From Nigrospora sphaerica (Eukaryota; Ascomycota; Sordariomycetes; Amphisphaeriales; Apiosporaceae), in NCBI GenBank assembly GCA_018287875.1, contig JAGVVL010000018.1, forward strand, positions 3,216,501 to 3,280,500: DNA of 64,000 bases, written 5' to 3'. A program made the translations under genes and the position numbers. Every line of letters begins with the position of its first letter. The stretch's first letter is position 1. A model generated the notes under the pieces. The model saw only the letters and a program-made list of their open reading frames with translations, did not search any database and had not been told where the DNA came from. Positions 1 through 64,000 of the stretch are shown in pieces.

Positions 1-809
1 TGCCGGCTACATGACCGAGTACGTCGCCACGCGGTGGTACCGGGCCCCCGAGATTATGCTGAGCTTCCAGAGCTACACCAAGGCCAGTACGTACGCCCCT
101 TTCCTTTTGTGTGGTGACCAGACGGCGAAGCGGTTTGTGTCCCTGCTGCCCCCCGCTCAATGTGCTGACTTGGGCTTGTGCTCCAGTCGATGTGTGGTCC
201 GTTGGCTGCATTCTCGCCGAACTCCTCGGCGGCCGGCCCTTCTTCAAGGGCCGCGACTACGTCGACCAGCTGAACCAGATCCTGCACATCCTCGGCACGC
301 CCAACGAGGAAACGCTGGCGCGCATCGGCTCGTCGCGGGCGCAGGAATACGTGCGGAACCTGCCGTTCATGCCCAAGAAGGCGTTCCACCAGCTGTTCCC
401 GCAGGCGAACCCGGACGCGCTGGACCTGCTGGACCGCATGCTGGCCTTTGACCCGTCGTCGCGCATTTCGGTCGAGGAGGCGCTGCAGCACCCGTACCTC
501 AAGATCTGGCACGACGAGACGGACGAGCCCGACTGCCCCACCACCTTCAACTTCGACTTCGAGGTCGTCGACGACGTCGGCGACATGCGCAAGATGATCC
601 TCGACGAGGTCTACCGCTTCCGCCAGATGGTACGCACCGCCCCCGCCGCCGGCGGGCCCGGCACCGCCGCCCAGCAGGCCGCCGCCGGCCAGGTCCCCAT
701 ACCCTCACATGAGGCCCCCTGGACCCACGAGGACCCCCGCCCGCAGGAGTACGGTCACCAGATGGCCGGCCTCGAGGGCGAGCTCCAGAACGGCCTCGAC
801 CGACGGTGA
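1..809 (+). CDS. slt2: Slt2/Mpk1-type MAP kinase, C-terminal part (5' partial)
   Basis: This is the terminal MAP kinase of the cell-wall-integrity pathway (Slt2 in yeast, MAK-1 or Mps1 in filamentous fungi). Reading frame 2 opens inside the activation loop: the dual-phosphorylation motif TEY lies in [18 protein letters not shown], followed by SFQSYTKA. An intron at 87–186 (gtacgt...ctccag) splits an Ile codon and rejoins to [15 protein letters not shown]. The rest of the C-lobe follows ([40 protein letters not shown]), then the acidic docking-type end FNFDFE and a Pro/Ala/Gln-rich tail typical of this class. The stop is at 807–809. The N-lobe, ATP site and HRD loop lie upstream of the window. 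TEY plus the Slt2-specific context excludes Hog1 (TGY). Fus3-type kinases also carry TEY but differ in the flanking residues. No lesions are seen. Confidence 0.95.
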
Positions 810-2413
810 AAGGGGGGAAAGCCCCTTGCGTGATGATACAGGACGAAGGCGTGAGCGGAAAGGGCGGAAGTGGGGTGCTGTGAGGGGGGAAGGTCTTTCC
901 CCTCTCCCTCTCTTCCCCCTTGGAAATCTCCAAAGATGACAAATGTTGAATATCCAGTCTTGGAAACAGTAAATCCTGTGGGGGGCATCATGATATATGA
1001 TGACAGCTAGCGAAACGTTGGGGAAAGGATTGTCTCGACGTTGAAGATAGGAGAACGACGGGAGGGACCAGCACTATCGTTTCCCGAATACCATACATAA
1101 GTAGGCATTGGTGGTCCCAAGTCACCACCGCCCAACAGTCACCTTTTCCTTTTGAACCCACTCCAACTGTGCCGGAATACCGCCCACACAAGTCAACGAC
1201 TTTGGTGTAGAGCCGAGCTGCCAAAGGGGGGGACATATTTCACAACTTCCATTCCCGTCTACCCAGCCTAGTAAAGGATTTTAATGGTGTCGCACTGGAG
1301 AGGCCAAGGCAAGCTCGGGGTTCAAGTTATCCATTAAAGGGGAACAAAGAGGATGCCACGACAGTGTCATCTATGCAGTTGAAGCTGGCCAATGCCACAA
1401 CGGTGCGCCGGACCAGACGGGCCCAATCCCCTTACGTTTTGTAAAGCGCCCCACGTGACCTCCAACAGCACCATGACCTTTCCCGTATCCTTACCTTTGT
1501 GCGACAAACGGCCACTGTCCCCCCCAGCCCTGAGACCCAGCAGTTCGCTTCTCATTCTTCCTCAGCCGCGGGCTCGAAACTCCAAGACCAGCTCCACCAG
1601 AACGGCCAGGACTCGCTCGTAACATCTCTGTTTCCTCTCCGGCCCGGGCCGGGGCCAGGCGTCAAGGGGAGGAGACCAGAGGGGTTATGTGGCCAGAGAC
1701 AAATGAAAAGATAACACCAGCCATCGCGGCGGATTTCCCTCTCCCCCTTTCCTTCTGCGTCGAGGAGATAGTAGCACAAGTAGCGTTTACACCTATTCAA
1801 GAAAGCACCTGGGCAGGATTTTCGGATAAAATTCGGTTCGTGCGGTGGTTGTTCCACCTCTATCCAGTTTCGTACACCATGCCGGGAGGGCCCAAGGCCG
1901 CCATGCTCCGGTTCTGTCCCGTTTCGCCGCGAGACGCGCGGGCGCTCACGGGGCAGGCAAATTAAAAAGAAAAGACCCCAAAACCGGGCTGATTCGTTCC
2001 CCCCCGGGCCGGGGGCCCATCAAAAGCTACCGCCCGTGCCAGGAGACCAGAGGTGTGTCATCTCGTCAAGCAAATACAGAATGAACGCCCGATGCTTTGC
2101 CCTCCCCCCTCTCGTTGAGCGGCGCATCGTGTCGCTAGTGGTCGCCAGAAAAGGGGGGGGAAGGGTAAGGTAGGAAAACGGACCCGGAAATGCGAAAGAG
2201 AAGCCGCCCGAGGAACGAAGAAGAAAAGAAGCAGAAAATAAGAAGGAAGAAGTGAAGAGGGAAGAACGCCGCCCCATGCCATGAAATATCCGTCGTGCGG
2301 TACGGACCCGATTAGGGGCCCTCCGCGGACCCCTGCCGCCTTCCCCGTGCCGGAACCGCCGGCGCCTCCCCTCGTCCGCCACACGGGGGGGGGGGACGCC
2401 GTCGCCGGCCGGC
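810..2413. other. Intergenic, convergent 3' flanks
   Basis: This 1.6 kb lies between the stop codons of the MAP kinase and the convergent DUF3455 gene, so it should hold both 3' UTRs. Open frames here are short, overlap on both strands and show no recognisable domain. I see no RNA gene or repeat. Confidence 0.6.
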
Positions 2414-3303
2414 TCAAGCGTAGAACCAGTACTGGCTGGCGTAGGAAACGCTGAAGGCCTGGCCGGGGGCGTCGCAGCGGAGGGCCGCCGCCGGCGGTGT
2501 TGACGCGGTAGACGCCGGCGAGGCCGACGGAGCCGGGCTGCTTGGCGGTGAGGAAGAGCCAGTCGACGGCGCCGGAGCCGGCGGGGCCGGCGTCGGCGGC
2601 GGCGGGGGCCTTGGCGCCGGCGACCTTGGCGGCGGCGAGGCGCTGGCCGGCGGCGTAGAGGTCGAAGGTGGGCGTGCCGGCGGCGTCGAAGTAGTGGCGG
2701 CCGAGCACGGGCAGCGTCACGCCGCCGACCGTCACGGGCGCGTCCCGCCCGTCCGCCGCGAACGGCGCCCCCGCCCGCGACGGGTCCAGCGGCAGCGCCG
2801 TCTCCCGCAGCAGCCGCGACGCCAGCCCCGTCCACGCCGCCTCCCCGAGCGCCCCCGGCCCCGACCCCGGGTACAGCGCCGTCACGTCGTACAGCACCGC
2901 CAGCGCCCCCACCAGCGTCGGTGTCCCCCCCGCCGCCGCGCACGTGTAGTTCTGCAGGCCGTGGCCGGCGCCGATGTGGACGAGTTTGCCCGAAGGGGCT
3001 GGGAGGGTGCCGCCTATCGTCGTGTGTCAGTGGGGCGCGCTCCGTGGGAAGGAGGGGACGGGGAAGAGGCGGGTCGTGTACGATGATGCGAAGAAATCAT
3101 AGGGGAGGGGGCTCACCTTCGGTCGTGGGCAGCGTGGGAAAGGCGTTCTTGCCCACTGGTATCAAAGGTAGCGGGGGGCTGGGAGCGTCAGGACCAGCAA
3201 CAGGCGAAACGATAGGCTTTCCAGCGCACCTTCTCACGTGTACGGGGCCAGCAGAGGCAAGAGAAAAGGCCGAAGCCACGAGAAGCAGACACTGGGGCAA
3301 CAT
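2414..3303 (-). CDS. Secreted DUF3455 family protein, with one apparent frameshift
   Basis: Exon 1 (3303–3117) starts with a clear signal peptide, MLPQCLLLVASAFSLASA, then a Pro-rich spacer. An intron at 3116–3014 (gtgagc...gatag) splits a Gly codon. Exon 2 carries the hallmarks of DUF3455: APSGKLVHIGAGHGLQNYTC near the start, LAVLYDVTALYPG, LGRHYFDAAGTPTFDLYA, GAVDWLFLTAK and VYRVNTAGG. The family ending is also present (RCDAPGQAFS, then YASQYWFYA and the stop) but in the next frame: one extra base in the GCC/GGC run at about 2484–2496 separates it. Exons total 787 nt; removing one base gives exactly 262 codons (261 aa), normal for the family. Without correction the frame reads through with nonsense. 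This is either a sequencing indel or a very recent mutation. Members are secreted fungal proteins, some annotated as malate-dehydrogenase-like without support; the function is unknown. Confidence 0.85.
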
Positions 3304-4212
3304 TCTGGCCGAGGAGCTTCTGCCTTGGGCGGGATGAAGGTGGGGGAAGGGGGGGGAGTGGTGATTTCGGGTTGCGAGGGAAGTGTAGATCTCCCGGGAC
3401 CTAGTGCGGCAGAAGGCTTCGAGACCTTATAGCCCAAAGTGTATAGCAGCAGGACACAGAGAGCCCAATGCACAAAAAGCGATACGGCGTCCCAGCGGCC
3501 CGGTCTGCGTAAACGGCCGGCGGCACGTGAAGCGAGGCGTAATCTCTCCACAAGATGAGTGTAACGCGGGTGGGTGGTTGGCGGGCGCTTAGAATAGAAA
3601 CAGGAAAGGTGGGCGAGTGGGCGAAAAGGCGGGTTGTTGAGCGAGCTTCCTGCGCTAACTGCGAACGACCGAAGAGGGTGGGGGGAATGCAGAGAATAGA
3701 AATTCCAAGATTCTAGAGGACCGAAATAGTTCAACGGATAGGAAAGGCAGAAGAAATCCGGCGACGGTGGTGTGGATGCCTGTACGAAATGTTGTCTTCC
3801 TTCCCGAGAGAGCGAGAGAAGGCAGAGGACATCGCCAGCTTATATCGGCCGACGGGTTGGCTCGCTCCCTCTCACACACACAATCTCTCTCTCAAACGCT
3901 CGCCTCGACTAAATCTGCCTTTCCGCTCGCTCCCCCCATCCTGACTTGAGATCTCACTAGCAGAGGGAACGGGCACCTGCAGAGCGAAAGCCACCCGTCA
4001 TGGGACCCCGGCCCGGCTTGTACGCTGGGGTCGCAGGTATGTGCCTTGACAAGACAAGGGTCGCCATTTTCGTGCCACGCTTGGACGTGGAGGAGGGCAC
4101 GAGAATACCGTGTACAGAGAAGCACACGCCGGCCGGGTACTGAACTCACAGCGAGACGGATAGTGGTTGGTGGTGGAGCTGGACAGACAGACGACCCAGG
4201 GAGTAAGGGAAT

Positions 4213-4233
4213 GGGGGGGGGGGGGGGGGGGGG
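4213..4233. repeat. G21 homopolymer
   Basis: A run of 21 consecutive G residues follows 'gggaat' and precedes 'ccctaag'. It could fold as a G-quadruplex on this strand and is a likely site of length error in sequencing. Confidence 0.9.
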
Positions 4234-4378
4234 CCCTAAGGCAACGCATCTCAGCTTGGCACCAGACAGGGATGGCCGGCCCCATCCTCGGACTGGAAGT
4301 ACGACCGGGGGGCTCTGGTTCATGGGTCCAACCGGGATTGCAGGGTCGGGCAAAGGAACGGCCTTTTTGTCTTTGTCA

Positions 4379-4443
4379 CAGCGGCAGCGGCAGCGGCAGC
4401 AGGACCAGCAGGACCAGCAGCAGCAGTGGCAGCAGTGGCAGCA
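4379..4443. repeat. Imperfect CAG/CGG microsatellite
   Basis: Hexamer units (cagcgg, four copies) pass into caggac and then cagcagtgg units over about 65 bases. No reading frame of a recognisable protein spans it. Confidence 0.75.
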
Positions 4444-7400
4444 TGGGACTTTGTATGACAAAAGGCAACGATAGCGGCGACGGACGGTGGCTGGATGCCT
4501 CTTTCGTCTTCTTCTGGCGAATTTGGCGGGCATACCTTGCCTATTCCGGCAACCAAGTAGTCATCAAGCCATTCCATCCGCCATGTCACGAAACGCTCAG
4601 GTGCCTTTCCCACCCTCCATCCCGCGAAACCAGTTGGCCATTCTTGGAACAGAATGCACGGCAGCGTATGCCCGGCTGCAAGACTCAGTCCTGGCTTGTG
4701 GCCCTCTCCGCGGTGGAGTTTGCCCTTCCCACCCTCCTTCTCAACGGTCAGCGGGAACCGAGGGAGAGCGAGGGAGCGAGCCAATGCGACGAGAGCCGCG
4801 TATCCGCCGGGAGGGGGGGCGGCGAGAGAGAGGGAGCGAGATACTCCCGTACCCACGCCGAGGAAAAGACTGGATTGCGGACTTGACGCGGGTCGCTGGA
4901 GCTTTGGCACAGTTGTCCATGCAGAAGACGTACAGGGCAGGCAAGCCGCCTTCACGTATCGACGGACGGCAGAGCGCATCCGGGGCCCTGCAAGCAGCTG
5001 GACAATAAGAAAGAAAACGGCATGCGACGTGCTTGCGCAGCCTGCCAAAAGCAGGTACGAAGGTACGTTACCGGCTAGGGGAGGACACGAGGCCTGCAAG
5101 CCGCAGCGTGACATGAACGGCAGCGCGATGGAAAAAGCAGGGGACCAGCTGCAGCGGGCGTTGGGGAATATTGGTTATTGCTGGAAGGTTGCACATAAAC
5201 AGGTATTCTCTGCGCCGCCGGGGCCCATGACGGGCCGTGACGTGCCGAGTCAAGGCCGCGAAGATGGCAGGACCTCTTTCCCGCTTGCCTCAACGACGAC
5301 GAGCCTCGAGCGAAAAGAAGTGTAAGTACCTACCCACACCCCAGCCGGGCGTTGCCACAGCGGGGATCGCATTACCACAGTACAATCTTTGGGAAAATGA
5401 ACCACGGCGGTGGCTGTGGCCGTAGGCGGTTCGTGTCCCCGTGCCTCCTTCATCGGGAAAGGGCGGACAGCCCGGTTCGCATAGCGAGCGCAGGAGCGAG
5501 GGGGTGGGAGGAAAAAGACGGGCGATGTCACCCCAGGGTCTCGGGAGCCCTGGACTAGGCCGGCCTTGGCGAACAGAGGGGGGAGGAGGTTCCAGGATGC
5601 GCGGCTAACTGGTGGACACGCAGGGTACAACTAGTTGTATGACCGGGTTTTTTCTTTCCCACGCCTCCCCCCTCCAGCCGGACGAGGGACGGGCTGTAGC
5701 CGCCCGGGTCGCTGATTCGCTGGCCGCGCGAAAAATAGACAGGCCGTTGCTTTTCCCTCGTTTGCTTGCCCGGTTTACCCGTCCCTCGGTGGACCGCTCG
5801 GATCTCTTGGTCTTTTCATCATCCCCACCTGCCTACTGCGTAAGTATACAGTAGTATGGTAAATTTGGAAAGCCGAGCAGACGGGGGAAGAGATTTGGTA
5901 GAAACCGGTTGGCCCTCGTCTTGGCTGGGCTTGGGTGTTGTTGCCGCCTCGTCGTGCGCGTAAGCTGCTTTCACTGGCCAGAGAGCTTATCGTCAGCACA
6001 CGACCTACCTACGTGTACGTGGACAGTAGGTAGGAAATGGGTATCGGCCGAGTCTTGATTTCTCTCCTACCCGTTCAACAAACTCCCGGGTGGGTGGCCG
6101 GCTGCCTGTCTGGGCCGTCGGATATCGATGCGCTCTCTCTCAACGAGGACCCTCGCCCCGCAGCTGCGTCCGGAAAACGCCGAAGTAGGCATGTGCTAAG
6201 AGTAGCCGGCCATATGAGGTAGGAGAGGTTGGATTTGAGATCAGACGGCACCGTCCGACTCGCCATGCCGCGACACGACACGCCCAGGACTGGGTTGCCT
6301 CCTGGGTGTGTCCTATCTATGCACCGTCAATGCCGGCACGCTGCCTGTCTGGCTGCCCTGAGACCACCGGCGTGTATCCCGACCACGACTTGTCCCCGAA
6401 CGACCTGGTGTGCAAGCGTGCGCCCACTGACCGGCCGGAGAGTTCCTGTTGTCCAGAACAGTCAATCGTGGAACAGCGACATGGCATCAGGACGGCCCGG
6501 CCGAATCCAGTCTGGTCTGGCCTGGTCGGCAGAATGGCGTGGACAATAGTGGGGAGAGGGCGAGGGGGCTGGAAAAAACAACCGGGCGCTCTGGCATGGG
6601 AGGGTCCCCTCCCCGAATCCCCCGGCCGCCATGATGGATCCTTGGGTGGATAGAAGCGGAATGGGTTGAAGTCTAGTCCGGGCATATTTCATGGTCAAGG
6701 AGTGGGCAAAGCGTGGGAACCCCCGCATTAGGGCCCGTGTCCCGTGTCCAGTGTGCCCGCGTGCAGCTGTTGCGAGTGTCAGAAGTGCAACGAACAAATT
6801 GGGTGTCGCGCGCTGGCTTTGACGGGGCTTGGCTTGGGGGGGGCCACTGACATCCATGGGCGCGCACACCGCATCCCAGGCGGAAAGGGAGAAGAAAAAA
6901 GAAAGAGACATGGACATGGACCTATCTGCCCTTCATCTGTTTGCTGCATGAACCCCGTGTCAAAGTGTCGTTGGCGTCGCATCAGCCGGTCCCGCCGGAG
7001 AGGTTCGTGGCCAGGAAGCGGCAGCGACGAAACCGCTGTTGGTTACTGAGCGCGACAAGCGAGGGCCAGGAAGCTCTGCCGTGCTGCCCGTTAACGAGAC
7101 GCAGCCTTGCGCGGCGCCGCCGTCACAGGAGTTCTGCCGATGCAGGCGTTACTGTTCCTGGTCCTGGTCCAATCTATGCGCAAGGCCGATCCGATGGCGA
7201 CGACTCGTTGCATCGGCGAACTGCAGCAGAAGAGCCGCGCTGCGCCAGAACGGGGTTGCCCCGTCTGACGAGCCGGCGCGCGCCCTCAAGGTTTGGGTAT
7301 TGCCAACAATACCTAACGCTCCAACCTGCGCGTGCCGCCAGGAAAGACAGAGCCGCCCCAAGGGTATCCCAATGCAACTGCGACGGTGAAAGAGTTCAGG

Positions 7401-10400
7401 AAACCATGGCTGGCTGGCCCTCTCTTCGCCCTAGAGCAGGTTCTGGCCGGACTGCCCGGTTCGCTTGCACGTAGGCTGGCGTGCTTCTCACGACCGAGAG
7501 CGGACCGTAACATGCAACCTACGGGTCTCGGTAACTTACACGGACCGCCCCAGTTCCCAGTTCGGCAAGTCGAGAAAAAGGACCGTCATCACAGAGCTGG
7601 AGGGGTCGTTGGAAGCGAGAGGGATGGTTTCCAGAGCCCCTCCAATTTTGATTGAGTTTCCAGGCGAGCCTTACCAAGCTTCTCTGAAGGATCTGCATTG
7701 CAGTCCCATCCCATCTCTTTCCCAGCCCTGCTTCTCGAGCTCTCCGACGGCCGGCATACCCACTGTTGGTTTCAAGTGTCTGTGCCCTTCCCCCGAGGAC
7801 GCTAAAACGAGCATCAAACACCACCCGGCGAACCTCTCCTCCTCGGCCGCCTCGTGAGCCGTGGCCATGACGCCCCTCGTCTGCATTTCCCCGAGAGGGA
7901 AGTTTCGTCCCGGCACGCCGGCAGAGGGTCTCGGGCCACTTGGTGCCCGAATGGGAAGAAACACATACAACCTTCCGGACGACCCGAGGCGACGGTTCCA
8001 CTCCCTGCTTGTGGCGCTGGTTGTCGAGTTTGACAGTTCACTCGGCTTTCTCTGGCGCACTTTGCCCAGGGATGAGATTTGGGAAAAGGAGGCTCCCGCG
8101 ACTCCCCAGCTACATGGATTGAACGTAGCGACAACTACTACCACGTGTGCAGATCCTGACGGCCGCCGAGCTTCACGCAGCCGAGCGAGCCGCTGCAGTT
8201 TCCCCTGAGCATCGCTTTCGTGCTTTGCTCTCCTTTTCCTGTTACACAAAGACCCAGCAGTCATCGGCCTAGTAGAGGGCTCAAGAGTGAAGGTGATGCC
8301 TTTCGGAGAGCAGGGCGCTTGATTCCATCTTGCCATGCGGTATTTTCCCCCGGAGGCTCGACACCGGAACGGCATTTGCTTTTGGCAATGTCCGGCCACG
8401 AGCCTCAAGCCCCCAATCGACTAATTTTCGGGCTGTAAAATTGGGTGGCATCACGTTATCGCAGTGGGGGCATGTCATTATCGCTCGCCTGCGTCACCAA
8501 AAGTCCGAACAGTAACCACCGATGTGACCTTCCTGTTGGTTTGACTCGAGGTTTGCGTCCAAGGGCTGCAACCCCTTTAGGGAATGAAACTCAAGGGCAT
8601 GGACCGCGGGTCCGGCGTTCGGCTTTTCATGCCGACTGGCTGGACATCAAGAAGTTCATGAGTCGCTAGAGATGAGACGCGACATACCCTTGCCTCATCG
8701 GGCAAGTAAGTAGCACTGTCCTATGTAAGCCTAAGGAGCCTCTCGGGGGGCTTATGAGGTCCCCTTCGGCAGAGGTCCCCCTTTGGGTACCAGGTACCGT
8801 CGGGTACGTGAAGCTTCCGTTGCCCTTCAAGGATGGTCCCCGACAGGACCAACAAGAGCCCCTAGGCGCGTCGACATAGCCACATCCTCGGAGCCAAGGT
8901 TGTGGGAAGACAGCAAAGCCCTCTGCTGAGATCGGCCGGCATGGACGGCCGTCCGACATCGCCCCAGCAGAGACGTCGGAAACGCAGATCTCGGCGATGG
9001 TGCTACACTCGCTGGCTGGCGAGTCTTTTTTTGCTTGTCGTGACAAGCTTCCCCAGGGACTTCCTCGGTTCCTCGCGAGCCCGCGCGGCGCCGTACTGTT
9101 TCATGCGGCCATCAAACCCGCGGCTATTGTTACCTGAAATGCCGACGCCCCGGCAGGTAATCGCCCTGTACACGAGTCCTACTCCCTCTAAATCCGCTTT
9201 TACGGGAAGCATGTGCCTTTCACCGCCGCCCAGCCGAGCGTCCCAGCTGGGCGTCCCGATCGGGGGACGGCGCGTCTAGCGCGGCTAGCACAGCGCCCCT
9301 TCGGCCCAACGCGCCGGTTCAGCATCCATTCTTATCTCGCGCCGGTTTTTGTCATGCGCGATCCGGGTGGCTGGCTCCCTTTGCAAACCGTTATCAAGCG
9401 GCCCAATCGCTGCGGCCCAATCGCTGCGGCACAGCGGCTGACAACCCCCCTCGGGGACGTGCTTGACACCGGCCTCGGCTACATAGACAGGCTCGGCCAG
9501 GGAGGTAGCGATGTGAGGAGGTAGATGGACCCGACCATCCCGAGACCGCTCTCCAACCCATAAAATGTCCGGGCCGAATGCCACCGCCAGCCTGCCGCCA
9601 GGAAGGCTGCGCCGGTTGACGTGGCTCCCCCAAACCGCAGTCAAGCCTGCGCCTCTCCCGGAGTCAAACCCCATGAGGAGAACCAAGCTATGCATCCCTC
9701 TACTCATCCCTCGTTGGCCGTAAAACTCGGCCGAGCAAACCCACCAGGGCCTCTCCCCAAGGCCGCCCCCATCCGTCGCAGCTGACGGGCCGGCTTAGTC
9801 TGGCCCCCATGGGCGGCGCTACGCGTGCCAATCGCCAGCCGTTGCGCCCCTCCCTTTTCGGGGCCGGTCGGACACGTCTTGAAGGGGCCGATGATCGCCT
9901 GGACTGAACCCACTCGGGCCGGGCACGAAGCGCGAATACCCCTCACTGGCCATGTGAGAGCGGCTGCGCAAGCGGCGGGGAAGTTCGCAGCCGGGCGAGG
10001 CTTTCTCAATGTGGATGGACTGCAAGTAGATAGGAGAAAGGGTCGCGAGGGAGCAAGGGGAGGCAACGGTTGCGTTGGGGGTTTGGCGACCGGGGGGGAC
10101 GAGGAGGGTAACTGGCGGCAAGTGTCTTCTATCTATCGGTTTTTGAACTTTGTGCAAGAAGAGGTCGTAAGCGTACATCGTAAACGTATAGACATCGGAT
10201 CATGCCGCCCTCGCCCTGTCTCTGGAGAACACGACGGCCCATTGTGTAGGGTTACTTGGCTAGCGATGCCGGCAATGTCTTTCCTGATCTGGGAGTCCGG
10301 ATGCGTCAAATTCGCGAGCGCGTGCCTCTTGAACGATCTGGGCATTGCCCGGAATGATCAGTGGAGCATCCCTCTCGCCCAAGAGCAGATGCTTGATCGT

Positions 10401-11600
10401 CTGTTGGGCTATAGAGTGAACTCTACTGGCCCCCCGTCTCGTACGTCCTCCCCGGGTCCTCTCCTTACGAAGCTCCATCATGTCATTAAGAGGTTGGAGG
10501 TTCTCAGAGCTTGCGATACTTCCCATCAGCGCCCAGCCCCTAGGCCATCGTCGGGAACCGGTTGAGGGTGGCTAATGGGTCGTGGGAGATGTATCCCGGC
10601 TCCTGCATGTCGGCGACGAGGTAGCTGAGTGCCGTCAGGAGCCCAGTACACAAATGACATCAGGCGGGCGGGGGATGGTGTCCTTGATTTTCGTCGTAAG
10701 TCTCTCGCGGAGCCCATATTCCAGAGCTACGTGCTTGTTGAAGAGCCACCTCTTGCGTTCCGAAGACGTGAAAGAAGAGAGAACGGGATGCCTCGGTCGG
10801 TGTGACGTATCAAATTCCCAAAGGAGCAGTCGCTCTGTACAAGCACACATCAGCCGCCAGCCGGTTCCTGTATCTTGGCCATTGCCGCTGCTACTGGACA
10901 TATGGGCAAACCATAAAGCAACAGGCAGCGCGCGGTATGTCTTTCATAGGAGGCTTTCGGCCATCGTCCCTAGCCATCTGGTTGTAGAAACCTGGATGGC
11001 GGCTAGGACGCCATTTGCTGACAACGTCAGCATCGGACTTTTGTACGTGTCGCCGCCTTGCTTGGCTTTGGGTATTGCTGCTTGGGCATGGTGATCCCCC
11101 GGTAGAAGGCTCAATTGGGGCCTCTGGGAAAGTCGGCCGTCTGCACAGGTCGGTCTTCAAAGAAGGCACAGAGCACGATACAGCTCCGGGTCGCACAAGG
11201 GCGAGCAACGGCCCTAGCGCAAGCCAGACCAGCTACGGTGTTTTCCATGTTTGCCAGTATTGGTGCCGCTTTGTCACTGTGAGCTGCCAGTACAAGTTGG
11301 CCAGCTTTGGATCCGGCGCAGTGGAGGAGTATGGGCGCTGATGACTAAGAGACATTGGAAGTTCAGCGGGATCGAACCTGTGGCTTGTTAGGTAGTCTTA
11401 GAGTCAGTGTCCCATGTGCCCATTACCGAGCTCCATCGGGTTGCTCGCTTCTTTCTTGACCCGGGATCTCGGCGCATCCGTGCATTGCAGTAGGAGTTGA
11501 CGGCGGATCTGGACGGAAGAAAAGTGTGGGACGGCGCCGCTTTTCTTTTCCCCGCATATCGTCCGTCCACTCCCACGCGTTGCCACTCTGGCGCATATGT

Positions 11601-11612
11601 TTCCCGCGGGAT
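11601..11612. promoter_or_regulatory. CCCGCGGG palindrome upstream of the regulator gene
   Basis: TTCCCGCGGGAT lies about 110 bases before the chosen start codon of the Zn2Cys6 gene. The 10-base core TCCCGCGGGA recurs at 14407, 16751 and 19393, once upstream of each gene in the cluster. The palindrome contains back-to-back CCG/CGG triplets, the half-site read by Zn2Cys6 proteins. Autoregulation is inferred, not shown. Confidence 0.6.
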
Positions 11613-11718
11613 GGTTCTGCACGCGGATCCTTCTCCTCCTCCCCATAGATGCTCAAGTCCGCCCGCCGGCCGTGTTGGTACCTACTCCGTCGAGCCCGCC
11701 CAGCCAGTACTGCTTGTC

Positions 11719-14296
11719 ATGCCGCCTCCGGATCAAGTGGCGCCGACAACTACACCACAGTCCCTTGCAGAAACGCCGCGCTCGAGCGACGCTCCGACTG
11801 GGTCGTCTCCTGCTTCACAGCCCCCGCCGTCGGCGGGTGGCTCCGTCACCCAGCATTCCCGTCGCAGAGCCACGGAAGCCTGCAGCTTTTGCCGCCGGCG
11901 GAAGGCAAGCCGCCCCCCCCCCCTGGCGCGGGACACAAACAGACGGGCTAATCGACGAGGGGGTTAGATCAAATGCAACGCCGCGCGACCCGTCTGTGCC
12001 ACCTGCCACGTCTATGGGGTTGATTGCACCTACGAGCCCATTGGCGAGCACGCGAAGCAGACGGGCCGCCAGCGCCATCGCGCTGCCAAACGCCGGCCCG
12101 GGGGCCCGGCCCGGGACCGATCGCAGCCCCACGGCCTCCCCGGTCCGCAAAGCCCCGGGACCGCCGCCGTCGACAAGGCCCGCGACGGCCCCGACGACGG
12201 CACCCGGGTCCAGACCGACCAGGCCGGCGTCGCCCGCATCATGCTGACGGCCGAGGGCGTGTCGAGCTACCACAGCCGCACCAGCACCCTGTTCGAGGAG
12301 AGCGTCCCCGAGCGCCCGGTAGAGAGCGAGGCCCGCCCGCGTGTTCCCGAAGACTGGGTAGAGCGCGGCCTGGTCGCCGAGGCGGCCAAACAGCGCCAGT
12401 TAGAGACCATTAACTTCCGGCAGGGCAAGCTGGACTTTGACGGCGTGGATCCCGACCTCGGGATGCATCTTCTCATGATCCATTGGAACCGCCAGCACCA
12501 CTCCTTCCTCATAACGTACCGCCCGGCCTTCATGCGGGACATGGCATCGGGGGGCCCGTACTTCTCCAAGCTGCTGCTCAACGCCATTTACTTCGGCGCC
12601 GCCAAGTTCAGCCCGCGGCTCGAGGTGCGCAAAGACCCCGACGACGTGCGCACGGCGGGTTGGAGGTTTCGTAGCCGGGTGCGCGAGCTGTTGGGCGGCG
12701 CGCTGGACTGCAGCAGCATCACGACGATCCAGGCCCTGCTGCAGATGACCAACTCGCTCTTCGCGCTGGGGGACGAGCGGAGCGCGGCCTGGCTGTACGC
12801 GGGCCTGGCGTTCCGCATGATCGTGGACCTCGGCATACACGTGGACCTGACGCACACGGGCCGCTTCTCCGACGAGGACCTCGAGATCCGGCGCCGCATC
12901 TTTTGGGGCGCCTTCGTCGTCGACAAGATGCAGAGCCTCTACCAGGGGCGCCCCGTCACCCTGAAAGACAGCGACGCCATCGTGCCCCTCAAGTTCCTCG
13001 ACACGTTCGAGGAGCTCGAGTCCTGGCAGCCTTTCGCCTACTCGCCGCAGACCCTGGTGTGCTCCGAGTCGCCCGCCTACAGCGTCTCGACCTTCACCGC
13101 CCTCTGCCGGCTGTCCCTTACCATGAGCGACATTTTGGGTTGCATCTACACCGAACGCAGCGTCGATTTGACCACGAACGACTTGGCGAGCACCTTGGAA
13201 AGGCTACAGCGGAAGCTGGATCAATGGGCGACCTCCCTACCTTCGCACCTCCAACTGAATCCCACGAGGTCGCAAGGCCTCGCTGCCCTTCCGCCGCCCC
13301 ACGTCTTCAGTCTCCAGTGAGTCCACCGGCCCCGGCCCTTGCCGAAACCGCGATTGTGGGCTTATGTGAACCAGTGCCATGCATAATGTGCTCATCATCC
13401 TCCTGCACCGGCCCTTCGTTGCCGACGGCCATCTGTACAACACGTCCCGTTCCGTCTCGAGGGAGTCGCTCCTGAAGTGCGTCTTCGCCGCGTCGGCCAT
13501 CTGCAGCAATCTTCGCCTGTACGATCGAGCCTTTTCGATCCGGCGCGCGCCCTATCTCATCTCGTATGCGACGTACGTCGCCGCCACGATTCTGGTCCGC
13601 ATCGCCGCCAAGCACCGCAACGACGCCAGGGTCTGCGCCGAACTCGCCACCTGCTTGGCCGTCTTCAAGGAAAACCAAGAGACCAACTTCGCCGTCAAGA
13701 AGGCGTCCATGGTCATCGAGGCCCTGATGAAGCGGCTCAAGGTCGACATCGACCCCGCCTTGTTCGAGACGTTGAGCGCCGGAGCGTCCTCGTCCACGCC
13801 GACGTCGGAGCCGCTGCGGCCCCCGGGCGCCAACCCGCCCCCGACGGCGCCCGAGAGGACGCCGGGGGAGCCGCCTTCGAGGCCCGCCGGCGGTCTCGCC
13901 TCGGTGCTGCTGCCCGCGGGCACGACGAACGCGCCGTCCAACATTGTCGCAAACTCTCTCAACACCGAGATGGCCGACATCGACGGCATCATCCAGAGCT
14001 TCCTGCAGGAGGAACACGCAAGCGGCCCCTACCTCGCCGGCAACAACTACAGGGCGCACTGGCCTCAGGAGGAACCGGCCGGCCTGGGAGCCCACGAGCC
14101 TCGGACCCAATTGAGCGAAACAGGGCCCGCAACCGGTTTCGTGGGGCCCACCGAGGCCGTCTATGTTGATCAGCCTTCTTGGTCACAAGGCTGGCAACAG
14201 GGATTCAACGTCGAACCGGCATCGTCGATTGATGATTTGCTGTTCGGGTTTAACAGTACCTTTCCGTTTGCTGTGGACGGCATGTCTTTCCCGTAA
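11719..14296 (+). CDS. Zn2Cys6 fungal transcription factor, likely cluster regulator
   Basis: Three exons, 11719–11904, 11968–13316 and 13375–14296, sum to 2457 nt and encode 818 aa without a break. The zinc cluster spans residues 55–82 with spacing C-x2-C-x6-C-x6-C-x2-C-x6-C (ACSFCRRRK | IKCNAARPVCATC ... VDC). Intron 1 falls inside the cluster and uses a GC donor (AAG|GCAAGC) with a CTAAT branch-like site and TTAG acceptor. Intron 2 (GTGAGT...CCAG) splits the His codon of SLHAMHNVLIILL. A fungal_trans domain covers about residues 215–470 (LLMIHWNRQHHSFLITYR, LLLNAIYFGAAKFSP). The C-terminus is Pro/Ser-rich and acidic, as in activation domains. The start at MPPPDQVAPT is the nearest in-frame ATG that leaves a short N-terminus; an upstream in-frame ATG cannot be excluded. 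The ligand and target are unknown; position and shared promoter motifs suggest control of the next three genes. Confidence 0.9.
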
Positions 14297-14405
14297 CGTC
14301 ACTTTAGTGCATGGCCCGGTTTGGGCACCGACCCCATGACGACCCACCCGATGGAGTGGACGATGGGTTTCCTGACCAATCAGCTTTTGTCCCGTTGGCC
14401 CGTGG

Positions 14406-14417
14406 TTCCCGCGGGAA
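14406..14417. promoter_or_regulatory. Perfect TTCCCGCGGGAA palindrome upstream of the PrpF gene
   Basis: It lies 288 bases before the isomerase start. With its flanks (GTTCCCGCGGGAAG, 14 bases) it is identical to the site before the MFS gene. Apart from a second, weaker copy nearby, nothing else was seen in the 408-base gap between regulator and isomerase. Confidence 0.65.
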
Positions 14418-14457
14418 GGCTAATTGTAGCCCCCCTTATCCAGCTATCTTCGATGCT

Positions 14458-14467
14458 CCCCGCGGGA
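14458..14467. promoter_or_regulatory. Second CCCGCGGG site upstream of the PrpF gene
   Basis: CCCCGCGGGA is a one-mismatch copy of the 10-base core, about 40 bases downstream of the perfect palindrome. Paired sites in one promoter would favour cooperative binding; this is inference. Confidence 0.4.
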
Positions 14468-14704
14468 TTGTTACCAAAATGCCGGATCACGGCCGAACGT
14501 CTGGGAACGTATACGACGATGATGCTAATGAAGAGTGCTTCGAAACTCGGACACGGGCTCCGTACAATCTGGGAGAGCTGCGGGACTTAAAAGCTGGCAG
14601 GCTCCCCTCGGCCCAAAGATGGGCGAGAGTAACCAGTATACCCGTTTCGTTTGAATCATCCCTGCTACCGAACTGCTTGCCACCATTTAGTTCGATTCAC
14701 AACA

Positions 14705-16048
14705 ATGTCAGCAGCAACAGCTAGCCTGTTCCCCCGAGGGGGCGAACACATACAATCGATTGCCCACGCAGCATCGGCCGTCCTGGCCAAGGACAACTTC
14801 CATGCGCTGCGTAGACACGTTCTGCCGTGTACGCTGATGCGTGCCGGCACCTCCAAGGGCTTGTTCATCCACCGGCGGCACCTGCCGGCGCAACCGGCCG
14901 AGTGGCGGCCACACCTGGTCGCCGCCCTCGGGTCGCGCGCCAACGACGCGAGCCAGCTGGACGGCCTGGGCGGCGGCTCGTCGACGACGTCCAAGGTGGC
15001 CGTCGTCTCGCGGTCCCAGCGGCCCGACGCCGACGTCGAGTGGACATTTGTACAGGTGGCCGTCGGCAAGGAGTCGATCGACATGACGGGGACGTGCGGC
15101 AACATCTCGTCGGGCGTGGGGCCTTTTGCCCTGGACGAGGGCCTCGTCAAGGGGCAGCCGGGGTCGAAGAAGGTGGGCGCCCCTGGTACCCCGTCGCGGG
15201 GGAGCGGACGGCGGAAGCTAACGGGGGCGACGCAGATGGACATTAGGATATACAACACCAACACGGACAGCATCATGGTGGAGACGGTGCGGCTCGACGC
15301 CGACGGCAACTACCTGGAGCTGGGCAACCACACGATCCCGGGCGTGCCGACGCCCGGCAGCGAGCTGCGCTGCGCCTACCAGGACCCGGCGGGCAGCATG
15401 ACGGGCAAGCTCTTCCCGTCGGGGCACCGGCGGGAGACGCTGCGGGTGCAGCCGACGGCGGACCTGCCGCTGTCGAGCCCGTTCCAGGTCGAGGCGACGC
15501 TCATCGACTCGGCCAACCCCTTCGTCTTCATCAACGAGGCGACGCTGCCGCCGCTGCCGGCGGGGGGCGGCGGCGACGGCGACGGCGGGCCCGGCGCCGG
15601 GGCCCAGCGGCACCAGCAGGTGGAGCAGGTGCGGCGCGCGGCGGCCGTGGCCATGGGGCTGGCGGCGAGCCCCGAGGCGGCGGCGCGGACGCGCGGGACG
15701 CCCAAGGCGGCGCTGCTGTCGCCGCCCGGCGCCGGCGCCGACGCCCGCGTGCAGGCCTACTCGATGGGCAGGCCGCACCCGAGCTTCCAGCTCACGGGCG
15801 CCATCTGCCTCGCCACCGCCCTCTGCTTCCCCGGCACCGTCGCGGCGGAGCTCTCCCCGGCCGCCGCGGCGACGGCGACGGCGACGCCGCTGTCGTCGTC
15901 CCGCACCGAGCGAAAGGTGCGCGTCGCCCACCCGAAGGGCGTCATCGACGTCGGCGTCGAGCTGGACGCGCACGGCAACGTGGCGAGCTGCTCCGTGACG
16001 CGGACGGCCCGCCGGCTCATCTCGGGCGACGTGTACTACTATGTCTAG
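14705..16048 (+). CDS. PrpF-family isomerase (aconitate/methylaconitate or oxalomesaconate type)
   Basis: A single exon of 447 aa. The start at 14705 (caacaATGtc) gives MSAATASLFP; an in-frame ATG lies 54 bases upstream but has a poorer context. Family marks appear in order: MRAGTSKGLFIHRRHLP (about 45–61), QLDGLGGGSSTTSKVAVVS, the catalytic-site segment TGTCGNISSGVGPFALDEG with Cys131, RIYNTNTDSIMVETV, GVPTPGSELRCAYQDPAGS, LIDSANPFVFI, RPHPSFQLTGAICLATALC and a C-terminal ISGDVYYYV. PrpF proteins have the diaminopimelate-epimerase fold and move a double bond or proton in unsaturated carboxylates; members include methylaconitate isomerase, 4-oxalomesaconate tautomerase (GalD) and the fungal aconitate isomerase Adi1. 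Gly/Asp- and Ala-rich insertions around residues 290–310 are unusual but in frame. The substrate cannot be read from the sequence; the neighbouring tricarboxylate carrier makes an aconitate-type substrate attractive. Confidence 0.9.
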   Translation: MSAATASLFPRGGEHIQSIAHAASAVLAKDNFHALRRHVLPCTLMRAGTSKGLFIHRRHLPAQPAEWRPHLVAALGSRANDASQLDGLGGGSSTTSKVAVVSRSQRPDADVEWTFVQVAVGKESIDMTGTCGNISSGVGPFALDEGLVKGQPGSKKVGAPGTPSRGSGRRKLTGATQMDIRIYNTNTDSIMVETVRLDADGNYLELGNHTIPGVPTPGSELRCAYQDPAGSMTGKLFPSGHRRETLRVQPTADLPLSSPFQVEATLIDSANPFVFINEATLPPLPAGGGGDGDGGPGAGAQRHQQVEQVRRAAAVAMGLAASPEAAARTRGTPKAALLSPPGAGADARVQAYSMGRPHPSFQLTGAICLATALCFPGTVAAELSPAAAATATATPLSSSRTERKVRVAHPKGVIDVGVELDAHGNVASCSVTRTARRLISGDVYYYV

Positions 16049-17320
16049 ACTCTAATTTGTAATGCGCGAACCCCCCGAATAGAATACCGTTAAACTCCAG
16101 TCCTTGGCCGTTTCCTTTAGTGGTGCCGTTGCGACGAGGCCTAAACAGATAGCCCGTTGGATTTGCCGTTAGCAAATCGTATACATTGCTGGCGATGCGA
16201 GCCTTCCGGCATAGAACTTCTGTATCATCTTCCAGAAAGAAGATGAACCCAAGACGTTGAACAGTGTACACCTTTCTAACGCTTCCTTTGTATTGTTCCC
16301 CCGAGTTTCTCCAGTCCCCAGGTTGGTTGTATCACCATAACTCGCCAACTTCCAAAGAGGGACGCAGTCAGTCAACTTTTTATAAGGATTCTGATTGTTC
16401 TAGAAGATAAAACCCAAACACCGCAACCCCGGTAATAAAAGAAAAGCATCCTCTCCAGAGGCCGACTCTCCCCCGAGCCGATTGACGGAACAGGGGCCAC
16501 CCACAGCCTGTCCCCACCCAGTGCACTACAAACCCCACAAGGGCCGTATGTCCCTGCACAGTAGATCTTGAGCGTGTTGCGATTATCCACGCCGCGCAAG
16601 CCGGATTGTCCTCGGGTCTCCTCTGGAGGCAAAACCCCAGATAATTCCGGCATTACGGGACGAAGGAGGGCAAAGTGCGAGATGGGCGGGAGATCCCAGG
16701 CGCAGTTCGGCGGAGGGGCCTTCTGTTCCGTTCCCATGTGGTGGGGGAGATCCCGCGGGAACGAGTAACAAAAGATGCCTTGGATTAAGTACCAACATCT
16801 GGGTAGGTCAGGCCACGGGAACCCGAGGGAGAGGGTTTTGAGATCCATTCGATCCGTCCCTTTCCCCACGCAAACCCCCCACCCAGACGTCACATTCCCC
16901 GAGACAATCGCCCTTCCTTCACTCCCCCTGGTTCATTAGGGACATGATTGCTATCCGCGGGAAGGGAAGGGGCGAACCCGGGTTCGCGGGTCGTTTCGGT
17001 TTAGCCCCGGAAGGTGGAGACCTTGGCCTCCGACGAGTTGGCCCAAACGGGCAATCCCATGTGAATAATACTTCAGCTTGGCGGTTTCTCTCGAGGCGAT
17101 TTCCTCGTAAGTACGTAGAGAGGGGTGAAGAACATTTAGCTTTGGCCTCTTTCCTTATCCTATTGGCAGGCTCAATTCCGTCGTGGCCGCAAGTTTGAGC
17201 CCTTTCGTGCGTGGAAACCAGTCCCTCCCGAATAGACAAAGAAAGACCGCCGCCACTGCTGCCGACGCACCAAAACTTCCGTGTAAACACTTATCCCCCC
17301 GGCCCAAAACCACACACACA
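16049..17320. other. Intergenic between the PrpF and carrier genes
   Basis: About 1.3 kb holding the isomerase 3' UTR and the carrier promoter. Apart from the palindrome at 16750 and a partial form (TATCCGCGGGAA) at 16952, I see no gene, RNA or repeat. Confidence 0.6.
16750..16761. promoter_or_regulatory. CCCGCGGG palindrome upstream of the carrier gene
   Basis: ATCCCGCGGGAA contains the same 10-base core as the other three cluster sites and lies 560 bases before the carrier start codon. A partial copy sits at 16952, closer to the gene. Confidence 0.6.
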
Positions 17321-18646
17321 ATGGCGACCATTACCGCCGCGCCGACGCCTCTGGTGAACGAAGTCCCGACCCAGCACGCCGCCAGCAAACCCAAGAAGAG
17401 CACTATCTCGCCCGGCATCTCATTAATATCGGGCGCCACGGCGGGCGCCGTCGAGGCCGCCATCACGGTTCGTTTTCTCCAGGAGTTTTGGTTCTCAGGG
17501 GAGAAGTCTTGCTCTGGGGGGGGAGGAAACCTGACTAACACGCACGCGCGCGCGCACGCAGTACCCCTTCGAGTTCGCAAAGACGCGCCTGCAACTACAC
17601 CAGCGGGCGGCGGCGTCGGCGACGGCAGCCGTCTCGGCCCCTGGGGGGCCCTTCTCGGCCCTGATCCTCACGGCGCGCACCGACGGAATCCGTGCCATTT
17701 ACACGGGCTGCTCGACCCTCGTCCTCGTACGTCACCCTTGCCACTCCCGCTCACCTTCCCCCAAAGCCCCTTCCTCCGACGGATGGGCGGCGTTCGGTAT
17801 TTTGTGATATGTGCCGAGAGAACGAGAGAGAACGAGAGAGGAAGAGACTGATTCTTGCTTTTTTGCTTCCCCCAGGGCACGGCCGGAAAAGCGGGCGTGC
17901 GCTTCCTCACCTTCGACTCCATTAAAGCACAACTCGCCGACGCCGACGGCAAGCTCTCGGCCGGCCGCGGCATCATCGCCGGTATGGCGGCCGGCGCTGT
18001 TGAAAGTGTCGTCGCCATCACGCCGACAGAGCGCATCAAGACGGCGTTGTAAGTACCTCCTCCATTTGGTTCCGCCCAAGTGCCCGCCACTGCACCCCGT
18101 CATCACACTTGCGCCTGCCCTCTTGCGAAAAACCCACCGTTACTGACTGCGCGCGCGCGCCCCTCGGACAGGATCGACGACGCGAACGGGCGGCCGGCGC
18201 ACCTGCGGCGGTACAAGGGCGGGCTGCACGCGCTGCGCACCATGGTGGCGGAGAAGGGGGTGCGGGAGCTGTACCGGGGCCTTTTGGCGACGACGGTGAA
18301 GCAGTCGGCGACGTCGGCGGTGCGCATGGGCACGTACAATATGCTGCGGCAGACGGCGACGGCCAGGCAGCGCGAGAACCCCGCCGTCACCTTCGCCATG
18401 GGCGCCGCGGCCGGCGTCGCCACCGTCTACGCCACCCAGCCCTTCGACACGGTCAAGACGCGCACCCAGGGCGCCACCGGCCTCGGCGTCGCCGACGCCG
18501 TCCGTGACGTTCTACGCAATGGCGGCGTCCGCGCCTTCTGGAGCGGTAGCTCCATGCGCCTCGGCCGCCTCGTGCTGAGCGGCGGCATCGTCTTTACCGT
18601 GTACGAGAACGTCGCTTCGGTTTTGATGGGCCTCAAGGGCCGGTGA
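17321..18646 (+). CDS. Mitochondrial tricarboxylate carrier (CTP1/MttA class)
   Basis: Four exons, 17321–17467, 17562–17726, 17876–18048 and 18172–18646, total 960 nt and encode 319 aa. All introns are GT–AG. The three mitochondrial-carrier signature repeats are visible: YPFEFAKTRLQL, ITPTERIKTALIDD and TQPFDTVKTRTQG, each closing an odd-numbered membrane helix of a six-helix carrier. GKAGVRFLTFDSIK and the final RLGRLVLSGGIVFTVYENV match the citrate transport protein group. Carriers of this group exchange citrate, cis-aconitate or isocitrate for another carboxylate across the inner mitochondrial membrane; the itaconate-cluster carriers MttA and Mtt1 belong here. Between PrpF and an MFS gene, a dedicated paralogue that exports aconitate or citrate to the cytosol is more likely than the housekeeping carrier, though that is inference. 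Confidence 0.9.
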
Positions 18647-19716
18647 TGGATGCGATACCCGTGTGCGCGATGCGCGGTCAGGAACCCGTGTGCGTATAGT
18701 TTGTTGATGAGAACGAAGTTTAATGCTGTTGTCCTTCGACGCCGTCTAATGCTCTCGTATTTCGATGCCGCCTTATGCTGTCTCGCCTTTCGCTTTGCTT
18801 GCCAGCACCTTTGATGGCCATAAACAGCTGCTTGAACCGGCGCGTATTGGCTGTTGCTGGAACGCCTTCATAGATTTGAGACATGATCACGAGGTTATTA
18901 CCGTGTTGTCTATACCGTCGTGTCCAACCACCTGACGAGTGTTGGCTTGTCAGACTAGCAAGTAATAAATCGGTGCGCAAAGCCATGGCCGGGCCAGGTC
19001 CACAGGGGACTGATCATCGGTAACTGACTGGGGTCGGCATGCGTTACCCCAGACCCCAGACGCACAGGTGTTATGGACGATGCGGGGCTCGGGTGCAGAC
19101 AAGGAAATGGGATACAGAAGCTCTCTTGCTTTTCCCTGGGTTCGCTTGCATTTCGGCTTGAGTTCGCTTGAGTTTCCGCGTGGGTTCTCTTGCTTTGGGC
19201 TTATCGCCGCTTGCCTTCGCTTGTGGTTTCTTGGCCCGCGGCGTCGTCGTCCCTTGCCCCCGCGTTGTCATCCCTTGGCTCGGGGCGTCGGCACTTGGCT
19301 CGCAAAACCTCGTCCCGATAATTCGGCAACAGGTTTATTATCCCCGTTCAGCGACGATAGACTAATATTTGCCATTTTGTAGTAGCGAACGTTCCCGCGG
19401 GAAGATGACGGCCTGGGGAACTTGGGGTTCCCCGCAAACCCATCCTTGGCCTTCTCCAGCCTCAGCTTGGCATCACGCCAGGAAAAGTCCAGGCCCTGCC
19501 TGGGACTGGAGTGTTTCGACTCTGTTCAGGACACCGAGACTTGGCAACGGCTACCATTCCCATGGTACCACGGTGAAGACCTTCGCGGTCTATAAAGTCA
19601 CCAAGCCCACGGCCAGTGGTCTCTGGGAAGCATATCAGAACCAAGGCCGCAGATTGCACGGCACAGTTCTCCCTTGCATTTCAACAGCCAGTGTAGCGCT
19701 GGATAATCATCCCAAT
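18647..19716. other. Intergenic between the carrier and MFS genes
   Basis: A 1.07-kb stretch with the carrier 3' UTR and the transporter promoter. A T/G/C-rich patch with recurring 'ttcgcttg' words lies at about 19125–19230. The only clear regulatory candidate is the palindrome at 19392. Confidence 0.6.
19392..19403. promoter_or_regulatory. Perfect TTCCCGCGGGAA palindrome upstream of the MFS gene
   Basis: It lies 314 bases before the start codon and shares 14 identical bases with the site upstream of the PrpF gene. Its recurrence before all four cluster genes is the main evidence for function. Confidence 0.65.
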
Positions 19717-21484
19717 ATGACTGACGTCTCCCCACCGCAGCCGTCGGCATCGGCAAAGTCGAGCCTGGACGAAAAGGCTGGCGATGTCAAGCCTGGCTTC
19801 GCGGATCACGTCGAAGACGCGGCCCCCGAAGGCACTCAGGGGGCGTCCGCCGTCGAGATCCAAGCGCGCTTCCCGCTCCTTCGCGACCTCAGCGAAGCCC
19901 AGATGGAAGCGCTGAACAACAAGATGGTGAAGAAGATCGACTGGCGCCTGATGCCCTGCGTGACGGCCATGTTCTTGATGAAGTATGATCGAGGTCCGTG
20001 TAGCGTGGCAAGCGTGTGGTGTGCTAATGAGTGGGCAGTTATCTCGACCGCATCAACGTGTCGAATGCCCGCCTTGCCGGCCTGCAATCAGACCTCCACA
20101 TGAGCGACACGGTCTGGAACGCTGGCATCTCCGTCTTTTATGTCGGTTACCTCATCGGCCAGCTCCCGGGCAACCTCATCCTCGCCAAGTCGAACCCGCG
20201 TTGGTTCCTTCCGACCCTCATGTTGTTGTGGAGTACCGGCACGATTTGCATGCCGGCAATGACCAAGTGAGATCGGCCCCTGAAATATGTTTGGGCAAAG
20301 TAACTGATGGCTTTGCAGTGGCGCCGGCTTCTGCGCGGTCCGTTTCTTCATCGGTCTGACCGAGGCTCCCTTCTTCCCTGCTTTAACTCTCAGTAAGCAC
20401 GCACCCCGTCGCTAGGATTGGCCTCGCACGATAGACTGACCAGCGCAGTCACCTCGTCCTGGTATACCAAGAAAGAAAGTCCCATGCGGATGGCCATCTG
20501 GCACGCGGGCAACACAATCTCCAACATCATATCGGGTTTCCTTGCCGCCGGCATCCTCGAGCACATGGGCGGCGTGGCCGGCATGAAGTCCTGGCAATGG
20601 TTCTTCCTCATCGAGGGTATCGTGTCCATTGCGGTCGCCCTCGCGTCTTACCTGATCCTCCCCGAGTGGCCCCAGAACACTCGCTTTCTTTCAGACGAGG
20701 AGCGCGAGATGGCCCAGTACCGTGTCCTGGTGTCAAACGGCGGCCACGACGAAACGATTGGTGGAACCTGGGACGGCGTTCGGGATGCCGTCAAGGACCC
20801 TTTCACCTGGATGTTTTGCCTTATGCACTTTGCTCTCGTCACCGCCCAGAGCTTCAAGGACTTCATGCCCTCGGTATGTTTCTTTCCCCGTCCTTGACCC
20901 GCCAACTGGCCTATACTGATAATGTGACCTGCCAGATCATGTTGACGTTCGGCTTCAATAAGATGACGACATACCTCATTCAGGCGCCGCCGTACGCGCT
21001 GGCATACATTTCGGCATGCCTGATCGCGTGGTCGTGCGGCCGGACCCAAGAGACGACGTGGCACATCATCGTACCCATCGTGTTCTCGGCGGCGGGGTGC
21101 GGTATCCTCATCGGCACGCTGAACGTGGGCGCGCGTTACTTTGGTCTTGTACTACTCGTCTGCGGCACATACAACGGCCTCAACCTGCAGCTTTCGTGGG
21201 AGACGACGGTGGTGCCGGCGCCGCGCAGCAAGAAGGCGGCCCTCATCGCTATCGCCAACTGCATCAGCCAGGTCAGCCACTGGTTCAGCCCGTACTTCTA
21301 CCCGACCGACCAGGAGCCGTACTACCGCATGGGCGGCGGCCTGCTCATCGTCGGCTGCTTCTTGACGGTTGTCTCGGCCGGCTTGGTCAACTGGCGGGCG
21401 AAGAAGCTGAACAAGAAGCTGGACGAGCAGGAGGGATGGACACCGCATTCGGGCGTCGAGAAGGGGTGGAGATACAAGTACTGA
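19717..21484 (+). CDS. MFS transporter, anion:cation symporter (Dal5-like) family
   Basis: Five exons, 19717–19982, 20039–20266, 20319–20392, 20449–20873 and 20936–21484, give 1542 nt and 513 aa; each junction restores a family motif. After a hydrophilic N-terminus come the TM1/loop signature NYLDRINVSNARL (Asn codon split by intron 1), VFYVGYLIGQLPGNLILAK, NGAGFCAVRFFIGLTEAPFF and the central SWYTKKESPMRMAIWHAGN. The second half holds SWQWFFLIEG, a cytosolic loop with LPEWPQNTRFLSDEE, then six more helices ending near SAGLVNWRAKKLN. This family (allantoate, nicotinate, tartrate and similar permeases) carries organic anions across the plasma membrane, usually with protons. Position and the shared palindrome suggest it moves the carboxylate handled by the cluster, either into or out of the cell. 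The exact substrate is not deducible. Confidence 0.92.
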
Positions 21485-21986
21485 TTACGACTGTCGCCCC
21501 ACCATTTATGCCCGCTCTATTTCAGGCTAAGTTTCCCTCCGCACTTGGCCGACACTTGACGTACCTGCAGTATTTAGCCTCCCCCCCACTTTACGATTGA
21601 ATGAAGTATCCGTGTACATGACTTACGTTATATATATTAAGACGGGGCCAGGAACACAGGCCCTAGGATCTGATTAAGACCTCCCATTATATAAAAGGGC
21701 TCATCCACTTCATAGCTAGCTTGGCCAGATCATCAAGACACACCTTCCGTTTACCTTCACTGGCACTCTTTCACGCGCCTTTTGCGTTCTGTTGCCTGCG
21801 TGCAGTGACCCTTGATCAAGGCTTTCCACACGTTAATGTCTGGATCGACCCCTTCCTGAGCTGGCTGTCACAATATTGGGATCGACGTTACGATCGCGTC
21901 TTTCCACTAGACTCCCTTCGCCTGGGGATTGTCTGTTCCAATATATACTAGGTAAGAGACGGTGGCCCCCGTTTCTGAGGGAAAGC
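21485..21986. other. Intergenic, convergent 3' flanks
   Basis: This 0.5 kb lies between the MFS stop and the stop of the convergent HET gene. It is somewhat AT-richer than its surroundings, with a 'tatatatatt' patch near 21635. No gene is seen. Confidence 0.6.
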
Positions 21987-24068
21987 TTAATGTAGAACGT
22001 ACTTCTTGCATTCGTGCTTCCCTTCTTGCCACCTACTTACCGCCTCGCCATTCATGTAGCCATGGATGTACGCGTCTCCCACCAGCCTGTATTCGTTTCG
22101 GGGGCCCTCTTTTCGCAATAAAACCGGCGTGGAACAGCCCAGTGGAATGACAACTTCATCGCCCCGTGCCATAGCCCCCGTGCCCATTCCGAGCCCACCG
22201 CCATAAGCAACGAAGAAGCACCGACCCATCATGTGCTCGCCAAAATGAACCTGAATGAAGTCTCTTAGCGCAAGTCCTCCAAGGTCCACTTCGGCGTACG
22301 CATGCTTCTCAAGTTCAGTATCCATGCAAATAAAGGGCAAGCGTTCCGCCAGAAACCGTGAAAATAAATGGTAGCAGACTGAAAACCACTCATCCTCTTT
22401 CTCCTCCCAGGCAGGTGGAAGAATGCCCAAACTGAGGACCAGGCAGAAGAGTTTCTCTTGCGCATCCCTAGCAGGTTCTGGTAAGTCCACGGTGGAACCC
22501 AAGAGAATGGCACGCCACTGTAAAAATGCCATCAGGTAGTCGTTCAGCCTGGCCAAGGCACCTACTGCTATCCCGTGGTCTTTAATAGAGTCAATGTAAA
22601 TTGCTTCGATCTCCAGTTTGTTCAGGTGGCGGTCTTTGAACCTGAAACGCGCTCTGCGTTTGCCGGACGCGTTAAATGTCCTATGCTTTTCGCCTAGTGC
22701 TGCTACTCCGGGCATTTGCGACCAATCCGGTACAAATGAGGGAAAATCTGCTGAGTTGAACCGAGGAGGAAAGTGAATGGCGTCGCATATCACGTCGAGT
22801 TTGCCCGTCGTGTCCAGGATGATATCCACAACCTTAGCGTATACATGCTTAACCAGCCGCTTATAATCAGGCCTCACTTTGTCGCGAAGCTCCTCCGGCA
22901 GGATCCCAAGAATGCCGAATAATTTATCTCGTGGGTCTGCGCAGAGTTTTGGGCGACAACGACGTAAGACATGTAGGAGGTGGCCGTCGTCAGGTTTATA
23001 CCGGGGTGTAGAGATGGGGAGGATGCTGTTGGGTCCTTCATGCCTTAGGACCTGCGACTGGCTGAGCTGGTTATTGGCAGTGGGTCGGCGCTCCAGACGC
23101 GAAGGGAGGTAATCCTTGAACCGACGAAAGACCGTACATGCATCCTGGTACGTTTGCCAAGGAACCATGGTAGTCCCGCAGTATACCATGATTCTCTTCG
23201 CGTTCTGGACTTCTTGAACGACCCAGAGCCTTCTCCAGTAATCTCGCTGGAACAGGCAGGTAGCGGCTGAGATGCCTCCTTCCTCATTGAAGAGGACCTG
23301 CAAAATATCCTCATTGCTCGAGTCAACATACTCTGCGACATTCTGGAGAAAACGCACGGCGTATTCGCTGTTATCTGCTGCCGGTCCCAGCCAAATAGCC
23401 ACCGATTCGGCCCCGGAGTAGATTTTTGTCATAAGCTGTACTTGCTGTGCCCGCTCGACTTGGTCCTCTTGATTGATGCAAAGTGCGTCGGCCCACACCC
23501 ACACAGCCTTATCCTTCTGGCGCATTGCTCTTAGGGCCCCATAAAGGCTGACGGACACTTCCATGCTCGTAGATCCCACCCATAGAAGTTTCGTATTTTC
23601 CGGATCGCCCCAGGCATATGAAATAGCAGTATAGGGCGTTGGTAAGTTAAGCTGATGGGTGGAAATCTCACACCTGACTTGGTGCCCCCGGGTTGGATGG
23701 ATCCTCGCTAGCCTGAATTGCCCTTCACAGAGCTGATCGTATGCGTATAGGTGAACTCCAGTTGCATTTGTGTTGATCGTGGGGGCGTATGTGTCAGATT
23801 GGGGTGCATATCCGGCCGGGGACAGAGCTTCAGATGTGCTGGTGTCTCCGCATCGTGTAATGGCGACGGCTCTGCTACTTTCCAGGCGTTTCGAAAACGG
23901 TATTAAGAAACGAGAATAGCGTTCGAAGATGATCCGAATGTCCTCAGGCTCGGAGACCTGGCTGGCTGAGGGAGAAGACGGTCGAACTCTTAGCGAAGGC
24001 GAGGGCGGCGGGGGGGACAAGGCTCGCGGGTCACGACTCCCCAGAAGCGAGCTTTGGGCAGGGTCCAT
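21987..24068 (-). CDS. HET-domain protein
   Basis: A single-exon gene of 693 aa, starting at the first in-frame ATG (MDPAQSSLLGSRDPRAL). Residues about 1–145 are Ser/Pro-rich and variable. The HET domain spans roughly 146–300: YTAISYAWGDPENTKLLWVG, AVWVWADALCINQEDQVERA, QLMTKIYSGAESVAIWLGPA and RRLWVVQEVQNAK. Downstream are the usual HET-protein landmarks CADPRDKLFGILGILPEE and FPSFVPDWSQMPG, and near the C-terminus GRCFFVAYGGGLGMGTGAMA, VVIPLGCSTPVLLRKEG and YRLVGDAYIHGYMNGEA. HET proteins act in vegetative incompatibility and other nonself responses that end in cell death; most members have no assigned partner. The frame stays open about 33 bases upstream of this ATG with no better ATG. The next gene, divergently transcribed 1.2 kb away, is also a HET gene. 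Confidence 0.93.
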   Translation of the reverse strand: MDPAQSSLLGSRDPRALSPPPPSPSLRVRPSSPSASQVSEPEDIRIIFERYSRFLIPFSKRLESSRAVAITRCGDTSTSEALSPAGYAPQSDTYAPTINTNATGVHLYAYDQLCEGQFRLARIHPTRGHQVRCEISTHQLNLPTPYTAISYAWGDPENTKLLWVGSTSMEVSVSLYGALRAMRQKDKAVWVWADALCINQEDQVERAQQVQLMTKIYSGAESVAIWLGPAADNSEYAVRFLQNVAEYVDSSNEDILQVLFNEEGGISAATCLFQRDYWRRLWVVQEVQNAKRIMVYCGTTMVPWQTYQDACTVFRRFKDYLPSRLERRPTANNQLSQSQVLRHEGPNSILPISTPRYKPDDGHLLHVLRRCRPKLCADPRDKLFGILGILPEELRDKVRPDYKRLVKHVYAKVVDIILDTTGKLDVICDAIHFPPRFNSADFPSFVPDWSQMPGVAALGEKHRTFNASGKRRARFRFKDRHLNKLEIEAIYIDSIKDHGIAVGALARLNDYLMAFLQWRAILLGSTVDLPEPARDAQEKLFCLVLSLGILPPAWEEKEDEWFSVCYHLFSRFLAERLPFICMDTELEKHAYAEVDLGGLALRDFIQVHFGEHMMGRCFFVAYGGGLGMGTGAMARGDEVVIPLGCSTPVLLRKEGPRNEYRLVGDAYIHGYMNGEAVSRWQEGKHECKKYVLH

Positions 24069-25310
24069 CTCGGTGGCCGGTTTGGAAACCTCGACAAACA
24101 CCCTACATCAGCATCGAATAGAATTAGGATGGACTAAGATTCAAGACGGTTCAGAAAAGACTGCCAGGAAACAATCGGAAAGCAAAGAATGTACGAGAAA
24201 AAGAGGGGTACGCATCATCCGTCATCAGGCTGAACGGCCAGCTCGAAGCCCGACTGGAGGCTCACCTCGCTTGCTACGAAGATGACATGCATGGCGAAGC
24301 AGCGCACTAGCATAGATCAGGAAAGCCGTCGCGGCTTTTTCCTGTTTCACAAGGAGGCTTTCCTGGGCGAGTAACGGTGTGTAACGAATGCTATACCTAA
24401 ATACTGCGATACGTAGGGTTTTATGCTAAGTCAGGCTAAAGAGCGTCAGGAACTGATCACTGAACTGCTTGTGACCTAGGAGGAGGTTGGCTGTGAACTA
24501 ATCGACTGATGGCGGAGGATTGACTGAGCTCCCTAATAGAGTCGTTAGGCAATGCTGCTGATGGAGTGGCAACTGGCAGCAGGTGTCGGGCCCGGACCAC
24601 CCGGGTTTCTGGCCATGTGAAGGGGATCGGCCCCAGTCCGCTGATGAAGGCATGCTCCTACAACTACACCCATCGTGCCTCTAGTACCATCGTCAGCCTG
24701 CTCAATAACGATATCTCGATAACTAAATAAGTAATGAGTCCGTCCTTACAGAAAGAACAAATAAAACCCCTATCTCGTCACGCTGAGCGCTATTGCCTCT
24801 TTCAGTACTCACCCAATGTCTCTGTTGCTTGCTTTTCGGTTCCAACTTTGGTTTTCCTTTCATGATCATCGGTTCTCGACCAGCGGGATTTGTTCAAACT
24901 CTGGTGAAGAAGTGCCATCTGCTGGCGACTGGGAATTAACATGAAAGAAACATCGGAACTCCCTGTGCATTGGAAGCGCATCACATCCCGATGTTGGCAC
25001 CGATCTCTCCTGTCCAGCTACTTTGTACAACATGAGATACTCAGAGATACACGACCACCTGCCCGATATCTTCCCGCGTTGGATTGGCGGCCCTGCGAGC
25101 GACATGTGTTGAGTGCCCTCTTATTGCGGACGCAAAAGCAACCATGACCATTCACCTCTCAGCTTCTCGCAATCATGAACGATGCTCCGTGATTTACTTG
25201 CAATTCTCCGTCTACTTTTTGAGCGAGAGATTCTGTACACGGACAAAGAAAGCGACAAGTGTGTGCATGTGGCGATACCGGGGGTTTGGCAAAGCCTACC
25301 GTTAGCCACC
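24069..25310. other. Divergent promoter region between two HET genes
   Basis: A 1.24-kb shared upstream region, noticeably AT-richer than the flanking coding DNA. No RNA gene or repeat array was recognised. An in-frame ATG at 25182 would extend the next gene by 43 codons but lacks family similarity. Confidence 0.55.
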
Positions 25311-27615
25311 ATGGTGCCCTACGCTCTATCCTACCAATACAGCGACCTCGACCAGTCCCTGAAAGAAACACGAGTCGTCGAGCTTCTTCCCGGTTCTTTC
25401 GAAGAGAGCCTCCGGATCAAAATTCACCATGTTTCCCTGGCCGATGACCTGCTAGTCATCGCGACGCCGCGGCCCGTCTCGCTCGAAGCGCTCCAGGAGA
25501 CGCTTCCACCCGACTGGGCAGCCCGGCAATGCCTCGATGGCCGCTACCTCTTCGAGCGCGTCCAAGACTATGAGCCCGACGATCCGTACGAGACAACATG
25601 GACGCATCCTGTAACCGGTGCCGACCCGAACCTGGGGGAGGAGAACCCCGAGTTTGAAGCCCTCTCATACGCCATGGGCCCACCAGGCGCCGAGGAGGAA
25701 GTTCATGTGCTAAAGCCGTCGGCGCCGTCGACCAGCACATTTGGCTTCAGTCTGGGTTGCCTCGCTATCCGGGCGAACTTGGCCGCAGCCCTGAGGCACC
25801 TCCGCTACCGCGATCGGGAGAGGAGGCTGTGGATCGACGCGCTTTGTATCAACCGGTCCAGCGCCTCGGAGCGAAGCTACCAGGTATACCTGATGCACGA
25901 TATATACCGCCACGCGAGTCGCGTTGTGGTCTGGCTCGGGGCCGAGCGGGACAACAGCAAACTGGGCCTCGCGGTCCTGCGACACCTCGGCGAACAGGCG
26001 CTCTACACCGAGGGCGGGGCGTGGAGGACGAATGTGCCAGGTTGCAGCGACCCGGCGCTGGCGCGCTCGTCGGTGCCGCTGCCGTGGGACGAGTGGACGT
26101 GGCTTGCCGTGACCGACCTTCTACAGCGCCCGTGGTTCTCGCGGCTGTGGTCGTGGCAAGAGGTGCGGCTCGCGACGGCGCACCGCTCCGTGCTGGTCTG
26201 CGGCTACGACGCCCTGCCCCTGGCGCTTTTTCGCCGCGCCATCCTCTGCGCGAGCGACAAGCGCACCCTGCCCGTCGCCGAGATCCGCGGGCTCCTGCTC
26301 GACGTCGTCGAGCTCCTCCTGCCCGCCCGGCAACAGCCCTTCTTCCAGGAGCTGCAGGTGCTCGGCTGGCGCCGCTGCGCCGACCCGCGCGACCGCATCT
26401 ACGGCGCCCTGGCAGCCGCCCCGCCAGCACTGCGCGCTCATTTGCGGCCTGACTACGCCCTCCCCGTCGCCCGCGTCTACCAGCAGTTCTGCCATGTCTA
26501 CCTGGAGCGCCTACGCCGCCTCGACTTCCTCGAGCGCTGCGACCTCGATGCCCGTCACGTCGACGACGGCCCGACCTGGGTGCCCGACTGGTCCGTCCCC
26601 GCCGACCGTACCGCCCGGCTACCCGACGCCGGCGCCTCCTCGCACGCCGCCGGTGCCTCGGCCGCTGCGGTGCGTCCGCATTCAGACGCCCACAACGAGG
26701 TCCTCGAGGCTCTCGGCGTGTGCTGCGGCACCGTGACCTTTGTCGGCGACCCCGCGCCCGCCGACGGCGCCGGCCTCGTCGCCGCCGTCCGCGCCTGGGC
26801 CCGCGCGCCCGGCCTGCAGACCGGCGGGTCCTACGCGCCGACGGGCGAGCCCACCCTAGAAGCCTTGGTCACGCTGCTCGCGCAGGGCCACGTGCGGGAC
26901 CGCTGGCCGCAGTGCCACCGCCTGCCAACCGCGCGGGAAGCGGCGCAGCAGCACGGGCCCACCCTCACGCAGCCGTCGCCGCCGGCCCCCGCGGGCCCCG
27001 CGGCCGCCGCCCTCGTCCGGTTCCTGCGCGTGCGCCACCGCGCCTTCTTCATGACGGACACGGGGTACGCGGGGACGACGGCGGCGGGCCGACCTCGGCC
27101 CGGCGACAAGCTCATCGTGCTGCTAGGGTGCCCCGCGCCGCTGCTGCTGCGCACCGGCCTCTCGGGCCTGCACCGCGTCGTCGGCCCCGCGCACGCCCAC
27201 GGCCTACGCGACGGCGAGGCCCTGCTCGGGCCCCTGCCCCGCGGCTGGCGCGTCCGCATGGCCCGCGAGCACGGCTTCTTCGACCGCCGCCACTTTTTCA
27301 ACGTCGCCTCGGGCCGCGAGACGCACGACGACCCGCGCCTCGGCCCGCTGCCCAACGGCTGGGAGCAGGTCGTCGTCCAGGCCCCCGAGGAGGGCCTTGT
27401 TGTCGGAGAAGAGGAGTTTGGGATGCGGTTTCGGGATAGGTGAGTACCCGCCTTTTGGTAGAGGGTCTCGTGGTGGCCCGCTGAAATTCCGGTGATTGTT
27501 TGCTGACTACTGCCATGGTAGGTCGACGGGGGAACTTCTTAATTCGGATCCGAGGTTTGCCCCGGTAGCGCTCGCAAAGCAAGGTGTCAAACTGGAGATC
27601 TTCAGCCTCATCTAA
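25311..27615 (+). CDS. HET-domain protein with WW-like modules
   Basis: Two exons, 25311–27439 and 27522–27615, encode 740 aa. The start has a near-ideal context (gccaccATGG) and gives MVPYALSYQYSDLD, the usual opening of this class. Between the N-terminal strand (IRLL-like VVELLPGSFEESLRI) and the HET core sits a WW-type module at about 65–100: LPPDW, GRYLFERV, TTWTHPV. HET landmarks follow: FEALSYAMGPPG (the usual W of YAWG/YTWG is M), RRLWIDALCINRSSASERSY, ASRVVVWLGAE, RLWSWQEV, CADPRDRIYGALAAAP and PTWVPDWSVP. Two further WW-like repeats lie at the C-terminus (LPRGWRV...ETHDDPRLG, from about 642; then LPNGWEQV...NSDPRFAP). The intron, gtgagt...gtag, interrupts the second; splicing restores DRSTGELLNSDPRF, which supports the model. 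The C-terminal copies lack the second Trp. A role in incompatibility is known for the family only. Confidence 0.9.
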
Positions 27616-28582
27616 TCTCGGGATCGGTTACGGGAGCGAATCCCTGCCCAAGGTAACCAGAAGCTACTTACCGGCTCTGGGAACAACGCATATTGGTGCT
27701 AATCACACTTTTGGGCGATGCTGTGTACCCTACCTTGAAGAACAGCGGCATAAGTACTTACTCAAGTGCATACGTCGGTAGCTGAGGTCCATGTGCGTGC
27801 GAATGGTACGGTCCTATATGTTTTGAGAACGAATGCCCGGATCTCCCATTGTTCCCTTGAACAGCAAGTGGCCATGGTGTTCTGCCTGCCATCAGCTGCA
27901 GCCATCCTTCCTGGACTGCGCCTTCAAGATGAACCCTTCTGCAGCCGCCCTTGCGAAAGCTAGGATGATGCCGCATGCATACTTCCCGGTTATGATTGGT
28001 CGCTGTCTCTCGTCTCTTTCTTTTCCTATGAAGCCTCTCCTGATAATACATTAAAACCAACAGTGGACGTCCATAATGAACAGCCTTTCTGATTTCGGTT
28101 CTGTGAGGTATATTAGGTAAAATACTTGCCTTTTATTGACATAACGAGAGCTACCCCACTGAGCTCCCCTTCAGTTTTACGGCGGGTCCCCTTGGTCCCT
28201 GCCTAAAACAGAACAAAAGTTTAGCGCGAAGAGCTCTCTCTTCAGGCGCGACTTCCACCTCTGCCAAACTTTCGCGTTCGGCCGGGTTGCCAGGGCCACT
28301 TCTAATCCGACTTCTCTCCTTCCCACGGTCACCCTTGATTTCAGACTCGAGAACGGTTTCGTGGTGATCGCCTTGCCCTACAGCATGAGCTGGTGTCCTC
28401 GACCCCTCTACTAAGCGTAACCGACACCTTTCACGACCACTGTACGATGCGACGAGGATCCGAATAGTTCGTTCCTGATACCCATATTGCGCCATCCCCT
28501 CTCGACACCCCGGACGTTACGCGGACAGCCCTTCTGCTGCGATCAACTCTCCCCAGCCCTCTTATTCTCTGCACCGGTCGAC
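27616..28582. other. Intergenic
   Basis: 0.97 kb upstream of the large nuclear-protein gene. No coding or RNA feature is supported. A short tRNA A-box-like string near 28150 has no matching B box and was rejected. Confidence 0.55.
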
Positions 28583-31500
28583 ATGTCGCCCACGCAGATG
28601 CGCCTGCGCCTGGTGGTGCGTCGAAACTGCCTTCCCGATGCTAACATTGTCTGGCCCATCTCAATTGAGAACGACCCCACCATCGCCAGGCTGGTCGAAC
28701 AAGTCAACGATATTGTGCCCCTCGAAAGCGCCGATTGGGGTCTGGAAGATTATGCTGTTGAGCTTCACGCCCCTGACGGCTCCAAGTTCGAGTGCCTGCA
28801 CTTCCAGCCCATCCGTAGCGTGCTCAAGGAAGATGACCAGGTCTTCATCCGGCCACTGGCGACCGAAGAGATCAAGCAGCGCCGTTTCAGCGGCCGCCAC
28901 CAGATCTCTGCCGATGGCAAGCACCTGGTGGACGGTGTTGCATTTGGCAGGCCCCTGTTGAGGACACCGCGCGGCCGTCCCCCTCTCGACATACCACCGC
29001 GCAAGCGTAGAAGGATCGGCTACGAGGACGAGGACGAGGACGATAATGCTGCGGCGGATGAAGAAGACGAGGATTTGGCCCCGCGGTTCCTCACCAACGG
29101 CGAAGAAGGCCATCGGAACCCTAGAAGCGTCAGGTTTGCAACGGACTTTGACGGCGTTGAGACGGATGAAGACGAAGACCGCGAGGAAGAAGCTACCCAT
29201 AAATATGGTGACCACGACTTGGAACAAGACAACTTTGGCGGAGGGAACTCTTCGGTGGACGATTCAGAGGAAGACAGTTCTGACGACGAAGACCCAGATG
29301 ACAACGTCGACGAAAATCTGGAAGATGAGCTTGAAGACTTGCGCAAAGATGGCGCTGACATGCAAGGTTTCCGGAGGGGTAAAGACGAGCCCATGAAAGA
29401 AGCCCCAACGTCTACACGGGAGCCTGATCTGCAGCCGCTGCGTAATATCGAAATTTTGCAAGCCGCATTCCCCTCTGCCCCCACTGCAGTGTGCGAGCAA
29501 ATACTGCAGGTGGGCAATCATGACCTCAAGTACTCATACGCAACTCTGCTAGCTGCTTTCAAACCCGAAATGCCCGAATCCAAACTTGCCCGGTCATGGA
29601 AGCCGGCAGACTTTGGGAATGGCTCTGCGAATACGGCTTCCGCCCGCACTGAAACTAATGATAGCCTGGGTGACGAGGAAGAAGAGGCCGAAGACGACGA
29701 AGAGGACGAGGTGACGGACTTTGTGAAACAATTTGATCACCGTGGCCTTCCTCCTGGTTCCATCTCATCGGGAACTGCGCTGAAAGCCATGGCCAGCATC
29801 TCTGGTGGTCGCAGCAGCAACACGTTCGATGGCCAGACCAACTCTGCTCCAGCAAATTTGACTGGGAGCAAGAAAATCTTCGACAACGCGGCTCCGGTAG
29901 AAGACGAGGATACCTCCAGCAGTGGCACATCTTCGACTTCAAGTTCAGACGAGGACGAAGGTGACGCAGAGGAGGATTCGTCGTCGGCAGAAGACTCGTC
30001 CACTGGCGATGATACTGTCGTGAAGAAACCGCGGCGAGGTCGCAATACCTCGGATTCTTCGGATGAAGATAGCGACAGCGACGATAGCAGTGACAGCGGC
30101 CCGGAAGAAACGAGTTCCAAAGGCGGCGCCAATATTGACCGAGGTCGCAAACGCCACCAGAAAACCAACAATGTATCCGATACGAGCAGTTCTGGTACCA
30201 GCTCCAGCGATGCAGAGTCCGCTGCCGACGACGAAACGTCTTCTTCCGAAGAAAGCTCTGGTGAAGACAGTGGTGACTCAAGCTCGGAATCAGAAGAGGA
30301 GATAACGTCGAAGGTTGGCCGAAAGATCCAGCCACCACCGGCCCCGACCTCAAACTCCCGCCCTTCAGCCAGCGCGAAGGGAGCCTCGCAGAGCTCTGAT
30401 TCGACCCAGCAGTCTCAACCTCTTGTTCCTCCCGGAGCTGGCAAAGAGTCGACCAAGAAGCGCAATGAACGGCGCCGCTTGCTTCAGAAGATGAGAAAAT
30501 CCGGCCAAGAGCCTCAAAAATTGGATGTGAGACCTGGGGCGTCGCAGGCCACCGAGAAGGAACTGTTTGAGGCTAAGCGAAAGGCGCTGCTCGACGCAAT
30601 CGCTAGTGGCGGCGTAGAAGTCGGCCCCCGGGGCGATTTCAACTTTGCAGATGAATCCGTGACTTCCCAGCGCAGTGCAAAACGGAAACGAGACGATCAA
30701 AATGCGTCTCAGCCACCTGTCGACGCTGGTGTGCAGCCTGTCGACGGAAGGCCGGACGAGGAGACGGCCGTGAGCCAGGGAAGCAGTTCGCCAAACTCGG
30801 CCCAGAAGCGACGTCGCATCGATCTTGGTGCAGGACGCCGCATGCTTTTTGGGGCGCTGGGGCTTCGCAACCCCAAAACAAGGGAAGACGAGGACAAGCT
30901 TCGGACCAAATTGATGAAGGATGTTCGCCCCCTTGCGAACGCACGCCTGGCAGAGTCGACCTCTGAAACGCCTGCAGCGGAAGACGGAGAGGTGGGGGAG
31001 GAAGACCCCGATGCCTGGCGCGAAAAGATCATATATCGAGCAGTCGAGTGCTGCCAGGAAGGCATTGAGCTCAGCGAGCCACCTTTCCCTTTCGTGCAGC
31101 GATGGGATCCTCAACAGCAAGGCCACTGGTACCACAAGAAGAACAAGCGTGGCGGCGGCAACAAGAAAGCTCAACGCAACCAGTCGCATTTCTACGAGGA
31201 AGAAAGCCGTGGCGGCAAGAAGAGAAAGCATGACCGGCAGGAGGATTGGGAGAATGAGGGCTGCGACAATTCGTACTACGACGAGTCGCAGGCAATGGAA
31301 CTGAACTACGACGACGTGGAAGAGGAGGTGACTGGCAATGACCCGACGGCCGAGGCCAGCCAGTTTACCGACGTTGACGACCTTCCATCGCTGCCTAAGA
31401 ACCTCGGTGATTTGGCCCCTCTCACACCCGGCGAAGTCAAGAAGGGCATGGTCGTCACTTGGAAGCAATTCATCCTCTCCAAGGCGACCAATTGGCAGCC

Positions 31501-33517
31501 ACAAGTCAATGATTTGACTGGCGTTGTCGTAAGGATTGATGATGACGCTACCGGCCTTCAAGTGCTTCTGGCACGACGGGACCGCCACTTGGATCGCACA
31601 GAGAGGCAGTACGACGAGAACACCGGACAACGTATCTACGAACGCTTCGAGGCTCCGGTGGACGAGGATGCTGACGAAGAACTGCTTGAGGAGCAAGGAT
31701 ATCGAACACTTACCTTTGCCGACATGATGGAGCCCAAGATCCTCCAGGAACCCCTAACGCAGGACGAGTCTAGTGGAGAGCCACAGATTTTGTCAACAGA
31801 GAAAGATGTCGAAGCCGAGCAAGCCTCCGCGGAGCCGAACGCGACATCACAGGACGAGTTGAGCGAGGTGTCCAGGGCACGTTCTTCCGGGGGCATCGAG
31901 GAGTCCGATGCCATCAAGGACGCGCAAATAAATCAGACAACGGGCTTCGACGAGACCTTTGAGGGGTTTGGAGATGGCGCCCCACATGAGCAGTCCACGC
32001 ATGTCCAAACCGCGACACACGAAGTCCCCATCCCAGATGAGCATATCCCCAACAGTCCGACTCCCACGTCTGCTCCCGGAGCAGCCGAAGTTTCCGACGG
32101 TCAGCCGGTTCCAGGTCTTGCGTCTGCCGAGGTATCAATGTCTGACATCTCGCAGATCCATAGCCCTTCCCGCCCGCTTTGCCACGAAACGACGCATCAA
32201 AGTATAGACTCGGCTTTGATCCAGCCAACTGGCACAGAGCTTCCCCTGGGCGATCCCCAGCTTGCTACCGATGATCCGAACCCCTCCACTGCGCCTCGCA
32301 AAGCTTCCACTGAGTCCGATTCTTCTGCTACACCCCAGTTTGCGATGTCTGTTGTTGCGACTGCCTCGGATGCGCCCAGTTACGGGCTGAGCATCCATGA
32401 ACGGGACTCGCATGAGCCCAATTGCGCCCCCGCCCAAGAAGAATCCTCGGCGCCCAGCCATTTCAACGAGATTACCGATTTCCTGACGGGCACCCCCAGG
32501 GTCACCTATCCTACATTTTCGGCGGCTTCTTCCTCTCCAGGCAGTCTTCTTAGCGGTCGGCAGCCGGATAACACGTTGGGCATGGATCCCGCTGAACCCG
32601 AGTCTTTCAGGGGCACCACCGAAGACGAAGCTGGCCACGGAGGCTGGTCTCTCGGGGAGGAGCAGTCCATGCCGATGGAAGAAGATGGAACTCCCACCAA
32701 ACTCACAAGCATCGCCGACAGTCAGGTGGAAAAGAGCATGCAAACGAAAGCAGGGTCGGCTAAGACCACCGACTCGCCTAGCTCCTTGTCGTCGTTTAAT
32801 ACCGTCTGGTGCACTGCAGCCAGCTCGCGCAACACTCTGAGCCCTTCAAGGGGCAAATCCGTACCATTGCACCGAACACAACAGTCACAGGCCTTCAAGG
32901 ACGGCGATCAAGAGTATCTAGAGGCCATGCGAAGACTTGACGACCTAACGGGGGAGGATGAGTCAGACCCCAACCTAATACAGAAGGAGCAGTCGAGAAT
33001 TGGAACCCAGCCGTCTCCCTCCGCGAATGATGAAGCCAACTCCAGTCCTGAAGCCGACAACATGTCCACCCTACGCTCTCGATCGCAAGCCGCCCTCAAC
33101 ATATCTCCGCCCCCACCTTCACGCAAGCGGCGCAAGCGGGGTCGGAAACCTCCCCAACCACCGCAGTCATCCATCCCCGCTGGCTCGCAGGTTTTCGAGA
33201 TTAACTCCGATTCGGATGAGCCCAAGTTCACCGAAATCTATGCCGACGAGGACGTCGACGCTACGTACTCGCCCGCGACTGAATCCAGCCCTCACCTGGA
33301 TGGCTCCGGCTGGGTCCCAAAACCGAAGAAGAAGCAGTGGTTGACGAGAAACTCCACAGCGCCTCTGGGCCAGGATCCGCAGGATGATACCAAGGTAACA
33401 GAGCCGGTAGTGCCCGCCAGCAGCTCGCAAATGGCTAGCGGCCGCAAGTCCAAGGAGAGTGCAGTTTCCGTGTTTAAACGCTTGACCAAGGGCCGCAAGA
33501 CTAGTGCTAGATTTTAG
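28583..33517 (+). CDS. Large acidic nuclear protein, coilin-like layout
   Basis: One uninterrupted frame of 1644 aa starting at gacATGTCGCCC. The N-terminus (about 5–105) looks like a ubiquitin-type or coilin-N fold: MRLRLVVRRNCLPDANIVWP, AVELHAPDGSKFECLHFQPI, VLKEDDQVFIRPLA. A bipartite-looking NLS (PPRKRRRIGYEDEDED) follows, then long Asp/Glu/Ser-rich tracts. A CUE-like segment sits at about 286–330 (LRNIEILQAAFPSAPTAVCE). Basic patches are at about 623 (KKRNERRRLLQKMRK) and 740 (QKRRRIDLGAGRRMLFG), and a conserved-looking block at 808–850 (WREKIIYRAVECCQEGIEL). A Tudor-like region at about 950–1040 begins VKKGMVVTWKQFILSK and contains DLTGVVVRIDDDATGLQVLL. A likely SUMO-interaction motif, VFEINSDSDE, is near 1540. 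Ubiquitin-like start, disordered acidic middle and Tudor-like C-half match coilin of Cajal bodies; identity is inferred from layout only. Confidence 0.8.
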   Translation: MSPTQMRLRLVVRRNCLPDANIVWPISIENDPTIARLVEQVNDIVPLESADWGLEDYAVELHAPDGSKFECLHFQPIRSVLKEDDQVFIRPLATEEIKQRRFSGRHQISADGKHLVDGVAFGRPLLRTPRGRPPLDIPPRKRRRIGYEDEDEDDNAAADEEDEDLAPRFLTNGEEGHRNPRSVRFATDFDGVETDEDEDREEEATHKYGDHDLEQDNFGGGNSSVDDSEEDSSDDEDPDDNVDENLEDELEDLRKDGADMQGFRRGKDEPMKEAPTSTREPDLQPLRNIEILQAAFPSAPTAVCEQILQVGNHDLKYSYATLLAAFKPEMPESKLARSWKPADFGNGSANTASARTETNDSLGDEEEEAEDDEEDEVTDFVKQFDHRGLPPGSISSGTALKAMASISGGRSSNTFDGQTNSAPANLTGSKKIFDNAAPVEDEDTSSSGTSSTSSSDEDEGDAEEDSSSAEDSSTGDDTVVKKPRRGRNTSDSSDEDSDSDDSSDSGPEETSSKGGANIDRGRKRHQKTNNVSDTSSSGTSSSDAESAADDETSSSEESSGEDSGDSSSESEEEITSKVGRKIQPPPAPTSNSRPSASAKGASQSSDSTQQSQPLVPPGAGKESTKKRNERRRLLQKMRKSGQEPQKLDVRPGASQATEKELFEAKRKALLDAIASGGVEVGPRGDFNFADESVTSQRSAKRKRDDQNASQPPVDAGVQPVDGRPDEETAVSQGSSSPNSAQKRRRIDLGAGRRMLFGALGLRNPKTREDEDKLRTKLMKDVRPLANARLAESTSETPAAEDGEVGEEDPDAWREKIIYRAVECCQEGIELSEPPFPFVQRWDPQQQGHWYHKKNKRGGGNKKAQRNQSHFYEEESRGGKKRKHDRQEDWENEGCDNSYYDESQAMELNYDDVEEEVTGNDPTAEASQFTDVDDLPSLPKNLGDLAPLTPGEVKKGMVVTWKQFILSKATNWQPQVNDLTGVVVRIDDDATGLQVLLARRDRHLDRTERQYDENTGQRIYERFEAPVDEDADEELLEEQGYRTLTFADMMEPKILQEPLTQDESSGEPQILSTEKDVEAEQASAEPNATSQDELSEVSRARSSGGIEESDAIKDAQINQTTGFDETFEGFGDGAPHEQSTHVQTATHEVPIPDEHIPNSPTPTSAPGAAEVSDGQPVPGLASAEVSMSDISQIHSPSRPLCHETTHQSIDSALIQPTGTELPLGDPQLATDDPNPSTAPRKASTESDSSATPQFAMSVVATASDAPSYGLSIHERDSHEPNCAPAQEESSAPSHFNEITDFLTGTPRVTYPTFSAASSSPGSLLSGRQPDNTLGMDPAEPESFRGTTEDEAGHGGWSLGEEQSMPMEEDGTPTKLTSIADSQVEKSMQTKAGSAKTTDSPSSLSSFNTVWCTAASSRNTLSPSRGKSVPLHRTQQSQAFKDGDQEYLEAMRRLDDLTGEDESDPNLIQKEQSRIGTQPSPSANDEANSSPEADNMSTLRSRSQAALNISPPPPSRKRRKRGRKPPQPPQSSIPAGSQVFEINSDSDEPKFTEIYADEDVDATYSPATESSPHLDGSGWVPKPKKKQWLTRNSTAPLGQDPQDDTKVTEPVVPASSSQMASGRKSKESAVSVFKRLTKGRKTSARF

Positions 33518-34207
33518 GAGATTTTGGGACGTCGGTCCAACTTGGCGGCCAAAAGCATGCCTATGGAGGCGGTCACTGGACTGCGAGCTTGATTTGGTAG
33601 TTTTGTATGTGTTGGCGTGCACAGGATTTGGGTGCTTTCCGGATACCTTCCTTTGAAACCGAAAGACGTGGCATATCACCTTGCTCGGTTAGCAGACGGC
33701 TATGCAATTGATCATCATGCAATCAGATTCATCGCTGCCGTTCGTTACAAGGAGGGCCGAGTGCCGCCTACCTGACCTTCTTACTACAGTCCTGGTGAAC
33801 TCCAAGCACATGAACGTTTCTTCTTACTCTGGAACTAGGTGTCTACCAGGGACGTCTTGAGCGCCGTGCTGGGTATGTAAGTGCCACTCTGGCGTCTGAT
33901 TCCCCATTTCAACTGTCTCCGTATCACACAAGCCAGATTGTAGTCGGGGTTGGGAGGCCATGGATTCGTGGTGGGGAGTCATAATTGTCCTTTCGGAACT
34001 TAGTGGCCTCTCAACCAACCTGGATAGTGCTCACCATCTCGCAAATAGGGAGCGTTTTAGCGAGGGGGGGGGTTTACCGATTGAATTACTGGTCAGGAAA
34101 TAGAACCCGTGACTAGATTTGAAAGTACGTTGGTCGGGCCCAAAGTGGTGAAAGTGCCTGAAGGCTTTTCCTATTGAGTATATGACTCATCGGAGCTATG
34201 GGTGGCA
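33518..34207. other. Intergenic, edge of the repeat island
   Basis: This is the 3' flank of the large gene leading into repeat-rich DNA. It holds the left arm of a 19-base inverted repeat at 33885. No coding feature is supported. Confidence 0.55.
33885..33903 (+). repeat. 19-bp inverted repeat, left arm
   Basis: The 19 bases CACTCTGGCGTCTGATTCC occur in exact reverse complement at 37228–37246. The pair brackets 3.36 kb that contains the promoter-like block, the palindromic array and the phosphotransferase pseudogene. No target-site duplication is obvious, so a transposon end is only a possibility. Confidence 0.5.
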
Positions 34208-34404
34208 CCGAGACTGTAGAGTCAGTTGCTGGTTGGCGGTGAGGTATTCCTCATTCGCTTATTAGCCGAGACTATATAGACTTAGTTGCCAGTTTGGTGG
34301 TGAGGGATTGCTCATTCGCTTATTAGCTCGGCCATGGGTTGCGCCGAGACTATATGGACTTAGTCGCCAGTTTGGTGGTGAGGGATTTCTCATTCGCCTA
34401 TTAG
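34208..34404 (+). repeat. Three tandem 58–61-bp units
   Basis: Units begin 'ccgagact' and end 'tattag' at 34208–34265, 34266–34326 and 34344–34404. Copies 2 and 3 are nearly identical over 61 bases. A 17-base spacer ('ctcggccatgggttgcg') precedes the third and, in altered form, the first. They end about 100 bases upstream of a TATA-like box, like promoter-proximal repeats. Confidence 0.8.
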
Positions 34405-34506
34405 CTCAGCCACCGACGGCGGATACACGACGCGTTGGGTATTTACGGCACGTTGGCCGCTAAGCCAACAACGGGGCTCGTAAACGATCGGAGAGGGATA
34501 CGAAGG

Positions 34507-34514
34507 TATAAAAG
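34507..34514 (+). promoter_or_regulatory. TATA-like box before a pyrimidine-rich leader
   Basis: TATAAAAG is followed at the usual distance by a CT-rich tract (34520–34575), as in fungal Pol II core promoters. No protein-coding frame starts downstream; the transcript would run into the hairpin and the palindromic array. Function is inferred. Confidence 0.4.
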
Positions 34515-34570
34515 CCTGTCCTCCCTCCCCTCTCGTCTGTCCTCCAACTCTTCCTTCTCATCCATCTCCT

Positions 34571-34659
34571 CTCCACAAAGGGGGTTTCCAGCGCTTCGGA
34601 CCTAAAACGCTGTAAAGGGGGTTTTCCGGGTCCAGCCTAGGAGAACCCCCTTTGTGGAG
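34571..34659 (+). repeat. Perfect 16-bp inverted repeat, hairpin-capable
   Basis: CTCCACAAAGGGGGTT at 34571–34586 is the exact reverse complement of 34644–34659, with a 57-base loop. The loop carries a further copy of 'aaagggggttttcc'. In RNA this would form a stable stem just downstream of the TATA-like box. Confidence 0.75.
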
Positions 34660-34756
34660 CCCAGGAAGGAGGAGAGAGGAGGATGGGGGGTACCTCCCTT
34701 TCCCCCGTCCACCTCTCACACCCCTTCCTTTCTTTTTTTTTTTCTCTTTCGCTGTC

Positions 34757-35655
34757 TTCTTTGCCTCTAGTGAGGGACCCGAGTAGTTGACTCGGGCAAA
34801 GAAGCCTTATGGCAAGAAGTCTTGCGGTAAGAAGTCTTGCGGCAAGAAGCCTTACGGCAAGAAGTCTTCTTTGCCTGTAGTGAAGGGACCTAGCAAGAAG
34901 CCTTGCGGTCTTCTTTTGAGTAGTTTATTCGGACAAAGAAGTCTTGCGCTCTTTGTCTCTAGCGAGGGACCTGGCAAGAAGCCTTGCAGTTTTCTCTAGT
35001 GAGAAACCCTCGGGCAAAGAAGCCCTGCTCTTATTTGCTTCTCGTGAGGAACCCGAGTAGTTTACTCGGGCAAAGAAGTCTTCTTTGCCTCTCATGAGGG
35101 ACCTGAGCAGTTGACTCGGTTAAAGAAGCCTTGCACTCTTTGCCTGTAGTGAAGGGACCTAGCAAGAAGCCTTGCAGCAAGAAGTCTTGCGGTCTTCTTC
35201 CGGGTAGTTTACTCGGGCAAAGAAGCCTTGCTGTCTTCTTTACCTCTAGTGAGGGACCAGAGTACTTACTCGGGCAAAGAAGCCTTGCTCTTCTTTGCTT
35301 CTCGTGAAGGACCCGAGAAGTTGACTACCTCTAGACCCGAGTGATTTGCTTGGGTAAAGAAGCCTCGCAAAGAAGCCTTGCAGTCTTCTTCCCGAGTAAA
35401 CCACTCGAGTCCCTTACCAGAGGTAAACCGCTCGTGTTCTTCACTGGAGGCAAACAAGACTGCAAGGCTTCTTCATAAGGCTTCTTCATAAGGCTTCTTC
35501 ATAAGGCTTCTTGATAAGGCTACTTTATAAGGCTTCTTTACCCGAATGGACTACTCGAGTAAACCGCTCGGGTTCCTCGCTAGGTAAATAAGACGGCAAA
35601 GCCCCTTTTATTTGCCTTTAGCAAGGGACCCGAGTGGTTTACTCAGGTAAAGAAG
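34757..35655 (+). repeat. Palindrome-rich minisatellite array
   Basis: About 0.9 kb of degenerate copies of a unit of roughly 50–60 bases. The core words are 'ttgcctctagtgaggg', then the near-palindrome ACCCGAGTAGTTTACTCGGG, then 'caaagaagccttgc'. From about 35385 the copies run in the opposite orientation (cccgagtaaaccactcgag, ...gcaaggcttctt), and after 35620 they turn back, so the array is itself a large imperfect inverted repeat. The 5' part has 15-base 'aagaagtcttgcggc' sub-repeats. A pyrimidine tract ending in CTCTAG just before the array looks like a 3' splice site. One short frame reads KKPYG/KKSCG repeats but is judged non-coding. Confidence 0.85.
35464..35538 (+). repeat. 13-bp tandem repeat inside the array
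   Basis: Five to six copies of 'aaggcttcttcat' with small changes, all in the inverted part of the array. They match the reverse complement of the 'aagaagcctt' words further upstream. Confidence 0.8.
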
Positions 35656-36057
35656 TTTAGCCTACATCTGTTGTGCCGGACTCCCGTCCTTGGCCAGAGA
35701 CACCTGCAGCTTTCGGAAGCAGCACTGTGGCCAGAGAGGCAGGTGGAGTCCAGAAGCCGCACTGAAATGCTCTGTGCCGCAGCAGACGCGACGGGGCAGT
35801 TCTCAGAGAAGGCTGGAGCGGTTTTTCTCGCAAGACCAAGAGCTCGTTGACTGCTTCCCAGCCATGATGTCGGGCCCCCTATAGCCAAACTCAATCCTCA
35901 CCGGATGCTACCCGGCGCAGCGACGATGTATGCACCTTACGGTAGCCCCCATCTCGACGCGATTCCGCAACGCACGAGTGGCGCTGGTGAAAATAGCAAA
36001 AATACTGGAGAACAAGACAGAACACCACTGCACAGGACTGCGCTCTCGTATTTCTAA
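35656..36057. other. Spacer between array and pseudogene
   Basis: 0.4 kb with no gene, RNA or repeat that I can support. Confidence 0.5.
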
Positions 36058-36960
36058 CTAGCTTTCCACTGTGCTACGAGACGTCATTACCTCCTTTCCG
36101 TTCCTCGATAACTCTTCCTTCCAATGTTCCCATCCAACATCTTCGTAGTTTAAAGCCCGCTGATGGCACACAAATAGACCAGCCACTTCCTTTTTCGTCA
36201 AGTACGAGCTCTCGAGACCAATACCAGTGAAGAACCTTCGCACCCTCCTGCCATGAACGACATGATAAGCAAGCTCGTCTTGGCCCTCCCCCCGCAAAAT
36301 AGTTGTCAATCGCCGTTCCTCGGCTGCTAATTCATTGGAACCTTCGTAGAAATCAGCCACCGGCCACATCATGCACGGGGAGCAGAATGCCTCAGCCCCG
36401 GAGATTGTGATGGCCCACTCCCAGTCGATCATGCCCACGATTTCATGACGGTCGTTGACTAGAACATGATCGCCCTTGTCGTCCGGGTGTTTGAGGAAGA
36501 ACTGATGGTCCTGGGAGGCGTCCCCCCAAAGGCGGTCGACAGTTTCCAAGCGTAAATGGTGGTATAGAAACACATCCATCAGGACGTTCGCATCGATCTC
36601 GCCACTAGCCGTCATGGCGAGGTACAACTCGATGATGGCTTTGTATCCCTCCAACGAGGAAGAAAACGGGCTGAGCGGGTCGGCCCCTGACCAGAATACC
36701 GACGGCAATGCAAGACCCTGGACACTGGCTTCGTGTTCGTCGCAGGAGACAAAGGACGCCATCTCAGAGAACGGATGCTTCCTGATTTTAATGAATGTTT
36801 CTGCCAGTTGCTGTGCAATCATCTCTTTCCGGTCGCTAGTCGCTGCTTGCCAATCTAATAGTTTCGCATCGAGTTCCTCCATCAGGATGTAGCTAACTGG
36901 TGCCGAGTTCTTCGGGTCGGATTCACATATCCAGTCGAAAACTTAGGAGTGGGAATGGTG
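36058..36960 (-). pseudogene. APH/choline-kinase-fold phosphotransferase, decayed
   Basis: An open frame of about 275 codons carries the C-terminal two thirds of a fungal aminoglycoside-phosphotransferase-like kinase. The Brenner-type catalytic segment DDKGDHVLVND is followed by the metal-site equivalent VGMIDWEWA, then CSPCMMWPVADF. Similarity continues upstream of its first ATG: APVSYILMEELDAK is preceded in frame by FDWICESDPKNS. A one-base deletion then shifts the frame (cctaa|gttttc, where AAG-GTT is expected), and before it QHTTIPTPK follows a TAG where CAG or AAG is expected. The ATP-binding N-lobe is missing. In fungi this family is large and mostly of unknown substrate, and the name does not imply drug resistance. 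It lies inside the repeat island between the inverted-repeat arms. Confidence 0.75.
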
Positions 36961-37227
36961 GTGTGCTGCTAGAGGTAGAGTTGAGTACGAGGCCCAATCA
37001 TCCTGGGGTAATCAGTGATTACGATTCAGCTTTTAGCAAATGCATTACGGACCTCGGGGTCGGGGCAAGTGTGCCATGGTTTTAGTCGATGTATCCGACA
37101 GAGATGTCTGTCGCAGAGTAAGCAATCTCCTGGTCTTTGCGCGGCCGCATCTTCGCAGCCTTCCCACCCACATGGCCACATGGGCATTGATACGTGACTG
37201 AACCGAGCACGAAGGCGGTTGCGCTAA

Positions 37228-37246
37228 GGAATCAGACGCCAGAGTG
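37228..37246 (-). repeat. 19-bp inverted repeat, right arm
   Basis: GGAATCAGACGCCAGAGTG is the exact reverse complement of the left arm at 33885. Sequences just inside the two arms do not match further, so only the 19 bases are shared. Confidence 0.5.
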
Positions 37247-37389
37247 AGCCGAACGGTGAGAAAGGAGCAAACTGGACCTGTGAGTATACATGTTCCCCCT
37301 GCATGTAATGCACGAAGCTTGTTTTTGGTCGAACTTCAAACTCATGCCCTTGCCTGCTATCATTTGGTCCAAGTCACGCCGTGTGTTTC

Positions 37390-38483
37390 GCCATTGGCCG
37401 TCTTGGGCAGCCCTTGCTTCCTACGCTGCCCTTGCTCGCTGCGCAGCCACGCTCACTGGTCGGCTCACGTCAATCCGTCGTACGGTCTGCGATAGGCTAT
37501 GGAGCTTCAGAGTGGCACCGCCAGGTCTCGAAAAATAGAGCCAAGGCACTCAACGACGTCCAGACAGAGTGCCTCCGCAAGGTCACAGGAGCTTTTAAAG
37601 CCACGGCTGCCGCAGTACTAGAAACGGAAGCTTACGTGTCCCCCTTAGACACGTGGCTCAACAGAAGGGTGGCGGCATCGGAAGAGAGGCTCCAACAGCC
37701 GCGCATCGCGTCACTTATCCAAGCAAGTTGTGACAAGGCGGCCAGATGGATCCTAACAAGGCCGACTCGACGGCGCAGACTAAAAGGTCCGGAAGTCCCC
37801 GACCGCAAGAAGTGGCTAGACGAATGGCTAGCGGGAGACTCGGCGAGCAAGGCTGAGGAGAGAGATTGGCTCCAGAGATGGCAAAAAACGCAGCAAAATC
37901 GAACAGCACGAGCCCCGGCAGCAACTAAGATGCCGCCAGACAAGCACGTCCTCAAGCTCCATAAGGGACTCCATAAGGCCGAGAGCTCCATCCTCGTCCA
38001 AGCGAGGACTGGCAAGATTGGGCTGCGAGACTTCCTTTTAAGCGTAGGGTCCCAGGCTTTGACAGCCCCTGGTGCGACTGCGGTCAGGGCAGAGAGACCA
38101 TCCGGCATATCCTCGTTTTCTGCCCACGGGAAAGAGAAAGACGAGAGCACCTCGTCCAAGCTCTAGGAGGACCGATAGACACGGACAGGATGCTCGACAC
38201 CCCAGGAAAAGCAGGAATTATCGCGAGATGGCTACTCCGCTCGGGCAGGCTGGACATGTTCCAGCTTGCGAATCAACTCATGAGCTAGGAAGCGGGCACG
38301 CTGAGCCCGATCTCGGTAAGGCAGGTCAAAGAGCAGATAGAAGCGGTACGACGCAGCGGAACCTAGGTTTTTCACCCGGCCGGACGTTAGCCCGGAACGG
38401 TTTTCCTAGGCTAAGATGCGCAGGGGGTCCTCATGGCCTAGATAGGTCGCTAGGTGTAAGAATAATAAATAAATAAATAAATA
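37390..38483 (+). mobile_element. Tad1-like non-LTR retrotransposon, 3' remnant
   Basis: The remnant encodes the end of ORF2 of a fungal LINE. It begins with fragments after the polymerase core (SVVRSAIGYGASEWHRQ), then CLRKVTGAFKATAAAVLETEAYVSPLD and LHKGLHKAESSILVQARTGK. A one-base shift near 38040 leads to the terminal zinc knuckle (WCDCGQGRETIRHILVFC) in the next frame. That frame ends at an in-frame TAG (38286) inside an otherwise continuing tail (ISVRQVKEQIEAVRRSGT, stop at 38364). A 3' UTR and an (AATA)n-type tail at 38461–38483 close the copy, as usual for non-LTR elements. The 5' region, endonuclease and polymerase core are absent, as expected for 5' truncation. The copy is inactive. 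Confidence 0.85.
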
Positions 38484-39678
38484 CCTTTCCGGCCATACAA
38501 CTTGCAGAATTCCGGCATTGTCCCGCCAATTTCAACTGGTTTTTCCATTAAAAACATTCCGGGAAGGGGCCAGTCCAGCCTCTCATTTGCTACAGCTGGG
38601 ATGCTAATAGGATATCATTGCGCCATGATTACTGGTGCATTGCTTAGCTACTTCAGCCCTGGATTCGAACCACCCAATCTACAAGACAACTGTCAAGACA
38701 ATATGTATAGACGCGGCTACCAAGGGATGTTCTGAATATTTCGGAAGAAGCTCCCCTGTACGCGGCTGTCTATACAAAGCTCCTTTGAACCTCTTATAAA
38801 ATCTGTCCTACTTCCCTTGGCTAACCAAAAAGTACACAATACTACAATTCGACCGAAGCTGAACACTTCGTTCCGGTGAAGGCTGGCCGAAAAGTGCGCA
38901 GAGTATGGATGCAATCGCTGGGCCCTCAGTAACAGTCGCTACTGTACTACGATCATGATATTTAAGGGACGATAGGGTTCTGGACATGACTGACACCGGA
39001 AACCATTGCAGCTGTTTTAAGTCTGTACCTCGGCTTATGATGTTTCCGAGTGACCATCTCGGATCTGGGTGTGTCTTCACTACAACGACAAGTCATCCAC
39101 ATACATTTGCCCGATGCTCTACAGTGCTGTTCTTCATCGGCGATGCATTACGATTTCTGATGCCCTATGGAGTCTTCCTGGTATCTAGTAAGGTACCCGA
39201 GTAGTTCGCTGGGGCAAAGAAGCTGCGCCGCTTTTGCATGAGGGCAGACAGAGGTGTGTCCGTATGGGGGTTTCCTTTCCCCCAGTGAATGGCGGGCCTC
39301 CAGCGCAAAGACCCGTCTGCCACGCTACTTCGAGGCTGCTGGGAAGGAAGAGGTCTTGATCCACACATCGAATGCTCTTCAACTCATGGGTCCAGTGGCG
39401 GGCTTTTCAATCGTGCAAAAGCATATCCCATGAGGGAAATCAAGGCCAATAATCAGATATTTCCGCCACAACTCACAAAAAGTGTAGAGAATTCAATCGT
39501 GGGTGTCTGAGCTAAACGGTCTCGCGCCTCCAAACAAGCCCAGCAAGTGTCTCAAAAAAAGGCAAAGCCAACGACGGCACAAGTATAGAGGCCATCGCAA
39601 CTGCCCTTTGTTAGAAAGTTACTTGGAGATGGGATGTTCAAAAAGGGGAGGTCTAGAGGGACAAAAAGCAAAATGAAT
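38484..39678. other. Intergenic, repeat island
   Basis: 1.2 kb without a supported gene. It includes one isolated copy of the array unit at 39181. The composition is more AT-rich than the gene-bearing parts, consistent with old mutated DNA. Confidence 0.5.
39181..39245 (+). repeat. Isolated copy of the palindromic array unit
   Basis: 'ctagtaaggtacccgagtag' followed by 'ttcgctggggcaaagaagc' matches the unit of the 34.8–35.6 kb array. It shows that the unit is dispersed and not confined to one array. Confidence 0.65.
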
Positions 39679-39750
39679 CTCTCTGGCGGGGAATTGAACC
39701 CCGGTCTCGAGCGTGACAAGCTCGCATACTGACCACTATACTACCAGAGA
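39679..39750 (-). tRNA. tRNA-Asp (GUC)
   Basis: A 72-nt tRNA without an intron. The acceptor stem TCTCTGG pairs with CCAGAGA and is followed by discriminator G. The A-box region reads TAGTATAGTGGTCAGTATG. The anticodon loop is CTTGTCACG with anticodon GTC at 39715–39717, flanked by a 5-bp stem. The T arm CGGGGTTCAATTCCCCG is perfectly paired with a standard B box. It closely matches fungal tRNA-Asp. tRNA genes are common insertion neighbours for retroelements; the LINE remnant ends 1.2 kb away. Confidence 0.97.
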
Positions 39751-40677
39751 CGGTATTTGATGAAGGAACATGTCTTTATTCTTCTATAAGTCCGTAGCAT
39801 ATGAAAGTGGCGAGTTGCCGAGGTAGGTCACGATAGTGGGTCGCGGACGAAGTCATGCTGATTGTTGGTGATGAGCTCGTGACGAGTAGTGGGCGCCGAG
39901 CGCAATCGACTATGTGGAGGTGGGTACCTGTACGTACGTACCACATCGAAGCTATGGGCCGGTGGGCAATGTTGCCTGGTGCACTTTGTGTCCGGAAAGG
40001 AATGATGTCACGCGGAGGGGAGCATGTGCTCGTACTGCTGGGGGGGGCCGGCCGGCTCTCTGCGGGACATGTAAAGGCCCAGCCCACGAAACCGCTCAAG
40101 TGACCGGCCGGTCGCCATGGCACGTAGTGTTCGGAATCCTTCCTGGTGCCCTTCACGGACGTTGTGCTTATCACACAGTACGAGGTCGCCCGTGTCCAGT
40201 GTGGCGTTCCCGTCGGCTCGGCATGGGAAGCTGGCTGTGTCTACTGGAAACCAAAACTCCAAATTGGTTCGCGCTGGTAACGAGGACCAAAGTGGCTCCC
40301 CTCCTTGCGCGAGGAGGGATTGCTTTCACCAAGGCGGCCCCAAGCCCTCGCTATCGGGACCGTTCCCAGCTCCGGACTTCCAGTCATAGCGATGACCGGT
40401 GCCCGCCTGTCAGCCTTGCTCGCTGGCACAGCACGGGGGTGAGGCCACCGAGTATAAACGCAGACCCGTGGCGCGCGGGGGGTTGTCAAGGATCTTGTTT
40501 TCGTTGATGCCGAGCCATTCCGTCTACCGGACCGTCCTATATGTACAAAGGCCGCGGCGTGTTGCTCCCTCGCCGCCATCCGCAGCGGCGCCCGGCGGAG
40601 AGCTCTACCCCGTCCCGCGTCGCGAAACATGCGCCTTTCTCTCCATCGGCCGAGCCGCTTAACCCTCGCTGTGCGTT
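39751..40677. other. Intergenic
   Basis: 0.93 kb between the tRNA and the 3' end of the complex I gene. A minus-strand frame near 40008–40262 has a dioxygenase-like phrase (GDLVLCDKHNV) but no supporting context. Nothing else is seen. Confidence 0.5.
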
Positions 40678-41137
40678 CTAGTTGCTTCGGGCGCCCTCCT
40701 TGGCCTCGCGCAGCTCGTTCATCTTGACGACGCGCTTCTTGAACTCGTCGTACTGGCACTTTTCGTACGAGTGGCGCTCGTCCTGCATAGTCCCTCGGCG
40801 GTTAGCTTTCTCCCTCTTCTTTCCCCAGTGTGCTTCACGAGGGCCGGCGGCAGCTGCAGCAGCGGCACCACCAGCAGTAGACAGGGGATGGCCCCAATGG
40901 GGAAGAGGACGACGCACGCTGCACTTCCACGGCAGGTAGTAGGTCTCGGCGCGACACCGGTTGAGGGGGATCAGGAGGTTGGCGCAGCTGTCGCGGTAGG
41001 CAATGGGCAGCTTGGCCTCGCGCATCTCCTCGCGCGTGGCCTCTGTTGGAGCGAGGCGGGTTAGCGTTGGGGCTGGGCGAAGGAGCGAGATGCGGACGGG
41101 ACGTACTGGGCAGAGCCTCGTGGGAGCTTCCGGCCAT
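40678..41137 (-). CDS. NDUFB7: NADH:ubiquinone oxidoreductase subunit NDUFB7 (B18)
   Basis: Three small exons (41137–41107, 41042–40918, 40782–40678) make 261 nt, 86 aa. The introns are GTACGT...AACAG and GTGCGT...TGCAG. The protein has the family's twin CX9C (CHCH) fold: Cys30/Cys40 in CANLLIPLNRC and Cys51/Cys61 in CSDERHSYEKC, preceded by LPIAYRDS and followed by QYDEFKKRVVKMNELR. It is an accessory subunit on the intermembrane-space face of complex I, imported and oxidised by the Mia40 route. The length is typical for fungi. The predicted splice junctions fall exactly where the conserved motifs join, so the model is firm. It is a housekeeping gene between decayed elements. Confidence 0.95.
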
Positions 41138-42461
41138 GTTTGCTGGTCGAGAGGGCGGACTGGGGGGAGAAAGTCGGATCGGGTTTGTCGTAGTTGTCGT
41201 CGGTCGTGGGGTACTCTAAGAAAGCTCCGGAGCTCTCTCTCTCTATCTCGCTCTCTCTGGCGGTCCGTCGTCTCCAATCGCTCGAGCTGCCCTTCACTTG
41301 CCGGGCCCCCCAAGCCAAAAGGTTCCCACGCGCGGGCGGGCGGGCTCAATTGACCGGCTGCGGAAAAACGAGGCGCCTGCACGCGCCACATCGGGACGCC
41401 AGGTTTGGGGGGCCCATGGCAAAGCCACAACTTCTTTGGTCGATCCGGTTCCCTGCAGCCGAAGCACCCCCCAACTCGTCCCTCTCCGGCGTATCAGGTC
41501 GTTGCATCGTCCCTATGTCACGGCTCTAGTAGAGGACATGGGATCGGCAACCGACTATCATCGTCACGGCATCGAGCTGTCACCTATCGTCCCATCTGAA
41601 GAACATGAGATGCGGAACGCGCTGCCAACATCGCCCGCTCTTCTGGCCAACCCCAGTCGGCATGACGGCCGGCCAGAGGATCGCTGCTTCGGTGCCCGGT
41701 CCGTGGGAATCTCGAGTGGGAACTACTATATACATAGTCCCATGCAGCTGCCTGACCTCCGCCGCTTGCCATGATTCACGATATTGGTGCCGACACAGGG
41801 TCTCAGTCTCTGGCCGGTAGCCAGTCGCGATGCCTAACCTTCCACTATGCACATGCGGGCCACGAATCACCACACCTCATCGCCCAGGGTCCGTCGTGCA
41901 CACGAACTGCCATTAATACTCAAAGGGTCGACTCTTGATGTCCCTTGAAGGGGTTCGGTTACTGCGTGGCGCATCGGTACACCTGCTTGTGTACTAAACT
42001 ATTCCCGCACTCATGAAACAGGGTCACCTCTGTTCCATACTCAACACTCCACGTTAACCTACAGGAAATGGGCTGCGCATAGTTGCCGGGTCCTCCGCAC
42101 CCATATGTAAGTACTCTGAAGAAGACTTTGGACCGCCGTCTATACTTAGGACACCTTGGGGTCACCTGTCCGGTGCGCGGAAGAATATTTGGTTCGTTCT
42201 AGCTCTCTGCCGAACGGCTGGCTGAACTGTGCAAGCAGCCTTCCTTTAGGCCTGAGGGCAAGGGCGTTCTGCGTGTCTATCCCCTCGCCATGGGGTTTAC
42301 ACCCTTGGCCACGCGCTATCAACCCCTTGTCACTAAAGATCTACCGAAGGTATGCTGTATGGTGTTAAATAAAGTCTCGCGCATTCCTTCACGTTACCGT
42401 CGTTCTGCAGTGGACTCATTTCCCTCTCGCGGTCTGCCTCGCATGCGCCGGTCATGATTTT
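41138..42461. other. Intergenic
   Basis: 1.3 kb upstream of NDUFB7, containing its promoter. A CT-dinucleotide patch at about 41235–41265 lies about 100 bases before the start codon on the coding strand. No other gene or RNA is supported. Confidence 0.5.
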
Positions 42462-43128
42462 TTGGGGCTTTTATCATCTTTACTTCCGGCCGTTGAGATG
42501 AAGGGTACACTGCTTTTTGCGTGGCGTCGGTCACCGCCTGAATTCCAACCACTTCAGCCTGTCCCGCCGCGTCCCGTTCCGCCAACTCTGGACGTGATTT
42601 ATGAAGTCTACCTGAAAATGAGGGAAAGCTCTGGTAACGAGACCGGGCAAGCCGCCTTCGAGCTGTATATGGGCCATCAGAACCCCGGCCTAGGAAACTT
42701 TTCTCAGCGGTATTTATGGAACGCCACGCACTGGAAAGACCCTGGGTCCCCGGTATGACCATTTCACCATTTCATTTTCGGAGGGGATTGACAAGTGGAA
42801 CCAAGTTATTATCAGCCCAGGCGAGATGGCGATTGACAGCTATCTTGGTTACATCACCGAGGTTGCTATCACGGGTGTGTATGCCAGAGAAGTCGAGGAG
42901 GCCGTATTCCTCTTAGAGCATATGTTTTCCACAAAACTCATCACGGATTCCCATCTGACACCGTCATTAGATCGCTACTTTAGCAAGTCGTCCCCCTACG
43001 AAAGGCAGACAACCAGGAACTTGCAGTATCTGACTGTCGTCTAGGCGGTGGCCGACTTTGTCCGTTTTGCTCGCAGCGTGAAGCTACCATTTAGCCGGAG
43101 CGGCCGCACGAACGCGCCCCAAGCCGTA
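42462..43128 (+). pseudogene. S28 serine carboxypeptidase, N-terminal remnant
   Basis: The first ~200 residues of a secreted S28 peptidase can be followed. An N-terminal Pro-rich segment is followed by YMGHQNPGLGNFSQRY, LWNATHWKDPGSP, an intron-like gap 42753–42805, then IISPGEMAIDSYLGYI, YAREVEEAVFLLEH, a second intron-like insertion, YFSKSSPYERQTTRNLQYLTV and AVADFVRFARSVKLPF. Lesions: joining across the first gap is off by one base; the second gap has a poor donor; LTVV is followed by TAG where CAG/GAG (Q/E) is expected. Similarity stops after GRTNAPQA, before the catalytic GGSYAG segment, so all catalytic residues are missing. Intact relatives are about 550 aa. The TAG fits a C-to-T change. 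Confidence 0.75.
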
Positions 43129-45724
43129 GGCGACGGGATCCCCCCCCTCCCGAGGTATCCACGAGCCTCTTCAAGCGCCTGCCCGAAGCGGCCTACTACG
43201 ATCGGCTGTGGGGACGTCCCAGTTTAGGGGAATGCTTTCACCGCCGACCGGACCCTACGTGATCGGTAATGTGTAACCTCGACGAGCAGTCCCCCGACGT
43301 GTAATCATCGAAACCAAAAAGGTCCCACATCAAGGATGAAGGATGAGACCCCACGCCGAGTAAGCAATGGCAGGCGTGGTGGTCATACTTGCCCGCGGCC
43401 ACGTCTTGTCACGCGGTATCCAGCCGACCGTAGCCCTCGAAACTCAATTCGGAGCCCATACACACACGAGCGCACACACACACATACACAACCATGACAC
43501 GTTATGCGAACCTTACCGAGACGGCAAGAAGGCGGAGAGCTGGGTGAGGAGGTGAGCGACTTGAGCACCGTCGCACGCCCTCATACCAGGCCCCTCCCGA
43601 CTGGCCCGTCTTCGTATCAGGGCCCGTAGCTAAGTAGTCTCAGTAGAGAGAGAAAGGAAGAGAGGTACAGGGTTCAGAGGCTCGCGGCAACGTCTGGCGG
43701 TCCGGGTCCCTGTGCGCCCGCCCGCCCGTTTCCCCTCAGGCAGGCAGGTGGCCTGCAGGGGAGGGGTTCGAGACTTAGAAAGAGAGATAGAGATAAAGAG
43801 AGCCATGTGTGCTACTACCCCGCGTTCCGTACCCCCCCTTTCCTCGGAAACCGGAGACGGCAGCCGGCAGGGTGGGAAACCAGGCGTCCGGAAAAATAGA
43901 CTGGTGACGCATTAATGATTGGCGGCGTGGTCGGGCCTCGGAGGGCGGGAGGGTTTACGTCTAGATGGGACGGATAAGGGTGAGGGGGGTTTAGTTGACG
44001 ACTTGGTCTTACATAAATAGGTACAAACCTTCCATAGCTGGACAGACGGCTGGATGGGCGGGGGCAGCTTCGGGAGATGGATTGAAGATGGGATGCCCAA
44101 AGAGGAAGAGGAGATGAGAGATTGAGGCAAAAATAGGAACCGAAAAGTCAATTCGATCCTTCCGGGCACGGAGGGTCGGTATTGGAGGGGTTGTTTCTGA
44201 TTGTGATGGGATGGGTGTGTGAGGCCGAGGGATCGGCTGGGATGAAGGAGCGACGGCCGATCCCCTAGCAGACTTTGAAATTCGGCTGGCGCGCGCGCCG
44301 TCGCCCGTCCGTCGTCGCCGCCGCTTCGACTGCCGAAACAGGCGGGCCGCGTTCGGGTCTTTTTGGCAATCGGGTCATCCCATCCCCTTCCGCGTCGCGT
44401 CTCCCTTTGATGTTTCTATTCGTGTTCTCGTTCTCGTCCTCCTTCTCGTCGTTTTGTCTCTCCCCGTGTTCGTATGCATATATGTGTGCGTGCGTACGTG
44501 TGTGTCTTTCTCTGATACTTTCCCCGTCCGTGGGTTTGCTTTCTCCCACCCCACCTCCCCAGCCTGCCCCGTTCGCGGCTCCTCGTCCCTTCTTTTAACA
44601 TGTCCTCTTTGCCACTGGGAATGGGCAATGCGTATGAGTGGCCATGTGTGTAGTTGTACTTCGTATGGGGCCTAAGAAAGGGTGGGGTGTGGTTATAGTT
44701 TTGACAGCAGGTGGCCGTATGTGGCGTGCCATTCCCTCGTATTCCCACGCCCGTCTATCTCCAGCGGTATTCGTAGCCCAGGTGAAAAGAACAGAACCGC
44801 CAATCCGGGGAACATTGCGATGGGGGAAACCAAATGCGTGCGCGCGCGGGCGTTACGAGAGGTGGCGGGCGGGCAGGCAAACAAAGTCACTCTCTCTTCC
44901 CCATCTACTCTCCTGCCTGAAGCGAACAAACACATGACGTCCTAGGTACGAAGAGCTAGCAAAGTGGAGGAACAGCCCGAATGGAACTTCAACTCATGCC
45001 CTCCCTCCTCCCAGCGACCGTACATGCTTTTTACCATCGTATCTGCGGATGAGCGGCCGGAGGTGGGGGGACGTCCACGCGTGCATACTCAGCACATACG
45101 ACACACACACACACTTATGTTCTCGGTGCTAACCGACTAGTTGCATACGGGGGCTGTGGCCCACCGACGGAGCTTTCGGCTGGGGCTGGGCCTCTCCCTC
45201 GCGCTCTTTTTTGTTTCCTCACCCACGCCGCTGCTTTTCTGCCAGGGGACAGGGACGGTGAAGACCAAACTCTGGCCCGGCGCGCTAGCCGCCGTCTGTG
45301 GTGTTCTGGTATCCTCTTCGTCTTTCTTTCCCACTCTCTTATCGGCGAGAGCTGCCCGTGGGTGGGGGACAGGGCGGGTATTCCCTCTCGCCAAGAACGG
45401 CGCCCGGAAGCTCGTGTTCGTCGTGTATAGTACTATGGGTTCCAACATCCCATCCCTCCCCATATTGGCCCCCCTTTCCCCTTCGCCGACAGGGCGTCGG
45501 GGCCTTTGCGCCGGCGGCCGACGGTTTGACGCTGTATGGCGTTCTCCTCCCCCAATCCCCACCTCGCCCAGCTCGCTTCCCTCTCCTGGCCCGCATGGGG
45601 TCGATAGGTGCAAAAGAGACGGCGTACGCGCAGGCTCGTCCGTCGGTTGCTCACCCGGTACGGCAGCGCGAGGGTGTGGGATGACGGTGGGCAGTTGTTG
45701 TTCGTAAAAACGACATGTGTGGGG

Positions 45725-45779
45725 ACACACACACACACACACACACATACACACACACGCACACGCACACACGCACACA
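45725..45779. repeat. (AC)n microsatellite
   Basis: About 55 bases of AC repeats with a few CG and TA interruptions. Confidence 0.9.
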
Positions 45780-46617
45780 TCATACACCGTACACGGGAGG
45801 AGGAGGAGGTCTGGAGGGCAGGTAAGGAGTGGATGCATCAATTGATAGCTCGCCGGGGGCGGGGCGGCTACTAACTAAGGGTCCCCCCCCCCCACCCCAC
45901 ATACGATGCCGACCGACCACCTCAGTTCCATTCAAATGGATGCTGTATTAGCGGGACGACGACGACTCACCAACTAGTGAATCCATGCTTAACCTCAGGT
46001 TGGTTCGACGTGGAACACCAGGGGCCCATTGGAAGGATAGCTATAGTACCAAGAGGCAAATGGCGTCTTCTAGACTCGGCGTCTCGCTACCATGGGCAGT
46101 CGGCTAGTGATTGTTGCATTGCATCGCCCCGTCTCCGTTCGCTCGACCCCTCCAGCCGGAATCCCATCCATCGCCCAACCACGGACCCGAACCCAAACCT
46201 CGAGCATTTCCGTCTTCCTGTCTCCCCCGTTTCCCTTCCTCCCCTGTCCGCCTAGCCTGCTCTTAGCCGCAGTGGCTTGGCCCTCTTTCGCCGTGCGCGC
46301 CGCTAACGCACGTCAAAACGAACCCAGCATTAGGTCCGCCTGCCTGCTTCGGGACCTCTTGCGCGCTGCCCACCCTCCCCCGAAGAGCGGCCACACGCAC
46401 GACTCAGAGTCTCCTGCCCTACTGTTGCCTCCCGGGCTCCATGATGACGATGGGTCCTGCCTGGGCGCCCTGGGCCGGCTTGCTTGCTTGCTCGTCCGGG
46501 ACGGGTTGGTTTGCCTGACGCAGTTGGGCTTGCTTCGGTGCTGTTCGCCCCCCGGCGCCTTCCCTGCGTGGCTTGTGTGGGCGTGCTGACCCGAGGCTGG
46601 GAGGCAGAGAAGAGAAA

Positions 46618-46643
46618 CAGCAGCAGCAGCAGCAGCAGCAGCA
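46618..46643. repeat. (CAG)8 microsatellite
   Basis: Eight to nine uninterrupted CAG triplets in non-coding DNA upstream of the membrane-protein gene. Confidence 0.9.
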
Positions 46644-47171
46644 AACAGTAGCACGCGATAAGGATCTAAGCTCGAGAGACGGCCTGCGGGACGGCGGGAC
46701 TACGGAGCTACAATAGCCGGCTGGTTCCCGTCCCGGCCCACGAGACGGATGCTGCTGTCAGTCTGGTGCCTCTCGTCTTCTGCCGCCACTACTTCTTTAA
46801 TCTTCTTTTTACTCTTCCTCTCCCCATCCCAACCGAGAGCTGCTTCTCTGCCGACGACCGTGAACCCGTACTCTCATCGTTCTGGTCCCCCCACGCCCCG
46901 TGTGTCTGACAGCCCAGCCGTGTCGACGTCGACACACACAAACACAAGCACGCACACATACACACCCCTTCATCGCTCGCTGTCTCCCTATCTCGCTTGC
47001 TCGCTCACAAAACACAACTGACACGCACGTATACGCACACGCCCTCAATCTCATACGCCGATACGCACACTCGGCTAACACTCGCTCCACCACCTCACCT
47101 CTCTCCGTGGTCTCTTTGCCCCACACGCCGTCCCCCACTTGGGTGGCCGCCCCTCCCCCAGTGGTGCCGCC

Positions 47172-47911
47172 ATGGCCGTGTCGGTGACGCTCAGGACGCA
47201 CGTAGCGATGCTGCTCGAGTTCGCGCTCGTGCTGGTGCTGGTGCTCGCGGGCCTCGAGCTCGGCTTCTTCAGCAGCACGGTGTGGTACCTGCAGCGCGGG
47301 CCGGCGAGCGGCTCCTTCCACTTCTACACGGAGGCGCCCGACAGCCCCCTTTACGTGTTGCAGGGCACGCCGGAGAACTTCGTGCTGGAGCCGGGCTACG
47401 TGGCGGCGGGCGCCGCGGGCGCCGCGTTCCTGCTCGGGGGCCTCGGCGGCCTGCTGGCGCTGGCGGCGCGGGACCGCGTGGGCGCCGAGGCGGGCTGGCC
47501 GCTTCCGCGGGCGCCGCGCGCGCCCTCACGCGCGCCGCCTACCTCGTCTGGCTCGCGCTGCTGGTGCCGGCGGCGCTGCTGACGGCCGGCGCGCTCGGCG
47601 GCGTCTTCAACGCGGTGGCGGCGCGCGCCGGCCAGGCCCTGCGCGCCGACGCCGTCACGCGCCTCAACGGCACCGCCCCCTACGACTTTGACTCGTGGAC
47701 CCCGCAGGACTGGTTCGCCGCCGTCCTCACCCTCGACCTTGTCGAGAACCGCGGCGACGTCCAGGCAGCCCTCAGCATCATGCGCGCCTGGCAGTGGACC
47801 CTCGTGCCTCTCCTACTCGTCCAGGCCGTCGCCGCAGCCCTCGCCTTCGCCGAGTGGCGCGTCTGGCGCGCCCGGAAGAAGACCCTCGACCACCCCAGCC
47901 ACGGCTACTAG
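47172..47911 (+). CDS. Four-pass fungal membrane protein, with one apparent frameshift
   Basis: The start at gccgccATGG gives MAVSVTLRTHVAMLLEFALV. Hydrophobic segments fall at about 12–34, 76–98, 122–145 and 200–222, suggesting four membrane passes with a longer loop after the first (WYLQRGPASGSFHFYTEA, DSPLYVLQGTPENFVLE) and a polar C-terminus (WRARKKTLDHPSHGY). The frame breaks after RDRVGAEAG and continues in the next frame at GLAASAGAARALTRAAYLVW. Adding one G to the G run at 47492–47494 restores one frame of 247 codons (246 aa), and the downstream part keeps strong coding character to the TAG at 47909. That points to a homopolymer undercall or a recent mutation. I do not recognise a characterised family; the four-helix layout recalls small fungal tetraspan membrane proteins. 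Confidence 0.75.
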
Positions 47912-50900
47912 GCGCCTTGACCCCCTTCCCGGCCTCTTTCCGGGGGGCCGGGTGGGCATCAGACAATACGCGAAGAGGAGGCGGCATAATTTCAGCGAAT
48001 TCATGGCGTTCCGGGAGGAGTTTGTCTATTCGGAAAGGGTTTGTTTTGGGGGGTGCTGGGGCGTTGGGCGGGAAACGGCTTTACGGGTGCTGCTAGTCAA
48101 AGGACAGGCGGGGGTTTTGTTTCTCCACGATTGTATGAAACGGAATTCCGGAAGAAGCGCGGAACAGGAAGACACTGGGCGGGTTCGCCCGCTTCTCGCC
48201 GGCGACGAATAATTGACAAATCCTACATCAGCCCCGGCCGTGCCGGCGTCTTCCAACTCCCCCCCTGTCTGCTCTGCGCGCCACCCAGCCTTATCCGCCA
48301 CCCCCAGTCCACTTGCATTCACAACCCTCTTGTATCGGCCATTCCCGGCGCACTTCGCCAGAAATAAACGAGGGTGCTCGGGCTGGAGACCTGTTTGGGG
48401 GGTGTCTTCGGCGGCTGGCACGCCACGTCACATCGCACGTCCCTGCTTGCGCGGACAGGGGCCGAGAGCGCCTCAGTGCGCGGGCGACGTTGAGAGGGAG
48501 TGGAAGGGAGCAAGACATGGTTCCATTTTCTCGTCTCTATATCTGGGATGGAAACCGGGCCTGGCTCAGTAGGCCGCGTGTCCGTTTCTGAACAGCCACG
48601 GGCCCTGACACCCCGTTCCTGCCCCGAGACCCATTCCCGACCACCTCAAACCCGACCCAGCTCCCGAAGACGTCGCGCCGCGTCATACCTCAAGAACCCC
48701 CCCCCGCTCTCCTCTCACTGTTTGTCGCCAGCCCCCCACCGTCGAAAGGGCGGGGGGACGCGCCTCGCAAAACGGCCGCGAGCACGACCCGTCGCGCGCG
48801 CGACGGTACCGAGCGGCGGTGCGTGACGACGGCTGCCGTGGCCGGCATCGACCAGAGCGCCGCGACGAGGTGCGTCTCGACAGATGTTGACTGAGGAATG
48901 AGCGGCCGAACGAGGGGGGGCTCGGATTAGTGGTACCGCGTCGGATGGGGAGAGGGGACAAGAGGGCGTACGGGGCGCCACAGTCTCGCTACGCAGCTAA
49001 AAGATGCTCTTGAACGCCCCGGCACAGCAGTACGAAGCGGGCCTTGGGACTGGTCAGGGTCGGCGATGCTGGTTGCGCGCGGCGCCGGGACCGTCGTCCG
49101 TGGGCGACTCACCGGTAGCCCGAGAGGATGAACTCGTCGCGCTCGAGAAAGCCGTCAGCCGGGGTCTTGGACCGGCCGCCATTCTTGACGGCCGGTGGCC
49201 CCCTCGAGACGGACCTCTGCCCAGGCAATTTGGGCAGCGCCGGGGGGTCAGCCGTCCTGCGAGGGGGCGCCCATGGGTACTGGTATCCCACGGCGACAGC
49301 AGCCACGGCCTGGCCGACAGCGCCCGGCGGAACGGGGTGTCGTAATGTCCACGCCCGTTGTTTTCCGCCCGAGCCGCGTCCGGCGGCGGGTATGTGGGAC
49401 GACAGGGACGCGGAGTCCATGGATCGCCTGCGGGGTTTCTGCCTACTGAACATCGGTCACGCGGAGCCCGCGACGCCCGAGGGGTTCCAATGGCGACGGG
49501 CGAGGAAGAAGCAAAGCGGGCAGTTCCGCGCTCAGGCGCTGTGATGATGCCAGCCGTCCCGATGCGGCGTCATGTTGGACATGCCTGGTCGTGGTCGGCC
49601 GTCTTGGCCGAGTCATTGGCGCGCGCGGCCCGGCATGCCAGTCATGCTTGCTTGTTTCTTTTTATTTCATGAGCACCCCTCCCTCGCCTAGCTCTTTTCC
49701 CGATGGCTCCAGGCAGGCTCGTCCCTTACCTCTCCAGGCACCCGGAAACGTCGATCCTGGACCCCTGGGAAGAAAGGGGAGAAGGGCACGGGAACAGGAG
49801 CCCAACCGCATGGGTCATGACGCCATCATGACCGGCATGAAGGGGGGGCGGGCGCGAGGAAAGACCCCGAATTGGGGCAACGTCGCCCTTGAATTCCGTC
49901 TGGGCGCGCGGCCGGGAAGAAGAAACTGTCGACCGAGGTGCTCCTAACGACGACGATGCGGCAAAGTACGCCTTTGCTTGTGTTCGGCGAACGAGGGCAG
50001 CTCCCGCCACACAGCCACTACTCGTCCCGGAGCCTCTGGGTTTGGGTATAGCATTTACCTCGCGGGACCGCATCGTGCTGAAAACCATGACTCCCGCTCA
50101 TCAGCCCTCTTTCGTCGCTGTCTCCCACCATTCCTGAAGTCGCCGAGCAGGGGGGGGGGGTGCCCAAAGTTTACTGGCGAGCCATTACCCCCCAAATACT
50201 CAACATCAAGGCCCACGGGGTCAGGCGACTAGAGATGGCGATTACCTTGACCTTGCGTGCCGGAACCGGTACCGCTCCGTGTAGACGAGTCCGTGGTTAT
50301 ATGCTTGGGTCGATGCTACGCGTTGCTCGTAAAGATACCTAAGGGGGGTTGAGGGGCACTCCTCATATTCGTCACTGCGGTGCGCAGCGGTTGAAGTCGT
50401 CAGGATATGCGCCGGTTACCCATCGGGGGGTGGTTGTTCGGGGAGTTTTGAACACGCGGCCTACTTGACTTGGAACACCTTACCGTTCACGTCTCAATAC
50501 TTGGTATATTGCCGTAGCTTCTCCTGGGACGGTGGCAGAGAAGTAGTCGGCGTGGACATTCTCGGCGCCCACGCGTCTCGAATCGTACCTGAGCGAGATA
50601 CCGTTGGGTACCTCGAGCACACGGCTGGCAAAAGAGGGACTAAGTAAGTACCGACACTCGGGAGCTTGTTGCCTCGGCATGGTAACACGGGAAGTGAGGT
50701 GGCCGTATCAAAGGAAGTGGATGGAAACTTGATATGTAAAGCCGATATTCTCAAGATAGCGCCCTGCAACAAGAGATGCGGCCGTTCCGGTACCAGCTTT
50801 CCTGCCGGAGTGTCAACCCGCGTGTATGCGTGTGCGGAATGGTTGATGTTATGCGGCCGAAGCCTCGCGAGAGCTACCAGGATAACCGGGCCGATAGACC

Positions 50901-51698
50901 CATAGCGGTCTAGGTGAAGGAGGAGGGCGATACGACAGCCCCTTTCGTCGATTTTGCGACGGTCGGGTTGGACGAACACCGCTCTCTGCTCAAGGTCTCG
51001 GGGAACCAAGCTCGAACCAGGACCAGGTTTGCGACGACCACGGACGGGCCTGGCCCAAAGAGAAACACGAGAAACGACGGGCAGTGCCGTGCCCACGCCG
51101 TTGAGCCTACCCGTTCTTACGCAAGCGCCAATACCAGTCACCACGCAAACAGGGGCGGCTGGGCGGTACAAAAGGGGCGATACAACTTCCCCCCTTTCGG
51201 GAGAGACCCAGCCTCCCCGCGCCCGGAGCGGGTGCCTCCTTCCCGCACGGCCTTTAGCTGCCGTCTGGCCGGGCCAGATATTGGGGGGGCCACGGCCCGA
51301 GGGCGGGCCAGAGACGCTGGGCCGCTCCACCCAACACCGGGAGGACGGGGGGTGAGGGGCCGCACGTGTGAACCGGAAGAGGGCGATGGTCGGTCGGGGG
51401 AGGGTACCGCAAAGGTCCCATGGCAGGGACGCGAGACACGGGAATGGGGCGAGCCGGGCAACCAGACGGACGGACGGCGCTTGGGTAGGGGGCGGGGATT
51501 CATGTGTGCTCGTCCGGAAGCCAGCCGCGCATCCGGCGGTGAGAAGCGCAGTGTCATACCTCGTGGCGAAAAAGTCGCTACGAAAACTGGCCGCTGTGGG
51601 AGTGTGTCTGTCGATGCTTCCTTTCTGCCTTGCTGCTGACTTGGGGGGAGGCGAGGAACGAAGGGAAAGACAAGTGATACCCCCCTTCATTTGCAGAT

Positions 51699-51714
51699 CC
51701 CCCCCCCCCCCCCC
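51699..51714. repeat. C16 homopolymer
   Basis: Sixteen consecutive C residues, equivalent to a G16 run on the other strand; a likely site of length error. Confidence 0.85.
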
Positions 51715-54700
51715 AGTGCTGACACGCCCTTTCACATAGACCTGCGCGTGCGTACGTTGAAGTACTTGGGTTGAGTACCTCTTTTACCTACAGACCGGTC
51801 GAGCGGGCCCGGTCGAACACTTCCCTCTCCCGGCCAATGCGGCTCCTCTAGGAGGAGCGCAACGATGCGCAGGGCGGCCAATGCAGCCAACTACCCCGCG
51901 GATAAGAGCGGTCAGCGAATGAAGGAAGGGGGAAGGAGGAGGAGGACAACAACAACAACAACAAGAAGAAAAGAAAGAAACAGCCAGCTCCTTGAGCCGC
52001 ATTTCGCATTTGTCTCCCAAGGCGGGGTTCATTGGCTGAGCGGCGTCGCAGACGACATACGCGACGTTTCCGGCTCGCGCTCGGCCATGTCAATGTCAGC
52101 CTTGCATATCGGTACGCGCCACTATACTTTTCTGTCAGGGAGGGGGAAAGGAGTGGTGGTGGGGAGGGGACCCCTTCGGCCGGCCGGCCGCCTTCTCCAA
52201 CCCAGCCCGGCCGAGACTCTGGGGAATCGAGGCCCCATGTGGGTAGGAGGAAGGAAAAGCAACCTAATCAGGGAGGATGGGTGGTCTACACAGTATAGGA
52301 CCTGCCGCTGCCGCCCGCTTGGTATGGGGCGGGGGAAGGGGAAGGGGGCAGGGGTCCGGGATTGGTACGTCAGCAGAAACAAGAAAAGGAAAAACACAAA
52401 AGGCGTGTACCAACGATAATGAGCTGATAGACAGACCCTTTCCCTTTCTGCGATGTTTAGGGAAGGGTCGCGGTACTTGCTGTTACAGTTACGGCTGCTG
52501 CTGCTGCTACTCAAGGCGACGATTACGACGTGAAAAGCCCCCCTTCCCCCATCCTTCTCGGGCGCGGCAGCGCGTATACTACGTAGAACGCAGCCGACCT
52601 ATGGAGTAGGTATGTTTCCGCGGGGGGGAGGGAAGGGGGAAAGCGAGCCGACGGCTCGGAAGTCCTCCCGAGTTGGACGCGCGTGTGTGTATACCTACGA
52701 TCAACATCGTTCCGCGATTCGGGATCAGCGAATGACCATACGATACAGCGGTCCCGGGGCAAAAGAGGACTCGAACCCTTCACCGCTTTCCTGGAACCAC
52801 TGCCGGGGCGTCCTATCACGTGGCCGACTGTTGCTGATCGGGGACACGCCACCACCCCCAATCTTTTGCTTTTTCCCTGACAGGGCCTGGACTGGGCCTT
52901 GTGTAACAACGTGACGACCTACGTGCCTGGGTCGAACGAGTGGTGTATGGTGTGTGCATGTGCCTGAGTGTGTGTGAGAGACCCCCCCTTGTGCTCACAT
53001 TGCCCATCGCCCCCAGGGGAGCGTGCGGGACTTGGCGTGATTCGAGGACCTCTTGACGGACGGATGGACGGGACGACCGGATGCTCGCCCTTTCTCCCTC
53101 TCTTCTGTCCATTCTTTGCTTCCCTCACACACGTGCAGCAACCGATCCACGCGCCGTTCGTAGCACACGCAGTAGCGCAACGTGCCGGGCGGCGAATGAG
53201 AGGCCGCGACGACGGGCCCGTCATGAGCACTGGAGCCACGTAGGGCGCGCCACCGCCCACTGTCACCGTGGAACTCGCTGGGTCCCGTCGGCCAATGGTG
53301 AGAGAGAACAGTGACGGCACCTCTCTCTCCCCCGTCCGCCCCCTCCAAGAAAAGAAATAGAGGACGATGAAGAGAAAGGCCGGCCCGTAGGCAAGGAGCT
53401 GAGGGAGCCGCCCGGCCGGCATATGGTCGTAGTACAGCAGGTAGGACGGCCGGTGCGCCCGGTCACGGAATGATTGGACGGGACCCTTTGGAAGGCGGGA
53501 GGCCGCGCTAGAAGAAGCGCGAAGATGTAATCCGACCGATAGACGGGTGAGCTGAGAAACGCTGGATTGCCGGGTGGGACGTGCTTTCTCTTCTCTCTAT
53601 CATCTCTCTCATGAGCAAGCACTCCCATCACACGAGAGCATACGCCCACGATGGACGGGGCGGGCGAGCGTGTACAATGTAGTGGTACCTAGGCCGGCAG
53701 CACAAGCGTGAAGACAGCTTCCCAGAACAGAACAGACCTACATGCATGCTGTTACATCCTACCCGTAGATTAAGCGCCGCCGACGTACAGGGGGGCAGGG
53801 GGGGAGAGCGGGCGATGGGGCACGTGGACAGTGAGTAGAATAGTCGGTAGCAGGTAAGACGACTAAAATTCGAAGCGAGAAAAGAGAGGCGAAAAGTGGC
53901 TTGCAGGAAGGAGGAGCCGAACCCTTGCGGTCCTGCAGGCGGCACTAGGGGGAACTAGGGAGGGGAGAGGAAGAAAAGTGAGCCCAACTCGGAAAAGAGA
54001 GGCTGTGGAGCAAAGTGGACAAAAAGATGATCGGCAGTCGCCATGGGCGAGGTACGATGCATGTACAAAATCGAGGCGGCTGTGAGGAAACCACGCACAC
54101 GCCCCTTCCCAAGCACGCTTCCCAAATTGTTTGATGGGGGGCCCAGCGCGAGCCGCAACCAGCCGGCCGGGCGGACCCAAAGAAAAACGAAACGACGCCG
54201 ACGTACTAGTTGGCCTCAAATGAGTCGTCCCGGTTTGGCCCCAGAGTCCACACAACACACACACCGGATGACGCATAGAGGGGTGAAGAAAAAGGGAAGG
54301 GAGGGATATGCATTTGCTGAGGGGGGACCCGGCAGATCAGTCTCGTCTGGCTGTCAGTCACTCTCACCTGCCCGTGTTTTAGTGCCTTCGGGAAGGGAGA
54401 GGGGCGGGCGGAAATCCAATGGAGTTCTGACCAGGAGGGGAGAGGGGAATCCCACCGGTGCAATTAACGATATCCCACCCGGCGCGAGCCTCGTTGCCAG
54501 AGAGGGCAAATGAACCCTTCCCCTCCCCGGAGATATGGGATGTGAAGGTTTTTTTTTTCCCTTTACTCCTCTTTGCCTATGTTCCCCATCTGCGAGGTTT
54601 TCTAGATGTGGGGCCGGTAGCAGCGGCGACGACGGTCAACTGGAAAAAAGATAGACGATGACTCCCCGTGTATACGAACTTTCCCCCACCCTCCCCAAGT

Positions 54701-57700
54701 TGCAAAAAAAACCACCAAAAAAACTCGGGCCAATAGAGGGAACCGACCAGTTTCTCGCACTAGTGAAGGCCGTAGAACAACCCACCGAACAAGCCAAAGA
54801 ACACAGCCCGAAGGGGGGGAGAGCGGCAGGGGCAGCCGGGCTCAGCTAAGCCAAGCAAGCCCCTAACCCTGAGGGCGCATAAACGTTAGCAACCAAGTCC
54901 AGCAGAAGCAGAGCCCGTACGGAGCACCGTAAGCACGAGCGAGAGTCATATCTCTCCGTTTTCCCCATCCCATCTCCCTTTAGCTCCTCCCTCTGGTCTC
55001 TCCAACTCGCCGAGCTGGGCCAAGCTGGGCGTGTCCCGTCTTCCTCCCCCAAGGGCCGGAACTCCTCGCCTGGGGGGAATCCCAAGTGAGGCGGCCGCCG
55101 CAATAACTTTTTTTTCCCTCTCACTCATCTGATAGATTATTTCTGGAGCCCGTTGTTGATCACGGGGCGCCGGCGAGTGGGGGGGTGCGCGTCCCCCCAT
55201 TCGTCCCTTGCGATGTTTCGTTTCGCTTCCCATTAGCCATTCATGGCCGTTCCGGCCATTGTGGTCTTACCCAGATTGCCTTTCAGCTAGTGCGCAATGG
55301 AGATGGAGGGGGAGGGATTGTAGGCCCCTCCCCACCACCTAACCTCATATCAACTCGGCACCTATGTTTTATTTACCCACGTTAGGGCCACCGGCCAGGC
55401 AGGCCAACCCTCGGAGTTTTTGTCTTGCGGAAGCCGAGGCTTTGCATGGTACAACAGTCCGGCTCCCCCCCTTGGAGCCGACTTTTTTGCTTTCGGATTA
55501 GGGACAAACGGTCAAAAGGAAAAGCCGACCGACGCACATGCGACCCTGGGAGGACCGCCAACCGCCCGCCCGTCCGCCATCTCGCGTGTCGGGGGCTGCC
55601 GTGTCGCATACCTGATCGCCCGTTAGCAGACCGCTTGCCCATGTACAAACAGCCCGGTTGACGGACTTCTTGGCTATTTAAGACTGTCTATTTGTTCATG
55701 CGAAATGCCTCCGTATTTGTGAACGCATGGCCCCATCGGTTATAGTTGCTCCTCGGCCTGGGAAAAAAAGGCAAGCCCCGGAATTGACGACGACGACGAC
55801 GACGACAGCGCGGACGAAGACGCAAGACGCGGACGTGGCAGGCAGAGAAGTACAACAGACAAGTAAGTTTGACAGCGGTCGTGATTGGGGAGAGTGGGTG
55901 AGAGGGAGGGACCCGATTACGGATCCCGGCTGCGCCTCTCCACAGGCGGCCCCAAATCGACGGATGGGATGGGACGGTCGCGGCATGGCGTGGCCATGGG
56001 ACGGGCGGCGGCGGCGGCGGCGGCGGAATGGGCCATGGATCACAGGGGTAAGAGGGAGAAAGAGCGTTCAAGCGCGCCCATTGTCGACAAGCCGAAGTGA
56101 GGGGGTGGTTAGGGATCAGAAAAATGTAACGCTCTCAAACTCCCTCTCGGCTTGCCTCAGGGGTGGTCAAAAAGCCCCCAGCTGTACACAGTAGGTCATG
56201 ACAGGTGGAGAGGCAGCATCGTCCTTCCCATCCGTCATCACCACCTGGCTGGCTGGACAGACAAAAGGCTACGAGAACGGAAACAAGTGCGATGAGTGAC
56301 TACGACAAAGGCGATGACGGCCTGCCCGTCCGCCAGGCGCACAGAAAGATGTATCCCCATTGCTGTCGGCCTGGGGACCCGGTCTTGGAGGCACGGTACG
56401 TCGGGGCCCGTCACTGTCGTTCGCTCTCGCATGCGCTCGCGTCTCGATTGGGGGAGCGAAAGAGAGGAAGAGGGAGAGGGGCCAGCAGGAGACTAGCACC
56501 CGAACCAGGGGCTGGCCCGGTGGCGGCCTTGTCGATGGGGGGAAACCGTCTCAGACGTGCTGTTTTGATTAAACCTGCAGGGTGCAAGGGGCCGCTTGGC
56601 CCAATGCGGCCATGTGATACAGCCACGAATCACGAGCTCCGGATCGGAGGGCGGCGCCGCAGGACCAGCGAACCGGAGCAGTCGGGCGAGCCCAGCACCG
56701 CGGTGCCTCTTTCCCCCAAGCTCGAGTGCGCGGCTCGAGATGTTTGTGTGCGTGCGTGCGTGCCGATGGGGATGATGGGATGGAAGACGGGCGGAAGTGA
56801 CGAGACACTCGCCTGCCCGCCGCGGCCAACCCCTCACCAAGGCCGCCTAGTCGCAAGTAGTTAAGTGAGGCCTTTCTCCGCGACCAACCGTCCGGACATC
56901 CAAGGCAGTACCCGCCGCTGTTTTGCGCCAGCGGCGAGAACGGAAGGGGGGCGCGTCTCTATTTTGTGTCTCGCCGTCCCCACGTATTCGCCAACGGCGC
57001 CCACACATCATCTCACGCACACATCCTCGTTGTTGCTGTCCGGAACGACGATGGAGAGCGGCCGGTCGTGGTCGTGCTGGTCGTAGGGCGGCGGCGTGGT
57101 TAGCGAGATGGTTGATGAAGAAGCGCCAGGCGCCCGTGGCTTGCACCCGGACGCGCATAGTCAGTCAGTCTACCGGAGGCACTCTAACCGCCTCTTCCGA
57201 CATGACAGGTTGGAGACACGCGCCTGCATGATGTGCGGCAGGTAGCCTGTCCCTCCTTCAACTCCCCCTTGCTTCCCCCGATTTCCCCCCCTACCTGGAG
57301 AGCCGCTTGCCAGCGAGTCTACTAAAAACAGCACCTCGGCGACGCGATCTGTTCGGATCGTAGTCCTTCTCGGGGCACTGGGCAGGGGGACCCCGGCCAA
57401 TACGGCCTGCTACCCGTACGGAGTAACCTATATGTTGCAATGCGTTAACAATAACAAACCCAACAACCCGTCCTCGTGGTCCGAGACCCAGCGATGGGCA
57501 ATTCAGCCTGGACAACGTTGAAACATGGACTTCAGCCTTGATCCCGCCAGCCCGCCCTGCTCTTCATTTTGGGAGGGGGAAGGGGAATAGTCGGACGATC
57601 CCTGCGACATGGACCCCTGGTTGCTTTGGTCTTGTCTGGGTGGGCCGGGGGTCCTCGTCAGGTGTCTGTTGCTGCCGTTATGCAAGGGCCGCAGTGCCAG

Positions 57701-58802
57701 CATCCGTCTTTCCTGCCAGTGCCAGGCCGGCAGCATGTGTTGTATAATGTATGTGTGTGTGTGTGTGCGTGAGTGAGCATCTTGGATGGGGAGCAGACTT
57801 TTTGTCTATCATGACTCTGGGGGGGGGGTTTGACCCCGAGCCGTCCGTGGGTGCGGCGTCCAGCGCCGAAAGTGCTTCGCTCACCGGGCGCAGCCAGGCG
57901 GCATGCCATGCACTTTTCCGGCTTTGGGTTTTCATACTGGGCGGTGCAGGCTTTAGGGACAACATGGACGAGACGGGGGCCGCAAGCACCAGGACGAACG
58001 AACTCTTGCTCGGTTTCGGTCCATGTGCAGAGGGATGATGCTGTTCGGACTTCCTGCGATGCCAGCCGTTCTACTTTCGGGCACCGTCATCACCAGGCCC
58101 CCGTTGCACGCTATCCAAACAGAGTACGGAATATGGGCCCAGAGACCCATCTCCGCGCCGCCGAAGCGCCAATGGGGGCTGGCCAGGGAACCAGGCAGAC
58201 CAGGCTCGGCAAGCGTGAGAGGGAAGGGGAGAAGAAAGAGCTGGAAAAAGGAACCTTCCGTCAAACGCGCCGGTAATTGGAGTCCAAACCTTGTGGACGG
58301 CGAGGCAGGCCCAGACTTGCGCACAAAAGATGAGGGTAAAAGTATGTGTTCAGAATACGACTCGAATGGGCATCGTAACGAATGAACGGGCACCCTCTAG
58401 CCAGTGAACTTTGTTGGAGAAGAGACGGATGAGGAGCGTGCCGCGGCTTGGCAGATGGCGTAGCCCAAACAAATGCAGGAACGGGGGCGACGGGCGATCG
58501 AGTCAGAGGCGGCCCCCTCTCGCTGTCGCTCCCTCGGCTCCCAAGGGAGTTTCCATATGGATGGGCCGGCGATGGGGATGCATCTATAGCCTCTACTCTA
58601 ATGCCACACGTACATGGAGGGACGGACGGGCGGCCGCTTCGGTCCAGCCGCTTGGATGCCCGAATGGGGATCCCGTCACCGCGAAAGGGCACACAATCCA
58701 ATCCCAATTCAGGCCAATCCAGGGTCCTCGTCAGAAACATCGGCCGTGTGTGCGTGCGCGGGCGTGTGGTGCATGCGCATGTGCGTGTGCGCGCCGCTGC
58801 TA

Positions 58803-58803
<1 letters not shown>

Positions 58804-58840
<37 letters not shown>
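58804..58840. repeat. (CTG)12 trinucleotide repeat
   Basis: Twelve uninterrupted CTG triplets in DNA with no supported gene, flanked by near-repeats 'gctagctg' and 'cttgctgctcg'. Confidence 0.9.
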
Positions 58841-58842
<2 letters not shown>

Positions 58843-60788
58843 GCTGCTCGCCAGCTAGCTTTGCTACGCCTTTTGACTCAGCTGTAAGGGCCATCTTGGA
58901 ACTCGAAATGAATAGAGGCCCAATGACTCTAGCCCCAAGGGCCAGTAGTTACTAAGCCCGGCTGGGACACCGTCTTCATTTCCTCGAGACCGTCGCGCAA
59001 CTAAACCTAGCACTGGCCCACGGGCTGTTTGGCTGCTGGGGCGTGTGTTGGTATGTGTACAACTACATGGGATGCAGGTGTTGTTCCATGGTTGTGTGGG
59101 ACAGACCCTCTTCTGGCCGTCTTGCCCCAGAGAAGCTTCGTTTCCCGTCGGAGTACGATACGGGCAATGTGTTTTCCGTCGACTGCTCCGTCGTCGTCAT
59201 CGTCGTCCTCGCCGTAGTAGGCTTCTTCTTCTTCTAATAATAATTCATATTAGTATTCTCCACGAAAACCTACGGCTCGGCAGGGAGAGAAAGGGAAGCC
59301 CGCTCCGGCAGCAGAAGCACAAGGGCAGCACGGTTTAGGCAGTTAAACTCGGAGTCTGTTCTTGGGACGAGGCCTGCCTCTGCTAGCAACCCGGCAGGCA
59401 GATCCAGGGTGTTTGTGTGTGTGTGTGCGAGTCCCTCATTGTCAGAATGTCAACCCTGCCTCCTCAGTGGCTGACCTAGTCACCGGTTCTCTGCTAGTAG
59501 GACCTCTCGGGCGGGCTGGCGCTGGCCACCAGTTGAACGTACCGGGGTGCTCTACGTAGGTACCTCCTTGTGTATAGCGCGTGTATATGTGCACCGTACT
59601 CGTTACATCGGTATCCATATCCGTACCTCAGCTGCCGGCTAGGCTGCCTGTTCCTTCTCAGCCTCCTTCCGGAGCATCGCCTGCAACTGCCTCACCATCC
59701 TCACCTACCCACCTACCTACCGGAATAGGCTGGTGCTGGATGGAGGCATGGAGGTGATCTCCGCGTCCCCGGTTAGGTAAGTGGGAGTAGGTGTAGCGAG
59801 GGCGAGTATGTAAGGTAGGAGGCATGTATGCGCACCCCGAGGTAGGTAAATGTAGGGAGGTGCATGACTGTCACACCCCCCATCCCCTCGCAATGCAGAG
59901 CAGAAGAGAGAGCAAAGCAGAGCCGAGTCGATGGGCCAGGTCTTGGTGCAGGCAGCCGGCCAATGACGAGACCTGGACAGCCTCCTCCAGTTCGTCTACA
60001 CCCGTCTATTCTCCTACCTGACGCCTACGACGGTCGGTGCTTCGTTAGTGCGCCGCCTGGGCAAACGTGGTGCCGAGGGTGGGGCGTGGACTATGCATCA
60101 TTGTTGTGTGACCCTTTCCTCCGCGCGCGCGCGCGTTCCAGTATCGGATACGAGGGAAGGCCGAGGATGGGCACGTCGACGGCGGCGGCGGCGACCAGAC
60201 CAGCTCCATAGCATCGAAGTTATCGTCCACGTCGCCTCTTGTCGCCCCCTTCCCCTCGTTTTTTCGTCTGCCATGAATGGATGGGCGGATGGAGGGATGA
60301 ATCGATAAACAAATGGATGAGGACCCAGGATGGTCGGTGTCTGACTGGTCCAGTATGGGATCGCGATGGGTTGTCGGCATGCATACACAGGGAAATGGAC
60401 CTGAACAGGTCGATACGGGCACTGGGACAGAGGCGACCGAGGGCGGGCCTGTGCCTGGCACGGATGCCGGGCTCCCTTCCATGCTCGCAGCCCCTGCCCC
60501 TGCCCCTGTCCAGCGCTGTCTGCCCGTCCGTGTCTGCGGCCTGCCAGGGCCAGTAAGTTGCCAGCGATTGATGCCAGGCCTCGGGGACTCTGGGACATGT
60601 GGATGGCCGTTCCTGGTTGGCTGTCGACCGCTGCCAGCCACTGCCACCTTACTGACTCTTTCGGTGGGGCGTTGGCACTGGGCGGGCTTTTTGTAGATGT
60701 ACCTTGGCTACCGATGTAATTCTACCTCCATGCCGCCTGCCTGCTGCTTAGCGCTGCGATGATGCGCAAAGGCTGCCGTATGTATCCA

Positions 60789-60794
60789 TCTCTC

Positions 60795-60828
<34 letters not shown>
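60789..60828. repeat. (TC)n tract
   Basis: About 40 bases of TC repeats with minor interruptions, near the start of the pyrimidine-rich region that leads to the glutamine-rich gene. Confidence 0.85.
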
Positions 60829-60999
60829 CCTTCACGAAGGACGCGGAGATGGGAACGCGTCGCTGTTGGGAGAGTCGGCTGTGATCAATCAGGTCGGGCT
60901 AAGCGGGCAGTGAATACACGCTAGAAGTACCTAGGACCTTCCCAGTGGGCATTACCGGGGGCTCAGTTCTGGGGCTGTCCCAGTTCCAGCCCAGTCCCA

Positions 61000-62918
61000 G
61001 TCACAGGTTGTGTGTACCTGGAGCCCAGTCCCACACACCTCTCAACCACCGTCCTTGGACTGGATCCAGTCTACCTATTCCATCCATCCCATCCCATCTG
61101 GGCTGGGCAAACAGGTCGGGGAGTCCACACACACACACTCACACGCGCGCACACGCACCCCCATCGCCTACCCATCCGAGCCATCCCTCCTCGCCATCTC
61201 CAGTACCCGTCCAGCCCGTTTCCCCGTACCGGTACCTGTTTGGGGTGTCTTTCCATGCGCCGTCCGTCCACTTGCCTGTTCATTCACCCGCCCATCCGCT
61301 GCCTTTTCTGGTCAAATCGCCCTCATCTCCTCCACTCATTCTCGTTCTACTTCCTCCCACTCTCCCTCCTCCTTCCCTCCCTCACAGCTTTTTGTCCTCA
61401 TCTTCTCTTTCTTCCTTTGCCTCCCCCTCCTTCCCTCTCCCTCGTCGCCGCTACCGTCGCCCTTCTTTTGTTCTCGACTCGCAGTCCATCGCCGTTTTCC
61501 CGCCACACAACTCAACCAATTCGCCCTTGGCGTGGAATCGTCCGTCTATTGAAAGTTCGCGTCGCTCGGTCAGCCCCGTCGCCCTACTTCCTACTGGAGA
61601 GAGAAAAAACGAGAGAGAAAAGTTGCATCCACTCGCCAATTCACTACTGCACACAAACCCCCCCAAGGGAAGAAAGAAAGAAAACAGACAAAAAAAGACA
61701 ACTCATTGATCGGTTCGCAACATTGCCCACTCAACTCGCACGACCGTCAGATCGCACAGCCCGCCTTGCTTCGCATCGCAACCACGCGCTTCGCACCTAT
61801 AGCTCCAGACTTAGGTCCCCATCTCCACCCAGCCAGCTGATTGATACACCTCGCATTTTAATCATTGTACAATTGTTCTTCGCGTCTACCGCCGCCTTCT
61901 CTTCGTCGCATATACGAGTATATCAGCCCAAAACCTCCATCCGATAATCCACACGCCGTTGTCACTGTCCCACTGGAACATCGACTGCTTCAGGACGCCT
62001 TTGTTCTAGCTCACGCACATCAGGTACGCGCACCCACAGTAGTGCTGCATTCGGGAAACCCTTTCCTTCCCCTTCCCCGTCCCCTGCCTTGCCCTGCTTT
62101 AGGTACCCTACCCTTGAGCCGTATCCTTGGAGCACAGCACCTTCGAAGCCCCCTTGACCCTTGGACATCTTTCCCCACCGGTCGTCTCTCGTTGGGTCCT
62201 GAGCCGAGGCTTACAAAACCACCAGCTTGTCACGGCTTGATTCTCTTGCAACCCTGTTGGACCTCGATCCGGATTGTCGCACCTGCCGTCTCTCGCGTTT
62301 GCTTGAACCATTCCGTGTACCGCATCTTTTGTCCACGCAAGAAGTTCGGCAACCCACTGTCGTTTCTTCAGACAACCGACGCCACAATCTTTTCGACCAT
62401 CTGCGTAGACCGTCAGCTGTCTACCATCTAATTTTCGTTCCGCCTCGCCTACCAGCCGCTGAGAAGCCACGCTACCCGCAGTTGGTCCGCTAGGACGCAT
62501 TTTTCTCCCCTTCTTGTTAACAGGTTTACCCACCACGGTCGCCTCAACAAGACTCTTCTTGGCTTCGCTGGATTGCATTCCGTGGCCTCGCGTTTGACAC
62601 GACATCATCCCGAATCCGAACCCCAAGACGAGCATTCGTTGATCGATCCTTTTTTTTCTCTTTGACACAACTTTTGCGACAGCACCACCCAGATTTCCCA
62701 ATCTAAATCAGACACTGGATTTCACGGATCTGTCAACTACCTGGTTGTAATATTCCCAACGACTACTTCCTAGGCCGTTGTCCACTCCTTTTTCGACTTC
62801 CCAGTTCGTCTCTTCTGAGCACCTCGTCTAGTCACGCATCAGCGGTGACTTTCGATCTCTCTCAGCAAACCCAGACAACGTCTCTTGAGTAATTGACACC
62901 GGCGGTCTATTATTCAAA
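61000..62918 (+). promoter_or_regulatory. Promoter and long leader of the glutamine-rich gene
   Basis: A strongly CT-rich block (about 61300–61480) is followed by A-rich and CA-rich DNA, the usual layout around a highly used fungal transcription start. The distance to the start codon at 62919 implies a leader above 1 kb. A leader intron is possible between a donor at about 62023 (atcag|gtacgc) and an acceptor at about 62522 (cttgttaacag). Many upstream ATGs occur. Open frames across the region are Ser/Pro/Leu-rich products of the CT bias and are not taken as genes. Confidence 0.45.
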
Positions 62919-63292
62919 ATGGCCCAGAACAGCTTCGCTCCTTCCAACGGCCTGGGCTTGCCCTCCGGTGGTTTGGCGTCTCGCCGTGGTGGCCAGAACA
63001 TCAAGCCTCTGTCCTTCGATGCCATGAAGGCTGCGGCTGACAACAAGGACAACGGCGCGCCCACCCCGCGTACCAGCCGCTCTCACCTTCTCGCGGGCCT
63101 CCGCACCGCTCCCAAGTCGGCCACTACTGGGAACTTTCCCGCCTCGCCTACGACGGCGGCGCCCGCTGGCCAGCAGTCCTACGCCAGCAATGGCGCTTCT
63201 TCGACCATGTACAACGGTCAACAGAATGTCTTTGCTGGACCCAAGACTTCGCTGCCCCGCATGCCGACCCAGCCCCAGCAGCAGCACTACCA

Positions 63293-63333
<41 letters not shown>

Positions 63334-64000
63334 CCTACCAGCGGCAGCAACAGATGATGGCCGCCCACGACCACCACTACACCGCTGAGCAGATCCTGGC
63401 CCCGCCTGAGCTGGCCATCGAGGAGCAGGAGCAAATGGACCCCAACCTGTACGCCCAGCTGGTTGCTACCAACATGTACCTCGCTCAGCAGCAACAGCGC
63501 CTGCAGCAGCAGCTCATGAATGTGCAGGCTGCCGCCCAGCAGTTCCATGGTCTCAGCCTCAACGGGCAGGCTACCCTGCAGCAGCAGGTGGCTCTCCAGA
63601 GCCTCTACCAGCAGCAGCAGCAACAGCTCCGAAACCTGCAGCAGTCCATGGCCAACCTTCAGCAGCCCCAGCAGAATATGTACACTTGCTACGATCCTGC
63701 CACCGGCCAGCAGATGTTCTACGTGGACCCGAACCAAAGCCAGTACAACCAGGCCAACAGTGCCTACATGGACCAACCGTCGACGCCGCAGACGTTCAGC
63801 TTCCAGCAGAACCACTCGACACCTCGTGTTCAGGTCTCGCCCCCAGCTGACAATGAGAGGCCCTTCTTCCGCAGCAACACGCCCCCTAAGAAGGTTGAGA
63901 TCCTGACCAACCACGAGCCCCTGCCCCCGCCTTCGGCCAACGCCTTCCGCCGCGGCCACAAGAAGACGCCATCCATGGGTGCCGGCAAGGGCCTGACCGT
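62919..64000 (+). CDS. Glutamine-rich protein, N-terminal part (3' partial)
   Basis: An open frame from aaaATGGCCCAG to the window edge, 360 codons so far. It begins MAQNSFAPSNGLGLPSGG, with a Ser/Thr/Ala-rich stretch containing KPLSFDAMKAAADNKD and SRSHLLAGLRTAPKS. A pure 14-residue Gln tract lies at about 125–138, then a region with repeated Gln clusters and heptad-like spacing (DPNLYAQLVATNMYLAQQQQ, LQQQVALQSLYQQQQQQ). Next come MYTCYDPATGQQMFYVDPN and short phospho-type sites (RSNTPPKKVEIL, RGHKKTPSMGAGKG). Such composition is common in fungal RNA-binding or translational regulators and in condensate-forming proteins, but no folded domain is visible in this part, so I assign no function. 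Codon usage is strongly biased to C-ending codons, suggesting high expression. Confidence 0.85.
63291..63332 (+). repeat. CAG repeat coding a 14-Gln tract
   Basis: Fourteen consecutive Gln codons, all CAG except one CAA at the second position; the last twelve are uninterrupted CAG. Length variation between strains is likely. Confidence 0.95.

Follow-up and report, generated by a model that had tools for sequence, protein, structure and literature searches.

A palindrome common to the promoters of a zinc-cluster regulator gene and its neighbours in Nigrospora sphaerica marks a putative regulon for tricarboxylate use

Four consecutive, co-oriented genes of Nigrospora sphaerica, coding for a Zn2Cys6 (zinc-cluster) regulator, a PrpF-family isomerase, a mitochondrial carrier and a major facilitator superfamily (MFS) transporter, each had one exact copy of the 10-base palindrome TCCCGCGGGA upstream. 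This arrangement raises the question of whether the palindrome is a regulatory element, which genes it would control, and what these genes would serve for. The locus was analyzed within a window of 64 kb (the whole stretch of DNA under study, positions 3216501-3280500 of contig C10), and in the context of the 51.6-Mb genome (33 contigs). The introns, a fungal-specific transcription factor domain and the homologues all pointed to a filamentous ascomycete. The palindrome is probably a functional element of gene regulation, in a metabolic cluster that is conserved, and the four cluster genes probably constitute one small regulon for the use of an unusual organic acid.

Distribution of the palindrome in the window and in the genome

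Exact copies of TCCCGCGGGA (given no strand) were located at 11602-11611 in the regulator promoter (within TTCCCGCGGGAT), 14407-14416 in the PrpF promoter (within GTTCCCGCGGGAAG), 16751-16760 in the carrier promoter (within ATCCCGCGGGAAC) and 19393-19402 in the MFS promoter (within GTTCCCGCGGGAAG). These are the positions reported by an earlier sequence-only reading, and an exact search gave no fifth copy in the 64 kb, in agreement with its claim that the core is absent elsewhere; the 14-base match it noted between the PrpF and MFS sites was also recovered. Sites started 117, 298, 570 and 324 bp before the chosen ATG of the regulator (11719), PrpF, carrier and MFS genes, respectively. All four were outside the exons of the hand gene models, the non-genic share of positions 11000-21484 being 33% by gene spans. 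The same reading expected a given 10-mer well under once per window, and 100 dinucleotide shuffles of the window indeed gave a mean of 0.25 copies of TCCCGCGGGA and a maximum of 1, against 4 observed. Two weaker copies had been overlooked, both in promoters already having an exact site: TCCCCGCGGGAT in the PrpF promoter (14457-14468, no strand; its CCCGCGGG core begins 51 bp past the first core) and TATCCGCGGGAA in the carrier promoter (16952-16963, no strand). Window sites with at most two mismatches (n=8) were not above chance (shuffle mean 5.02; 8 reached by 16 of 100 shuffles).

The word TCCCGCGGGA was chosen post hoc, and multiple testing was assessed over all palindromic 10-mers. Another palindromic 10-mer, CCGCCGGCGG, likewise had four copies in the window, but these were spread across 13 kb, and two CG-repeat words had six copies each. 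In Markov simulations (60 per order), a palindromic 10-mer with four copies in 8 kb appeared in 0, 0 and 2 runs at orders 2, 3 and 5, respectively. Among 10-mers of any kind, 71 (including TCCCGCGGGA) reached four copies in 8 kb of the window; simple repeats and members of one repeat array made up many of these. Short dense repeats built on AAGAAGCCTT (14 copies in the window) and GGGCAAAGAAGCC occupied window positions 34700-35500.

Genome-wide abundance of the word was unremarkable, and its unusual feature was the position of its copies. TCCCGCGGGA occurred 79 times in the 51.6 Mb (106 for the reversed control). The 12-mer TTCCCGCGGGAA occurred 4 times (reversed control 6), with 2 copies in the window and 3 in five promoters, i.e., those of the cluster and that of an unlinked sugar-porter gene described below; allowing one mismatch, it occurred 129 times (reversed control 172). 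Counts were 9 and 8 for TCCCGCGGGAAS (reversed controls 11 and 15) and 283 and 282 for CCCGCGGGA (reversed controls 486 and 504). No genome-wide enrichment of the motif over reversed controls was obtained, with the sole exception of WTCCCGCGGGAW (15 copies against 7; 4 in the window and 6 in the five promoters). Genome clusters of four TCCCGCGGGA in 7.8 kb were expected about 2e-5 times, against the four copies present in 7.8 kb at this locus. The pair pattern CCCGCGGG N100-130 CCCGCGGG was found in two other places genome-wide, a number equal to that of the control, and one of these was in an apparent tandem repeat.

Every member of the cluster therefore has upstream a shared site that is rare in the genome and concentrated here, which bears out that part of the earlier proposal; with 75 of the 79 10-mers elsewhere, the 10-mer alone does not define a regulon. 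Because of these 75 copies, and because the fourth exact 12-mer (C1:8483554) was within an apparent exon of a FAD monooxygenase gene, the motif is insufficient by itself to mark targets. The nine WTCCCGCGGGAW sites beyond the five promoters were inspected for open frames and Pfam matches. Four of them (L009, L010, L012 and L014) are probably coding, as displayed by a Pfam match in the same frame, and L005 is probably coding from reading of the sequence; the others were L011, L013, L018 and L019. At L011 (C7:2288348), ATCCCGCGGGAT precedes a glycoside hydrolase family 31 (GH31 glucosidase) frame by about 360 bp, possibly a further target, possibly chance. An open frame across a site was in itself uninformative, since each of the five promoter sites inspected is likewise crossed by one (138 to 273 aa), the one across the MFS promoter site being an open upstream extension of exon 1. 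Of the 64 10-mer sites (out of 79) outside the 15 WTCCCGCGGGAW, frames were inspected at four (L001, L002, L003 and L029).

The cluster genes and an unlinked sugar-porter gene

The regulator gene (hand gene model, forward strand; exons 11719-11904, 11968-13316 and 13375-14296) encoded an 818-aa protein with Zn_clus (41.6 bits, cut-off 21) and Fungal_trans (109.8 bits, cut-off 23) domains, both above their Pfam cut-offs, so that the description of the four genes as headed by a Zn2Cys6 regulator holds. The protein displayed six spaced cysteines, the zinc cluster was well conserved among homologues, and the best match had 61% identity over 95% of the query. Intron 1 (window 11905-11967) interrupts the part of the gene that encodes the zinc cluster and is apparently of the GC-AG kind. 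An in-frame ATG at 11611 overlapped the regulator palindrome, and another, at 19405, directly followed the MFS palindrome. The start at 11719 was preferred over 11611 because regulator homologues have short N-termini, and the MFS start at 19717 over 19405 because the resulting 513 aa fits the homologues (mostly about 490-518 aa); with the earlier starts, the regulator and MFS sites would touch or immediately precede coding sequence.

The PrpF gene (14705-16048, forward strand, single exon) encoded a 447-aa protein of the PrpF family (PF04303, 259 bits). The catalytic lysine (residue 97, in TSK) and cysteine (residue 131, in CGN) of the family were present, in alignment columns common to the Mii and LigU chains, and these two residues would correspond to K73 and C107 of S. 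oneidensis PrpF, as given in an excerpt of the published description. LigU chains were among the top PDB matches. Against NCBIfam, the protein scored 254 bits with the 4-oxalomesaconate (OMA) tautomerase model (cut-off 440) and 170 bits with the PrpF model (cut-off 441), both being equivalog models built for prokaryotes, for which a fungal score below cut-off is a weak test. The substrate is not fixed by these comparisons, because the nearest curated models score below cut-off. No Ustilago protein was found among the best 120 of 3048 PrpF matches. A second, multi-exon PrpF gene was located at C1:7422648-7424093; it was rejected as a regulon member, as the 3.1-3.4 kb loci around its exons were without CCCGCGGG and held one partial match, TATCCGCGGGGC. 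PF03972 (MmgE/PrpD; CadA/PrpD family) was found in two genes of the genome, solely on contigs C9 and C33.

The carrier gene (forward strand; exons 17321-17467, 17562-17726, 17876-18048 and 18172-18646) encoded 319 aa with three Mito_carr repeats (183 bits) and no NCBIfam match; from its signature motifs, we take it to be of the citrate/tricarboxylate type. The MFS gene (forward strand; exons 19717-19982, 20039-20266, 20319-20392, 20449-20873 and 20936-21484) encoded a 513-aa transporter (MFS_1, 127 bits), whose best homologues were 76-77% identical. Its best NCBIfam model was TIGR00893 2A0114 (anion:cation symporter type; 189 bits, under the cut-off of 395), a class of MFS comprising mostly importers. 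Directly downstream of the cluster were two HET-domain (heterokaryon incompatibility) frames (21990-24107, reverse strand, and 25179-27440, forward strand), followed by a 1698-aa open frame (28421-33514, forward strand) whose sole Pfam match, DUF7357, is close to the N-terminus.

The third genomic copy of the 12-mer, at C12:226205, was embedded in GTTCCCGCGGGAAG, the 14 bases also present in the PrpF and MFS promoters, and another palindrome, ATCCCGCGGGAT, was 44 bp away. Both palindromes precede, by 386-441 bp, the start codon of a sugar-porter gene on the minus strand (PF00083, 240 bits; TIGR00879, 223 bits over the first 312 residues, below the cut-off of 238). Same-strand pairs CCCGCGGGA N20-50 CCCGCGGGA were found in two places only genome-wide, the PrpF and the sugar-porter promoters, against about 0.05 expected by chance from 283 forward sites and 1 for the reversed control pattern. 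TCCCGCGGGAA was present in all five upstream regions (regulator, PrpF, carrier, MFS and sugar porter), and the five 10-mers found in at least three of them were all parts of the palindrome. In 300 order-2 simulations, any 10-mer reached four of the five regions in 0 runs and three regions in 10, a test that is not blind for the sugar-porter region, which was picked for carrying the site. The sugar-porter gene would thus belong to the regulon. The sequence-only reading had proposed that the extent of the regulon is defined by the motif and comprises the four genes, a claim that is too narrow in view of the same 14-mer and a second palindrome at this unlinked promoter, and of 75 more 10-mers.

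Conservation, proposed pathway and alternative explanations

Gene neighbourhoods were read by hand from locus tags among the 120 matches listed for each of the regulator, PrpF and MFS proteins. Among the matches listed, PrpF and regulator tags were adjacent in all five genomes with a prefix in both lists (Helicocarpus griseus, Purpureocillium takamizusanense, Claviceps africana, Claviceps digitariae and Fusarium decemcellulare). PrpF and MFS tags were at most three apart in four of six genomes among the matches listed, the exceptions being Didymella heteroderae (33 apart) and Aureobasidium pullulans. Regulator and MFS tags were at most two apart in three of five, again among the matches listed, with Exophiala spinifera and Aspergillus spectabilis (tag numbers far apart) as exceptions; in A. 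spectabilis the tag numbers are probably not positional, both entries naming the same longest contig (185371 bases). Gene models fusing the regulator and PF04303 accounted for 20 of the 120 regulator matches listed, and in all six checked of these 20 the regulator part precedes PrpF, the same order as in the window. The neighbourhood of regulator, PrpF and MFS is kept in several other ascomycetes and is not universal. Stray fungal contigs were sought among viral contigs, using first the MFS and then an alignment of 15 regulator sequences, and among prokaryote genomes, using the same alignment; the 4, 34 and 60 pattern matches, respectively, encoded no relative. The earlier view of the four genes as a regulon marked by the motif is partly supported, by one copy per gene, by the thin spread of the site in the genome and by the conserved gene group; its limits are probably wider.

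In Ustilago maydis, cis- and trans-aconitate are interconverted by Adi1, a protein of the PrpF family; its gene accompanies those of an MFS transporter and of the citrate-carrier-like Mtt1, for which the citrate carrier of yeast is given as the match (excerpt of PMC4720413). A small pathway-specific, probably autoregulated zinc-cluster regulon for tricarboxylate use, most probably for the assimilation of trans-aconitate or a similar unsaturated acid, is the likely explanation of the locus studied here. Trans-aconitate is a plant acid and a toxic aconitase inhibitor. The MFS transporter would import an unsaturated tricarboxylate, of which trans-aconitate is the simplest candidate; PrpF would convert it to cis-aconitate, and the carrier would move cis-aconitate into the mitochondrion, where it would enter the TCA cycle. 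We infer this substrate and this direction of flux; import of trans-aconitate or a similar acid is favoured because PrpF, carrier and MFS occur together as in Ustilago, without a decarboxylase and with a symporter-type MFS. An itaconate biosynthesis cluster was considered and rejected, as no aconitate decarboxylase was present among the four genes and PF03972 was found solely on C9 and C33.

The main rival keeps the same regulon with the opposite flux: the carrier would export cis-aconitate from the mitochondrion, PrpF would make trans-aconitate and the MFS would secrete it, a scheme that resembles the first steps of itaconate synthesis in Ustilago minus the decarboxylase. We regard it as unlikely, given an MFS of the anion:cation symporter type (2A0114, below cut-off), whose class consists mostly of importers, and the absence of a decarboxylase among the four genes, with PF03972 on C9 and C33 only. 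In U. maydis, Adi1, Mtt1 and an MFS exporter do work in this outward sense, and the reaction of Adi1 has its equilibrium on the trans side (88:12), yet the exporter Itp1 is given as EmrD-like, unlike the MFS found here (excerpt of PMC4720413).

The same regulon might also handle another substrate, in a gallate-type or other pathway with PrpF as OMA tautomerase, or in 2-methylaconitate isomerisation. OMA tautomerase was the closest NCBIfam model (below cut-off) and LigU chains were among the best PDB matches; however, by Pfam none of the four genes encodes a dioxygenase, hydratase or aldolase, and the aconitate isomerase Adi1 was likewise matched to OMA tautomerase in a table of PMC4720413 (seen in excerpt). 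The two PF03972 genes suggest that the methylcitrate cycle can use PrpD, although this family also includes decarboxylases. This reading ranks after the opposite flux and is improbable as well. A methylcitrate role for the cluster was thought unlikely, given the two PF03972 (MmgE/PrpD) genes elsewhere in the genome.

Zinc-cluster proteins usually recognise CGG triplets in pairs; CCCGCGGG contains an everted CCG/CGG pair with zero spacer. TCCGCGGA is the site of NIT4 and the yeast Pdr3/Pdr1 element. The 818-aa protein would bind, probably as a dimer, to TTCCCGCGGGAA, an everted repeat whose abutting CCG/CGG is flanked on either side by one more C/G, and would act on its own promoter and on those of the PrpF, carrier, MFS and unlinked sugar-porter genes, the five genes being switched together by the regulator in the presence of the substrate. 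Binding, dimerisation and autoregulation are predicted here from the sequence, for a regulator that may be an activator or a repressor. The palindrome could instead be bound by a different factor, such as another zinc-cluster protein, with the cluster regulator using another site; zinc-cluster proteins form a large family and NirA-type proteins bind related cores. This is quite improbable, as the palindrome lies upstream of the regulator gene itself, is concentrated at the cluster and is the sole 10-mer family common to at least three of the five upstream regions. Chance recurrence of a GC-rich palindrome, although any word could have been picked, 71 10-mers reach four copies in 8 kb and the motif shows no genome-wide excess over its reversed controls, is extremely improbable in view of the genome-wide counts, of the one exact site before each gene and of the site pair in the unlinked transporter promoter.

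In the regulon preferred here, an uncharacterised and broadly conserved zinc-cluster regulator gains a concrete putative DNA target and a defined gene set, and the locus points to a fungal route for a tricarboxylate that inhibits aconitase. Titles and beginnings of abstracts of the open-access literature gave no description of such a fungal pathway, which is weak evidence of novelty, subscription papers being mostly outside this set. Nothing combining CCCGCGGG with Zn2Cys6 was found in the open-access literature, and the matches listed for TCCGCGGA or NIT4, and for PrpF with Zn2Cys6 gene clusters, included none on this pathway; the target set of the regulator was not found reported in this open-access material, which gives a weak indication that it is new. 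More broadly, and tentatively, the locus may represent a widely conserved, undescribed ascomycete pathway for trans-aconitate uptake and use, with one zinc-cluster regulator, an extended everted repeat and a second, unlinked transporter of the sugar-porter type recruited by paired sites.

Comparison with known systems

The itaconate cluster of Ustilago maydis (Adi1, Mtt1, Itp1, Tad1 and Ria1) similarly combines a PrpF-family isomerase, a mitochondrial tricarboxylate carrier, an MFS transporter and a pathway regulator (excerpt of PMC4720413). In contrast, no Tad1-like gene was present among the four genes described here, their MFS type differs from that of Itp1, and the regulator is a Zn2Cys6 protein while Ria1 is given as similar to USF2 (same excerpt). 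The itaconate cluster of Aspergillus terreus (cadA, mttA and mfsA) also includes a mitochondrial carrier and an MFS transporter (excerpt of PMC4965889), but PrpF stands here in place of the cis-aconitate decarboxylase, and PF03972 was found on other contigs.

As for the regulator and its site, the nitrate regulators NirA and NIT4 are likewise Zn2Cys6 proteins with an abutting core, the NirA site being CTCCGHGG, with a zero-spaced CCG/HGG core (excerpts of PMC3020322 and PMC5348485), and nit-4 or nirA names were carried by 6 of the 120 regulator matches listed. NirA sites are described as non-palindromic in these excerpts, whereas the sites found here form a longer palindrome around the CCCGCGGG core, and no nitrate genes were present among the four genes. 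The yeast Pdr3/Pdr1 element shares with the present motif the everted CGG repeats (recognition of everted repeats by Pdr3 is named in the title of a work cited by PMC5082525), and Pdr3 controls its own gene (excerpt of PMC5082525), as proposed here for the 818-aa regulator. The motif of N. sphaerica differs from this element by one additional C/G per half, and its targets are an apparent metabolic cluster rather than drug pumps.
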